Positions 1 to 64,000 of a stretch of DNA of 64,000 nucleotides are shown one piece after another. The translations under genes and the position numbers were made by a program. A model generated the notes under the pieces. That model saw only the letters and a program-made list of their open reading frames with translations. It was not told the origin of the DNA and did no database searches. Every line of letters begins with the position of its first letter. Position 1 is the stretch's first letter. Source of the DNA: Haliclystus octoradiatus (Eukaryota > Cnidaria > Staurozoa > Stauromedusae > Haliclystidae); the NCBI GenBank assembly GCA_916610825.1, contig OU744451.1:11968864-12032863 (forward strand). The letters run 5' to 3'.

Positions 1-433
1 AAATATGGAGAAAGACAACTCATAAATGGTTATATTACTCTTACTAAACAATCGCAAACCATTTCACAGAGTTCCAAAATGGCTGAAAAAAACACAACAT
101 TCTCTTGCACATGCGCACTGCTGTTGAAAACGTGCTCGGGTCCAGGCCAAAAAACATAAATGGCATCAGTGTCCCAACTCTTGTAAATAGATGGCTCTGA
201 TCATGCTACTCGGTCGTGAATTCTGTTGTCTTCTATCAAATAACATATGTCATGAAATTAGGTTCATCTTGTAGTATATGAATAGTAAAGAAATAATTGA
301 AATAAGGGATTTGTAATGCATACCTTAAATTGATTAAATAAGCTGTCTGAGTAATGCTCATATTAAATACGCGTGAAACTACGTTAGTAATTGAGAATGT
401 GTATTCTTTGAGTTGAGTCAATCGCCATTATAA
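1..433. other. Left edge, no gene; one arm of an inverted repeat
   Basis: I see no coding exon. Bases 209-278 are the inverted counterpart of about 3654-3782, sharing ACTCGGTCGTGAATTC and the stretch ending in AGATGAACCTAATTTCAT. The two arms bracket repeat copy A1. No target-site duplication was recognised. Confidence 0.5.
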
Positions 434-3262
434 TATTACTAGCAATGAGTGTAGTCCATAATGGACCTTCTATGATAAAACTTTCAGATCACTTATAATT
501 AAACAATTGACTAAGCTGACTATCGCTGTATAATACGGAGAATGAACTCTGGAGGAGAACATGAGACACAATACGCATTGAAACGATGTAGCATTAATCA
601 ATACATCTTAATCATTCCTTTAATAAAAGTTTAATTTATTTCACATCAATTGAGTCGATTGAAATGTATAATTTAACGTAGCTTTGTCTACATAGAAAAA
701 CTTTATTTTATGTGTTGAAAGGAAGCCAGAACACATTAATTATTATAAATTACAAATACTCAGTCAAATTTCGAAATCTGAAACTATCCATAAAAAATCA
801 CTTCAAATCCGATCCGATCCGAAGACCTAAAATATTAACCCGAATCTGACCCGACACGATTGGATTGCGTTCGGTTCGAATTCATAAATCTTTATTGCAA
901 TATATACAACACTAATGTGGTGTTCACAAAATAACGCCGTCAAGGTGTGGCCGGTCAAACTCGTGGCATTGCATGCAATATATTCAATATTAAATTGATT
1001 TAGCTTCGACAAGACACATGGTCCACTAATTTCTGTTATTAACATGATCAAACGATATCTTTTGTTAATTAACAATGATTTACTGATTCATATTAAAAAA
1101 AAATCAGAAAAATCGTTGATAAAAACTGCCGAATGGCGGATTTGAACTTACGACCCTGATATTGTAATACCAGAGCATTAACCAATGAGCCAACCCCTTA
1201 CTTACTGTCGTATGCGCTTTGACTGTACTAATCAACAAACCTGCTGCTTCGACAACGTATTACTGAACAAGGCGACAGCGCGTGTATTGATTTCAAACTA
1301 TATATATAATCTGAAAATATTATGATATGATAGTATATGAGCCTATATATCTTTGATCTTTGCAATCTCAGCAAGTAGGCCTGTGATTTTCATGGCAGTC
1401 TATCAAAATACTAAGAGTTCGTTGAAAATAAAATTTTAAAAGTAAACAAAAGATGTGAAATGTTGACCTCATAGTGCTTCTTGTTATCAAATTTTCCAGA
1501 CTAATAGCATCAACATTCTTTTAAAAGGAAATAAAATTCTACAATAAATCGCTATACTAATTCGATATTGATATTATGTTACATCTTGTTGTCAATATTT
1601 CTACGCGCTATTTATAATACATTACAGATGTCGAATGAAAGAAAAGATGATTATGAATAAATTAATTATTCTGATAGAAAAACGAAAACAACTCATTTTG
1701 CCAGATTCGTGATATGCATATTTATTCAGAATTTATTGAAACGGACGCGAGGGTTTATAGAGTGGAAATGTTTAGTGCAGCTTCAAAGATATAAAATACC
1801 ACAGCCGATGGTAATATTTAAATGCTCATGTTATGATGTCTGACGAAAAGGATAATTTACTATGTAGAAAATGAATCTACTTTACCATGCATTTGATCAC
1901 GATATGAAATGATCATTTTTGTCAGAATTATTTCGAATAAAAGACAATCTTTATTTTATTCTTATCGGGCGTACATTCTCCTTCGATAAAATATGGTTGT
2001 TAACTTATTATTGATTGGTGTATTAACTCAGAGAACCCGCTATTATGTATTTAAATGTTGTTCGGAGATTATGCCGATTATTTCATGCAACCTTTTCGCT
2101 TTTTATTTTTGTAACACAAGGTTTGTTACACTCGTCCAAACTGTATTAACTATTAACTGTATTATTTATTAATGTTGATCAACGATAATAACAAGACACC
2201 GCTATTTTTATTCTCGAAACTGTAGTAACATACTGTGTCTTATTCTTATAGCAAGTCAACAAAATGAATGTTTAATTTTAATCGATATTTACAATTCCTT
2301 CGTTAATTATGGAAGAAAAATCTGAAAATAAAAGCCTGCTTGCTCAAAACCAAATGATTCATATTTTTATATTAAATAATAAATTATAGAAATACTTTTG
2401 TGCAATGCCTTGATTAATTCTAAACTCTATAATTTTATACTGTAGACAGATAATCTATTCGAACTTTGAATATTTTTCGAATTAGACGAACGCCAACGTC
2501 ATTTTGAAAATTCTTGCAAGTTAATTTGTTTTTATGCCCCGCGATAGATTATTCATTTCAAAACAGATTGTTTGCTCAGTGTTCTCACAAATTATATATC
2601 AAAATAGCCTTTTTAAAAGTGAAATGTTTTGTATCTCGATTTTGAGAAAAGTAATGAACGGCATTTTGTTTCATTAATAAATTAAATCAAGACCTAAAGT
2701 CTCTTTAATTTCATAGCGTTTGTGCCGCGCTATATGTATTGCTGATATCAACACTACATGAAATAGGTCTACGTTTCTTTGATTTCAAAACATATTTTGT
2801 CTGGCCTAGTTATACTGGTAATTCAATGTAATTCAGTATTTCGTATTGTTTTAATTATCATAAAACTGATTCAGTTTCAAGTTTCACTTGTTCAGACAAT
2901 TTACACGCAGCTTTTAAATTAAAAGCAAAATATTTTTGTTCTGGGGATTTCAATTTGAATTCGATTTGGCTGCCCGCTAGATTATCGACCTATGAAATTT
3001 TTCAAAATCTCTGAATTTTTTAATGCAATGATATCAAATAAAATATCAGATGAAGTATATTATTTTAAAACAACGTCATAGACCCATACTTTTCATACAA
3101 CAAATTTGCTACTGTACACGGTTATCTCGACACAAATGTTTGCATAATTTCCCGACAACAGATTATCCGTATTATATCGCCAGTCAGACGTACATAAGTC
3201 GCGGACAGACACAGAAATATCGAAATATAGAAATATAGTGATATATAAACAGACAGTATTAT
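434..3262. repeat. Dispersed 2.8-kb repeat, copy A1
   Basis: This stretch aligns in order with copy A2 at 23376-33195. Shared anchors include TAATATTACTAGCAAT at the left end, AATACGGAGA, the CCGATCCGA/CGGTTCG block near 810-880, CAGCAAGTAGGCCTGTGATT, and GACAGACACAGAAATATCG near the right end. It has no long ORF and I cannot assign it to a class; it could be an old non-autonomous element or a segmental duplication. Copy A1 carries its own insertion at about 907-1297 but lacks the large insertions found in A2. Confidence 0.8.
907..1297 (-). repeat. SINE-like insertion with a tRNA-derived segment
   Basis: This segment is absent from the aligned position of repeat copy A2, so it is an insertion into A1 (or a loss from A2). 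On the minus strand 1195-1135 resembles a tRNA: an A-box-like TGGCTCATTGGTTAATG, an anticodon-arm-like CTGGT..ATCAG pair, and a B-box-like GTTCAAATCC. The anticodon loop has the wrong size (8 nt) and the T-stem does not pair well, so I read it as a tRNA-derived SINE rather than a working tRNA. TATATA-rich sequence borders both ends and could be a target duplication. Confidence 0.5.
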
Positions 3263-4748
3263 GTATATAAGTGATTTAGATGTATATATTACAAATATAA
3301 TTTAATACCAACAATAAACAGCAGCTAAACATTGCTCGTGGAGACTCGTATTAATCACATTAAGGCTCAACAAAGCAATTCGTATTAGTTAAATTACAGT
3401 ACTGTACTATTTGAATTGTTGTGATATATTTATCGGTCAACAAAAAACAACGAAATTGCAATAGTATAGGAAGAGGGTGTAACTAGCGACATGTAAAGTG
3501 TTCATGATAGGTAAAAGAACGCTATGAGACACAAATAATTCATGTAATGCATTTACACATATTTTCCTGTTACAAATGTAGTTCCAGACGAATAGGGATC
3601 CTCGGACAGTTTATTTCATAAATGAAAAATATACATGTCCCCTATTTCAAGTTTTACTAAGATGAACCTAATTTCATTAGATATGTTATTTGACATTACA
3701 GATTACATTGATTATAAACATGCGAGACAATATATTACGAGGAGAAACTCAGAGAAGACAACAGAATTCACGACCGAGTGGCGTGACAACGGCCGCGAGA
3801 AACAGATTTTAAAGAAGGTTGAATTACGTAAAATTTCTAAAAAAAAACAATAGCGAGCGCAAGTATCATTTGATAGCTTAGAGCTTCTAGTTCGTTTGGC
3901 AGCCATTATTCATTTCAAAAACCATACCTGCCCTCCATGTAGACATAGATTGGCCGTTTCCTGTTGAGCCTTTTCTCTACACGTGACCAAATCCATTGTT
4001 TTCACATGGGCAATATATTCATAACGGCGGTTTTGAAAACATTTAGTACGAAGTTTGGATGTTTATTAGTAATAAAAGCTGGTTTACTGTTTGATATAAT
4101 ATTAACTGCAAATAAGATGGAAAGATTAATTGAAAAGTAGGGCCTATGTATGAGGCAGGAGGTTATCAGAACCAATAATTTTTCTAAAATCGTATAAAAC
4201 ATATTTGTAACTTTGACAGTCATTTACACAACTTTGTAGTTTTTGAAGTAGAACTTCTTACAAATTTTTTATTTCTGCAGATAATTTGTCGAAAGTTCAC
4301 ATGCGTTATATTCAATTGCATATATAACTTTTCACAGAAGGAAATTTTGATAATGAAATTAATGAAGTTTATGGAATAATTGATACTTTTGTCTCGGAAA
4401 TTGATTTCAGTTTCGTCAATAAAAAATAATGTTAGTAAAATTTTCTTTATATTGCAATGAAATCAATTTTTTGCTAATGGAGTACTTAACTACCATTCAT
4501 AAGATTGTACTGGGCATTTACTTAAATTTCTTGTGAAACACAAACTTGTGCAATTCAATCTGAAATCATCACACTTTTTGATGATGTCATACGTCATTAT
4601 ATCTATTTATAGACTGATATTAAAATTTTCTTCTGAGAAAAATCTTAAAATAGGCTGATATGAAGCCCTGCAAAATTTGATGCCTTTTGATCAGAAGAAT
4701 CAAAACTAAATTTATAGGAAGCAGCCCCTTAAAAAGCTAAATTATCGA
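3263..4748. other. No recognisable gene
   Basis: AT-rich sequence between repeat copy A1 and the BEL element. It contains the right arm (about 3654-3782) of the inverted repeat noted at the window start. I found no PARP4 exon here although the gene should continue in this direction. The final bases 4744-4748 (ATCGA) are the left target-site duplication of the BEL element. Confidence 0.5.
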
Positions 4749-5034
4749 TGTTGGCAATGGCAACGCACGATCGCAGGTTAAATATTAATTGATTACCCCC
4801 TTGGAAATCCCCTTGCCTCGTTTGTAAGAAATGATAAATTTGCATACATTGGTTTGTTCGCGAATGGTGGCATGGGTAGCCTTATAGGGACATGCCGCCA
4901 TTCGATTGGCTAAAAATTGAGTATAAAAATCATAAACCGTGTGGTTTATGTGTCTTTTGCAGGAGTATTATGCTTGTGTAACGTTGTGTTACTTTTTTGA
5001 CTCCTGTGATCGTGCCAGTTGCTTTCACCTTCTA
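4749..5034 (+). repeat. BEL 5' LTR, portion shared with the 3' LTR
   Basis: This portion matches 12563-12845 with small differences: the run after TTGATTAC, and an extra TATATGTG in the 3' copy. The match stops at CCAGTTGCTTT. Downstream, 5035-5807 does not resemble the remaining 330 bp of the 3' LTR, so the 5' LTR end and primer-binding site cannot be placed. 5035-5807 holds no convincing ORF. Confidence 0.75.
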
Positions 5035-5807
5035 GGAGGTCTTTCCTGTCCGTCTGAAGTCAGCTTACATGCTGTCTGCTAACCTTGTCATGGTTTCTTG
5101 TTGTTTGCACTTTTGAAACAGTGAAATATCAAATTCAGCGTGTCAACTCACCGCCCTCAATCTCTCTAATTTTGTCGTACCTTGCACGCTGTTTTCGGAA
5201 GTGGTCGCCACCCTTGTGAGCTTCCACTTAATTTCCTGTTTCAAGGGTGTCGTGTGGTTTTAGGCTTTATCTGCAGGCTCAAATGCTCGCCCCCTACTGT
5301 TCTCAGTCATTTTCACTCCTGTAGCGGGGGCGAGAGAGTGGGCTCAGACTCTATTTACATCATTACCTTATCTCAATCCTTTGGCCTTCCTTTGGCTTCA
5401 AGGGACCTCCAGCTTTTGCAAACCATTAAATGAGGAATTTGTTCATTGGCCAGTTCCAGTGTTTTGTTTCGAGTTCATGCTTGCACACTCCCTGCCTCTA
5501 GGTGATCCTGCAAAGTCCTTTGCAAGGGGGAGGGTTACAATATTTGTCGACCTTATTTGCTTGTTGTACGTACTATTAATAAATTGTTTCGATCAGCATT
5601 GTAAGGACGGAATTAGTCCTGTGTTATTCAATTAGCCCTATTTCAAGCCACATTGTTGAGCTGAAATCGTTCATGTGGTTAAGATCTTTGTTGATTAATT
5701 GTGTTTGTTAAGCTGTATTGGCTGGCACAACCATACTATTAAAAAAAAAATTATTTTTATTTTTATTCAGACGGTATTTTGGTTGGCTTTGGTGGTGCAC
5801 AATAAAG

Positions 5808-7520
5808 ATGGCTGCAAGCAGTATTAGTTCGCAGGTATCATTGACTATTGATGACTTCCTATCCGAGGCATTTGAGTTTGATCAGCTCGCTGACCATTGT
5901 TGCTCGGATATAGAGAAGATTGATCAAGAGGTTGCCGTTCTTATAGCAGACCAACTCAAAACTCTTTCAGCAAAACTAAGTAAAGTTGTGTATGGTTTGT
6001 CTAGTATTTGCAAGCCCGAGATTGTTAGGGAAATAAAGGAACAATATGTCTTAAGGCAAAATGTTTTATTTAGCACGCTCAGATTTTTATTCAAGTATTC
6101 TTCTCCAACAAAGTTGCCACTGCCTAAGACGGAACGGTTTTCTCGCAGTCGCGGAGAGGAAACTGTGAAAAACTTATTAAAAAGCACACCTTTGTTAAGT
6201 AATAAAACAGACATGTATCCAACACCAAAATTGAATGAAAATTCACCTATATCTGCTATTGCTTTCCAAGATCAGAATGTTTCGGTTCAACCATCTCAGA
6301 GTGAGCTTGCTATGATATCTATTGCTGACGCCTTATCAGTCATGCAAATAAAGCTTCCTACTTTTGATGGTGAGCCTATAAATTATGAAGAGTTTATGTC
6401 GAGTTTTAAGGCTCAGGTGGATTCAAGGACTTCTCTAAGTTCTGCCACTAAGTTCCACCACCTAGTTTCCCATTTATCAGGAAACGCTCTCTCAGCAGTA
6501 AAAAGTCTCCCTAGAGATGAAAATGGCTATTTAGAAGCACTCCAGCAGTTAGAACGTCTGTATGGCAGTAGAATAAGGATTTGTCGTGCTTATTTGGATA
6601 AGTTGTGTAGTAATAAACCCATTTCCTACACCGATCCAAAGGCGATAGAGAGTTTCTATCACGAGGCACTGTCGGCCGCAGCCACGTTTAAAAAATTTGG
6701 TTATGTGACTGATGTGGATTCTACACCCACTCTAGTGTCTATTGTAAGTAGGTTACCTGACCATGCATATGGTCGTTGGAAAAAACTTTGTGTAAAGAGT
6801 CTGTCACAAGCTACATTCACTGACCTTGTCACGTTTTTAAAGGCTGAAAGCTTGTATATGAATGATCCAATTTGGTCTAGTAGGCCAAAAAATACTCCTA
6901 GTGCCAAAAGCACTTCGTTCAGTCATAAAAAGGTCGCATCTCATCATACTACTGGCAAGTCCAGTAAATGTGGCAAGTCCAGTAAATGTGTACTGTGTGA
7001 GAAGGATCATAAAACTTTTGATTGTAATGATTTAAATAAAAATGCAGACCAAATTGTAGAGAGCATTAAGAAGAATAGACTTTGTTTTCGTTGTTTTGAG
7101 TCAGGACATTTGTCCACCTCTTGTAACAAAAACGTTAAATGCAATAAGTGTAACAAAAACCACCACACTTTGTTGCATAGGAATAACAAAAATTCTTCTT
7201 CAAATAATGAAGAGACAACTATCGTTTCGAATAATTCAATCACGAACAGTGAATCTGTTCTCCTTCCTGTTGTGAAAGTTCGTATTCAATGTCCTAGGCA
7301 ATCGGTCATAGTAAACGCTCTTCTAGATTCAGGTTCGCAAATATCCCTGATCAATCAATCAGTTGTTGATACTTTAGGAATAATAGGAACGAAGGAGTCG
7401 GTTATTTTTGGTACTGTTAACTCTTCCTCCCAACGTCAAGACTGTCACAAAGTAGATTTCGGTGTGCAGGCCTTTGACGGTAGCACTTCACTAGTGCACA
7501 ATATGACCAATGTTATTTAA
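5808..7520 (+). pseudogene. BEL gag and protease region, ends in a premature stop
   Basis: This is the structural Gag and protease part of the BEL polyprotein. I start it at ATG 5808 (MAASSISSQ..); the frame is open further upstream only from a TTG codon. The N-terminal third is coiled and acidic, typical of BEL Gag. The central region (THLPTFDGEP-like, about 6350-6800) is the retrotransposon Gag core. Two Cys-rich knuckles follow at about 6990-7030 (CVLCEKDHKTFDC) and 7080-7150 (CFRCFESGHLSTSC). An aspartic protease motif, LDSGSQISLI, lies near 7325-7355. The frame ends at an in-frame TAA (7518-7520), after which the same frame continues with protease/RT sequence, so this is a nonsense mutation and not the natural end. 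Confidence 0.85.
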
Positions 7521-8426
7521 ATCGTTAATTTGAATTTGCCCTATCATTCCACCGTTTCTAAGGCCATCAAAAGCTTATGTCACATTTCCTCCAGAATCAG
7601 CACCTTTCCAGAAGGAAAGTTGGATATGATAATTGGAGCGGACTTTTCTGATCTTATTCTGCCTTCAGAGATAGTCAAAGGTGGCATTGGAGACCCTATT
7701 GTTATCAAAACGCAATTAGGTTGGACTCTCTTAGGAGATGAAACCTTTTCTAATGTTTCAAATAAAACAGTTGCCAAAGCAGTGGCTTCTACATCTGCTT
7801 CTCTTGATCCTACTGCCGATGTAATAAGTTCGTTTTTTGCCAAAGGTGATTGTGTCATGCCAAAACCGTTTGATAGCGATCGACCATTTTCGCAAGATGA
7901 TCGTTATTCCTATGATCAACTTCAAAAAAGTTTGAAGTTTATTAATGGCCATTATTGCGTAGACATGTTGTCGAAGAAAGGTGTTGTGAGTCTGCCAAAC
8001 AATCTTGTGCAGGCTCAGAGTACATTGAAATCCCTAAGAAATAAGTTAATTAAAAACCCTGATTTCTCTGTTAAATATTGCAAAGTCATGAAGGGATATA
8101 TAGATGAGGGTTTTGGTGTTCCTTTAGTCGAGGACATCATGTCTCCTATGACTTACTATTTGCCTCATTTTTCGGTCATCAATCCAAAAAAGCCTGATAA
8201 AGTTCGTATTGTTTTCGATGCTGCATGTAAATTCCAGGGTATGTCTCTTAACGACTATTTATATTCTGGGCCTGACATCTTAAACTCATTGCAAGGATGT
8301 TTACTTCGTTTCAGGCAATACAAACATTGCGTGATTAGCGATATTAAATCCATGTTCTTTCAGGTGAAAGTCACTCCTGAACATAGGCAGGCCATCCGAT
8401 TTTGTGGTTTGCAGATGAGAGCTTAG
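7521..8426 (+). pseudogene. BEL protease end and N-terminal half of reverse transcriptase
   Basis: This continues the gag frame after the TAA at 7518. It shows the protease-RT linker typical of BEL (DMIIGADF, LGWTLLG). The RT fingers follow: PHFSVINPKKPDKVRIVFDAA near 8160-8225, then SDIKSMFFQVKV near 8335-8375, which contains the first catalytic aspartate. The reading frame runs out at a TAG (8424-8426) because of a frameshift near 8400. The rest of the RT is in another frame. Confidence 0.85.
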
Positions 8427-9058
8427 ATATTGTAAAAGAATTTCAAATGACCGTGCATGTTTTTGGAGCCGTATGCTTCCCAACAATAGCAAATGCTGCC
8501 CTCCGTCAAATCTCGAATTTTGTTGACGATGAGAGTGTTAAAGCATGCATTAACAGGCATTTTTATGTTGATGATTTTTTGTTTTCCTGTGATGACGCAT
8601 CCAGAGCCTCTGAAATTTGCAGATCTGTTTATGACGCTTTAGAAAAGCATGGTTTTCCTTTAACTAAATGGCAGGCAAACTTACCGTGTTTATTAAGTAA
8701 GATTCCGGCTTCTGAAATATCTCCAAATATGACTGCAGAATGGGATACAAAATATTACACCGAAAGGGTGTTAGGATTGGTTTGGAATTTGTCAACGGAC
8801 AAATTAATTAATTCATGTACTGTGCCGTTGATAGATAAGTCTAATGTAAATACTAAAAGAAGTATTTTGGCTTACGTAAATTCTTTGTTCTCACCTGATG
8901 GATATTTATCCCCTATTTTTCTTGTGCCAAAATTAATTATGAGAGCTTTGTGGTCATTGAAATTGGATTGGGATCAAACTATCCCAGATGAGCTTCTTGA
9001 AAAATGGAAGTTTTGGGTGAATGATTTGAGTGATCTAGGAGAAATTTGCTACTCTGAG
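8402..9058 (+). pseudogene. BEL reverse transcriptase, palm and thumb, frameshifted
   Basis: This frame carries the second half of the RT: MTVHVFGAVCFPTIANAALR (about 8447-8506), then the catalytic FYVDDFL (YVDD) near 8560-8580, then the BEL-typical CxxLxKWQANL and WNLSTDKL blocks. It overlaps the preceding frame by a few codons, which places the frameshift in the T-rich stretch around 8400. It terminates at TAG 9059-9061, where a second frameshift hands over to the RNase H frame. Confidence 0.85.
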
Positions 9059-9060
9059 TA

Positions 9061-11078
9061 GTGATACGCGTGAGTGATATTTCCTTGCATGCTTTTGCTG
9101 ACGCAAGCAAAGATGCTATAGGAGTGGTTTTGTATGTGCGTGTTGTTTCTCTTTCAAAAGTTTTTTGCAGCTTCCTTTTCGCCAGATCTCGTTGTGCGCC
9201 GCTAAAGTCGATCACAATACCAAGGTTGGAGCTTTCTGCTGCTGTCCTAGCAGTGAAGACCGAAAGTCAAATTTTTATTGAATTAGATTTGCCTATCAAT
9301 GATGTGTTTTATTGGACAGACTCTATGACCACCTTAGCATATATCAGAAATGCTACAAGACGGTTTCCTACCTTTGTGGCGAATAGAGTGAGTTATATTG
9401 TAGACCAATCTAATCGATCTCAATGGAAATTCTGTCCAGGTATATTAAATCCTGCCGACATAGCTTCGCGTGGAATTTCACCCACTGCTTTTGTTCAGTC
9501 AGTTTGGACTGAAGGACCTAAATTTTTATCTTGTGTGGAATCTGAATGGCCTAAACAGCCTAATGATCCTGACTGGTCCACTCTTGAAATATTAAAATCT
9601 AGTTGTGTTGCATCGGCAACCATAAAGCTGAATTGTGTGCTTGACATGATCATGAATCGATCTCATTCGTTTCTAAAAGCATCTCGAATCCTAGCTAGAA
9701 TTCGGCAATTCATAAACCTCTGTAGGACTAAAGGTTCTAAAACTATTAATAAAACTACCTCTAGTTTGCTTTGTCTTAGCATGGAAAATATTATGCATGC
9801 CGAGTTAGAATTGATTATATACCATCAACAAGCAAGATGTTCTGATGAGACTTTCTCTCTAAAAAACAATAATATCCTGCCCTTGAGCAGTACTATCTTG
9901 TCGTTTTGCCCTTTTCTCGATGACGATAACATATTGCGAGTAGGTGGCCGCCTTGAAAACGCTGCTGTTTCATACGACCAAAAGCACCCGATTATTGTCG
10001 CTAAAGGCTCACTGTTGTCTCAGATGATCATCAACGACGCTCATCACCATTTGAAGCACACTGGTGTCAACTGCATTGTGACATTCATCCGACAGAAGTT
10101 TTGGATTCCTTCTCTTGTAATGCAGGTAAGAAACAAAAGTAAGAAGTGTATTGTGTGCCGCAAGCTGTATGCAAAGGGTATGCACCAACTCATGGCTTCT
10201 TTGCCCACGGATAGACTAAAAACTACTCACCCATTTGACATTACTGGGGTTGATTATTTTGGTCCTTTCTATGTTAGAGTTCTCCGAAGCACTGTTAAGT
10301 TTTGGGGATGAATCTTTACATGCATGTCAGTATGTGCTGTCCATTTAGAGATTTCACCCGGTTTAGATACGGACAGCTTCATTTGCGTATTTAGAAGATT
10401 TATTAGTCGTAGGGGTAATCCCTCTAAAATCATATCTGATAATGGAACTAATTTTGTTGGCGCTCAGGCCGAGCTCAAATATTTCGTCCAATCTTTGGAC
10501 CATGCAAGTGTGTCTCAGTTTTTGTCACAGGCTGGTATCGATTGGAAGTTCAATCCACCTAGCGCACCTCACCATGGCGGAGCTTGGGAACGTCTAATCC
10601 GAATTGTGAAAAATTGTCTCACCGCAACCATTGGAAACCGTGTGTTAAACCAAGATACTCTTCATACCACCATTGTCGAGATTGAAGCAATCCTCAACCG
10701 TCGCCCGTTGACCACTGTCAGTGATGATCCATCGGATCTAAAACCATTGTGTCCAATGGATTTACTACACCTTGGTACTGATGTCCTATACACCACGAAG
10801 TTTGACAACATCAATCTCCGTGAGAAATATAAGAAGTCACAAACCTTGTTGAAGGTTTTTTGGTCTTGTTGGTCATCCGAGTATTTATCACTCTTACAAC
10901 AAAGACAGAAATGGGCACGTAAGACCCCCACATTGAACATTGATGATTTAGTACTAATAATTGATGATGACATTGTGTCCAATTATCGCCTTGGGCGAGT
11001 CATTGAACTATTTAACGGAGCAGATGGCCTTCCTAGATCTGTTCTACTGAAAACTGCTGGTAGTCAGTTAAAAAGACC
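9061..11078 (+). pseudogene. BEL RNase H and integrase, first copy
   Basis: RNase H begins with LHAFADASKDAIG (catalytic D, about 9085-9125) and continues through FYWTDSMT. The integrase has an HHCC zinc domain (HHHLKHTG .. CIVCRKL, about 10040-10165), the first catalytic D in DITGVDYFGPF (about 10237), and, after an in-frame TGA at 10309-10311, SDNGTNFVGA (second D, about 10435-10465) and the HHGGAWERLIR block with the catalytic E (about 10570-10600). Frame 9061-10311 has no ATG at its start because it follows a frameshift. From about 9743 to 11078 it is duplicated in tandem immediately downstream. Confidence 0.88.
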
Positions 11079-12415
11079 TCTATTAATAAAACTACCTCTA
11101 GTTTGCTTTGTCTTAGCATGGAAAATATTATGCATGCCGAGTTAGAATTGATTATATACCATCAACAAGCAAGATGTTCTGATGAGACTTTCTCTCTAAA
11201 AAACAATAATATCCTGCCCTTGAGCAGTACTATCTTGTCGTTTTGCCCTTTTCTCGATGACGATAACATATTGCGAGTAGGTGGCCGCCTTGAAAACGCT
11301 GCTGTTTCATACGACCAAAAGCACCCGATTATTGTCGCTAAAGGCTCACTGTTGTCTCAGATGATCATCAACGACGCTCATCACCATTTGAAGCACACTG
11401 GTGTCAACTGCATTGTGACATTCATCCGACAGAAGTTTTGGATTCCTTCTCTTGTAATGCAGGTAAGAAACAAAAGTAAGAAGTGTATTGTGTGCCGCAA
11501 GCTGTATGCAAAGGGTATGCACCAACTCATGGCTTCTTTGCCCACGGATAGACTAAAAACTACTCACCCATTTGACATTACTGGGGTTGATTATTTTGGT
11601 CCTTTCTATGTTAGAGTTCTCCGAAGCACTGTTAAGTTTTGGGGATGAATCTTTACATGCATGTCAGTATGTGCTGTCCATTTAGAGATTTCACCCGGTT
11701 TAGATACGGACAGCTTCATTTGCGTATTTAGAAGATTTATTAGTCGTAGGGGTAATCCCTCTAAAATCATATCTGATAATGGAACTAATTTTGTTGGCGC
11801 TCAGGCCGAGCTCAAATATTTCGTCCAATCTTTGGACCATGCAAGTGTGTCTCAGTTTTTGTCACAGGCTGGTATCGATTGGAAGTTCAATCCACCTAGC
11901 GCACCTCACCATGGCGGAGCTTGGGAACGTCTAATCCGAATTGTGAAAAATTGTCTCACCGCAACCATTGGAAACCGTGTGTTAAACCAAGATACTCTTC
12001 ATACCACCATTGTCGAGATTGAAGCAATCCTCAACCGTCGCCCGTTGACCACTGTCAGTGATGATCCATCGGATCTAAAACCATTGTGTCCAATGGATTT
12101 ACTACACCTTGGTACTGATGTCCTATACACCACGAAGTTTGACAACATCAATCTCCGTGAGAAATATAAGAAGTCACAAACCTTGTTGAAGGTTTTTTGG
12201 TCTTGTTGGTCATCCGAGTATTTATCACTCTTACAACAAAGACAAAAATGGGCACGTAAGACCCCCACATTGAACATTGATGATTTAGTACTAATAATTG
12301 ATGATGACATTGTGTCCAATTATCGCCTTGGGCGAGTCATTGAACTATTTAACGGAGCAGATGGCCTTCCTAGATCTGTTCTACTGAAAACTGCTGGTAG
12401 TCAGTTAAAAAGACC
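9743..12415 (+). repeat. Tandem duplication, two 1337-bp units
   Basis: Unit 1 is 9743-11079 and unit 2 is 11080-12416. The junctions are CTATTAATAAAACTACC at the start and AGTTAAAAAGACC at the end. The units are almost identical and share the TGA stop, so the duplication is younger than the nonsense mutation, or it is an assembly artefact. Confidence 0.9.
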
Positions 12416-12458
12416 AATAACTAAACTCTGTCTATTAGAGGCAGCTTCTATTGATTAA
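11080..12458 (+). pseudogene. BEL integrase, second tandem copy and true C-terminus
   Basis: This repeats 9743-11078 at an offset of 1337 bp and then runs into unique 3' sequence ending at TAA 12456-12458. It includes the HHCC zinc domain, the three catalytic acidic residues of integrase and the C-terminal SH3-like part (LVLIIDDDIVSNYRLGRV). The same TGA interrupts it (11646-11648). I saw a single base difference from the first copy: A at 12244 against G at 10907. Confidence 0.88.
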
Positions 12459-12562
12459 ATTTGTTATTTTTTGGTCTTATAGAGTACCACAATTGTTATG
12501 TTTTTCCTTAAGGACCCTAGCTTTGAATTTTGTATCCTTGGTTAATTTCACAGAGGGGAGAA

Positions 12563-13177
12563 TGTTGGCAATGGCAACGCACGATCGCAGGTTAAATATT
12601 AATTGATTACAAGGGGAAATCCCCTTGCCTCGTTTGTAAGAAATGATAAATTTGCATACACTGGTTTGTTCGCGAATGGTGGCATGGGTAGCCTTATAGG
12701 GACATGCCGCCATTCGATTGGCTAAAAATTGAGTATAAAAATCATAAACTGCGTGGTTTATGTGTATATGTGTCTTTTGCAGGAGTATTTTGCTTGTGTA
12801 ACGTTGTGTTACTTTTTTGACTCCTGTGATCGTGCCAGTTGCTTTGCCCTCATTCAACCAAGCTGTGAAATAACCAAGCTAAGTATTATTTAGTTAAACA
12901 ATTCTTACTATTAATCACTCTCTTGTGTTCATTTCACTTGTTGTTTCTATTTGTTAAGCTCATAAGTCACAAGGACTTGAGCGTTTGAAATCTTGACAAA
13001 GGTCAAGTTAACTTGCACGCCTATTGATTTTGAATAAGCGTTTCTTGTATGGCATTGTTTTGTGTATACAATTGTCATACATGATAAAACCAATATACAG
13101 TTCTCTCGTCGGTATTTGTTCTCCCATATAAGATTGATTGGCTCTCTTAGGAATAGAGACGACCGTCATTTTCTTCA
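12563..13177 (+). repeat. BEL 3' LTR
   Basis: It starts TGTTGGC immediately after the polypurine tract and ends CA at 13176-13177, followed by ATCGA, the same 5 bp that precede the 5' LTR. The first 283 bp match the 5' LTR; the remaining 330 bp have no counterpart there. It contains an AGTATAAAAATC TATA-like stretch near 12732-12745, present in both LTRs. Confidence 0.7.
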
Positions 13178-13229
13178 ATCGACAACTATAAAAGTAACGT
13201 ATATTTATAGTTCTCTATACTAATTTGTA

Positions 13230-14800
13230 TGCATCAAATTGATGATGATACTGAAGATTCTGTTAAAGTGATAAACAAAGATATTGCGATTGTATGCAAT
13301 TGGCTTGAGTATGAAATTGCAAAGAGCCAAGCACGTCTTGTTCATCATAAATAATTCATATCCACCTCCAATCAACATAGCAGTGGAAACACAATCAATT
13401 GAGTGGTCATACTATATCAAGATACTTGGTTCGATTATTGATAAGAAACTGTCCATGAAATTACATCTACAAAACACCATACGGAAATTTAATTTATGCC
13501 TTCATCAACTTCTACAATTATGACACATCATAAACATCAAATTGTCTATAATGCTATACAAAGCATATCTGAGACCCCATTTAGAATACTGCTCATCCTC
13601 AGGGTTTGATAAAAGTTGTGATCCTGTGATCCTAGATTGCGGAAGACTGAGCTGAAATCCGAAGGCAGCCAATGATCAACTTTTTTGAATAAGATTTCTA
13701 CTAAAAATTAAGAAAATATTATAACCTTTGGTGGACTTTTGAAGCTTTTTTGTACATTTCCAAATCGATTATCAGTGTTTGTTTGCGATTACAGCAAGCT
13801 CTAAAATATTTCTTTACAAGTTCACGTCTAAACTGGATGGAGCATTGACAATGAAAACAACATCAGACCGAGCTTTCTTCATTATATGTCCGGGAAAAAA
13901 ACTCTGAAGGTTTCACTTCGAAAATCTTTGGATCTCGGAAGGCAAAATTATTTATCGGACCCTGCTCATCCTTAATCAAAGGAATATCCATAGGTGATCT
14001 ATGCAAACTTGAAAACAAACAGAAAAGCTCAATCTTAAGACTAAAATCAACTTGAAACAATCAAACTATCACAAAGGCACTAGAAAATCTTCCAACATTA
14101 TCTATCAGAAGAACAAACCGGATCATATCACTTATGTATCAAGTGATAAACACTCCAATGGCTTTTAAAAAATATGTTTGTTATTAGCAACACAAAGCAT
14201 GCTCTTCGTGGTAAGCAGCGTTTAACCACACACACAAAAAATACAGATCTGAGTTGATGAGACACTCGTTTATTGCTGTATGTACTTGTCTGTGGGGTTA
14301 TATCCCAGATGAAATCAAATCTTTAGAATAGCTAGTATGTTCAAATTTAGAGTTACAGAATTTTTCCAAGTGGACATAAAGAGATGAAGCATCAAATATC
14401 TTATGGTATGCAATAAGCGTATATTATTATTGATAAGAAACTGTCCATGAAATTACATCTACAAAACACCATACGGAAATTTAATTTATGCCTTCATCAA
14501 CTTCTACAATTATGACACATCATAAACATCAAATTGTCTATAATGATATACAAAACATATCTGAGACCACAGTTAGAATACTGCTCATCATTAATCACAG
14601 GAATATCCATATGTGATCTATTCAAACTTGAAAATAAACAGAAAAGCTCTTTGTGGTAAGCAGCGGTTAACCACACACAAAAAAATACAGATCCAAGTTG
14701 ACGAGAATCAAAATCTTATGGTATGCAAAAAGCGTATATTATTATTGATAAGGGTATATTATATCCACAATTATAAAAAGAAAAACTTTAATATTTAATG
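13230..14800 (+). pseudogene. LINE reverse-transcriptase C-terminal fragments, duplicated
   Basis: Fragments of the RT thumb and C-terminal region of an L2/CR1/Rex-type LINE. These are a D-D-T run followed by INKDIAIVCNWL (about 13240-13310), LGSIIDKKLSMKLHL (about 13425-13465), YKAYLRPHLEYCSS (about 13555-13600) and a second SSLIKGISIGDLCKLENKQK piece (about 13970-14030). The 13433-13595 stretch recurs at about 14430-14590, and the 13966-14030 stretch recurs at about 14583-14650, so the debris has been rearranged by tandem duplication. Many stops; no function expected. Confidence 0.65.
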
Positions 14801-15008
14801 ACTTTAATGCATAATATTATTCAGTTATACAGTAGTTGACATGTACGTTACATTACTTATCATTTCATTTAGATATATATTTATTTAATCTTGACAACCG
14901 AATCAAACTAAAATTACACACACACAATAGTAATGTGATCACGTACTTCTGATTTACAGATTAAATGTGAAAAAATGCCTGGCAAAAATATAGCATTTGA
15001 TCACTTAC

Positions 15009-15175
15009 CTGTTTTCCTTGAATGCAATTTTCATATAATTTCTTACTTCGTGGTCATCTTTTGTCCCTCTTTCCACATGTTGAATATTACATCTTAATGC
15101 TTTATATTTTGCATGTAAACTTCCATCTGAAGCATTTTGGGTTGCTTCACTTACGTTTACAATGTCACGCACCAG
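15009..15175 (-). CDS. PARP4: PARP4 exon 7 (regulatory domain to catalytic linker)
   Basis: This is 167 nt between the acceptor ACTTGTAG|CTGG and the donor AACAG|GTAAGTG; it enters in phase 0 and leaves in phase 2. It starts LVRDIVNVSEA directly after exon 6's DLCQ and contains KYKALRCNIQHVE, the conserved linker into the ADP-ribosyl transferase domain. The next exon should start with one base completing an Arg or Ser codon; I could not find it to the left. Confidence 0.88.
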
Positions 15176-18100
15176 CTACAAGTGAGAGGCATAATCAAAG
15201 GTAAAACCCATAATCATCCCAGTCAACCCTTTTGGATGTATTACCAGTGAGAAGCATAAATAAACACCTTATTTGAAGGTGAAATTTTAATGTAGTTTGA
15301 TACTTTCCATTCTAAAACTAGCATCCAACAGTGGGAATCATAATATAAATAAACTACATAGATTGTCATTTTCGTTAGGGACAGTGTGGCCTTCAGTCTT
15401 CAGACCTACTTTTGAGAAAGATGCAAATTGTAAACTAAGGAGGCTTGAAATGATAACTTCCTAATCTCTGAATGAAATCAGGTCAATTTTATAAGTAGCA
15501 GGAATTTTGAGTTGAACATATTACCTGACATAAGTCTCTTTTAGCTGATAAAATCGGTATTGCGTCAATTGGGTCATTCTTCTTGTGGGGAACCAAGGAA
15601 TAAAATTCAGATGTCAATTTTTTGATATTTTCACTATTGGTACTAGAAGTCAGTCCTTCTTTAATCAACATCAGCACACTTTCTGCTTGATCAATGTCCT
15701 CCATTTTAATATGCTGTATTTCTACAGATAAAACATTGTCAAGGTTACCAAGAGCTTCATCCCAGATATGATTCACAAGCTCAGCAACAGCTGATTTGCC
15801 AAGTAGAACTGATGAATTAGCTTGCAAGTTTTCCATGAGCTATCAAGTCAAAGTAAGAAAGAGCAATTCTTATAAATAACGCATGGAACTCGTGTCTTAT
15901 CTATAGCTATCACTTTGACTTTGATTTGCGTAAACACTGAGCTCATGGTAGCCTACATTCTTTGTGCAAAACGAAACTGTAAAATCAAAAGCTAGTAGAC
16001 TGAATTATTTTATTGTCAAACTCAGCAAACAGCATTCTCTAAAACCACAAAAGTAAGTTTGTTTCAAAGAGGATACACAATATCAAAGTAGAAGTTTTCA
16101 ATCAAGATTCAAATTCAAAACAAAGAATTTTAGATTTTCAGCATAAATTTTAAAGCCCTGGGCAAACAACGGCAACTTCACAAAAATAAAATACATGATA
16201 CATCATGGCAGACAAATTCGAAAGAGTGGCTAGATGACAGGGATTTTTAATGGATTTCAAAGTCAGACAAATGCTGCGGTTGCTTGCCCAGGAATTAATG
16301 TGCAAGAGTGCCAAAAATACTATTGAACATATTTATCTTACAATGATAGATGTTCACTTCTGTTAATTTACATGGATATGCATCCACAAACTAGAGTAAG
16401 TGAATTTCATCCGTTGGATCAGTTTCGAATGAATGATCAGGATTTAATGTGTAATATGCTTCATTATCCATTTAAATTTGATTTTTTATTAAGATTTGAG
16501 AGGTATGCATTATTTTAATTGAAGCAGTAATTTTAGTTAAACTGAATACTTCTTTGTTAAACATGACCTTCATTATTTGGGTTCAACTTGGCATTATCTC
16601 CTTTTGTGTCAGTCAAAATCAAGATCCCAGTTACCAAATGATCTAATTATGACAAGTGATGAATACGCTCCATGATTGACGTATATCTAATGTGTTTATG
16701 AAAACTGCTAATCTGATCTGTCTTATTGAATAAGAGTAACTCATTACAATTTCTCGATCTTGAAGTAGATATTGAAATATCCTTTTCAATGTAAGTAGGC
16801 CTTACTTATTAATATGACTATAATGATGGGCTGCAGCCTTGACAAGAAACAGGATCCAAAGAAATACTTTTGCTTTGGGAATTCCAGATTTGCGATAAAA
16901 TTTATGCGGAACATTTTTCCGGAATATCAAAGATCACAGAATAATTACTCAAAAATAACCAGACGTTAAATGTATTAGAATTTTTAAGTGATAATGTTGC
17001 AAAAACAATAAGTTTTACGGCTCTTATGTTGACATTGTTTTGGGAAATCATTCACTTAAAAGTTAACAGGAATAACATTTTCTATCAAATAAACAAAACA
17101 AAAAAATTGCATGCTGTATCTTTTTTATTAACATGCTTTACCTGTTAACTTTCTAGTGAATAATTCCAATGTTTGAAAATTACATTGGTTAAATTTTTAT
17201 TATAGTGGGCATAAACCCCCAGACTATCTATGTAGTAGATTCCAAGGTCAAAAAAGCAATGGCATAATTTATTTTTCGATCTGGAAATTATTTCTTGGTG
17301 AAAAACGCCTTCAAGATGGTGTTTTGACTCAAATGTCGCTGAGAAAAAAAAGGTTTGGATCAAGCTTTATGACGACAAGTCTCAAGTCGTGTGGTTTGTC
17401 TAACAGATTTAAGAGTGGGATGATCACGCAACGTTATCTTTGAGGTGACGTAGCTCCGAAAAGTCACACAAAAATTTCTGACAAGGCTGAGCCATGAACA
17501 AACATATAAACTCACAAATTACGTAAAAAAAATGTAATTTGTGATTTCAGGAGCAAAATAAAATCTATTGAAACACTCAGTCGAAATAATTTCTCGTGGC
17601 GTCATTAACCGCGATGAATCTGATATAGATTGCGGATTAACACAAATGTCAGGCGGTGCGACTGTTCTTTTCCCCTGCGAAAAACAGTTCAGGAGATCAT
17701 GAACAGTTCATGAACAGTCCATGAACGTCAAATGGCTCCAATTCTCCTGAACTGTTCATGAACTGTTCATGAATTCTCACAGGCAGTTCATGAACAGTTC
17801 GTGAAAATTTGGGGCCATTTAAAGTTCATGAGCTTTTCATGAACTCCTGAACTGTTTTTGCAGGGGTTGTGACTAGTATAGTGACACATATTAGTTACGT
17901 ATTCTGTGTGACCGCAGTACTTCTCAAATCTTAATACGGTAAGTAGACATGTGCCCTTCGAAATAGCTTGATATTGCGCTATCTATATAACTATTTTCAA
18001 CTTTATCTGCAAGTTGTTCGTGAGTAAATATTTCTACAAGATATCCTTATGAATGTTAATGTAAACTGACTCGCTTTGCACAGGCATGCACAGACGACTT

Positions 18101-21100
18101 TTCTTCAAGATAGTTGGTACTGCAAAGTATCTATTGTACTTCTTCAATTTATATAAGTACTATTAAATTATTAAATAGACAATTTTCATTTATCATTTCA
18201 AAGTTTAAGTTTGAAATTGATGTTTGTCTGGTAAACTTAAACCATGTAATTGTATAGTTTAAACGACTGTAGATAGATATATTATGCTCAATAGTCAACA
18301 AAGTGTTCATCTGTTGGGACTGTTTGTATTCCAAGCATTCAATTATTATAAAACCATTGTAAATTCTTCAGTGCATTACACTGCAAATTTTATAAAATAT
18401 CGGAAAATAGTACAAAAATGATAGAGGGCTCGGACGTTCTTATTCAAGTTTACAGCCGTATACTACAAATACAGTAATGCAGATTCTATCCTTTTTTTGG
18501 TTTTGGGGTGTATCTTCATTGCATAAATTATTATCCTCTCTATCAACATTATCTGATTAACAAAATTAGGGTTTTGCAATGTGAAGTCTAGTTCCTTACT
18601 GTGGATTATACATACGTCACCAAATTTTTTTACCAGTCTAGTATTCATTCCTAAGTGGCTAGAAAGTAGAACATGTTAGCATCATGTCACAATCTGTAGT
18701 TTATAAGATGCAGAAATACAGTGCAAAAGTTGCTTTGCACAAAATACCTTTCTACAGAGACGATAAATCAGATGGGCAAATTTCGTTTCTGTGAAAAGAG
18801 GACTATAAAACCAACGGTTATGGTGTTCTTATAGCGTTTCTCACCATACATTATGATTTTTACCCTCAAAAGGATACTCCCTTTTCAGTTCAGATATATG
18901 CTTACAATACTAAATTCTACTTAGCTAGCTATTGTGGTCACCAGAGAATATTTTGATATGTGTTAAATATGCGTGAAAATGATTGCGTTCTTTTCTTCAA
19001 AGTCGTGAATTTTAAAATCATTAAATCATCTGGAAAATTGCTACTCTTGAGTTTATATGTTCTTTCTTACCTCAGTTTCGTGGGAGAGAAAAATAGATTG
19101 CCGTTACAGAGCTATGCCATCTCAAACGTAACATCGCGTGATTAATCCGATCTAAAGTCTATTAGAAAAACCACACGACTTGTGACTTTGTCGTCATAAA
19201 GCTAGATCCAATCCCTTTTCTTTCCTCAGCGACATTTGGGTCAAAACACCACTTTGAAGGCATTTTCACCAAGAAATAATTTCCAAATCGAGAAAAAAAT
19301 TACGCCATTGTTTTTTCATGTCGGGTTCTATTACATATGTAAAGATAGTCTGGGAAATTATTCCCACTTTAAAGTAAAGTTTAATATACAGATTTTTTCT
19401 GCCATGTGTGTTTTTGTTGTAAGCTCTTACAACATTGGTACCATTTTCCTTATAAAAAGAATCAAATGAAATGCAAGTACTATATCAATTCAATTGAGGT
19501 AATTCCTTATTCAAGGTAAGTTGTGTTGATGTTTGTAATTACTAGAATAAATTTGAATGGTTTGATTTAAAATAAACTCTTGTGTTTTTCTGGATGTTTT
19601 CTCATCCCACTAGAAGTGTGATAACCTTTAACCTTATCAAGAGAACAATAGGGTCTAAAATGGTGTGGCGAAAAATTAACAGGAGTTGAATTGAAATGAT
19701 TGTGATGTAAACAAAGCATGTCCAACCAATTCAATGAACGTTAATTTGCACAGGAATAAATAAAGAAGTTTCGATTTTCTATTCGTTTGGAAATGAATAA
19801 CACTTATGATTCTGCTTTGGAAAACAATTTACAATAACTATATTTGCTGTACATTTGGACACCCATACTATCCACGTACTCTCATGCAGTACTACATCAA
19901 TACCTGTTTCAGTTGGTTAGACCCTGGGCATCCATCAGCCAAATGATAGCTATTCAGTGGCAATCTCTCTTGTCGCTGTATTAATCTTTTGTACCAATAT
20001 GTATAGACACTTTCTGCATCATGTGGCTCAGTAGCAAAACGATATTCTTCTTTACATATTTTCCAAACCTAAAACAAATTGTGTAATCTTCAAATAATTG
20101 TGTAGTGGTCATCTACTGATAAATATGTGCATCTCATAACTATTTGATTGGTCGCTTTCTTACGATCTGACAGGAAACTGAAATGTGTTCTAGCACCAGT
20201 ATAAAAGATGCAGAATTCCAATACTATTTTGATAGATAATTATATTATACAATATGAATTATCCAGTTTTATTAGGCATTATGGGTTGAGATCTATCATG
20301 AGACTTAGCAAGCAGAAATGTATGTGGAGTATGAACACTGTAGGCTACCATGTTTGCGTTCCTTGAATAACTATTTTAATATTCTTTATGGGAAATCATG
20401 CCATTGTCTCTTTGAGTCTTCAATGTGGGGATCATACAAGCTCCATAATAGTTTGTCAAATGCTGCCATTAGTTAGTTAAATCCCATTATTGTTAAGGCC
20501 ATGGTTGTATCTCAACATCAATAACGCACCGTAACTATGTTGTGGTTCAAAGTGTTAAACAACCTAATAATTATTGTAAGAAAATTCTCAATCAAGCAGC
20601 TTCAGAAAGGCTAGCATCATATTTTCATGGTCATATTATGCTTACTTTAGGATGTAAGATATTTTAAATCTGTTAGAAGAGCCCTGCATAATTACTACAC
20701 AGTATTTATTCAAAAACGTTGGTTTCCAGCTGCGAACTCAATCCTTTTACACTCTGATTATGAAACTTTGAAACAAGCGTGTGCGTTACCAGGCAGTGAT
20801 TTGTTTATAGGCTTATACTCACCCCTTGTGATATTTCAAATGATTTCTGATGTAGAATTCTATACAAATCCTTTGAATTTGCCACATGTAATTCTAGTAC
20901 TTCGTGTGATACCTTACTTTCAATACCCTGTCATATGAGACAAAGAAAACAAATCATTAGACAAAACATACCAATATACAGAATAGGTTTGTCGAGATCC
21001 TATACAGTCAAATTTGTTTTTGTTACAATGGTCAAAACTCTTTACAGTGACCACCTGTTTATAGTGGTCAATCATGCAATGTCCAAAATATAGCATTTTT

Positions 21101-24100
21101 GACACATCATATCATAGCATTTTTGACACGTCAGATCATGAAATCATGGGTCTATTATTTGATGCTTATAAAGGTGATACTTTTCATTATCATCTTCTTG
21201 TTGTGTATGCCTTTTACAAAAATAACATATTATATGCGCAGAAGAGTCAATATTAAACAAAAGATCTGAATTAATATCTAAATGTCGTCACGAAAATAAA
21301 TATTACTTGTCCAATTTTAATAAATCAAAAACATAATTAATAATAATTTACTGAGAATAAGGAACCTATCATATTTTTCTACCACTTGTATCAACAATAG
21401 TAATAACAATAGCATTGTATTAAACAATAGATACCGTACTATGCTATACTATGCTAGATCATGTATATTTTCAATTGAGTAAAAAATCTGTCTGAAGATC
21501 GCAGTGAAATGCGTGAATGTATTCTTTGACTTTTTCACCATATATTAATATAATTTTTTTTAAAAATACATGAAATACAAGGGATCTTAGTTGTTGAATT
21601 TTTCATAAACTCCATAATTTATAGATGTAGTAGACTAAACAGCATCGTTTTGTAGCTCATTTTTATTCAATAGTAAATCTTTTATTTCATCATCAACATA
21701 GTTCAACACCTGCCATCCATCAAATTGATCAACAAATGGAGAAATTTGAATTCAGAGGACATGACTCACTTCAAAAATAGCAAACATTGCCACTTCAAAC
21801 TGAGGTGGGAATGGAGGTACATCTTTATCATGCAATGCCCAAAGCCTTCAAAAGAAAACAAGATGTCACGAGAAAGAAACGTGGTAAAAGTGTTAACAGA
21901 GAAATACTGTTAACAGTTAATATGGCAGCTGAACAGATTATCAACTGATGAAATGACATATCCTCAAAGCAACAATCAATTGAAATATGCACTCAGACTG
22001 ATAGAAGAACACCAACTTACCAACCTGATTGCATAATATGTGGCTAATGTATTGTGTTTCATGGAGTTGCAAATATATCAGTCAGGTTAAAGGGCCATTA
22101 TAGACCGGTAGGGAGAATTTCGGAAAAAAAAGTACATTTTTTAAATACCTCATTTTCAAACATCAGTTGTGAACAACGATGAAATCTGTAATATATCACA
22201 AGAATTGTATTGATGGCAGTAAACTACAAAAAAGAGTTTTGTGATTTTCCAAAGGCCGTTTACCAAAAATGTAATATGGAATCAAACATCTTATTGAAAA
22301 AAGCATAATGCAGATAATGGTGCATATTTGATACTGTTTTCCTGTCTACAAATCTATGAATGTGATTTTTATTGGAAAGAAGAAACATATTGAATCATCT
22401 AGCTTTAATTTGAAAACCTCGAATCAACGGATTATATTTCTGTATTTCAATTACACTGATATTACTGAACCTCGATCGAAAACAATTAACATTGTATGTG
22501 GATTCTTGATGCTTAGATATTATTATTTGCTACACAATTGATTCAAACCCTATCTGTATTTTATTAATGACCATTGCCCAGTCGTTTGTTTCTCTGCGCT
22601 TGAGCAGCAATGTCTTTGGTAAGAATTATTCTGATAAAATTTCAGGCTTGCTTGCATGGAATGATATTGCAAAGTCATATACATTGTATTTCAACCCTGA
22701 TTGTCATCATCTTTACATTCAATTTACATTGTTTTGCATGTGTTTTTCGAGAAATGTTACAATATTAAAATTTGGGTTTCAAAATTCACAGTTCAAATAT
22801 CATCAGCTCACTAAAATAATATAACATAAGTAAGAAAGCTACAAGATCCAAAATCAAAAAATTCCATACAATGGATGCAGTTCTTGTTTGACCCATTAAA
22901 TTTATTTAATTTAAAAAAATTCAGAATGACTATGTTTCTACCGTTCTAGAAACACAATATATTATGCTAATTGATATGAATATTATTGATAATCACTTAC
23001 TTGAACTGACTTATATCAAATATTTTCTTTTGAATTCCACCAATTTGATTGTCAATTGGCTCTGGAGACAAATAATAATAACAATAATATAATATACAAG
23101 CGTATTAGCCCTATTCGAACAGTGAGGTGAGTTAGTCTGCTGATCTAAACCGAATGGTCCATCGACAGAAATATCAGGAATCTCATGATTTTATGAAAAG
23201 AAATTTGAAGCTGGGGCAGCTTACAAAATAGACATAAATTACTTGCTAATACTGCAGCATATATCTTTAATAACAATGTGTTGATTTATCTAGAAGGCCT
23301 GTTAGCCTATGCTGTCGAATCAAGATGGTGTGACTAGCAATATGACATCTTCCAAGTTCAATAGACTAGTATAATATTACTAGCAATTAGTGTTGGTCCA
23401 TAATGGACCTTGTGTGATAAAACTTTCAGATCACTAATAATTAAACAATTGACTAAGATGACTATCACTGTATAATACGGAGAGTGAACTTTGGTGGAGA
23501 ACATGAGACACAATACGCATTGAAACGATGTACAATTAATCAAGACATCTTAATCATTTCCTTCATACAAATTAAATTCATTTCACATCAATTGAGTCGA
23601 TTAAACTGCATAGAGAACGGCATATTAAAGGCATAAAATAAAACAGACAAAAGCGCCTTGCAGGCTCAAAGTTAAAAAGCGAATGCAATTTTCCAAGCTA
23701 CAAATAGTGGTATGAATCAGTGCATATTTGAAGACCAAGCCCAAGGGCCGCTGCCAAATTTTATGCATTTAACGTAGCTATATATGCATAGAAAAACTTT
23801 ATTTTATGTGCTGAGAGGAAGCAAGAACACATTAATTATTACAAATTAGAACTCAGGCAAATTTCGAAATCTGAAATGATCCATGAAAAAGCACTCCAAA
23901 TCCGATCGGATCCGAAGACACGATCGGATCGCGTTCGGTTCGGATTCACAAATCTTTATTGCTATATATATATAATATCTCATAATATTATCATATGATA
24001 GTATATGTACCTATCTATATATTTTTGATCTTAACAATCTCAGCAAGTAGGCCTGTGATTTTCATAGCAATCTATCAAAATATTAAGTTATACGCCGTAC

Positions 24101-27100
24101 TTTCGAAAGGCGATCCTTCAAAAATGGAAACAGCCGTACTGGTACGCCTAAAAAAGCAGTTGGAATATACGCCGTACTTTAGTGAGGCGTACCATTTCTC
24201 AAAAGGTTGAACTTGGAATGTTTTGGTCATTTCCAGGGGGTTTCTGTTTGAATTTCTTATTGTTTCCTGCCTGTTGCTAAGTAACCTGTAGTGTCATGTG
24301 ACTTGTGTACATTACGGGCTAGATCCCAGTCTTGTAATATGCTTTGTGTTTATGTTCATCTCTGCTATGATACGGTTATACGATTACCTTCTATATATAT
24401 TGTGTTATTATTACGTCTCCAACATGGCGCAGTTGATATCTAATGAATGAACCTCGGAGATATTATTAATAACATCCAATAATTTGGTTGATGATAGATG
24501 ATTTGTTGATTCAACAGCTGTGCTCGTCTTCGCAAACAATTTTCGTGAGCCCAACGACAACGATTGGACCACATCCGCTGTTTGGATCGTTCGCAGTTAT
24601 ATTGCACGAAGCAACAGTTGTTTTAATAACCATTATATCAACTAGAAGATCAGCTTAACAATTAAGTAACAAAATCCTTGTGTACTACACGATTGTTGCG
24701 CCTCAATAATTGACATTGAAAACTTTCGGTAACACAACTAGCCGCCATTATGCACAAAGCCACGCGGTCTAATCCAGCCTCGGACGAAAATGAAAGAGAG
24801 GCTGCGGACTCAGCGGACTCAGCGGACTTGCAAAATGATCCGCAAATTGTAGCAAATCCGCAGAACATTCCGCAAGCACAAGCAGCAATGGACCCAATGC
24901 AGCAAACAATGCAGATGATGATTCAGATGTTAGCCAATCAACAACAACAACACCTGGACTTGCAGCATCAACTCCAAGAGCAACGAAAGGCTAGCCTGGA
25001 CCAACAGCATCAAATTGCAGAAACATTACGTCATCAAAATGAAGCCATTGCTCTAATGAATGATACTACTCAAAAAAATCGTTCTCATGCTGACGCAATT
25101 GGCACTTCCATCACTAGCAATGTCGATACAAGTCACCAAACGCCACATAGTGTTGCAAAAAAAATGGACACACCATACTTGAAGATATCACCAGAAGAGA
25201 CAACTTTAGCAGCCTTTCGTACATGGCAGAAGAGTTTCAAGGGCTATGCTGAACTTACACGTTTACAAGAAGACTGCTCATTGAGAGGTAGACAGCAAAT
25301 TATTCGTAGTGCTCTCCATGAAGACTGGGTTCGACTATGGGACAATGGTATGCTTTCTATTAGAGAAGATGAAGATGATATTGGAGCTGTCCTAAAGCAC
25401 ATTTGTACATACATCAGGAAGCAGCGGAACCCTCTTTTAGATAGACAAGAATTCTATTCCCGTGCACAACAGGAGGGTGAGTCAGTCGATAGTTATATGG
25501 CTGCCTTGCGCACCATAGATGACTCATGTGGATACTCAGATGACTTGGTATGCAAAACTTGTAACACTGCTTGTCATCATTCACTGGCCTATAAAGATGA
25601 GAGGCTTAGGGACCGCCTTGTATGTGGTATTAAGGATGCAGCTACACAGCAAAAGCTGCTAGAAGAACCTTTTAACAGTCTTACCTTAGATAGATCATTA
25701 GCCATTTGCCGGACACATGAGGCAAGTCAGAAAACACATGATCGTCTCAATTACAGATCAGACTCTCATAGTACAATCAGCTTTGTATCTAGAGAGGGAA
25801 ATGGCAAGTCTGCATATAGGCGTGGTAAACAAACAAAAAAGCCAAATGCCAGCAGTACTACTTCCCCCAACGCACAGCTCTGCAGGAATTGTGGTAAAGG
25901 ACCCCATTTGACCCCAGACCTATGTCCAGCTAAGGATGTTGAATGTTTCAATTGCAACAAAAGAGGACATTACCGTTCAGAATGCCGGTCAATCAAATCT
26001 GACACCAAGGCACAAAATTGTGTACTCTTAACTAACCCCCTTAAGGTGGGAACAGTCACAAAAGTTAGAAAAGACACCCTCCCTCTGGCCACAAGTCATT
26101 TCACCCGTTATAATCCAACCATGATGTGGTTACCTGATCCCGGGGCGTTCTGCGATGCTATGAGTGGGGATGATTTGGCCGCATTTGGCGGCAAAGGGAA
26201 GTTTGTATTGAAAGAAGATACCGACCATCTGATCAGCGCAGACGGGAAGACTCTGACGAGCTACGGGAAAGCTAACATGACATTGCGACGTGGTGGACAC
26301 TCTTATGATGCAGTTGTCCATATAGTGGAAGGTTGTAGTTTACCGTTATTGAGCAAAGCAGGATGTATTGCTTTAGGTCTACTCCCTCCTGAATGGCCCC
26401 ATATTGAAGAGTCTGTAAAGTCCCCTACCTACAATACCCTGAACGCATTGTCTCTTGGGAAAAATACTGAAATATCCCCCAATATCAAGGAGTCGGAGCC
26501 TATTGTTGCAACACAGAAGCAGCGGATTTTATCAGATTTCTCTGATATCTTCCCTATCAGTGATGATGCTCCTTTGAAAGCTATGACTAGTCCTGAAATG
26601 GTTATCCAACTCACTCCAGAGGCCAAACCAGTGCGACGCTATAAAGACTATAGCATCCTCTTCACTGGGAAGATACGGTGAAGAATAAATTAATTGAAAT
26701 GACTTCCAAGGGAATCATCAAGAATGTACCAATTGGTGAAACCCCTGATTGGCAGCATCCAATGGTAGTCGTCGCAAAGAAAGGAGCAAGTGAACCACGT
26801 ATCACAGTAGATTTTACGTAATTGAACCCATATGTAAAAAGACCAGGTTATGCTACGAAAGTTCCACGAGAGGAAGTTGCAAAGATGAAGTATTTCACCA
26901 CACTGGATGCTTGCCATGGTTATTGGCAGGTACCCTTGGCCAAAGAATCACGCCCACTGACAACCTTCTTCACACCATGGGGCTCTAAGCGCTTTTGCCG
27001 TAATGCTATGGGTCTTTTGTGTGCAAGGGATGAACACAATAGAAGAGGGGATGACGCTATCAAAGGAATTAGCAATGTCCTGAAAGTGGTTGAGGACTAC

Positions 27101-30100
27101 ATCATTTTTGATTCCGATTTGGCCACACACGAAGAACGAGTTCGCTCAATCCTGCAGTGTTTTAGCGAAGCAGGTATAACACTTGGCAGGAAGAAGTTTG
27201 TCTATGCTGAGGAAAGGGTACAGTGGTGTGGTTATGTCATCGATGGCAGTGGGTATTCGGTGAATCCAGAATTGGTTGATGCACTAGGTAAATTCCCCAT
27301 CCCTCAAACTTGCACTGATCTGCGATCTTTCTGTGGACTGGTCCAGCAGTTTGAGGCATTCACAGCCGACATTGCTGAGCTGATGCAGCCACTCCGAGCA
27401 CTTTTGTCCCCCAGTTCCACTTTTGTTTGGGAAGGACATCAACAGAAAGCATTTGATGAAGTTATTGCGATGCTTTCAAATCCTAGAAAGTTGGCGCAAT
27501 TCATCCCAGGTTCGAAGCTAAGATTGGAAATGGATGCAGCGCAGTCACAGGGGCTTGGATTTGCATTTTGGCAGCAACATAATGATAATACATGGCATCT
27601 TCTGCAGTGTGGTTCGAGGTTTGTGACACCCACGGAGTCAAATTACTCAGCGACAGAAATTGAGTTATTAGCTGTTGTTTGGGCAATCCAAAAATGCCGT
27701 CTGTTCCTACTTGGGTCGCATTTTGCAGTTCTGGTCGATCACAAGCCACTGGAGGCGATCCTGAATTACAAAACCTTGGATAGCATTGATACACCACGCA
27801 TTATTCGACTGAAAGAAAAGTTATCGAGTTATAATTTCACGGCAGTATGGCGTCCTGGAACACAGCATGTGGTGGTGGACTGTCTCTCTCGCAACCCAGT
27901 CAATCAACCTGAAGAAGATGATCTCGCTGGTGAAATTGAAATTGAAGCATTCGCCTCCTTTGCTCTTTGTTCGGTTCTACTACCAAGTCATCAAGCAACA
28001 AATCCAGATATCATCCTGGATAAAGTCCGTGCTGCAGGTGATAACGACAAGCAATATTGTAAACTCCGCGATGCCATTCCTCACCAACCAGGTCATACAG
28101 CCTGGAAAGACAACATTTTGCAAGACTTCAAAATATTCCACAAAGGCCTGTCAGTGGTGGACAACATAGTTCTTTTTCAGCAACATCGTCTCTTTATCCC
28201 AAGTGCAATACGACAGGAGACATTGCAACACCTACACGCATCTCACCAAGGAAGAGTTCGCACACTACGACGTGCTCGTGAATGCATCTTCTGGCCTGGC
28301 CTAACAAAAGACATATCGAACCTGGTGCAAAATTGCTAACCTTGCCAAGAAAATCGTGCCAGCCTATGCAAAGAAACTCTTCACTCTGACATTCCCCCAA
28401 CTCGTCCTGGTGAGGCAATTGCCACGGATCTGTTTTCTTTCGCTGGTCGGGAGTACTTGATCATCACAGATAAGTACTCCGGTTGGAAAGAGGTGTACAA
28501 CTTTGGTAGCAATGGTGCAAATACAGATCATGTGGCACATTTCATCTTACAATGGGCCAGAATGATGGGTCTGCCAGCAAGACTAACGAGTGATGGAGGA
28601 CCACCTTTCCAAAGCAGAGAGTTTGCCAAATATTGCTTGGAATAGAGCACACTACATGATCCATCCTCTCCATATCACCCGAAAGCCAATGGACATGCTG
28701 AAGCTGCAGTTAAGGTCATGAAGGCCTTGATGACGAAGGTCAGCCCACGTGGTGCATTAGATACACCTGCATTCACAGATGCCATCATCGAGCTGAGGAA
28801 CACACCTTCCGCAGATGGAATAAGCCCGGCTGTTCGTTTATTTGGCAGGCCGTTAAGATCTAGGCTACCAACACATCCTCTGGTTTTTCAGCGCTCTGTG
28901 ATGAAGCTTGTCCAAGAAGCAGATGAAAAAGCAGTCAAGCTTAGAGCAAAAGCAAAAATCCAATATGATTCAACGGCGAAAGATCTATCACATTTGGAAG
29001 ATGGTGATGTTGTCCGAGTTCAAAATCCTACATCAAAAAAATGGCAGTTAGTAGGAGAAATCGTCAAGGTATACCCAAGACAGAGAAGTTACCTGATCAA
29101 ATCAGAGACTGGTCGCCTGTATTGGAGAAACAGACGATTCCTTCGACCATTCAGCAACCCTGAAGAGCCAGAGGAAGAAGACGCCCAGATTTTGAAAGAT
29201 GAAGATCAGCCATCTCCAATCGACGAAGATGAAGATAGTGGTCACATCCAACAGATGAAGCCCAGACGCAGCAGCCGGGTCCGCCACCCACCACAGCGTT
29301 ACACTCGCTGAAGAAGAGGCATGTAGTGTCATGTGACTTGTGTACATTACGGGCTAGATCCCAGTCTTGTAATATGCTTTGTGTTTATGTTCATCTCTGC
29401 TATGATACGGTTATACGATTACCTTCTATATATATTGTGTTATTATTACGTCTCCAACATAACCGTGATTAGTAATCGTATCACAACAATAGCGGTGGTG
29501 TAATATTGTTTTTGATCACTTTAAATATGAAAAATATATTAAATATGAAGACAATATAATCTTGAACATCGTGTTTGTAAACCAAATATATTTTAGTAGT
29601 TTTATAAAACGTGTATGTCAACAAATATTAATTTGCAGTAAAATCTTTGAAGATTTCGAAATAAAAAGTCTGCCTATTATGGATTCTCAAAACAGAATGT
29701 CACAGCTCTTCTCACAGGAAGCGGTAAAGTTCAGACAAAAATCAACTGGTACGCCACTTTTGGAACGGCGTATAATCCCACTTTTGTAATTTTTGTGTTT
29801 GGTCGGCTTGGTACGGCGTACCAAAAAAAGTTGGTACGGCTCTCAAAAGTACGGAGTATAACCTAGGGGTAAGAGTTTGTTGAAAATAGAATGTTACAAG
29901 TAAACAAAGATGTGAAAATTGAGCCTCATAGTGCTTCTTGTTATCAAATTTTCAAGAATGGGAGCTTAAACATTCTTTCAAAATGAAATAAAATTCTATA
30001 ATAAATTGCAATACTAATTCGATATTGATATTATGTTACATCTTGTTGTCAACATTTCTACGCGCTATTTATAATACCTTACAGATATAGAATGAAAGAA

Positions 30101-33100
30101 AAGACGATTATGAATAAATTAGTTATTTTGATAGAAAAACGAAAACAACTCATTTTGCCAGATTCGTGATATGCATATTTAGTAAGAATTTATTGAAAGA
30201 GACACATTGATTTATAGAGTGGAAATGTTTAGTGCAGCTTCAAAGATATATAAATACCATAGCCTTTGCCCAATGGTAATATTTAATGGGGTTCGCGACA
30301 GTAGCCCCATTTTGAATTTATAATTAGTCATTTTTGTATGAAAAAAACAATTTAAAGATGGTAGCTTGTTTCGTAAGAACAAGCGGGAAATGTGAAAACG
30401 CAACGTTAACTCAATTGTTTTTAAATCTTGCTTTTGGATATTCAATCGAATCAGATATATCATAATGTTTATTGTCTCTAAGTACCTCAGTAGTGCTTGA
30501 AACGTTATTTTTGCTTAAAATGGCTAAAATGGTGTCAGCATGCCAGCATACATTTGTTTCTGCTTCTGAAGTGGGAGTTTTTTGTTGTGAAATTACAATG
30601 TTTACATTATGTAGTGACTTCCGACTCATAAAGCATTCAAACTCATTTCAACATAGCTTTTGATTTATAATTACTGTATTAACTCATCAAATGGCATTGG
30701 TGATTGTCTGTATTTTTGATCTAGCCATGTAAAGAGTAACCTAGCTATTTATGATCTAAAAGTCCAACGTATCATTTCACTATTTAGAAGTCTCAAAAAT
30801 CTTTCCCACTGTTTAAAATCAATTGTTTTCAGATGTTGTCCATTAAACTAGAGGGCTTCTTTAAGATTCCTGAGAGAGCTGCCTTGAAATTAACTCAGTC
30901 TATTTTAATTGATTTTATGGGTTTTAATGAGAAAATGGGTATAATTATCCTTGTTCCTCTGATAAGAAATTAAATTGAAGAATTCATGTTATATTCGTCA
31001 AATAGCATCTCTACATATGTACGCCACTGTGGTACATAAATTGTTTGCTTGAAATATCCTGGAGCTCATTTGCCCCTTGTAGAGAACTGAATTTTCGTCA
31101 TTAAATTGAGTATTTCCACTTTGATCCACTTTTGCCGGTAAACAAATATGGCGACCCCTTATTTTTATTTGTGATATAGAAAGCACACCATTTTTATATG
31201 AGCATCGTGATGTAAAGTACTGAAAATAGGTGAAAATGAGCACTCCACAGGGGGTCTCAATAGAGACAACCATGATTAGGTAGAGTCAAATTTTAAATAT
31301 GCTATGTATTGATATATGTCTGATAGTCTTTCGTCAAAAAATCTGTGTCGCTCATGCATCCGTGTGATTTTTTGAAGAATATCAAACCACTGCGCAGATT
31401 TTGGTCCCCAAAATCAGTGGGGGTTTGAGCGACCCCTGTGTCCCAAATAATACGGTGACCCCTCATTTTTATTTCATATTTTCAGACTTCTATACTTTAA
31501 GAATGTTTCCACCAAATTTCAACTATTTATTATAGAATTGAAATTTGTCATTATGTGTAGCGAACCCCCTTAAATGCTCATGTTATGATGTGTGATGAAA
31601 AGGATTTTACTTATATAGAAAATGAACCTACTTTACCATGCTGTTTGATCGCGACATGAAATCTATCTTTGTCTGAATTATTTCGAATAAAAGACAATTT
31701 ATATTTTATTCTTATCGGGTTTATTATTCTCCTTCGATGAAGTATGGCTGCAATATAGTTGTATGTATATAAATGTTGTCGGAGATCATGCCGCTCATAA
31801 TTATTATTTGGATCTTATTTGGAAAATGGTAAGTTATATTTTAATAAATAATGCTTGCTATGATCGATTATTATATGCAACCTTTTTCAATTTTATTTTT
31901 GTAACACAAGGTTTGTTATACTCATATCCAAACTGTATCAACTATCGAAATATTTTTAGTTATGTTTTATGTTTTTTAAGTTGAAAGCTATTTTTGAACG
32001 CTAGAAATATTGTAATTATTATTGATCGCACTTTGTTTTCAACTCAATTTAAAATTTGTTGAATTATATATCATTTTATTAAACTTCATTAAATGTTGAT
32101 GAGGAATAATTAGATTTAGACACACTATTTTATATTTCTAAACTGTAGCATAATACTGTGTCTTGTTCATATTGCTGAACAACGCAATGAAATCTGAATT
32201 ATAATAACGTTTAAAACTCTTTCGTTAATTATGGAAATAAAATCTGAACACCAAAACCTGCCCTCTCGTAAACCAAACTGTTCACATATTTACATTCAAT
32301 TATGAATTATGTAAACACTCTTGTACAATGTTTTGATTAACTAAGAATTAATAACTTTAAATACTCCGTATATTCTTCGATCGTCTCATCAAGTCTTGAA
32401 TTGTTTTCGAATTTTTCGAACGCCGACGTCATTTCAAAATGTTCTTTAAAACTCTTATATTTTTGCGCCCCGCGCTAGATTGTTTATACCAAGACATACC
32501 AACGTAGTCTTGATTACAAAACAGATTGTTTTATCAATGTTCCCACAAATTATATATTAAAGCCATTATTTGAAAAGAAGTGAAATGTTTGTTTGTAAAT
32601 ATGAAAACAAATTATGAACTGCATTATGTTTCATTAATAAAGTAAAGATCTAAACTCTGACTAATTTTCGAGGCGTATTTGCCCCGCTCTAGATTGTTTA
32701 TTTCACTATACGCTTCTTTGATTCTTCAAAACATATTTTGTTGGCTTTAGTTATTCTGATAATTCAATGCAATTCAGTATTTTGTATTATTTTCATTATA
32801 TATCATAAAACGGATGGAATTATTTTGTTGACCTGCTCAAACCTTTTCTCGCAGCTTAAATTCAAAACGAAATATTTTCGTTCTGGAGATTTAAGTTTGA
32901 GTTCGATTTGGCCGCTAGATTATCAACCTATGAAATTTTTCAAATCTTTAAATTTGTTAATACAATGATACCAAATAAAATATCAGATGTAGTACATTAC
33001 TTTAAAACAACGTCACAGCCCATACTTTTCATACAACAAATTTGTTACTGTACATGGTTATCTCAACACAAATGTTTGCATAATTTCCCGACAACGGATT

Positions 33101-36100
33101 ATCTGTATTATTTCGCCAGAGAGACGTACATAAGACGCGGACAGACACAGAAATATCGAAATATAGTTATATACAAACAGACAGTATATTAGTATATAAT
33201 AGATAATAATGTAATATTTTCAATCATATTAGTTTTGAGTAACAGTCCACTGGTGAGCATAAGTGCTTGTTTGTTTGAGGGACATAACGAATTTATAAAC
33301 AGATACAAAGAACATGTGCGCACTGACAAGGAATATGCCACTGAGCTATTAGTGCACCGGTAGGTCTACATAATAGCAATAGTAAAAACAACACCGAGTG
33401 GGAGGGACGACAATCAACCTATAGGCCAATAAATCTCAAAAATTATCTTAATTATAACAATTGGAAAAATATATACTATATTAAAAACAGCGATATAGGT
33501 CTACAAAACTTGAAGTGCACATGACACAAAAAAAAATTAATGCAGATTCTAGTAGCTGAAGCTAAATGATGAAGAATGATGAAAATACCCTATTTTCGAT
33601 CAGTCATTTTTCCAAACCTGGAACACAGTCAAATGACAAGAAGGCTTACTATAGGAAAAAGGTAAGTCAGAATAATAAAATTTGTATCTCCTTTCGTGCA
33701 AAAGTTTCTAACATCCAAGTCAGCTTTGTCCACACTTTTAGGACACCTTTTCTTCTTGAAATAAATATAATTTATTAAGAAATACATGAAATACGAGGGT
33801 TTTGAGTGGTTGGATTTACTTTTTTCTGTCAATAATGTGTCAATCATCCTCCTCGGCCTGCGGTCTGGACTATGAACTAGCTGTTTTAGGTACACATCAC
33901 TTCCATTTGTGGCAGGCGATTGTCTTGTGTTTGCGCCTTTTTCGACAGAAAAAGCTATTTCAAATACTAAATGTCCCTGAATCTCACATGTTTCTCGGTT
34001 AAATGAACTTCAGAAAAGGTGTCCCAAAGGTGTGGGCATAGCTGACTTGGACGTTAGAAAACCTTTGATTTTGTGCGAAAGGAGATATCTACTATTTTTG
34101 AAAGTTTTTAATTGTTCTTTTCCTATAGTGAGCTTTCTTGTTATTTCGACTAGCGTTCCAAGCAGAATTCAACAGAAGTGGGGGTCCTGGGACCCTAGAT
34201 CCTGGAAGGCTAGTGTTTACGCTAATTTACTTAGAATAATTACTTAACTTAATTATTAACAACGCTAGTCGTTCTTAGATATATATTACGTATTACTTTA
34301 GGTTAAATAGATATAAACGCTAGTCGTTGTTTGAATATATTGATTAATCTAAAGTTGTATTAATTGACGTAAGATTTTTGTATATATTTAATTAGTTACA
34401 CCTACGAGTTTGTAAATATGTTTAGTTGTCAACTGATATTGATTATCAATTTGTTACGTTTAATAATTTAGCTATATGCATGTAAAGATTGAGTTGTAAG
34501 GAACCTTCCATGCATGTGAAGCTCTCATGACAAATTGTATATTAACTGGTTTAAATCGTATTTTAAACAGTTAGCATATTCAAGAACAAAGGTAATTATC
34601 TTAATTTTATGACTTGTTATTTATGTTTTATTATGATATTTCTTAGAATTGTATTAACTTATGAATTAATTAATTGTTATTGTTATTTAGAAAAACCAGA
34701 TTACAGATTATACAGAATACTCAGAGGACGCTGGGTGTTGTCTACAGCTAGAGTAAATTCAGAAAAACATTGATAATTTTCTGATTTATAGGTCAACCCT
34801 CAACAGAAGATTTGAATCGTGACTGATTGAAAATAACGTAGAGTCTACATTTAAAATCACCGCCTATACGCGTCCAAACAGAAAAATCTTTTTCACCATT
34901 CTTCATCAATTAGCTTCAGCTATCCAAATCTGTTAAAATTTATTGGTGTCAGGTGCACTCTAAAGCATCACCTTTTTCATTCCACTGTAGTTTATCACTA
35001 TTTGAAAATAAATTTTAATATATTTCAAGGCATTAAGTATCAAATTGCAGTCCCTATATATACTGTCTAGTACGATTACTAACTCAAGGCTTTTGAATTT
35101 TTATTAATTTTTCATATCTAATTTATCAATAACAATGAGATTTTGATATACTGTATTAATAATAATTCAATAATCAAATGAAAAAAAAGTGTGAACTTTT
35201 CGAAAGTATAAAATCTACGAACCTCTATAACCACTAGAGAATCATCCTAACAAAAGTTTTGGTTTACTACAACACCTATTCTAATTTAATAATAGTATCA
35301 TCAAATGTTTTGGCAATCTATTTAATTATTCATTACATTGCTGTCAATGTGTGTCCTGATTTTAAAATTATAATTATAAATTAAAGTAACAAGATGAAAT
35401 ATACGTTATAAACAATGATATTCATTACTGATCTGTGCTAAATACAAATATAGTATAAAGGTAATATGTATTTACAAATTGAGCATAAAATTAAGGTTAA
35501 ACTTAACTGCCTAAGATATCTAGAATTTGGCATAAGTGCTTGGATGGTGGGATACAGCCATTGTGGACACAAGCTCGTTGGAAGAGAGGCCTCAATCTCC
35601 ACCACCAGACATCAGTCACACTGATAATACAGTGGAATCTAATATACTAACCTCTTTACCTCAATACTTGGGTAATGGGAGGAGGGTGGGAAAGAAAGCC
35701 TCACCTTCTTCCCGTTCATGATTGAGATTGATATTAGTGATACAGTTGAACAGATTATATGAACTATTGTAAGCTTGCAAGCAAGCAGTCACCGACATCA
35801 AGATGTCAGGAATAGCAACAACTGTGTGAGTATGACGCACATGAATATGCGAGAGATTCTGAGATGACGGTCTTGAGAATATTGATGAATTGGTGCAGAC
35901 GTGGCTGACCAGAGAGATAATTTGACTGACGCTGAGGTCGAGCCGTAAGATGATATGCAAATGATTGCACGAGATATACTTGGCGCTGAGGCCAGAGCAG
36001 TATGATGATACACAAATGATTGCATGATATATGCTTGACACTGAGGTCAGAACAATCTGATGATATGCAATGATTGCACGAGATATGCTTGACGCAGACG

Positions 36101-39100
36101 TCAGAGCAGTATGATGATATGTGAATGAATGTATGAGATGTGCTTGACGCTGAGGTCAGAGAAGTATGATGATATGACATAATTGCACGAAAGCAGATCT
36201 AAGCCTTACATGCCCAGTTGAATATGTGATCCTGTGACCTACTTAATATCTATTCCCAGGCCACTACCGTGACTGACATGTCATGTCAATCACCTGTATA
36301 CATGCATATTGTACTACTAACTACTTGCTAAAATGAATCTTTAATTGTTATAAAACGGAAAGTGATTCTCTTGTGATCCTTAGAGAGGTTGACAGATCAT
36401 TATACAATTTGGTCCAAGAGAAAGAAAAAGATTTTCTGGCATAGGCCTATTCTGTTTCTATTTTTTGTAATACAATGGAATTTCTGCATTTATGGATGAT
36501 TTAAATCATGCAAATGAAACTTGAAATAATTAATAAAAGTAGGTAATACTTTTTCATTTATACATGTGCGCAAACAAGTTTGCATGCACAAAATTTTTTT
36601 GACAATATAACAGACAGTAACTTTTAAATGTAAAGTTAGAAAAGTTAAAAAATCATCTATGATGTAGCAAATCATATTTTTGTGTTACTGTTATTTAGTT
36701 TTGCTTGAATTCCAATCATGATTTATGAAATAATAAGGAAATAGAACATTGTTGAGCAGACAACCAGATTACTGAACATCGAATAATATACTATTCATAT
36801 ACTAAAGGTTAAACAATCAGACACAACAATTGAAGTATCAACTATGGAATAGTAACCAAGGTCAACCAATAACAAAATGTGGTGAACCTAGTAGTATAAT
36901 GTATATATTATATTTTAATAATAATAATATATGGCGATAGAGTTTATATTATTATATTATTATATATATTATATATTATTATTATTATTATTATTATATT
37001 ATTATTATTATTTACCGCTCTGTCAAATGAAGACATAGAGCCCTATATTATCTGCTATTAGATAAACATAAATTTTATTATATTAGCCTATATTTTATAA
37101 GCACATGAAAAGTGATTTGATTTATGATTGAGTGAAAACAAATGATTATATCAGCCATGTGAAAATAAGCTTGTTTACAAATACTGTTGTGATGATGATG
37201 ATGATGATGATGATGATTGATGACTCACCGCATGTGATAATACCACTTTTCAAATCATTGTAGGATTTTTCACAAGACAAGACATTTTCTTGGATTGCAA
37301 TCACCTCTGGTTCGTCAATTAACTTTGTTAAATAATCAGGATATACAACAGGGATTGAGTATTTTCTTGCTCTTTCACATTTGAATGAATTATCAGCAAT
37401 ATCTTTATCACCGGCAACAACATAGGAAGTCTAAAACAAAGCATCATGCTGCAATCCATGAATAAGAACATTTGGTCAAGTTAGCAGGATCGGGTAATCA
37501 GGTTAAAATCAAATACATAGGATTTGAATAGATTTGAATAGATTGCCTAGTGATCGCGTAGGCGTGAAACACAGAGAAATCAAACACGATTGTCTGATCT
37601 CTGACTACCGGTAGTATATTTTAGAAATTATTCAAAACTCAGCTGTAATAGCATTGATCCCTATGCTCAATCAGTAAGACAACTTACATTACATATATAA
37701 ATATAGCCTAGGATTATAAACTCACATGGAACAAACATTTACAAAATTTAGAAAGACCTGCTTTAGACTGTTTTCAAGAGTGAAAGAAATTTTATTTTAT
37801 TAAGTTAACTTTTATACTATAAATTATTAAGTTAACTTTTATACTATAAATAATAAATTTATTTCTAATTTATGACTTAAGCTTACTAAGATACCTAATT
37901 GTAAGCCAAAATAAATCAAAATTTTTGTTTCATAAGATAGAATAAGAAATTGACTTAAAATAATTTAGATCGTATTGAATCTGATTGACCATTTAGGCTT
38001 GGTTGTAAGTCCCCAATGAATAGCATCTCATATACGAGACAGTCCCATATGGATCTGCAATGTTTTAAAACTTTAAAATCATCGACTACATCGTCTGTTG
38101 TTTGATTGTGTTGTTGTTATACTATGCCGATGACACTATTGCCATAGCAACAAACAATGACGAAGCTAATCGATTTCTCGACATTTTGAATCAAATCCAT
38201 CTATCTATTACTTTCATCATGGAGACACAAAGAAACAATAAATTTCCCTTTCTTGGATTACTTTTAGAATGCAATGGAGAATTTATTGCATTTTCTAGGA
38301 AACTGGCCTATATATACTTTTATGTTATCTACTTTATCTTCGTATTTTGCTATGTTATGAAAGAATACTGTACCTGTATTAGATGTAAATACATCAGATT
38401 CTGTTCAAACCTGATCACTTCATGGTTTAGGCATGAAATAGGTTAACATACAAATTAAATGTCAATCTACTTTATGAATCACAAATCAAAGTACAAGCTG
38501 TGCATTATTTTTGAACTTCTAGCAGTTAAATGTTTTTTCATTTTCAAATTTCACCCAGCGAAGCAAGTACACCTCACTAGACTAATCACATTTAAGATAA
38601 TTGTGTAACTGATTATATAGTCCGCCGGCCCACTTCTAAAGTCTTCAAAGAATACAAACTTAAGTTACCGGAATTTCTCCTAGGAAGATGTTTTGAAATA
38701 ATTGTGATTAAAGTGATAAATAATTTGATATTTTACCTGATACATATGTTTTTATGCTGCAGAAGGTTATCAATTCACGCCATAAACTTTGTGTTTTTTC
38801 GAAGGCAAATCGGCCTTCTCCATTTTGAAAATTGAAATTTACCGCCCTTCCATGCGCTCGTTCCAGTACTTTTCGTTCGCGTTACTATGGTTTCGACTAC
38901 TAACAATATGGCAGCTTGATATTCGATACGTCTTGATATTTGATATTTGACCTTTGTAATTTGTTACGAAATAAAAATTATCGCGAAGGGCAGGTTGATC
39001 ATGCATTATGTTTAGTTGTTTTTTGGCTAAACAGTTATTCTTATATTCATAAAGAGTTATATATTATGATATATGTTAGAAATGAATTGAATTGAATATG

Positions 39101-42100
39101 GAAAATGTAGAGAATCTGATTGAATCTGAGTTATCTAGTGGTAACATTGAAGACAACAACAGTGCAGAAGGTAAGAACACTTTGGCTTTATCCAATCGTT
39201 TGTCAGGTTTTGACTGTAGAAAACATCAATTTAAAGTCTTAATAAATTGTAGATGAGAGGTCAGAATTGACCACCAAAGCTGCAAAAGTACGTATTCCTG
39301 GTATAAAGACAAAAAGACTCAGTTGGAATGGATGTCTTTGTGATTGCACCGAAAAAATAAATACTCCAGAATTCAGAGGTAAACATATGTTGATCAGGTT
39401 TAAGGTCAAAACGTTACTGCAAAAATAATTATCTGCATATTAAAATTTCCGATAACTATGAATTGGAAATTTTTGCATAAATATAGGCCAATATAGATAT
39501 ATTTATTTTCAATTCATTTCATGTGAAAATGTGACTATTCAATTGCAAATTATATACGGGTGCCGAAGGGATATATACATTAATTACAAGATCGACCACT
39601 TTAGACGGTCCATAACCTCTAGCAATTTATAATTATTCCATCTTATGAGTTTTAATTTATAGCCCCCCCCCCCTAGGGCCGGATCTGGAACAACTTGAAA
39701 CTATAATTCAACTGAATTATCTGACTCAATCTACCAGACCGCTAGCAATGTCAATTATTTTTCAAAATAAATATTTGATTATTTAATTCTTGTATGTTCG
39801 GTATAACTTGAAATTAATCTGCTTATCTAACTTATGCTACCTAAAATTTATTGAAAAAATATTCAAGTTAATTAATTTATTCTATCCGGTGTAGATCTAC
39901 GTCAATTTCATGAACAGAGTTGGAGTACATTCATAATTGCCGCTAAAAAGCAGAATGATAAAATTTGGAAATTTGTCGAACCTGCCAGTATTGGAAAGCC
40001 TAAAGGATATTACCACCGTCGATGCTTCCAAAGATATGTTCAAAAACGAGTCATAGAAACATTGGCCGAACAAGATGAAGCAGATCAGGCTTCTGAAATG
40101 GAATTGTCGGGAAGTGATTCAGACCATGAAGTTCCTTCCAAAAGATCTTCCCGCCAGAGCACCAAAAGAATTGATAAATCAAAATGTATATTTTGTCAAG
40201 GTTAGTAATCCGGCTATAATAATAATATTTTATATAATATAGCGCTATTTCAATAAAAATATCCAATAGCGCTTTTAAATATATACAATTAAAAATGGTA
40301 AAAAGGGATATAAAAATAAATTGTATTTATTGGCTATGGTAGTATAATCCTTAAATATAATCGGACGATATATGATATATATACAGGCTCTCCTTCAAAT
40401 GACATGAACGTGAATTATATGTATGTCTTTATAGATGAAAAGAAAAGAAAAGTACCCAAAAGTTCAAGAAAAATCGTTGAGCCACTTACAAGATGCACAG
40501 GTAGTGCAAATGCCACAGCTGGAGAATCCAAATTAATATATGTTGCAAAGCTTCGAAAGGACCACGATCTTTTGAGGGAGCTGGAAGGTGGGCCAGCGGT
40601 AGATCCGATAGCAGGTGATACCCTGTATCACAACTCCTGTTATTCTAACTACACACACAAAAAAGCTGTAGATAAACTTTTGTCTGAGCAAAGTGGGGTA
40701 TGTGAGAAAGTTATTCACATCGACTCCTATACCGAGGCATTTACCCAAATTGAACCAATATTAAACGAAATAACGGAAGGTCAGAAAATTATGTCATTGA
40801 CAAATTTGCGTAAATTATACATTGAAGAACTCTCGGCAATTAATGGCTGTGATTCATCAATATCGTATAGATCCGAACGTTTGAAAAAAAGGATCTTAAG
40901 CCGCTTTGACAATCGTATCGAATTTTTCCAACCAAAAGATCGAAGAAAATCCCAAATTCTATTTGCGTCAGATATCCAACGCACAAAACTTCTCTCTTTT
41001 TTTGAAGCAGCTTCATACGAAAGTATAGCTAATGGTGACGGTGAAGAGAATGAGGAGACCAGTGACATTGATCAATTTTCTCTCAGATTAGGTGGTACTG
41101 TATCAGCCGAACAAGAAGCAATGAAAATAATTTTTGAATCCGCATCAGTCATTAGGGCCACCATTCTGAAATCTAACTTCACCTCTGTTTGGCCAAATTT
41201 AGGTAGTGACCTAATCAGCAATTCTGATTCTTTGCCAATTATTCTATACAATTTTTTTTCCTGGGTTATACATGGAGTCGAAAAAACTTCAGAATTCACA
41301 ATGGAAAGAATAATCTTAGAAAAAAAACTTGAAGTGAGAGTTAATTCTATTGCGTCTGATTTACTGTTTGCTACGTCTCAGAGTCGCAAAGTCTCACCAA
41401 AACATATTTTATTGGCTACTACTATCCACCATTTGACTAGAAGTGAAAAAATTATCACAATATTAAACAGAATGGGGCATTGTATTGCTATGTCTCAGGT
41501 GCATGAAATCAACACAAAATTAGCTGAACAGCAATTGAACCATCTAGAAAAAAATACGTATCTACCCACCACCGTTTCATTCGGTCCTTGGACAACATTT
41601 TGTTGGGATAACAATGACCTATGTGAAGAAACCCAGACTGGATCAGGTACGTTCCATTGCACTATGGGCATTGTTATCCAACGCCGTACCTTTGGGCCCC
41701 AAGGGTTTGTAGAACAAACAAAGCGTTCAAGGAGGAGGTCCTTACAGAGGGCTTTTCCACCTGTTCTCCCTTTCATCCCTGAAAAAAAAGTAAATTCTAA
41801 CTCTGAGAATTCAATTTTTGATTACGAAGCAAAATCTTTGTCTTATGAAAGCTTGCAATTAGTCCCTTTCAAAATAGATCTTCTTTGGCTTATTTGCCGT
41901 TATGTCGAATCCCTGCAGGTCCCTAAGACCAATAGAATTCCTTCATGGTCCGGCTTTAATTCGATAATCAGCAAACCTAAAATCAAAAGCAAGGTCAGTT
42001 ATTGTCCTGTAATTAATGCTCCGCCGACACACCTTGATACAGTCTATACCCTTATGGTTAGATCTGTTTCAATGGCTTCTGCACTAGGGCAACCCAATAC

Positions 42101-45100
42101 CGTTATTGTCATGGACCAGGCTGTTTATGCCAAGGCAGTAGAAGTGAAGTGGAAGTGCCCTGGAGAGTTCAAGTCTGTTGTTTTGCGTCTAGGAGGGTTC
42201 CACGTTGCTTGCACCCTGTTGGCTATTATAGGAGTTAGATTTAAAAACAGTGGACTATTTGAGGTAATGATTGAGTCCGGAATTCTTGCCCCCGGTTCTC
42301 TTAATGGTGTTGTTTCTGGCAAGCATTACAACAGGAGTTTAAGGTGCCATAAATACGTTGCAGAAGCAATGTGCAGACTGATGTTCGAAGAGGTTGATTC
42401 TGGTGAGGAGGTGTATATTAACAGCGATGGAGTAAAAGACAATATTTTTACTCCACTTTTAAACGGCAATAACGATCCTCTTGTTAACGACGTTGAAAGA
42501 AACGATACATTAATTCGCTTAATGACGATTTTGGGCAAACTCAAAAAGTTTGAATCTCCTGTTTCAAAAATGTGGTTATCTTATGTTGATATTGTTTTTT
42601 TACTTTTGAGATTCATCAGAGCCACTAGAAGCGGAGATTGGAAGCTCCATTTGGCATGTGTTCATGACATGTTGCCTTGGTGCTTTGCGTATGACAGACC
42701 CAATTATTCTAGATACATGAGCCTTTATTGGTTTGAAATGGCCCAACTAAATGAAACACATCCAGCTGCGGCACAAGCCTTTGAAGATGGTGAGTTTTGT
42801 GTCCAGAGGTCACCGCATTCTTTTTCTCAGGTACCCGTTGACCAAACAATTGAACAGACCCTCAACAGGCAATCAAAAACACCAGGTGGAATCGTTGGTA
42901 TCAGTTACAATGATGCTGCAGTACAACGATGGACTCTGACAGCTCATGAAAGAGCTTCATTGTCAAGTCAATGCTGTGAGCTAGTAAATCTGTTTGATGC
43001 CGATGAAGACGGGCACAAAGATTGTCGGCAAAAGGTGAAGGAGAGAGACGAGGGTTGTATTCAGAGTGTTATTGGTGCTATTAAATCATGGTCCAATCCC
43101 TTTAAAGGACAAGATGACAATCAGAAGATTTACAATATCGCCTCCGGGGTAGTTGCTCCTTTGAACGTTCAGAAAAGTATGGATCAAGCTAAGGAAATTG
43201 GTATGAAGCAATTTCAATCATTTATTAGAGATAGATTAGTCAATTCTAATGTTAATTTTAACGAACCAATCCGTAAAAATAAATTGCTAACTTTTACATC
43301 CATAATTGCTAAAAGAAAAACAAAATTAGGATCAAAGGAAATTCTTTTAAAGGCTGATGTCGCCTTGTTCGCACGATTTGCAGCTCTTGCTCAATCAAGA
43401 TCTATGAACCTCAAAGATGTCATGTCTTACCCACTAGGGCCGTTGCCATGGTCACTGTCAAATCCGGATGGTACCATGTGCAAAACGGATAAATCCTCGA
43501 TCATTAAAACCCTAGAAGAATCGTTCCCTTGTTCCATTGTTTCACAGCCAGAAAAAGCTATATTTATTATAGATGGAATGGCTTTACTACAAAGTTTTCC
43601 TGGCCTCGGTCGTTCCGCATTATTTAAGGATTATGCTTTGGCGATTCTAAAATCTATTCTTAGAAAACAACATCAGACCTCTAAGAGAATCGATGTTGTT
43701 TTTGATACTTACCCAGATGATTCCATAAAAACTAGTGAACGAGCGAGGAGAAGTGGAGAATGCAAGATTGTGATAAGAATAGGCAATGGTGATCAAAAAG
43801 GACCCCATAGCTGGACAAATTTTTTAAAAGTCAGCGAGAATAAATGTAACTTAGTCAATTTTTTAATCACTGAATGGCAGAACTCTTCGTACTCTAATGT
43901 TATTGGTTTCAATATTTTGTATGCAACTTCAGGTTCTCGTTGTTGGCAATTGTCTTCTTTAAATGGGAACGTTTCTTGTCTCCCTGTTGAATGCCTTGCC
44001 AGCAGCCATGAAGAGGCTGATACCCGTTTATTTTTACATGCTAAACATGCTGCGATGTCTGATGCTGATTGCAATACAATCATAATTGAATCACCTGACA
44101 CTGATGTTGCAGTTATCGGCATCAGCGTAGCACAGCATTTCCAGTGTCAATTATTATTCAAGCATGGCATCAAGCATCGTATGCAGTTCTTAGATCTTAC
44201 TTTAATATCAAGCTCTCTGAATGAAAAAGCCGAAGGACTTATAGGGATGCATGCTTTGAGTGGGTGTGACTCTGTAAGCTCCTTCAAAGGGAAAGGGAAA
44301 AAAACAGCTCTGAAATTATTTTTTGATGGTAAATTTGATAATTTATTCTCTACCTTGGGCACCCAATTCTCTTCTATTCCTTTGATTGATGATTGCGAAG
44401 AGTTTGTTTGCGCTCTTTACGGAAAGTTTAATATTAAATCTGTGAACGAAGCTCGCTATCAATTGTTTTGCACAAAAAACTGCCAAAGTGCACAGCTTCC
44501 ACCATGTCGAAGTACACTTGAATTACATCTTGAACGAGCTAACTATCAAGCGGCCGTATGGAGAAGATGTCTGGTAGCGAACCCCACAATCCCTAGTCCG
44601 ATTGGGCACGGATGGGAAAAGGAAGAAAACATAATTGATATTCTATGGCTAAAAGATCAACCAGCTCCACGTGAACTCCTGGCATTAATTTCTTGTGGTT
44701 GCAAAAAAGACTGTTCAACTAATGCCTGCTCATGTCGATCAAGTGCATTAATGTGCACCGATGTATGTGGGTGTAGTCTTAATTCAGCTTGCATAAACAG
44801 AAAAATCAATGATACCGCCGACACTGAAGATTTACCATCAGAAGGAGACGATGACAATTCATCTGATAGCGAATAATTACGTTATAGTTTCCATCCTCGT
44901 TTTATTTGCTTCGTTTAATTTTAAACTGTTACCGCAAGTAATTTTCTTATTGGAGAGATTTTTACTGCTGTCCGAATTTTACAAAGACGTTTAATAAATA
45001 CAAAGTGTATAAGTATTATATTTTACACACTGCATTTTTTGTATCTCGTTTTTTATAGTAATGTATATATAGCTAATATCAAAGCATGCATATACTGTAT

Positions 45101-48100
45101 GGCCAGTATTTTTATAGTCAATCAAATTTAACGTAGCATGCTATATCTTTTTTACCGACCATTTACTGAAATGGTATGTGTCTTGTGATGACATTGCCTG
45201 ATTTTTTGTATCTCGTTTTTTATAGTAATATATATATAGCTAATATCAAAGCATGCATATACTGTATGGCCAGTATTTTTATAGTCAATCAAATTTAACG
45301 TAGCATGCTATATCTTTTTTACCGACCATTTACTGAAATGGTATGTGTCTTGTGATGACATTGCCTGATTTTTTGTATCTCGTTTTTTATAGTAATATAT
45401 ATATAGCTAATATCAAAGCATGCATATACTGTATGGCCAGTATTTTTATTGTCAATCAAATTTAACGTAGCATGCTATATCTTTTTTACCGACCATTTAC
45501 TGAAATGGTATGTGTCTTGTGATGACATTGCCTGATTTTTTGTATCTCGTTTTTTAAAGTAATATATATATAGCTAATATCAAAGCATGCATATACTGTA
45601 TGGCCAGTATTTTTATAGTCAATCAAATTTAACGTAGCATGCTATATCTTTTTTACCGACCATTTACTGAAATGGTATGTGTCTTGTGATGACATTGCCT
45701 GATTTTTTGTATCTCGTTTTTTATAGTAATTTATATATAGCTAATATCAAAGCATGCATATACTGTATGGCCAGTATTTTTATAGTCAATCAAATTTAAC
45801 GTAGTATGCTATATCTTTTTTACCGACCATTTACTGAAATGGTATGTGTCTTGTGATGACATTGCCTGATTTTTTGTATCTCGTTTTTTATAGTAATATA
45901 TATATATAGCTAATATCAAAGCATGCATATACTGTATGGCCAGTATTTTTATAGTCAATCAAATTTAACGTAGCATGCTATATCTTTTTTACCGACCATT
46001 TACTAAAATGGTATGTGTCTTGTGATGACATTGCCTAATTATAAATTACTACTATTATATAATAATAAGATAACTACTTTCTATGCATTCGTACACTGCA
46101 TATTGAAAATAGTTTTATAGTCAGTTAAAATTGATACTGCATCCTTTGTATTAATTAGACTATTAATGATGAATAGGGTGTCTCTAATTATGGTGCATTT
46201 TTATTTTGTATACTACCTATACATTTGAATATACCGTTATCACGAATCATTATAATAAAGTATTTCAAGTATTATAGTTATTCCTAAATAGATACTTTCG
46301 ATACATGAATAATATTAACATTCTATTTTCAATCAAGAAAGTCTATGGATGAAGACTGCAGACTTGTTATCACAGTCACATTACAAGACTCGTGAATAAT
46401 ACATCGGTAATAATTGAACAACATTTATGGCCTATAAAGTATATATATTCTCATAATCATCCAGAATGGATTATCATTCTATAATTATGTTACGATTTAC
46501 CATACGGCAAATGCGAACAATAATTTGAACATTTTCAACTTAATCATTTATCTAATTATTTTATGTAAATAATGTTGAACAACTGCATATCTTGCTACGT
46601 GGCCAATACACATTATCGGTCTGTTTACTTCTTTTACAAGTCATTATTCGTTTGTATTTGTACTAACTTTGCCAAACATTTATGCTTTCAAGCGGCTAAT
46701 AATTAAATGATTCAAGAAAAATGATGTTAAATTTGTAGTTTTTCATGTTCTTTCGGATAAAGATGTAGTGATGTATTCAAATTAGAATGCGATACTTTTC
46801 AAGTTGGGAAGAAGGACCGAAATTGATAAGAAAAGTTAGATCAAAACAAAGATCTGCCATATTGTTTATAGTCAAAACCATAGCAACAGAACGAAAAGTA
46901 CTGGATCGAGCGCGTCCAAGGATCGGAAAATTCAATTTCAAAATGGAGATTGCACATTTTACTTTCAATTTCTTAATACAAACCGTAGACAGATTTAGTA
47001 ACCTTCTGCTTCACCCAAACATGTCTAACAGGTAAAATAATATATTTCATATGTTTTTATTTTCAAATATCTAAAAAAATCTTCCTCGGACGGATGTAGG
47101 TAACTTGAGTTTCGTCAAATAGCTATTGGCCGGCGGACTAATACAGAGATATGTGCACAATTCATTGTGATGACACCTTAGCGCGAAGGAGTCCTGGTAA
47201 CGAGTAGAATGTAAAATTTGAAAAGAAACCTTCGCGCATACAGGTCTGTTGAGGCATAGATTATAGAATACAGGGGGTTGGCAACTAAGGTCTGGGCACG
47301 AAATATGTTTTTGTTTGAGATTTTCCGGAAACACGTGATCTTCACCAGAAACAGAATTTCGTCAAGTGAAATTTTTTCAAGTGTCATTACAGCAATGCGG
47401 TCAACTGTTCTACTCATTTTATCATCGTTCATATCTTTAAGCTGGCTAGTAAAAATACACTTGATTATTCCATTATTTTAAATGGGTGGTCAATTAAATA
47501 GCAACGGTTTTCAGTACTTCGAATTTCTTAAACGTGGAAGGCAACGAAGAAAATGGTGAATCAATCGATGAAAGTTCAGAAGAGCGCGCCTACAGAAAAG
47601 TTAACGTTGTGCAATTGCTAAAGGATTTGCAAATCAGAAGGCGGTTTAACGGTATCGGTAGCCCTTCACACACAATCAAAACACACTGATATAAAATTGT
47701 CCATCGATGAAGATGAAGGTAAGTTCACGGGAAAATGAATCTGCTCTTCTCAAAAGTTACTACGAATGAGTTATTTCCTCAGACAAATCTGGAGATTATG
47801 AGTCAAATATATTCAACAATTTTTGTCTATTCCCTACAAATCTGCTCGTTAGTAATAAAAACATCTATCTGAAATTCATTACGTGGATGAGCACCTTCGG
47901 AAAGTTTATTTAGTATCGTTGTGGAAGTGTGAAAATAATTTCGTAATTAATCATAAGGACATCAGATGAACTCTTGAAGCAAACAAACTTTGAATGTTTT
48001 GCAAAAGCCAAACGTTTAATCTACCTGGGATGTAGCAGTACAACACTCTGGTTTAGAAGATAACAATACTGATGAAATTATTTGTATTTGTCTACAAAGT

Positions 48101-51100
48101 ATTATAATTTAATATATGAAGTGAGATAATTTTCGTACACGAACGACCTGGGATTACTGCTTGTAACTTGAGAGAGAAACTGGAATTGAAAAAGAAATCG
48201 CTAAGGAACAAATTAAAAGAAAATTCAAACTCTAAAGTAACAGCAAGTCAACATTAATTTGAATAATAAGGTGAACATCCATAATTTGATATTGTGTAAA
48301 ATGCATTGTAAATGTAAGTGTAACATAACATGATAATAAATGTTGTACATCGACACTGAATGTTTTTAAAAGTGTTTTAACTTTCCAAAACAGTTATCGA
48401 TATTTGCACCATATCTTGTTTATTCTGTGTATCGCTTGCTAAATTTTTGTAGTGTATTCATTGTATTCCCTCTGCTGTGATACATACACTATCCTTATTA
48501 TTTGTTATGTGATGAAAATTGTTGAGTGTATTTTGTGCAAGTTGTATGTCGCATGCCTATATAGGCTGCTTAGCTGTAAACTGTAGGCCTATCCCTGTCA
48601 TTTAGAAGCGCAATTATTTTTCAGTGATCATTTCAGCTTGATTGTGATTTGTTAGTTATAAGAATATTTGTAGATTAATTCAATCACGACAATCACATAC
48701 ATTTTCTTTTTCAAAGTTACAAACATTAATTTGCAAATTGCAAAAGCGATCAAAGCAATATTTTGGTGAAATATACCGCAAAACATGGTGAATAAATTGG
48801 CCATATCTACTCGCTATTTGGTTTAAGCGTAATTAAATTGTCATGGACATTCAAAGTAAGCTCTATTTAACATTGTCAAAACATAAAACTTCAAAAAAAT
48901 ATTGAGCAACGTAGGATATTATAGTATGCAAGTTAGGAAGATTACAAGGTTTTGACCACATCGTTGTAATCTACTGTCGAGTCAAGATCACGTGACTTCG
49001 TTTCGCGCCAAATTCGACATAATCTGACAGCGCAGCCGAGAACAATAGAGTTGCCAATCCCTGTATTCTATAATCTATGGCTATGGTAAATGTTGGTACT
49101 ACATTCCCTGGTGGAAAATGATCAGTAACAAAGCATGACCATTTTAAGTTCCTAAGAGTGCCTAAGTACGGTAACAAGCAACAAGACTCATATTAACATT
49201 TAGCACCATTTCCAGTGTTATATTTACTATTTGTTTTGAAATCTTCTTCAAATCTTTCTGCCAATAAATATATAGTGCACAAACTACAGGTAGAAACATG
49301 TTTTGTTAATAGCGTGCAGAAACGTTTTGATAACTCTCAGATTGGATATGAAATATTTCAAAAGAAGATTTGATAGGTTAGGAAATTTTACGATTTTTTA
49401 AAGAGTTCGCCCACCTCCCTTCACATTTGTCGTAATATGTAATTACGTAGTACTAATATATAATCTTATTCTATGCATGCGCTGCTGTATATTACACAGT
49501 TGTTAACATTTATGATCATAATAGAGTTCACAGTTATTGAAGCTGGTTGTGTTCTTTGTGTGTTACTATTATCATAAGACATGGTGTCAGATGTTTAAAT
49601 TATTATAATTACAAGATTGACTAAGTTAGTTCGCTGATCAATAATTGATTACGCCAAATTGCCTACATAAGAATGGCTAAATACACACAACCAGAGAAGT
49701 TTGACTTCAAAGCCGAACATTGGGAGGATTGGCTTGAAGATTTTAGATGGTTTATGAGAGCAACAGAGCTTACACAAAGCCGAAGGAGAGAGTCAGAGAG
49801 ATGCGCTCCTATACTGCATGGGTACAAAAGATGCCGTAAAAATCCTGAAAACATTTACATGGGATACCAAACGTATAGCAAAATCGGATGGTACATTTGA
49901 AACACTGAGAGAAAGTGACAATAACTTTGAAACAGTGACAAGAAAATTTACAGAATATTTTCTACCTAAAAGAAATCTACACAAGAGAGCAATTTTTCAA
50001 ACTCGTACTCAATTGGAAAACGAAACGGTTGAAGAATACGTGCGAGAATTACAAAAGTTAATATAGCATTGTAAATATCTTGACGCAGATGAACAAGTTA
50101 GAGATAGAGTAGTGATTGGATTGCGTGATGCTCAAGTGAGACAAAAGTTGCAATTGACTGCTGATTTAACATTGTCTAAAGCAATCACAATCGCTCGTCA
50201 AACAGAAATGGTAAAACTTCAGATGAAAGAACAAAATAAAGCTAGTTCAAGTGAAAATGATCTACAAGAGGTTAAATATAAGAAAAACAAAGGAAAGAGA
50301 TTTCAGAACAATAGACAACAATGGAAAACAACGGAAAACAATCGAAAAACTCAAAAGCGAATACTGGAGATTGTGGTCGCTGTGGTAGAAATCACAAAAA
50401 GGGCGTTGTCCAGCACATGGTAAGACGTGTCATAAATGTAAAAATACAGGACATTTTGCCAGTAAATGTAGATCTACTAATATAAGAGAAGTAGCTACAG
50501 ATAATGACAGTAGTGATAATGATAGTGGTACCCTATTTCTTGATGCATTATTTGCGAAAGCAGATATTGAGAGATGGACAGTCCAATTAGAAATTTCAAA
50601 GACAAATGTTAATTTCAAAATCGATACTGGAGCAGATGTAACTATCATGAGTGAAAGTTCATTTGATTTGTTAAAAGTGAAACCAACATTATCACAATCT
50701 AAGATGAAGTTAACGTCACCAGGGGGAGATGTATCTGTAAAAGGCTTATTTACTACCACTTTACATAAAAATGGCAAGAGATCGCAAGTAAAAATTTACG
50801 TATGTGATGGTCCCAAGAATAATTTACTAAGCCGAGAAGCATGTATAAATTTGGGATTAATTGCACGATTAGACGAAACAGAAATATTTGATAGCCATGG
50901 TTTAATGGATACTGCTCCTGTAAACATTGTATTAAAAGCAAATATGTTTTGTTAATAGCGTGCAGAAACGTTTTGATAACTCTCAGATTGGATATGAAAT
51001 ATTTCAAAAGAAGATTTGATAGGTTAGGAAATTTTACGATTTTTTAAAGAGTTCGCCCACCTCCCTTCACATTTGTCGTAATATGTAATTACGTAGTACT

Positions 51101-54100
51101 AATATATAATCTTATTCTACGCATGCGCTGCTGTATATTACACAGTTGTTAACATTTATGATCATAATAGAGTTCACAGTTATTGAAGCAGGTTGTGTTC
51201 TTTGTGTGTTACTATTATCATAAGACATGGTGTCAGATGTGGGATAACTACTCTATTTTGGTATATTAACAAACCGTCTGATATACTGAGCTCTCCTTTG
51301 GCTAAAGCATACGGTTTTAAATCATTATTAATATTTTCGGTTAAAGGCCAGTTAGTATTAATATAATAAATCACTTTCTGTAATACTTGATCCTTCGCTG
51401 TCTCCTCCCTTAAACTTGATAATCTTTTAGAACTAATGGGTAAGGAAGACATTACATAATCAACATATGCTTCCACCTCCAATGCTTGTGATTTTTCAAT
51501 ATCTGATGGTATAATTATACTTCTCGATAAAGCATCGGCAATAACTAATTCTTTTCCAGGTACATGACGTACTCTAGGATTAAATCTCATTAACCTCATT
51601 AATAATCTTTGGCAACGTATAGGGCATTTATCTAAATCTTTCGTAGTCATCAAGGGTACTAAAGGTTTGTGATCCGTTAATAGTTCGAAATCGTTTAAAC
51701 CAATTAAATACTTGGAAAATTTCTCACATGCCCAAACACTAGCAAGACACTCCTTCTCAATTTGTGAGTATCTCTTCTCAGCATCTGTTAACCTTCTTGA
51801 ACAGAATGCAACAGGCATTAGACCATCGTCGTGTCTTTGTAGAAGTACTCCACCAAGACCGTAAGAACTGGCATCTGCACTAACAATGATATCTTTGTGA
51901 ACATCATAGTATTGTAATGATGGAAGTTTTAATATTAAATCCTTTACTTTAGCAAACGCTTCATTTTGCACTGGTCCCCAGTACCAGCTAATATTTTTCT
52001 TCAGTAAATCACTTAACGGCGACAATACACTGGACAACTCTGGTATAAATCTTGCTAAATAATTAAACATACCAAGCACAGTTCTTAATTCAGATACACA
52101 TGTTGGTATTGGTAGATCTCTTAAAGCTTGTAATTTATTTGGGTGCGGCTTAATTCCTGCCCCACTTATTAAATGTCCAAAATAAACGATTTCTGATTTA
52201 TTTATTTGACATTTTTCACGATTTAATTTTAAACATGATATTCGGACACGCTCATAAACAGCTTCTAAATGTTCATCATGCTCTTTTTGTGTTTTGCCAT
52301 ATACAATTATGTCATCCATTATTACATCACATCCTGGTAACCCCTCTAGCAACGCTTGCATTTTCTTTTGAAATATTTCAGGGGCGCTAGTAATACCCAT
52401 TGGAATACGTTTAAAACAATAACGACCAAATGGAGTTATAAAAGTAGTTAATAGTTTACTCTTATTATCTAGCGGAATTTGATAATATCCACCTGATGCA
52501 TCTAGGGCTCTAAAATGTCTTGCATCAACTAATTTAGGAGTAATATCATCTAAATTAGGTAGCATTAAGTGTTCTCTTTTAACATTTGAATTTAGATGTT
52601 TATAGTCAACACAAATTCTTACCATTCCATTCTTTTTCTTAACAGGAACCATTGGAGCGCACCAATCAGTAGGAATATCAACTTTTTCAATAATACCATT
52701 GTTTTCCATTCTATTGATTTCGTCTTTAACCATCTCCATTAACGGAAATGCAATTCTCCTTGGCGTAGCCAAACAATATGGTTCTATATTTGCTTTTAAT
52801 ACAATGTTTACAGGAGCAGTATCCATTAAACCATGGCTATCAAATATTTCTGTTTCGTCTAATCGTGCAATTAATCCCAAATTTATACATGCTTCTCGGC
52901 TTAGTAAATTATTCTTGGGACCATCACATACGTAAATTTTTACTTGCGATCTCTTGCCATTTTTATGTAAAGTGGTAGTAAATAAGCCTTTTACAGATAC
53001 ATCTCCCCCTGGTGACATTAACTTCATCTTAGATTGTGATAATGTTGGTTTCACTTTTAACAAATCAAATGAACTTATTCCACATGATAGTAAAAACTAC
53101 ATTTTAGAAAAATTGCATGAAAGTCATTTGGGGATTACTAAATGTAGAAATAATGCTAAAAACACGGTGTGGTGGCCAGGTATTTCAAAAGATATTAATG
53201 ACACTGTTACCAGATGTAAGAAGTGCCAACAGAAACGACCGAGTCAGAAGAAAGAGCCACTAAATCCTACTCCTTTACCTTCCAGATCGTGGGAGAAAAT
53301 CGGTACAGATTTATTTGAATGGAATAAAAAGACATGTTGTTGTAGCTGATTATTACTCGCGATGGATTGAACTTAAACAATTAACAGCCACTCGTACAGC
53401 CAATGTGGTTGCAGCATTAAAATCTATCTTCGCCATAAATGGAATTCCTGATGAAGTTGTAAGTGACAATGGACCTCAATTTTCATCGGATGAATTTGAA
53501 GAGTTTGAAACCAACTATGGATTTTGGCACAATCCTTCAGCACCATATAACCCACAAGCAAACGGGGAAGCTGAAAGATCAGTCCAAACAGCAAAGAAAA
53601 TATTAGATAATGATGACGTAAATATTGCATTACTACTATACCGTACAACTCCGCATTCAGCAACTGGAGTTAGCCCATCAATTGCGCTAATGGGTCGGCA
53701 ATTACAGAATAAGTTACCATCAATTAATAGAAATTTGATGCCTGTCAATCCAAATGACAAAGATATTAGAAGAAAAGATAATGAGTCTAAAAGAAAGAAT
53801 AAAACTTATTATGATAAACGTCATGGAACAAAAGATTTACCACAATTAAAAATTAATGACGATGTCAGAGTTAAATTGGATCATGAAAAAGGTTGGAAAA
53901 AAATTGGCAAAATTATTCATTGTAATTATGATAGAAGATCGTATACAGTTAAAACGACTGATGGTTCGGAATATATACGTAATAGACGTCATTTACAATT
54001 TATACCAATTTCTGATCACGATGATAATAATGTTATTAGTTTTGAATTAGATGACGAAGATGAATCTGATAATCCGATCGTAGCAAATATTCCGATCGTA

Positions 54101-57100
54101 AATGAAAATCCTCCGGAAAGGAGAAGTGAACGTTCTACAAAGCGCCCAGATTATTATGGATATAATAAGTAAATAAACCGATATGGTCTTGATTAATTTA
54201 ATATTTATTATAATGTTTTCTTGTTGATTATTATTAGTATCATAGATTATTTAGCTTGAAACAATTTATACTTATCTTAACTTTATAGAAAGGGAGGTGT
54301 CGTAATATGTAATTACGTAGTACTAATATATAATCTTATTCTACGCATGCGCTGCTGTATATTACACAGTTATTAACATTTATGATCATAATAGAGTTCA
54401 CAGTTATTGAAGCTGGTTGTGTTCTTTGTGTGTTACTATTATCATAAGACAACATTGTTGATAATGACTGACCCCTTATAACGAAGTCCGATTTGGGAAA
54501 TTCATCAACTTTATCACACTGTATTAATAGGCCTACACCTTCACAATTTAACTCATGGCTTTGCTCAATGAGATTTAGTTGAAGGACTCTGATACTGCTA
54601 CTTCATATTCCAATTTTGTGCTGAAGATCTTATAGGTGTATGTTTTACTTATCAACTAAATATAAAGTACATATTAGTCTGAACAGTGTCACATATTTCA
54701 GAAAGTAAAAAAGTAAAAATGGTAATGACATATGTTGTTATTGCCGAATTAGCTCTAGCCTCATTCCATTATGGCCCTCAACTCTACGCAGACACGATGA
54801 GGGCCTAATAAAATTCAGCTAGCAAACTGATGCGTTCATAATGGCTGTCAAGCAGGAAAAATCTACATGGCCAAGCACAGAGCGGTATTTTATCACATGG
54901 GATTCAATCGTATGACATTTTTTTTGAGTTTTTACACACGCTGAACAAATTTGGCTATAACATCCACAAGCACAATTATATCTAATTAGTTTATATTCAG
55001 TGAAAAGTCACTAGCAACAATTTCGAAATTTTACTATAATTATTATTACAATAAAATTTCAAAATTGTTGCTATTGACTTTGTCATTGAAACTAATAAGT
55101 AATCGACTTCTTATACAAATAGTTTATATTCACCATCCCAGTAATCAGATATTTTTATTGGTGCTGCTTGTGCGTAAATATTGCGGATCTTCGATATCTA
55201 TTTGAAAATGTACAAACGCTGTGCGATTTTGGTCGCGACAGCCACAAGTATCAAAGTTTAGCCTATATATAATCTATCAGCCCGTAATTAGACATTATTT
55301 ATTGGTGCATTCGTGGTAAATATTGTGGAGTCTAGATATTGATTTTATTTTGGAATAAAATAAAGTATACCAACGTTGTTCAATTTTGACAGCGGCAGCC
55401 ACAAAAGATTACTATCGAAGACTCCTCACATCTCGCCTTATTGAACCGTTAAGATTTACCCATGGTTTGCCAAATTAAATTAGAAATTCCTCGTAAATGT
55501 TGCTCAATATTGTGTGCAGGGTCCACCAAACTATTTTGCCTTCCGGAAACCTGGATTTATATTCAAAAATCTTCTGAAACTTTTTACCGAAATACTGAAA
55601 ACCCATTGAAACATCAACACTTTCCAATTTCGTGATATGATGGTAACACGGAGAATTTTGAAGAAAATATTCTAGCAATAGGTCTTGGCTTTCATCCAAA
55701 ATGTTTCTTTTGCAATCCTTGACAAATGACAATTTTGACATTGAAAATAATAAAAAAACAGTTTCTGGGTAAATTGATTAGCTTTCTCTGTAAAAAAATG
55801 TTTTGCATTTGTTGTTTTTCTGAGATCAGGTAAGTCAAGTGTGAACTGTGTGATCATACATGGGAGGTATTGACAAAGGTGTCTCTTCTCTGGTCACAAC
55901 TTTGCAAGGAACAATTAACTTTGAAAAGAATCAGACATTTTATTGTTAACATTTGAATGGCGGTCGTATTTTACTTATAGGCCTATTTTACTTCGGTGGC
56001 ATTCAAATGAGAAAATTATTCAAAATAAGATAAAAATAGCAATTAAAGGAGACAAAGGTTCACAATATACTCTTCAAGCATGATTGAAAACAAATTACAT
56101 CTTCAGGAAAATCGTTTTTCAAATTCATTTCCGAAAGATAACAAATTAAAATTGAAAGGAAATGTCGATTTTCTTCAGAATTTCGTCTAGCCTTCCGGAA
56201 ACCTAGTTGCTGGGTTGCCGGGCTTTGTCGGACACTGATTGTGTGTATGGAATTAAATCAAAGATATTCTTCTAGTTTTCCCTCGTTCATGCTTGAAGAC
56301 TGAAGTTCAGGCATGAGAATTGACATTTCAAAAATAGTCTGAAATCTACAATATCTTGATATATTTCAATGGAATTTAATGGATAAAAGCAATAACTACA
56401 GTTTCACAACGCCCAAAATAGTCTGAACCGCTAAAAGTCGGAAAATTCTCATGTCGGGAAGTTAGATTAAATTAATAAATTTTCCGTATTGAAGTTTTTT
56501 GTTTATTTGCAAAACATAAAATTTGAAACCCTGAACGCAAAAAAACTTCCTTTGCTTTCTGGAAGTATAAGAGCCAATCATCATTGAGTTTATGCCCACC
56601 ACAGAGCGCTCTGCTCTGTGATTGGCCAGATAGATTTTTCCTGCCTGAGCTATTTTGAACGCATCACTTCGCTAGCTGAATTTTATTAGGCCCTCATCGG
56701 AGCGTCTGCGTGTAGTTGAGGGCTGTTATGGAATGAGGCTAAATTAGCTCAGGCAGACATTATTAAGGGAACGTGAAATAATAAATAAATAAAAACTTAA
56801 CACATAATTGGTTACTGCAGAATGTTTTAATGAAGAAATTCTGAACACACAATAGCTTCTAACATCCAATATTTTACCACAGAATTTTGTTAACACAGAA
56901 AAAACGAAGTTCGGCATTAACAAATTAGCTGTGTTAAAAAGTTTGGTGCTACTGTATAGCCGATAATCATTTACTATCTACACACGCATGGGCAAAGGAT
57001 GCAAGGAACATTATTGTTTGAGAACAGCTTTCCGGCAGCCGAAACAATATCCACCACAATTTTTCAATGGAGACAAAAACATGAAAGGTTGTCAAACTTT

Positions 57101-58196
57101 TGTAATTTAGCATGCACGCATGTACGTCATAAAAAAGATTTGGGTCTATGCGCAGGCTAATTGTCATTTGGTTCAGCCTTTTTATTACAGACTAAAACAT
57201 GAAATATTAAGTGTTTTTTCCAATCTAAACCCTCTTATGAAACATAAACCGCTTCCTGGTGTTGGTATTAGAGTGAGACACATAATCGTCACTTTGACTG
57301 AGATTTTGGAGGGGTAGCCTAAAGCCCTGGCCAAATGACTTTTTATTTCGCCAACATTGTTGAATTCAACAAAATCCGATGAATGTTGGCGAAATAAAAA
57401 GTCATTTGGCCACCCTCACCTTTTCGGATTTTGTTGGCTGAATGTTGAATTTGTTGAATTTCGATTTTGAATACATTCAAAAATTTCCTCAACATTCATC
57501 GGATTTTGTTGAGTTCTATTGTTCTCTACCGATGTTGGCGAAGTGGCCAAATGACTTTTTATTTCCTCAACATTGTTGAGTTTTGTTGAAAATATGAACC
57601 TTCCTCTGATTGGTCAACAATGACGTAGCCTGTCTCAGGATTGGTGGGCTCGATTGACTAGCTTCCAAGCCTCAAAATACCATCCGCTGTTGACGAAAAT
57701 GAACTCAACAAAATCCGATGAATGTTGGCGAAAACAAAAAGTCATTTGGCCACCCTCAAGATGTTGACGAAAATGAACTCAACAAAATCCGATGAATGTT
57801 GGCGAAATAAAAAAAGTCATTTGGCCAGGGCTTAATGATTGCGCAAAGCAAAAACACAAGAACATCTTGTATGAATAGAAACATTTTCTTCATCCCTATT
57901 CACGCAGTATTTTGTAATAGGGTTTTTCGTCTAGTCTAGGACTACTGCAACTCTCTCATGAATGGCATTCTAAAGCATCATGACACTAGACTACAGAAAA
58001 TCATCAATTGTAGTTCGTCTAGTCTATACCCTGGTAACCGCCACACAGAGCTGAAGGGAGCACTTACCTTTTGTGTAACAATGTACGAGACAACGCCTCC
58101 AGCATCTATAATGGTTTTTTTCAGTTTTTGCGTAAACTTGCGATCAGCGAAGATACCCAAATCTACTACAAATTGCATCCCCTTTAGATCCATCAT
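15009..58196 (-). CDS. PARP4: PARP4-like (vault poly(ADP-ribose) polymerase) gene, 5' seven exons
   Basis: PARP4 is the mono-/poly(ADP-ribose) transferase found with vault particles. In animals it has BRCT, PARP regulatory, PARP catalytic, VIT and VWA domains. Here seven minus-strand exons give about 330 residues with consistent phases at every junction (0,1,2,0,0,0, then 2 at the last donor). They encode the BRCT (exons 1-2), a linker with the PARP4-typical PPQFEVA stretch (exons 3-4), a short lineage-specific segment (exon 5) and the PARP alpha-helical domain (exons 6-7). Identification rests on remembered similarity to the vertebrate PARP4 regulatory domain, such as the LVxxIWxEALG, FYxLxPHK, DLCQ and KYxALRC motifs. 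The ADP-ribosyl transferase catalytic exons are not in view and presumably lie left of position 1. Introns are full of transposons. Confidence 0.85.
15525..15839 (-). CDS. PARP4: PARP4 exon 6 (PARP alpha-helical regulatory domain)
   Basis: This exon is 105 codons between the acceptor TTGATAG|CTCATGG and the donor CAG|GTAATATG, phase 0 on both sides. It encodes the bulk of the PARP regulatory (helical) domain: LVNHIWDEALGNLDNVL, then IDQAESVLMLIKEGL, then LTSEFYSLVPHK, then SAKRDLCQ. The pattern is that of PARP4 rather than PARP1, where the equivalent pieces differ (for example the absence of the KMPLGKLS motif). This is the strongest single piece of evidence for the gene's identity. Confidence 0.9.
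15840..17207. other. PARP4 intron 5, no feature recognised
   Basis: AT-rich intronic sequence between PARP4 exons 6 and 5. I see no further exon, no long ORF and no terminal repeats in this part. Confidence 0.5.
17208..19372. repeat. Inverted-repeat pair, about 260-bp arms
   Basis: Arms at about 17208-17456 and 19108-19372 are imperfect reverse complements. Shared features include CCACACGACTTG, GTCGTCATAAAGCT and CACCAAGAAATAATTTCCA. The 1.65 kb between them contain a small inverted-repeat element (17672-17866) and no gene. It looks like a foldback element or an inverted duplication; I found no clear target duplication. Confidence 0.65.
17672..17866. mobile_element. 195-bp MITE built of GTTCATGAAC palindromes
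   Basis: The termini are inverted: CCCCTGCGAAAAACAGTTCA at the left, and the complement of CCCCTGCAAAAACAGTTCAG at the right. Between them are many copies and near-copies of the palindrome GTTCATGAAC (AGTTCATGAACAGTTCATGA and variants). No target duplication is obvious. Confidence 0.75.
19904..20068 (-). CDS. PARP4: PARP4 exon 5
   Basis: This exon is 55 codons between the acceptor GTTTTAG|GTTTGG and the donor CAG|GTATTGATG, phase 0 on both sides. It starts VWKICKEEYRF and includes YTYWYKRLIQRQERLPL and a C-terminal SNQLKQ. The last residues run into exon 6 (LMENLQ) as a predicted helix that precedes the PARP regulatory domain. I do not recognise the middle part as a known domain. Confidence 0.78.
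20069..21769. other. PARP4 intron 4, no feature recognised
   Basis: AT-rich intronic sequence with no additional exon or recognisable element. Short local repeats such as CATAGCATTTTTGACACRTCA near 21090-21140 occur but do not define an element. Confidence 0.45.
21770..21845 (-). CDS. PARP4: PARP4 exon 4 (linker, PPQFEVA segment)
   Basis: The acceptor is CTTTTGAAG|GC and the donor is GAA|GTGAGTC; the exon is 76 nt, entering in phase 2 and leaving in phase 0. It encodes LWALHDKDVPPFPPQFEVA followed by MFAIFE. The 'PxPxxFEVA' stretch recalls the segment between the BRCT and the regulatory domain in vertebrate PARP4. The acceptor polypyrimidine tract is moderate. Phase fit to exons 3 and 5 supports the call. 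Confidence 0.75.
21846..23000. other. PARP4 intron 3, no feature recognised
   Basis: AT-rich intronic sequence between exons 4 and 3. Small open frames occur by chance and show no domain or splice support. Confidence 0.45.
23001..23061 (-). CDS. PARP4: PARP4 exon 3 (linker)
   Basis: A 61-nt exon between the acceptor TTTGTCTCCAG and the donor GTAAGTGATT. With the single base left from exon 2 it reads EPIDNQIGGIQKKIFDISQF and leaves two bases for exon 4. It is too short to be identified alone. Strong splice signals, an open frame and exact phase agreement on both sides are the evidence. Confidence 0.7.
24287..24424 (+). repeat. Gypsy 5' LTR
   Basis: 138 bp, TG..CA ends, identical by eye to 29322-29459. 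Preceded by the target duplication TAACC. Confidence 0.93.
24750..26681 (+). pseudogene. Gypsy gag and protease, runs into a frameshift
   Basis: The start is ATG 24750 in a GCCGCCATTATG context. The N-terminus has a Q/M-rich coiled-coil stretch (about 24880-25070). The Gag core follows (LAAFRTWQKSFKGYAELTR and on). Two zinc knuckles lie near 25880-25995: CRNCGKGPHLTPDLC and CFNCNKRGHYRSEC. The protease region reads LPDPGAFCDAMS near 26130-26165. Families of this type normally have D-T/S-G here, so the DPG triad is a likely loss of the active site. The frame enters the RT (LTPEAKPVRRY) and is then lost to a frameshift near 26670. Confidence 0.85.
26678..29311 (+). pseudogene. Gypsy pol: RT, RNase H and integrase with three in-frame stops
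   Basis: RT begins near 26680 and shows ITVDFT, then an in-frame TAA (26819-26821), then LNPYVKRPGY and LDACHGYWQVPLA. The position of the usual YxDD motif reads VVEDYIIFD (about 27086-27112). RNase H shows RLEMDAAQSQGLGFAFW (about 27520-27570) and VVWAIQKCRLFL. Integrase has the zinc-domain HASHQGR..CIFWPGL with a TAA (28337-28339) inside its Cys pair, then ATDLFSF, TSDGGPPF (second acidic residue) and PYHPKANGHAEAAVK after a TAG (28643-28645). The C-terminus ends at TGA 29309-29311, just before the purine tract. Confidence 0.85.
29322..29459 (+). repeat. Gypsy 3' LTR
   Basis: 138 bp, identical by eye to the 5' LTR, preceded by GAAGAAGAGGCA and followed by the target duplication TAACC. Confidence 0.93.
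30287..31569. mobile_element. 1283-bp non-autonomous element with TTAA target duplication
   Basis: Flanked by TTAA on both sides (30283-30286 and 31570-31573). The ends are inverted: TGGGGTTCGCGACA at the left, and the complement of GGGGGTTCGCTACA at the right. The homologous position in copy A1 (1815-1822, ATTTAAATGC) has a single uninterrupted TTAA, which is the empty site. TTAA targets are typical of piggyBac- and Kolobok-type transposases. It encodes no recognisable protein. An internal phrase, GCGACCCCTTATTTTTATTT, recurs with changes about 300 bp later. Confidence 0.85.
33196..33513. other. No feature recognised
   Basis: Short AT-rich gap between the end of repeat copy A2 and the next inverted-repeat element. 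No exon or repeat was identified. Confidence 0.45.
33514..34959. mobile_element. 1.4-kb element with inverted ends and a second inner inverted repeat
   Basis: The outer arms share AGTGCACMTGACAC and AGCTGAAGCTAA.TGATGAAGAATG (about 33514-33600 and 34870-34959, inverted). An inner inverted pair (about 33627-33756 and 34010-34150) shares ATCTCCTTTCG and TCCAAGTCAGCT. No transposase was recognised. The 0.7 kb between the inner right arm and the outer right arm repeat AACGCTAGTCGTT twice. No clear target duplication. Confidence 0.6.
34960..35943. other. No gene recognised
   Basis: AT-rich sequence in PARP4 intron 2. The short plus-strand frame at 35536-35721 shows no domain I recognise. A degenerate start of the minisatellite described next may begin near 35860. 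Confidence 0.4.
35944..36190. repeat. Minisatellite, about 55-bp unit, four to five copies
   Basis: The unit contains TATGATGATATG, ATTGCACGAGATAT and CTTGACGCTGAGGTCAGAG. Successive units begin near 35944, 35999, 36054, 36108 and 36163 with substitutions and 1-bp indels. Open frames on the minus strand through it are a by-product of the repeat. Confidence 0.75.
36191..37228. repeat. Intronic sequence with ATT and GAT microsatellites
   Basis: No exon was recognised. Bases about 36900-37013 are a nearly pure A/T simple repeat dominated by ATT and TATA runs. Bases about 37187-37216 are (GAT)n, adjacent to the donor of PARP4 exon 2. Confidence 0.7.
37229..37430 (-). CDS. PARP4: PARP4 exon 2 (end of BRCT)
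   Basis: The acceptor is TTTTAG|ACTTCC and the donor is TGCG|GTGAGTC; the exon is 202 nt, entering in phase 0 and leaving in phase 1. It begins TSYVVAGDKD and contains CERARKYSIPVVYPDYL, the beta3-alpha2-beta3 half of a BRCT fold, so it completes exon 1. A (GAT)n microsatellite (about 37187-37216) lies only about 12 bp past the donor GT. Intron 1 (37431-58067) holds the Academ element, the scrambled Gypsy and several smaller transposons. Confidence 0.85.
37431..38100. other. No feature recognised
   Basis: AT-rich sequence in PARP4 intron 1, with a short local duplication of TTATTAAGTTAACTTTTATACTATAAAT near 37798-37850. Confidence 0.4.
38101..38310 (+). pseudogene. Penelope-like element reverse-transcriptase fragment
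   Basis: About 65 codons from near 38108 read LLLYYADDTIAIA, then FLDILNQIHLSITF, then PFLGLLLE. The order YxDDT, FL..LN.IH..I.F..E, PFL is that of the RT palm of Penelope-like retroelements. No endonuclease domain or flanking repeats are visible; it is a dead fragment. Another RT class cannot be excluded from such a short piece. Confidence 0.55.
38618..38914 (+). repeat. Academ element left inverted repeat
   Basis: The first 13 bp match the right end perfectly. The remainder matches in blocks separated by indels, with the best-preserved stretch at about 38820-38914. Confidence 0.85.
39098..44876 (+). CDS. Academ-type transposase with XPG/FEN1-like nuclease domain, four exons
   Basis: The model joins 39098-39170, 39253-39378, 39895-40200 and 40435-44876, all introns in phase 1 (donors GTAAGA, GTAAAC, GTTAGT), giving about 1648 codons with no internal stop. 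An alternative acceptor at 40386 is also in frame and adds 16 codons. The N-terminus has two Cys/His modules: CLCDC..YYHRRCFQRY and CIFCQ..LYHNSCYSNY. The transposase-like core includes VIVMDQAVY (about residue 725), LRLGGFHVAC and LPWCFAYDRPNYSRYMSLYWFEM; these acidic residues are catalytic candidates by position only. The C-terminal part resembles XPG/FEN1: FIIDGMALL (about 1210), VVFDTYPDDSIKTSERARR (about 1255), HEEADTRLFLHA (about 1360), ESPDTDVAVIG (about 1385) and HALSGCDSVSSFKGKGKKTA (about 1440). A nine-Cys cluster (CGCKKDC..CGC) and an acidic tail end the protein. A polyadenylation signal AATAAA lies at 44993. Confidence 0.85.
45035..46036 (+). repeat. Six tandem copies of a 167-bp unit inside the Academ element
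   Basis: Anchors GTATCTCG occur at 45041, 45208, 45375, 45542, 45709 and 45876, exactly 167 bp apart. Each unit contains CAAAGCATGCATATACTGTA, TATGGCCAGTATTTTTATAG and TTTACCGACCATTTACT. The copies differ by only a few bases each (for example in the TATATA run). No coding capacity. Confidence 0.95.
46037..46853 (+). other. Academ 3' subterminal region, no gene
   Basis: AT-rich sequence between the tandem array and the right inverted repeat. I see no second ORF. Confidence 0.6.
46854..47140 (-). repeat. Academ element right inverted repeat
   Basis: Inverted counterpart of 38618-38914. It is followed by the ATA target duplication at 47141-47143. Confidence 0.85.
47254..49080. mobile_element. 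Possible 1.8-kb element with about 33-bp inverted ends
   Basis: 47254-47286 and 49049-49080 are inverted copies sharing CATAGATTATAGAATACAGG and TTGGCAACT. Between them, plus-strand 47530-47700 has a Glu/Ser-rich open stretch followed by a GTAAGT-like donor at about 47720. Bases 48165-48240 encode a Lys-rich helical stretch (NLREKLELKKKSLRNKLKEN). Both could be exons of a decayed transposase, but no family was recognised and no target duplication was found. Confidence 0.4.
49428..49581 (+). repeat. Gypsy (rearranged) 5' LTR
   Basis: 154 bp, TGTCGTAATATG..ATAAGACA. It differs from the other two copies at single positions (T for C in CTATGCATGCG). Confidence 0.9.
49673..50483 (+). pseudogene. 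Gypsy gag, frameshifted
   Basis: The start is ATG 49673 (MAKYTQPEKFDFKAEHWEDW). The frame shifts near 49810, continues as the Gag core (KRNLHKRAIFQTRTQLENET.., the LRDAQVRQKL block), is cut by an in-frame TAG at 50064-50066, and shifts twice more near 50360-50405. The zinc knuckle region is therefore split between frames: CGRCGRNH, then CHKCKNTGHFASKC at about 50430-50470. Several independent lesions make it inactive. Confidence 0.8.
50529..50940 (+). pseudogene. Gypsy protease, truncated plus-strand copy
   Basis: Contains the active-site-like FKIDTGADVTIM (about 50617-50650) and continues to NIVLKAN, where it breaks directly into a copy of the genomic flank (ATGTTTTGTTAATAGCGTGC). From about 50660 the same sequence is present again, inverted, at 53063-52780; I noted one base difference, a C/T giving Thr or Met. 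Confidence 0.85.
50941..51240 (+). repeat. Internal duplicate of genomic flank plus LTR
   Basis: Copy of 49296-49594: about 130 bp of DNA that lies outside the element, then ACATT, then a full LTR (51074-51227) and TGGTGTCAGATGT. It stops at 51240, where inverted pol begins. Confidence 0.9.
51241..53072 (-). pseudogene. Gypsy protease end, RT and RNase H in inverted orientation
   Basis: An uninterrupted minus-strand frame (53063-51241) holds the end of protease, then the RT (VPVKKKNGMVRICVDYKHLN, then LDASGGYYQIPL, then the catalytic VIMDDIIVYG), then RNase H (VSADASSYGLGGVLLQ, ending with HVPGKELVIADALSR). It is intact as a frame but lies reversed relative to the gag and integrase of the same element. 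The last residues past 51241 read through LTR sequence and are not part of the protein. Confidence 0.9.
53073..54172 (+). pseudogene. Gypsy integrase with one frameshift
   Basis: Zinc domain LHESHLGITKCRNN..CKKCQQ (about 53110-53240), then TDLFEW (first D), a frameshift near 53335, then VVSDNGPQFSSDEF (second D) and SAPYNPQANGEAERSVQ (E), and an acidic C-terminal tail. It ends at TAA 54170-54172, about 120 bp before the purine tract. Confidence 0.88.
54298..54451 (+). repeat. Gypsy (rearranged) 3' LTR
   Basis: 154 bp, TGTCGTAATATG..ATAAGACA, preceded by AAAGGGAGG and followed by ACATT. Confidence 0.9.
54756..56741. mobile_element. MULE-like non-autonomous element with 9-bp target duplication
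   Basis: The ends are inverted repeats of about 130 bp (54756-54884 and about 56610-56741) starting TAGCCTCATTCCAT. They are flanked by a perfect 9-bp direct repeat AATTAGCTC (54747-54755 and 56742-56750). Nine-base duplications with long inverted ends are typical of Mutator-like elements. No transposase was recognised. An internal AT-rich palindrome lies at about 55008-55083 (TTTCGAAATTTTACT / complement). Confidence 0.82.
57323..57832. mobile_element. 510-bp MITE, PIF/Harbinger-like, TAA target duplication
   Basis: The termini are AGCCCTGGCCAAATGAC and its complement, flanked by TAA (57320-57322 and 57833-57835). The interior is made of repeated inverted copies of the terminal motif: AAATGACTTTTTATTTCGCC, and GATGAATGTTGGCGAAA with GTCATTTGGCCACCC. 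A 3-bp TWA duplication is usual for PIF/Harbinger. Confidence 0.8.
58068..58196 (-). CDS. PARP4: PARP4 exon 1 (start of BRCT)
   Basis: This exon is 43 codons from ATG 58196, with a second Met at the next codon. It reads MMDLKGMQFVVDLG.. to GGVVSYIVTQK, the first half of a BRCT domain (beta1, alpha1, the GG turn and beta2). It ends at the donor AAG|GTAAGTG (GT at 58067-58066), phase 0. The frame is open past the donor for another 29 codons, but that part loses BRCT character, which supports the splice. No TATA box was recognised upstream. Confidence 0.85.
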
Positions 58197-58617
58197 TGCA
58201 GAATCTTAGATAGGTAAGAATGTAACCTACGAGTTTATATTACGTGCTGCTGCTCTTCTAGCTAGAAAGGTCATATAGTAGACCCTATATAGTACTAACC
58301 GAGGTACTAACAAGGCCTAAAAAAGTAGACAAACGCTCGGAGCTCCAGCAGAATGACGGGCATTTGCATTCAAACCAAACTTATGTCCACATATATTTCA
58401 AAATCACTTCCACGTACACTATATGCTTCATATATGGATATAAGGTATGTATAAACTACTGCACAGTGCCAAGTGCAACTAATTAGTTAAGTCAAGTCAG
58501 AGTTCCTTTACTTTGTTCCTTGTTGGTTTTGTTGGTTGAGCTCGATTTGTGTGAGGCTTTTTCAAAATAAGATGGTCTCGTTTTCATTTATGGACTTCGA
58601 TGCAGGTACCAAATTAG
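58197..58617. other. Upstream region of PARP4, no clear promoter motif
   Basis: This is the DNA directly upstream of PARP4's ATG. I recognise no TATA box and no upstream exon. At 58572 a plus-strand ATG opens a short frame ending near a GTACCA, too weak to call. Confidence 0.4.
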
Positions 58618-58626
58618 TACCAAATA

Positions 58627-59332
58627 TAGCCTGCTCGCAGACTCACTGTCAAAATGTAAATTTGGTAAACAGTAGAGTCTGCTAACTCGAGGTCAAAAGC
58701 TTGCCTTTGCTGAATCAGCACCGGGCGTGGAAAGGTATGAAATGTTTTGGACAGCGTTTTTATTCAATAGCTATTACAAGCGGAGAGGCGCGACACGAAA
58801 ACAACATGGCAACAAATACTTTAGTTCAGCCGCATTATTTAATGGCTATAGAAAGGAAGCTATTGTTGAGCCACTGTTTTTCGTCGTCTTCTTATTTTCA
58901 TTTTGATTAGGCTACTCTATATTTGCTTCGTTCGTTCGACAAAATAAGTCTATCACGCGGCTAATTCAAATTCGTAGCGGCTCAAGTTTAATTCCGATGA
59001 AGCATGAATCAATGCAGTAGACCATTTGATCATTACTGATGTTAAATTCGAATTTCAGATTTATTGAAAACTAGATATCTTCCCTAAAATTAATTGTGAA
59101 ATATTAACTGTAAATGAGTTTCAAGTAAATTAATAATAAATATGATTGGAGTCATTGGTCTTTTTTTGGGCTTGACTTTCGTGGCCAAGCATTCTTAGCG
59201 AAAGCGAGGCAACCAATTTCCACGCCCCGTGCTGATTCAGCAAATTCAGCAAAGGCAAGCATTTGTCCTCGAGTTAGCAGACTCTACTGTTTACCAATAT
59301 TACATTTTGACAGTGAGTCTGCGAGCAGGCTA
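58627..59332. mobile_element. 706-bp MULE-like element with 9-bp target duplication
   Basis: Inverted ends of about 107-116 bp (58627-58733 and 59217-59332) begin TAGCCTGCTCGCAGACTC. They are flanked by a perfect 9-bp repeat TACCAAATA (58618-58626 and 59333-59341). It has no coding capacity. The terminal TAGCCT is shared with the element at 54756-56741, although the rest differs. Confidence 0.85.
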
Positions 59333-59341
59333 TACCAAATA

Positions 59342-60866
59342 CCATTGATTAGGTATTGTCGGAATTTTGTTTAGAAATATTTCATAAACATTTAAAATTA
59401 TGCACACAGGACTGCAAGTTTTACACTGTTTGACCTAATATTTCTTGCTACGAACTTACTTGCAGCTTACTTGATTGACATAATTTTCAATCTTACCACG
59501 TACATCTGGATTTATTAAAGGTAGGCCCAAGGGCTAAGACCTGGTCGAGCTGAGCTCGCTACGGACGCCGAGTTCGAGTGTGATAGATTAAAATGCCAAC
59601 TTGTTCACATGTGTTTCATGTTACTATTTGCAAGTGCAATAGCATTTGCTTTATCTACTTATTTTAGTTACATTCAAATTTTATTCAGAGTATTAAAATA
59701 GCCTAGACTAGAAGCCTACTAGCCAGTGAGCCTTGAGCTGCAGAGCCTAGTAGGTAGGCCTGCTTATTGAGACGATGAGGGATTAGGATTATCATTAGGG
59801 TGCCAAGTTTGAACCATTGATAGAAACACAAATTATAAAAAAATTCAAATCGTATCACATTGTCTTGATAATCATTTAATTTGTTCTATGTCAAGTTAAG
59901 TTAGATCGTTAAACCCTGGAAATCAAACTTCAAACTGTCATATTGAGTTGATGAGAACTGTAGGCCTAGGCTAGATTTATTTATAGTTTATAGTTTATTA
60001 CATATGTTTAGTCTTTTCACATGTGCCTTTGTTGGTGGTGGACGTTATTTCATTCGCTCCCGTTAGTCAGAGCTCTCAACCTTAAGTAATTTTTGAGAGG
60101 GAGGTTTTGTCTTTTCTACTCGGAAGGGGTGCCCTTTCAGGGGGGTCTGGGGGCATATCTCCCGTATTTCTTTGCAGTCTTTTTTCCGCCATTTTGACAA
60201 AACATAAGTAGGCCTACAATTTGTCCAATCAAAAAATAACCTCTCATTCAATTTCAAATGACAGGTAAGCAAAAGGGATCAAAGTTTTGCGAAATTTGTG
60301 CAGCCCTTCAATTTGTAATGGATTACAGTTCCAAAGTTTTATCAAAAACAAAGATATAAATATAATTATAAATTTCCATACATGATTTAAAGAAAAGTTG
60401 GAATTACTAGAAAAAGAGAGACAAAATTTCTCAAAATGGGAGAGTGGGTCCACGAATGTGGGAGGGTTTAGAGCTCTGCGTTAGTTTGCATTTTTGTTCA
60501 AATAGCTATACATTTTCGAATAATTTTTGGTATTAACATACTGAGTCCGTTGAATTCATTACTTATTTACTTGTTTACAACAAAATGTTATTTAAATAAC
60601 AAGTATACTGTTTCTAAGTTACTTGATGTTTTTACATTGGCTCACAACATCGATCTTACAATGGTCAACGATAAAATTATCCAATTCAACCGAGAAGACA
60701 TAATTAAACTTCGCCACACAAATCTATCTACTGTACTGCAATTGCGACTGGAAAATAATACTTCAGGAAGAAACGATCCAGAAAAAAACATCACGAGGCA
60801 GAAGGGGTGGAAGGAAGATTCAAATTATAAAATATTTGAAAGTCCTGCGAGAATCTTGTAACAATA
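59342..60866. other. No confirmed gene; one tRNA-like patch
   Basis: 59540-59590 (CTGGTCGAGCTGAGCTCGCT .. GAGTTCGAGTG) has A- and B-box-like motifs and could be a SINE head, at low confidence. A 103-codon plus-strand frame (60550-60861) has no recognised domain and is cut at the foldback element's border. The rest is unremarkable AT-rich DNA. Confidence 0.4.
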
Positions 60867-60874
60867 ATTTTGAC

Positions 60875-61860
60875 GGGTGGGTGTAAAATACCGACTCGCC
60901 GACCACACAGACCAGATTGATTTAATCTAGAATTTCCGGGTTGACATGACGAATACTTCACGGGCGTTATACAGAATATTTTGTAAGAACTTTCTGCTGA
61001 AGATTTATAAATTTTCCTTAATAGGTAGGTTCTCCGTCGAATTATACTGTTCCAATTTGTTCAGCTCAACAATTCAACTGGGAAAGCATCGACACAATTA
61101 TGACACACACATCAGTCCACGTTGTTTATGTTTCGTAGTAATACATATTTACGAGATGTGGATTGTTATTATTCCTGTTATTGTTATGTGGAACCTTGAC
61201 TGTAAATGCCATGTATATTTAAACAGTTATTCAAGTTTTAAAACATGTGCTTTACTTAATTTTCTGTATTCTTTCCTTACTTTAGTACCAACGTTATAAT
61301 ATTATACCGTAAATGCTCAAGTATCGTCCTTGTTCACCTTTGCATCTTTGTAAATATGTATTACTATTACTACGAAACTTAAACAACGTGGATTGATGTG
61401 CGTGCCATAATTGTGTCGATGCTTTTCCAGTTGAATTGTTGAGCTGAACAAATTGGAAGAATTAATTCGACGGAGAACATATCTATTAAAGAAAATTTAC
61501 AAATCTTCAGAACTTCAGCAGACATTGTATTTACTTGCAAGATAATAAATAATGAAGCAAAAGTTGCACTTGCACGGACCGTCGGAGGAATGTGTACATT
61601 CCCATCAAAATCATATACAGTATGACTTGGAAGTGTCAATTCTACCCTATTAATGCTTTAAGGGTCACTAAATATGACGCTTATCACACTTATCGGTCAT
61701 ATTTACTGGAGAAATAATAAATATTGTATATATAAATCAAAAGTTCATACAAAATAAATTCTGTACAACTCCTGTGAAGTATTCGTCATGTCAACCCGGA
61801 AATTCTAGATTAAATCAATCTTGTCTGTGTGGTCGGCGGGTCGGTATTTTACACCCACCG
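60875..61860. mobile_element. Foldback-type element with long inverted arms
   Basis: The ends are inverted: GGGTGGGTGTAAAATACCGA at the left, and the complement of CGGTGGGTGTAAAATACCGA at the right. Matching continues in blocks (CCGGGTTGACATGACGAATA, TTGTTCAGCTCAACAATTCA) so that most of the left half is the inverted counterpart of the right half; the right arm holds about 300 bp missing from the left. The flanks ATTTTGAC (60867-60874) and AATTTGAC (61861-61868) look like an 8-bp target duplication with one mismatch. Confidence 0.75.
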
Positions 61861-62082
61861 AATTTGACATGGATGAACAATGTTCTATAAATGATGACTA
61901 CCATATCAATTGTTCGACAAACAATTTTCCTATGTAATTGTTCCAATAGAAAGAAGGAAAAAGAGCAATTCAGAAGGGCATAGAAGAAATACAGTACAAG
62001 CAACATCAAGGTTTGTTTAGACACACTGTTAATTAATAAACCTGGATGAAGATCAAGATCAAAATCTACCTTTAAGCCGAAA

Positions 62083-64000
62083 TCTCTTTATTTTGCTAAC
62101 TTGAATGCTTGTTCAGTAAAAAACAAGCTGTCTGATATAACAGACCATGTCATAAATTCTAGTATTGATGTATTTGCTATTACTGAAACTTGGCTCAAAG
62201 ATTATGACTTTGTCAGTAGCCGATCGCAGAGGTGGAGGGACAGGTCTGATGTTCAGGAACACAATGAGTGTAACACTTATTGATGCATAAGAACTTTCCA
62301 CTTTCGAGTATTCGGAATGGAACATTACTGTTAAAAATTGTATCGTCAAACTAGTAATTATCTATTGTCCGCCCTCTTCTGTGAATCATCCTGCCCCACC
62401 TTCACTTTTCTTTGAACAGTTCTCCAATTATATTGAGAAGATTTTTATGACATCAGAGGTGTTGGTGATCACTGGATATTTCAATTTCCTTTTTGAATGA
62501 GTAGTAAAATCAACATATTGTGTAAGTCCAAACGCTCTCAACAGTTTAGACAATGTCTGTGCATTGGTATTGGTAGTGACATAGTGTATTTGCATTTAGT
62601 ATTTAGTGACATAGTGACCAATACCAATGCACAGACATTGTCTAAACTGTTGAGAGCGTTTGGACTTACACAATATGTTGATTTTACTACTCATTCCTCT
62701 GGCCATTCACTTGACTTACTGGTTACAAGATCAACTGATGATTCAATTATAATATCTGCTCTTCAACCAACTTTATACTAATCCGATCACTGTTTTGTAG
62801 AATTCCAAATAGCCCCCCCCCCCATGGCCGCACCTTGAAGTCAAAATAGTGCAGTAACGAAAACTGAAAGAGGAAATCAACTTGGAAAATTTCAAACAGG
62901 ACATCACATTTTCATCACTGTTTAACAGCGGTTACAGTAATACTTATGAAATGGCAAAATAATACATTACGTATTGTCATCCATCCTTGATAAACATGCA
63001 CCACTAAAAGAAATAACAGTAGTAGTTCGGCCAAGAGTACCGTGGTATAGCCAGGAACTACGAAAGCTGAAATCAAAGCGACGAAAGCTGGAAAGAACTG
63101 TGATTAGAACAACACTTTCGGAAGATAAAGCAGCATATTTTGAAGTCAGAGACCTGTATAGTAGGCTTACTATTCTGAGAGAGGCCAAAGCTAATCACTA
63201 TACAGAAGAAATAGACAAATGTGCGGGTAATCAAAAAGGCAACAATCTTACCAAGGAACCAAGAAGCGATCAATTACCACCTCACAAGGATCCTTGTATG
63301 CTTGCCGAAGAATTCGAACATTTTTTATGTCAGAAAATCGAAGTTATAAATACTACGATAGACCAAATGGCCAATACTCATGAAACTATAGATCCGTCCA
63401 GCTTCGTCAATGATACGTTTACATCCTTCTCTACACTGTCAACTGAAGAGATGAAAAGCATTATCGTGCAGTCAGGTAATGCTACGTGTGAACTAGATCC
63501 GATCCCTACACCACTTCTGAAGAAATGTATTGACGTAATTGCACCGATAATAGCAGACATTGTGAACTCGTCTTTTGAAGATGGCTGTATCCCGGACACT
63601 TGGAAAATGTCAATAATATTGCCTCTACTAAAGAAGTACCGCCTTGAAGCATTATTTGAAAACTTCGGACCAGTCTGTAACCTACCCTTTATTGCTAAGT
63701 CTGCCGAAAAAGCAGCTATCTCGCAACTTACATCACATTTGACTGCAAATGCGCCATTGCCTACATCACAGTCTTCGTATTGTCAGTTCCATTTCACTGA
63801 AACTGCACTCCTAAAGGTGCAAAATGATATACTGATAAATACGGACAAGAAGGAAGTAACTTTACTAGTTTTACTTGACCTGAGTGCTGCCTTTGACACC
63901 ATCAACCACTCCACACTCATAGACATCCTCCAGCAAGACTTTGGTATTGTCGGCAAACCCAATACCTGGATAGAGTTGTTTGTAACAGAAAGGAAGCAGC
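62083..64000 (+). pseudogene. CR1/L2-like LINE, endonuclease and RT, runs off the right edge
   Basis: An APE-type endonuclease begins ANLNACSVKNKL..VFAITETWLKDYDF (about 62095-62210). It is broken by frameshifts, and by an 80-bp inverted segment at 62495-62574. After a frameshift near 62965 the frame 62989-64000 is open to the window end: APLKEITVVVRPRVPWYSQEL, then ELDPIPTPLLKK, then TLLVLLDLSAAFDTINHSTL, which holds the first RT catalytic Asp. The order and the LLDLSAAFDT motif fit the CR1/L2/Jockey-like clades. The RT YxDD lies beyond the edge. Confidence 0.8.
62495..62696. repeat. Perfect 80-bp inverted repeat with 42-nt loop in the LINE
   Basis: The left arm 62495-62574 is the exact reverse complement of 62617-62696; the loop 62575-62616 contains AGTGACATAGTG twice. 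The right arm encodes the expected LINE residues (LLRAFGLTQYVDFTTHSSG continues beyond it), so the left arm is the intruder. Confidence 0.92.

Follow-up and report, generated by a model that had tools for sequence, protein, structure and literature searches.

We conclude that an 8,523-bp unit (positions 38618-47140) of Haliclystus octoradiatus contig OU744451.1 is very probably a DNA transposon of the cut-and-paste kind that is autonomous, has moved recently, and belongs to the AcademX type of the Academ superfamily. (Positions are those of the window, the 64,000-nt stretch of DNA that was analysed.) We placed the element by its features and by the printed description of AcademX. We regard it as a new family, and a very young one, within a known superfamily, and not as a new kind of element. 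An earlier note on this DNA had reported a complete Academ transposon in one 8.5-kb unit, and this observation was borne out in each part that we tested. The features are listed in Table 1.

Table 1. Features of the element, in window positions.
Feature	Position	Strand	Remarks
Left target duplication, ATA	38615..38617
5' terminal inverted repeat	38618..38914	+	first 13 bp perfect, remainder imperfect
Predicted exon 1, start codon	39098..39170	+	frame, GT-AG borders
Predicted exon 2	39253..39378	+	first Cys pair of N-terminal Cys/His motif, Cys at 39333
Predicted exon 3	39895..40200	+	His at 40014, second Cys pair from 40185
Predicted exon 4, bulk of transposase	40435..44876	+
Predicted DDE-type catalytic region	41454..43118	+	D at 41607, D at 42114, E at 42852 conserved
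Putative FEN1/XPG-like nuclease region	43401..44561	+	profile comparison, motif table
C-terminal cysteine-rich stretch	44694..44790	+	motif table; no Pfam match
Tandem array, 167 bp x 6 units	45034..46040		inside element
3' terminal inverted repeat	46854..47140	-
Right target duplication, ATA	47141..47143

The unit is bounded by TAGTCCGCCGGCC, on the forward strand at 38618-38630 and on the reverse strand at 47128-47140, which gives perfect inverted ends of 13 bp. With up to two mismatches allowed, these are the only two matches in the 64-kb window. We rejected a chance inverted repeat because 0.12 matches were expected and two were reached in just 1 of 100 shuffles. Past the 13 bp, the inverted repeats are imperfect and extend to about 290 bp in all, with complementarity of 71% (over 121 nt), 80% (55 nt), and 88% (34 nt). 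Both these repeats and the 3-bp ATA duplication are as the earlier note had described them.

Between the ends, an ORF at 40404-44876 is open over 1,490 codons. The four predicted exons join in frame to encode 1,648 amino acids, and all three predicted introns are GT-AG, so the uninterrupted four-exon gene of the earlier note is borne out as a splicing prediction. A related frame (L026) aligns through the exon 3/4 join without a break. Its alignment begins just 3-4 residues ahead of the exon 2/3 join, which marginally supports that predicted join. When we compared the protein to Pfam, no family reached its cut-off; the sole match listed was to Glyco_hydro_2_N (E = 0.072; 13.5 bits, where the cut-off is 28) and is chance-like. 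Nor did the protein match any solved structure up to E = 1. We take the C-terminal cysteine-rich stretch to be CXC-like.

The catalytic region seems to be that of a DDD/E transposase, as each residue of the D, D, E triad is kept in 6/6 alignment rows that cover it. In 5 of the 7 alignment rows, but not in the window's own row, there is a weak match to DUF6589, and these matches are all under the Pfam cut-off where shown. A profile of the DDE region found nothing among solved structures up to E = 10.

Downstream of the triad, the putative XPG-type nuclease has remote support from profile comparison. We used hhalign to compare profiles of the elements to 69 archaeal FEN1 sequences, with 10 control families alongside. 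(The control families are smaller than the FEN1 set, with 6-16 members each.) The FEN1 match scored 41.7 (P = 9.4e-5) with a 7-row profile and 36.4 (P = 5.6e-4) with a 15-row profile, where it is collinear across 268 columns; the best control scored 23.0 (P = 0.067). Both profiles are shallow (6 effective rows of 7 and 12 of 15), and hhalign's probabilities for the match are modest, at 59% and 30%, or 9% under relaxed settings. The score above all 10 controls, together with the collinear acidic motifs, suggests that 43401-44561 is a distant XPG-type nuclease. Its acidic residues lie at 43572, 43704, 44010/44013/44019, 44097/44103, and 44268, followed by a GKGKKTA stretch. The acidic motifs come in the same order as in the FEN1/XPG/Rad2 nucleases, which also share the GCD...GKGKKTA stretch. 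(The roles of the residues in this comparison are presumed ones.) In contrast to those nucleases, the region is very distant in sequence, is fused to the C-terminal side of a DDE region, and has long insertions; its nuclease activity is putative. The Pfam XPG_I profile, run over the genome, recovered none of these elements. Against solved structures, the best hits of a nuclease profile were an adenylate-cyclase-like protein (E = 0.42) and YacP (E = 0.49), which we take to be a PIN-like protein; we counted neither as evidence.

The genome as a whole (262 Mb) has 8 near-identical copies of the element, that of the window included, on five contigs. The 5' end (297 bp) was found at 8 places, exactly at 7 of them and with one substitution in copy L014, and the 3' end (287 bp) at 7 places, all at 100%. 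The count of 8 leaves out L018-L022, which are relatives of greater age or in a degraded or partial state. The earlier note had expected several copies with the same ends and differing 3-4-bp duplications. In the 7 copies where both ends can be read, target-site duplications (TSDs) are present throughout, and no two are alike: ATA, TAG, TTAA, TGT, TAA, TTG, and TAT (3 bp in 6/7 and 4 bp in 1/7). (The remaining copy, L016, is outside this count because its 3' end is unreadable.) For 2 of the 7 insertions we found empty sites, in that the joined flanks match unoccupied repeats elsewhere at 99-100%. Outside the tandem array, the window copy differs from the 7 others by 4-24 substitutions, which fits the earlier suggestion of recent activity. 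Between copies, there were 33 nonsynonymous and 12 synonymous distinct events (73% nonsynonymous, versus 75% in a neutral simulation), and the differences among copies look neutral.

Three further families with both ends found have TAG...CTA termini, 3-4-bp duplications, and related proteins. Across the four families, TSDs are present in 13/13 copies (3 bp in 11 and 4 bp in 2); as a control, at least 3 bp were shared in 6 of 156 mismatched pairs of left and right flanks. Empty sites are known for 4 of the 13 insertions, including 2/2 from one related family, again with 99-100% identity across the joint. A fifth family (L160/L161) is a 35-36% relative at the protein level. Both of its copies have the 5' end TAGTCAGGACGC, and no matching 3' end was found. 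By eye, a GGT duplication may be present at one copy and none is seen at the other, and we excluded this family from the 13. An alignment scan of genome contigs found no relative. No relatives were found in viral contigs by protein scans or by an alignment scan, and a presumed host XPG fragment had no relative there either. One viral-contig match (L009) was rejected as a chance match; by inspection, its ORFs look like those of a single-stranded RNA phage genome.

The Academ superfamily and its AcademX lineage were reportedly described by Kapitonov and Jurka (2010) and by Kojima (2020). Harbinger, Zator, and Sola transposons also have TSDs of 3-4 bp. It is worth asking if the element belongs to one of these superfamilies, or to Kolobok or another with short duplications, with the nuclease-like region being incidental. 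The sequence signal is weak in the libraries that we searched, and the Academ name rests on features. Nevertheless, we consider another superfamily very unlikely: no match to any Pfam family named as a transposase was found, and a nuclease together with a 3-4-bp TSD is the combination given for AcademX in print (PMC10045372). Like AcademX, the element appears to be a nuclease-bearing DDE transposon with terminal inverted repeats, so the earlier label of XPG-type Academ fits the printed description. According to the same paper, AcademH, which shares the superfamily, has a helicase and a 9-10-bp TSD (PMC10045372). We rejected AcademH because of the 3-4-bp TSDs and because the window protein has no helicase match in Pfam. 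(In one relative, L028, matches to DEAD and ResIII are far under the Pfam cut-offs.) Kolobok is described as having a TTAA duplication, 5'-RR termini, and a C/DxxH motif between the second D and the E (PMC9587614). We rejected it because TTAA accounts for 1 of the 13 TSDs, the termini are TAG, and C/DxxH is absent between these residues in 7/7 rows. (DxxH does occur at the E motif itself in three rows, L024, L025, and L027, but not in the window's row.)

The long frame by itself, clean and with predicted exons, could be taken for a domesticated host gene, or for a unique host locus whose inverted repeats arose by accident. The 8 copies with different TSDs, the empty sites, and the neutral pattern of substitution make this hardly credible, and as the earlier note had argued, the ends mark the frame as part of a transposon. 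It is more of a concern that the family may no longer be moved by its own protein, or that copies may be mobilized in trans by another family; the window copy itself may be immobile. The gene is broken in 4 of the 8 copies. L011 and L012 have an identical 1-bp frameshift in a T-run. Mobilization of broken copies in trans would give such a pattern, although a recurrent change in the length of the run or an assembly error could also explain it. Other families in the genome also have open frames. Against this, the termini of the families diverge past TAG, and the full four-exon frame is intact in the other 4 copies, so the family plausibly supplies its own protein. We consider loss of self-mobilization or movement in trans unlikely, and we prefer the reading of an autonomous Academ element.

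How might such an element move? The protein could bind the inverted ends via its N-terminal Cys/His motifs, its C-terminal Cys-rich motif, or both. The DDE region would cleave the 3' ends and join them to the target at positions staggered by 3-4 bp. To give a simple insertion, the 5' strands (donor flaps) would be cut or trimmed by the fused FEN/XPG-type nuclease, and host repair would fill the stagger, giving the target duplication. In Tn7, the TnsA nuclease works with the TnsB DDE transposase, and the separate nuclease cuts the strand left by the DDE enzyme. We use Tn7 as a working analogy only: its nuclease is unrelated, and Tn7 is bacterial, with separate proteins. That this is a currently mobile Academ element whose nuclease cuts 5' flaps after DDE strand transfer, with Tn7's two-enzyme division of labour in one polypeptide, is a speculative proposal that we think is probably not correct as it stands. 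If true, this route of nicking, pasting, and trimming would be, to our knowledge, without precedent among animal transposons.

The earlier note had called such elements sparsely described, which was overstated: 100 Academ consensus elements were curated in one bivalve study (PMC10294476). In the literature as far as our searches covered it, Academ elements are widely catalogued, mostly from sequence. Also, Academ-1 was active in mutation-accumulation lines of Daphnia magna, with 1 gain and 0 losses reported (PMC8594854), so Academ activity in animals is already in print. (We compared Academ-1 by label, and it has the superfamily label in common with our element.) In our searches, which covered the literature in part, we came across neither a transposition assay nor an explanation of the role of the XPG-type domain. 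This genome has several very young families whose frames are open, whose ends are defined, and for which empty sites are known. They are natural material for asking whether the nuclease domain is needed for transposition and which strand it cuts, and the main interest of the family is in testing why Academ transposons carry an XPG-type nuclease.

At 8.5 kb, the element is longer than the mean of the 100 curated bivalve elements (5,565 bp; PMC10294476). It also contains a tandem array, which is absent from the earlier note and is a difference from AcademX. The window copy has six units of the array, versus four in L014.

Judging from its sequence, the window element is a transposon. As the earlier note had claimed, it has TAGTCCGCCGGCC at both termini, in inverted orientation, with an imperfect inverted repeat of about 290 bp inward of these perfect 13 bp, and ATA lies beside both ends as a target-site duplication. 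Even if up to two mismatches are allowed, TAGTCCGCCGGCC occurs only twice in the whole 64-kb window, at the two ends of the element (0.12 matches are expected). The imperfect repeat has arms of 121, 55, and 34 nt with 71-88% complementarity. We searched the 262-Mb genome with the 297-bp 5' end and the 287-bp 3' end, and all 21 first-look candidates were scored in each search. The full-length 5' end is found at eight places (seven exactly, and copy L014 with one substitution) and the full-length 3' end, at 100% identity, at seven places. The multiple copies that the earlier note had proposed looking for do exist: eight could be aligned, and in all seven with both ends readable, the duplications directly adjoin the element and differ (ATA, TAG, TTAA, TGT, TAA, TTG, and TAT).

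Features of the window, and related families with clear ends
Feature	Position	Length	Details
Academ-type transposon	38618-47140
First D of proposed DDE triad	41607
Second D of proposed DDE triad	42114
E of proposed DDE triad	42852
Tandem array	45034-46040	167-bp unit x 6	between gene and 3' end
BEL/Pao-type retrotransposon	5718-12458		DUF1759, Peptidase_A17, integrase zinc motif
BEL/Pao frames, duplicated parts	9061-10311 (end); 10324-11145 (start)		recur in 11103-11648 and 11661-12458
Second LTR-retrotransposon-like element	24750-29311		G+C above surroundings
Short frame with YADD reverse transcriptase motif	38102-38446		immediately left of transposon
LTR-retrotransposon-like element	51180-54172		reverse transcriptase/RNase H frame on minus strand, adjoining integrase frame on plus strand
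Family with ends TAGTGGGGGAGC		6.36 kb	two copies 99.95% identical
Family with ends TAGTAGGGGAGCC		6.6-6.7 kb
Family with ends TAGACCGGGAGCC		6.6 and 7.4 kb

We then looked for empty sites. For 13 insertions (seven from the window family and six from three related families), we joined the 110 bp to the left and to the right, kept one copy of the duplication, and compared the result to the genome. This gave at least 78 matches (40 of 600 candidates scored). Among the matches listed, 40 span the whole joined site at 99-100% and are continuous across the joint: 23 for L011 and 8 for L015, which are copies of the window family, and 8 for L157 and 1 for L156, which are insertions of a related family. 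The other 38 listed matches (82-87%) lie inside the tandemly repeated surroundings of L011. Because the whole-site matches are unbroken, these four insertions sit in repeats with surviving unoccupied relatives and have exact ends and exact duplications. For the other nine insertions, including the window copy, no empty site was found with 40 of 600 candidates scored, which is not counter-evidence.

With the array excluded, 4 to 24 substitutions separate the window copy from each of the other seven, and the range over all pairs of copies is 2 to 28. L010, L013, L015, and L016 form a younger group (2-7 differences). The array has four units in L014, two fewer than in the other seven copies. In L022, an older relative, one stretch resembles several of the units (~80%), so the array's expansion is probably recent.

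The uninterrupted four-exon gene of the earlier note stands as a prediction, with a coding sequence of 4,947 bases (1,648 amino acids) and GT-AG introns. The exon 3/4 join is supported because L026, a related protein from the same genome, reads across its position in a single frame. The L026 alignment starts just 3-4 residues ahead of the predicted exon 2/3 join, so it gives little support for that join; exon 1 is predicted from its frame and splice signals. The full reading frame and the splice signals are intact in four of the eight copies; the frame is changed in L011, L012, and L017 and is interrupted by a stop in L016. Among the copies, we counted 33 nonsynonymous and 12 synonymous distinct coding events (73% nonsynonymous, versus 75% when neutral evolution was simulated with half of all changes set to be transitions), a pattern as expected if copies drift after insertion. 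L011 and L012 are otherwise separate copies, but in both a T-run within the transposase gene is altered in length by the same 1 bp. This could be due to movement of a broken copy in trans, to frequent length changes of this T-run, or to misassembly.

A Pfam search with the window protein found no family at its cut-off. In our alignment of this protein and its relatives, each residue of the proposed DDE triad is conserved in all six rows that cover it. Five of the seven rows, the window row not among them, match DUF6589 weakly (best E = 2.8e-4), and a second Pfam search gave at most 19.2 bits for DUF6589 versus a cut-off of 27. The related proteins L024, L025, and L027 have DxxH right at the catalytic E motif, and the window row does not; this DxxH may or may not be linked to C/DxxH, a signature of other superfamilies.

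In the C-terminal region, the D of IDG, the D of FDTYPDDSIK...RARR, and EEAD are conserved in all seven rows. DTD is conserved in six of seven (the L026 frame ends there, and a second L026 piece has DTD) and GCD in 5/5 covering rows. To ask if the region is a FEN1/XPG nuclease, we compared profiles of it to archaeal FEN1. The FEN1 set had at least 119 matched stretches, with 80 loci among the matches listed; in 79 of these, the frame that contains the motif is 200 amino acids or longer, and the 69 that were sufficiently long were used. The seven-row profile matched FEN1 over 98 columns around GCD (score 41.7, P = 9.4e-5), and the match of a 15-row profile extended over 268 columns and kept the acidic motifs in register (36.4, P = 5.6e-4). 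Against ten other archaeal families, the best results were a score of 19.6 and P = 0.22 (seven rows) or 23.0 and P = 0.067 (15 rows), and the DDE profile, as a control, gave P = 0.54 against FEN1. With a relaxed setting, the FEN1 match was weaker (P = 0.0036). Across the whole genome, Pfam's XPG_I hit three places, none within the element copies listed, so the relationship to FEN1/XPG is remote.

The ends, duplications, copies, empty sites, and conserved residues can be read directly from the sequence. In the mechanism that we propose, the DDE domain would carry out strand transfer with a 3-4-bp stagger, Cys/His and Cys-rich motifs would bind the element ends, and the nuclease may trim or cut the 5' strands. 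The role for the nuclease is proposed by analogy to TnsA and TnsB of Tn7.

Related families are present in the same genome. Tblastn with the window protein gave at least 39 matches (31 of 544 candidates scored), and a search with L024 gave at least 37 (31 of 479 scored); among the L024 matches listed, eight places are 99-100% identical over the whole protein or nearly so, six of them without a stop. Comparing pairs of copies for four further families gave clear ends in three, with duplications of AGG, TAAA, CAC, TTT, GTA, and TAG. If these are pooled with the window family, all 13 copies have duplications (3 bp in 11 and 4 bp in two); as a control, 6 of 156 mismatched flank pairs agree over at least 3 bp. 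In the fifth family (L160 and L161, 99.8% identical), there is a TAG 5' end, whose 3' counterpart was not found by pair comparison. The host genome harbours several such families.

AcademX elements are described as having 3- or 4-bp duplications and AcademH elements 9- or 10-bp ones, and this difference is related there to nuclease versus helicase (PMC10045372). The window element has the AcademX features that we tested, and by these features we would assign it to AcademX. The earlier note considered such elements sparsely described, but a bivalve survey reports 100 curated Academ elements (PMC10294476), and Academ-1 is listed as active, with one gain, in mutation-accumulation lines of Daphnia magna (PMC8594854). 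Going by what these two sources report, this kind is already known and is not rare. The window family is new, though it may already bear a Repbase name, and it is unusually young and intact.

The window also contains other elements (see the table). The YADD frame had no match in a Pfam search; we take it to resemble Penelope-type elements. Both LTR-retrotransposon-like elements are presumably Gypsy. The opposed strands in one of them look as they would after an internal inversion, and the BEL/Pao-type element has an internal direct duplication.
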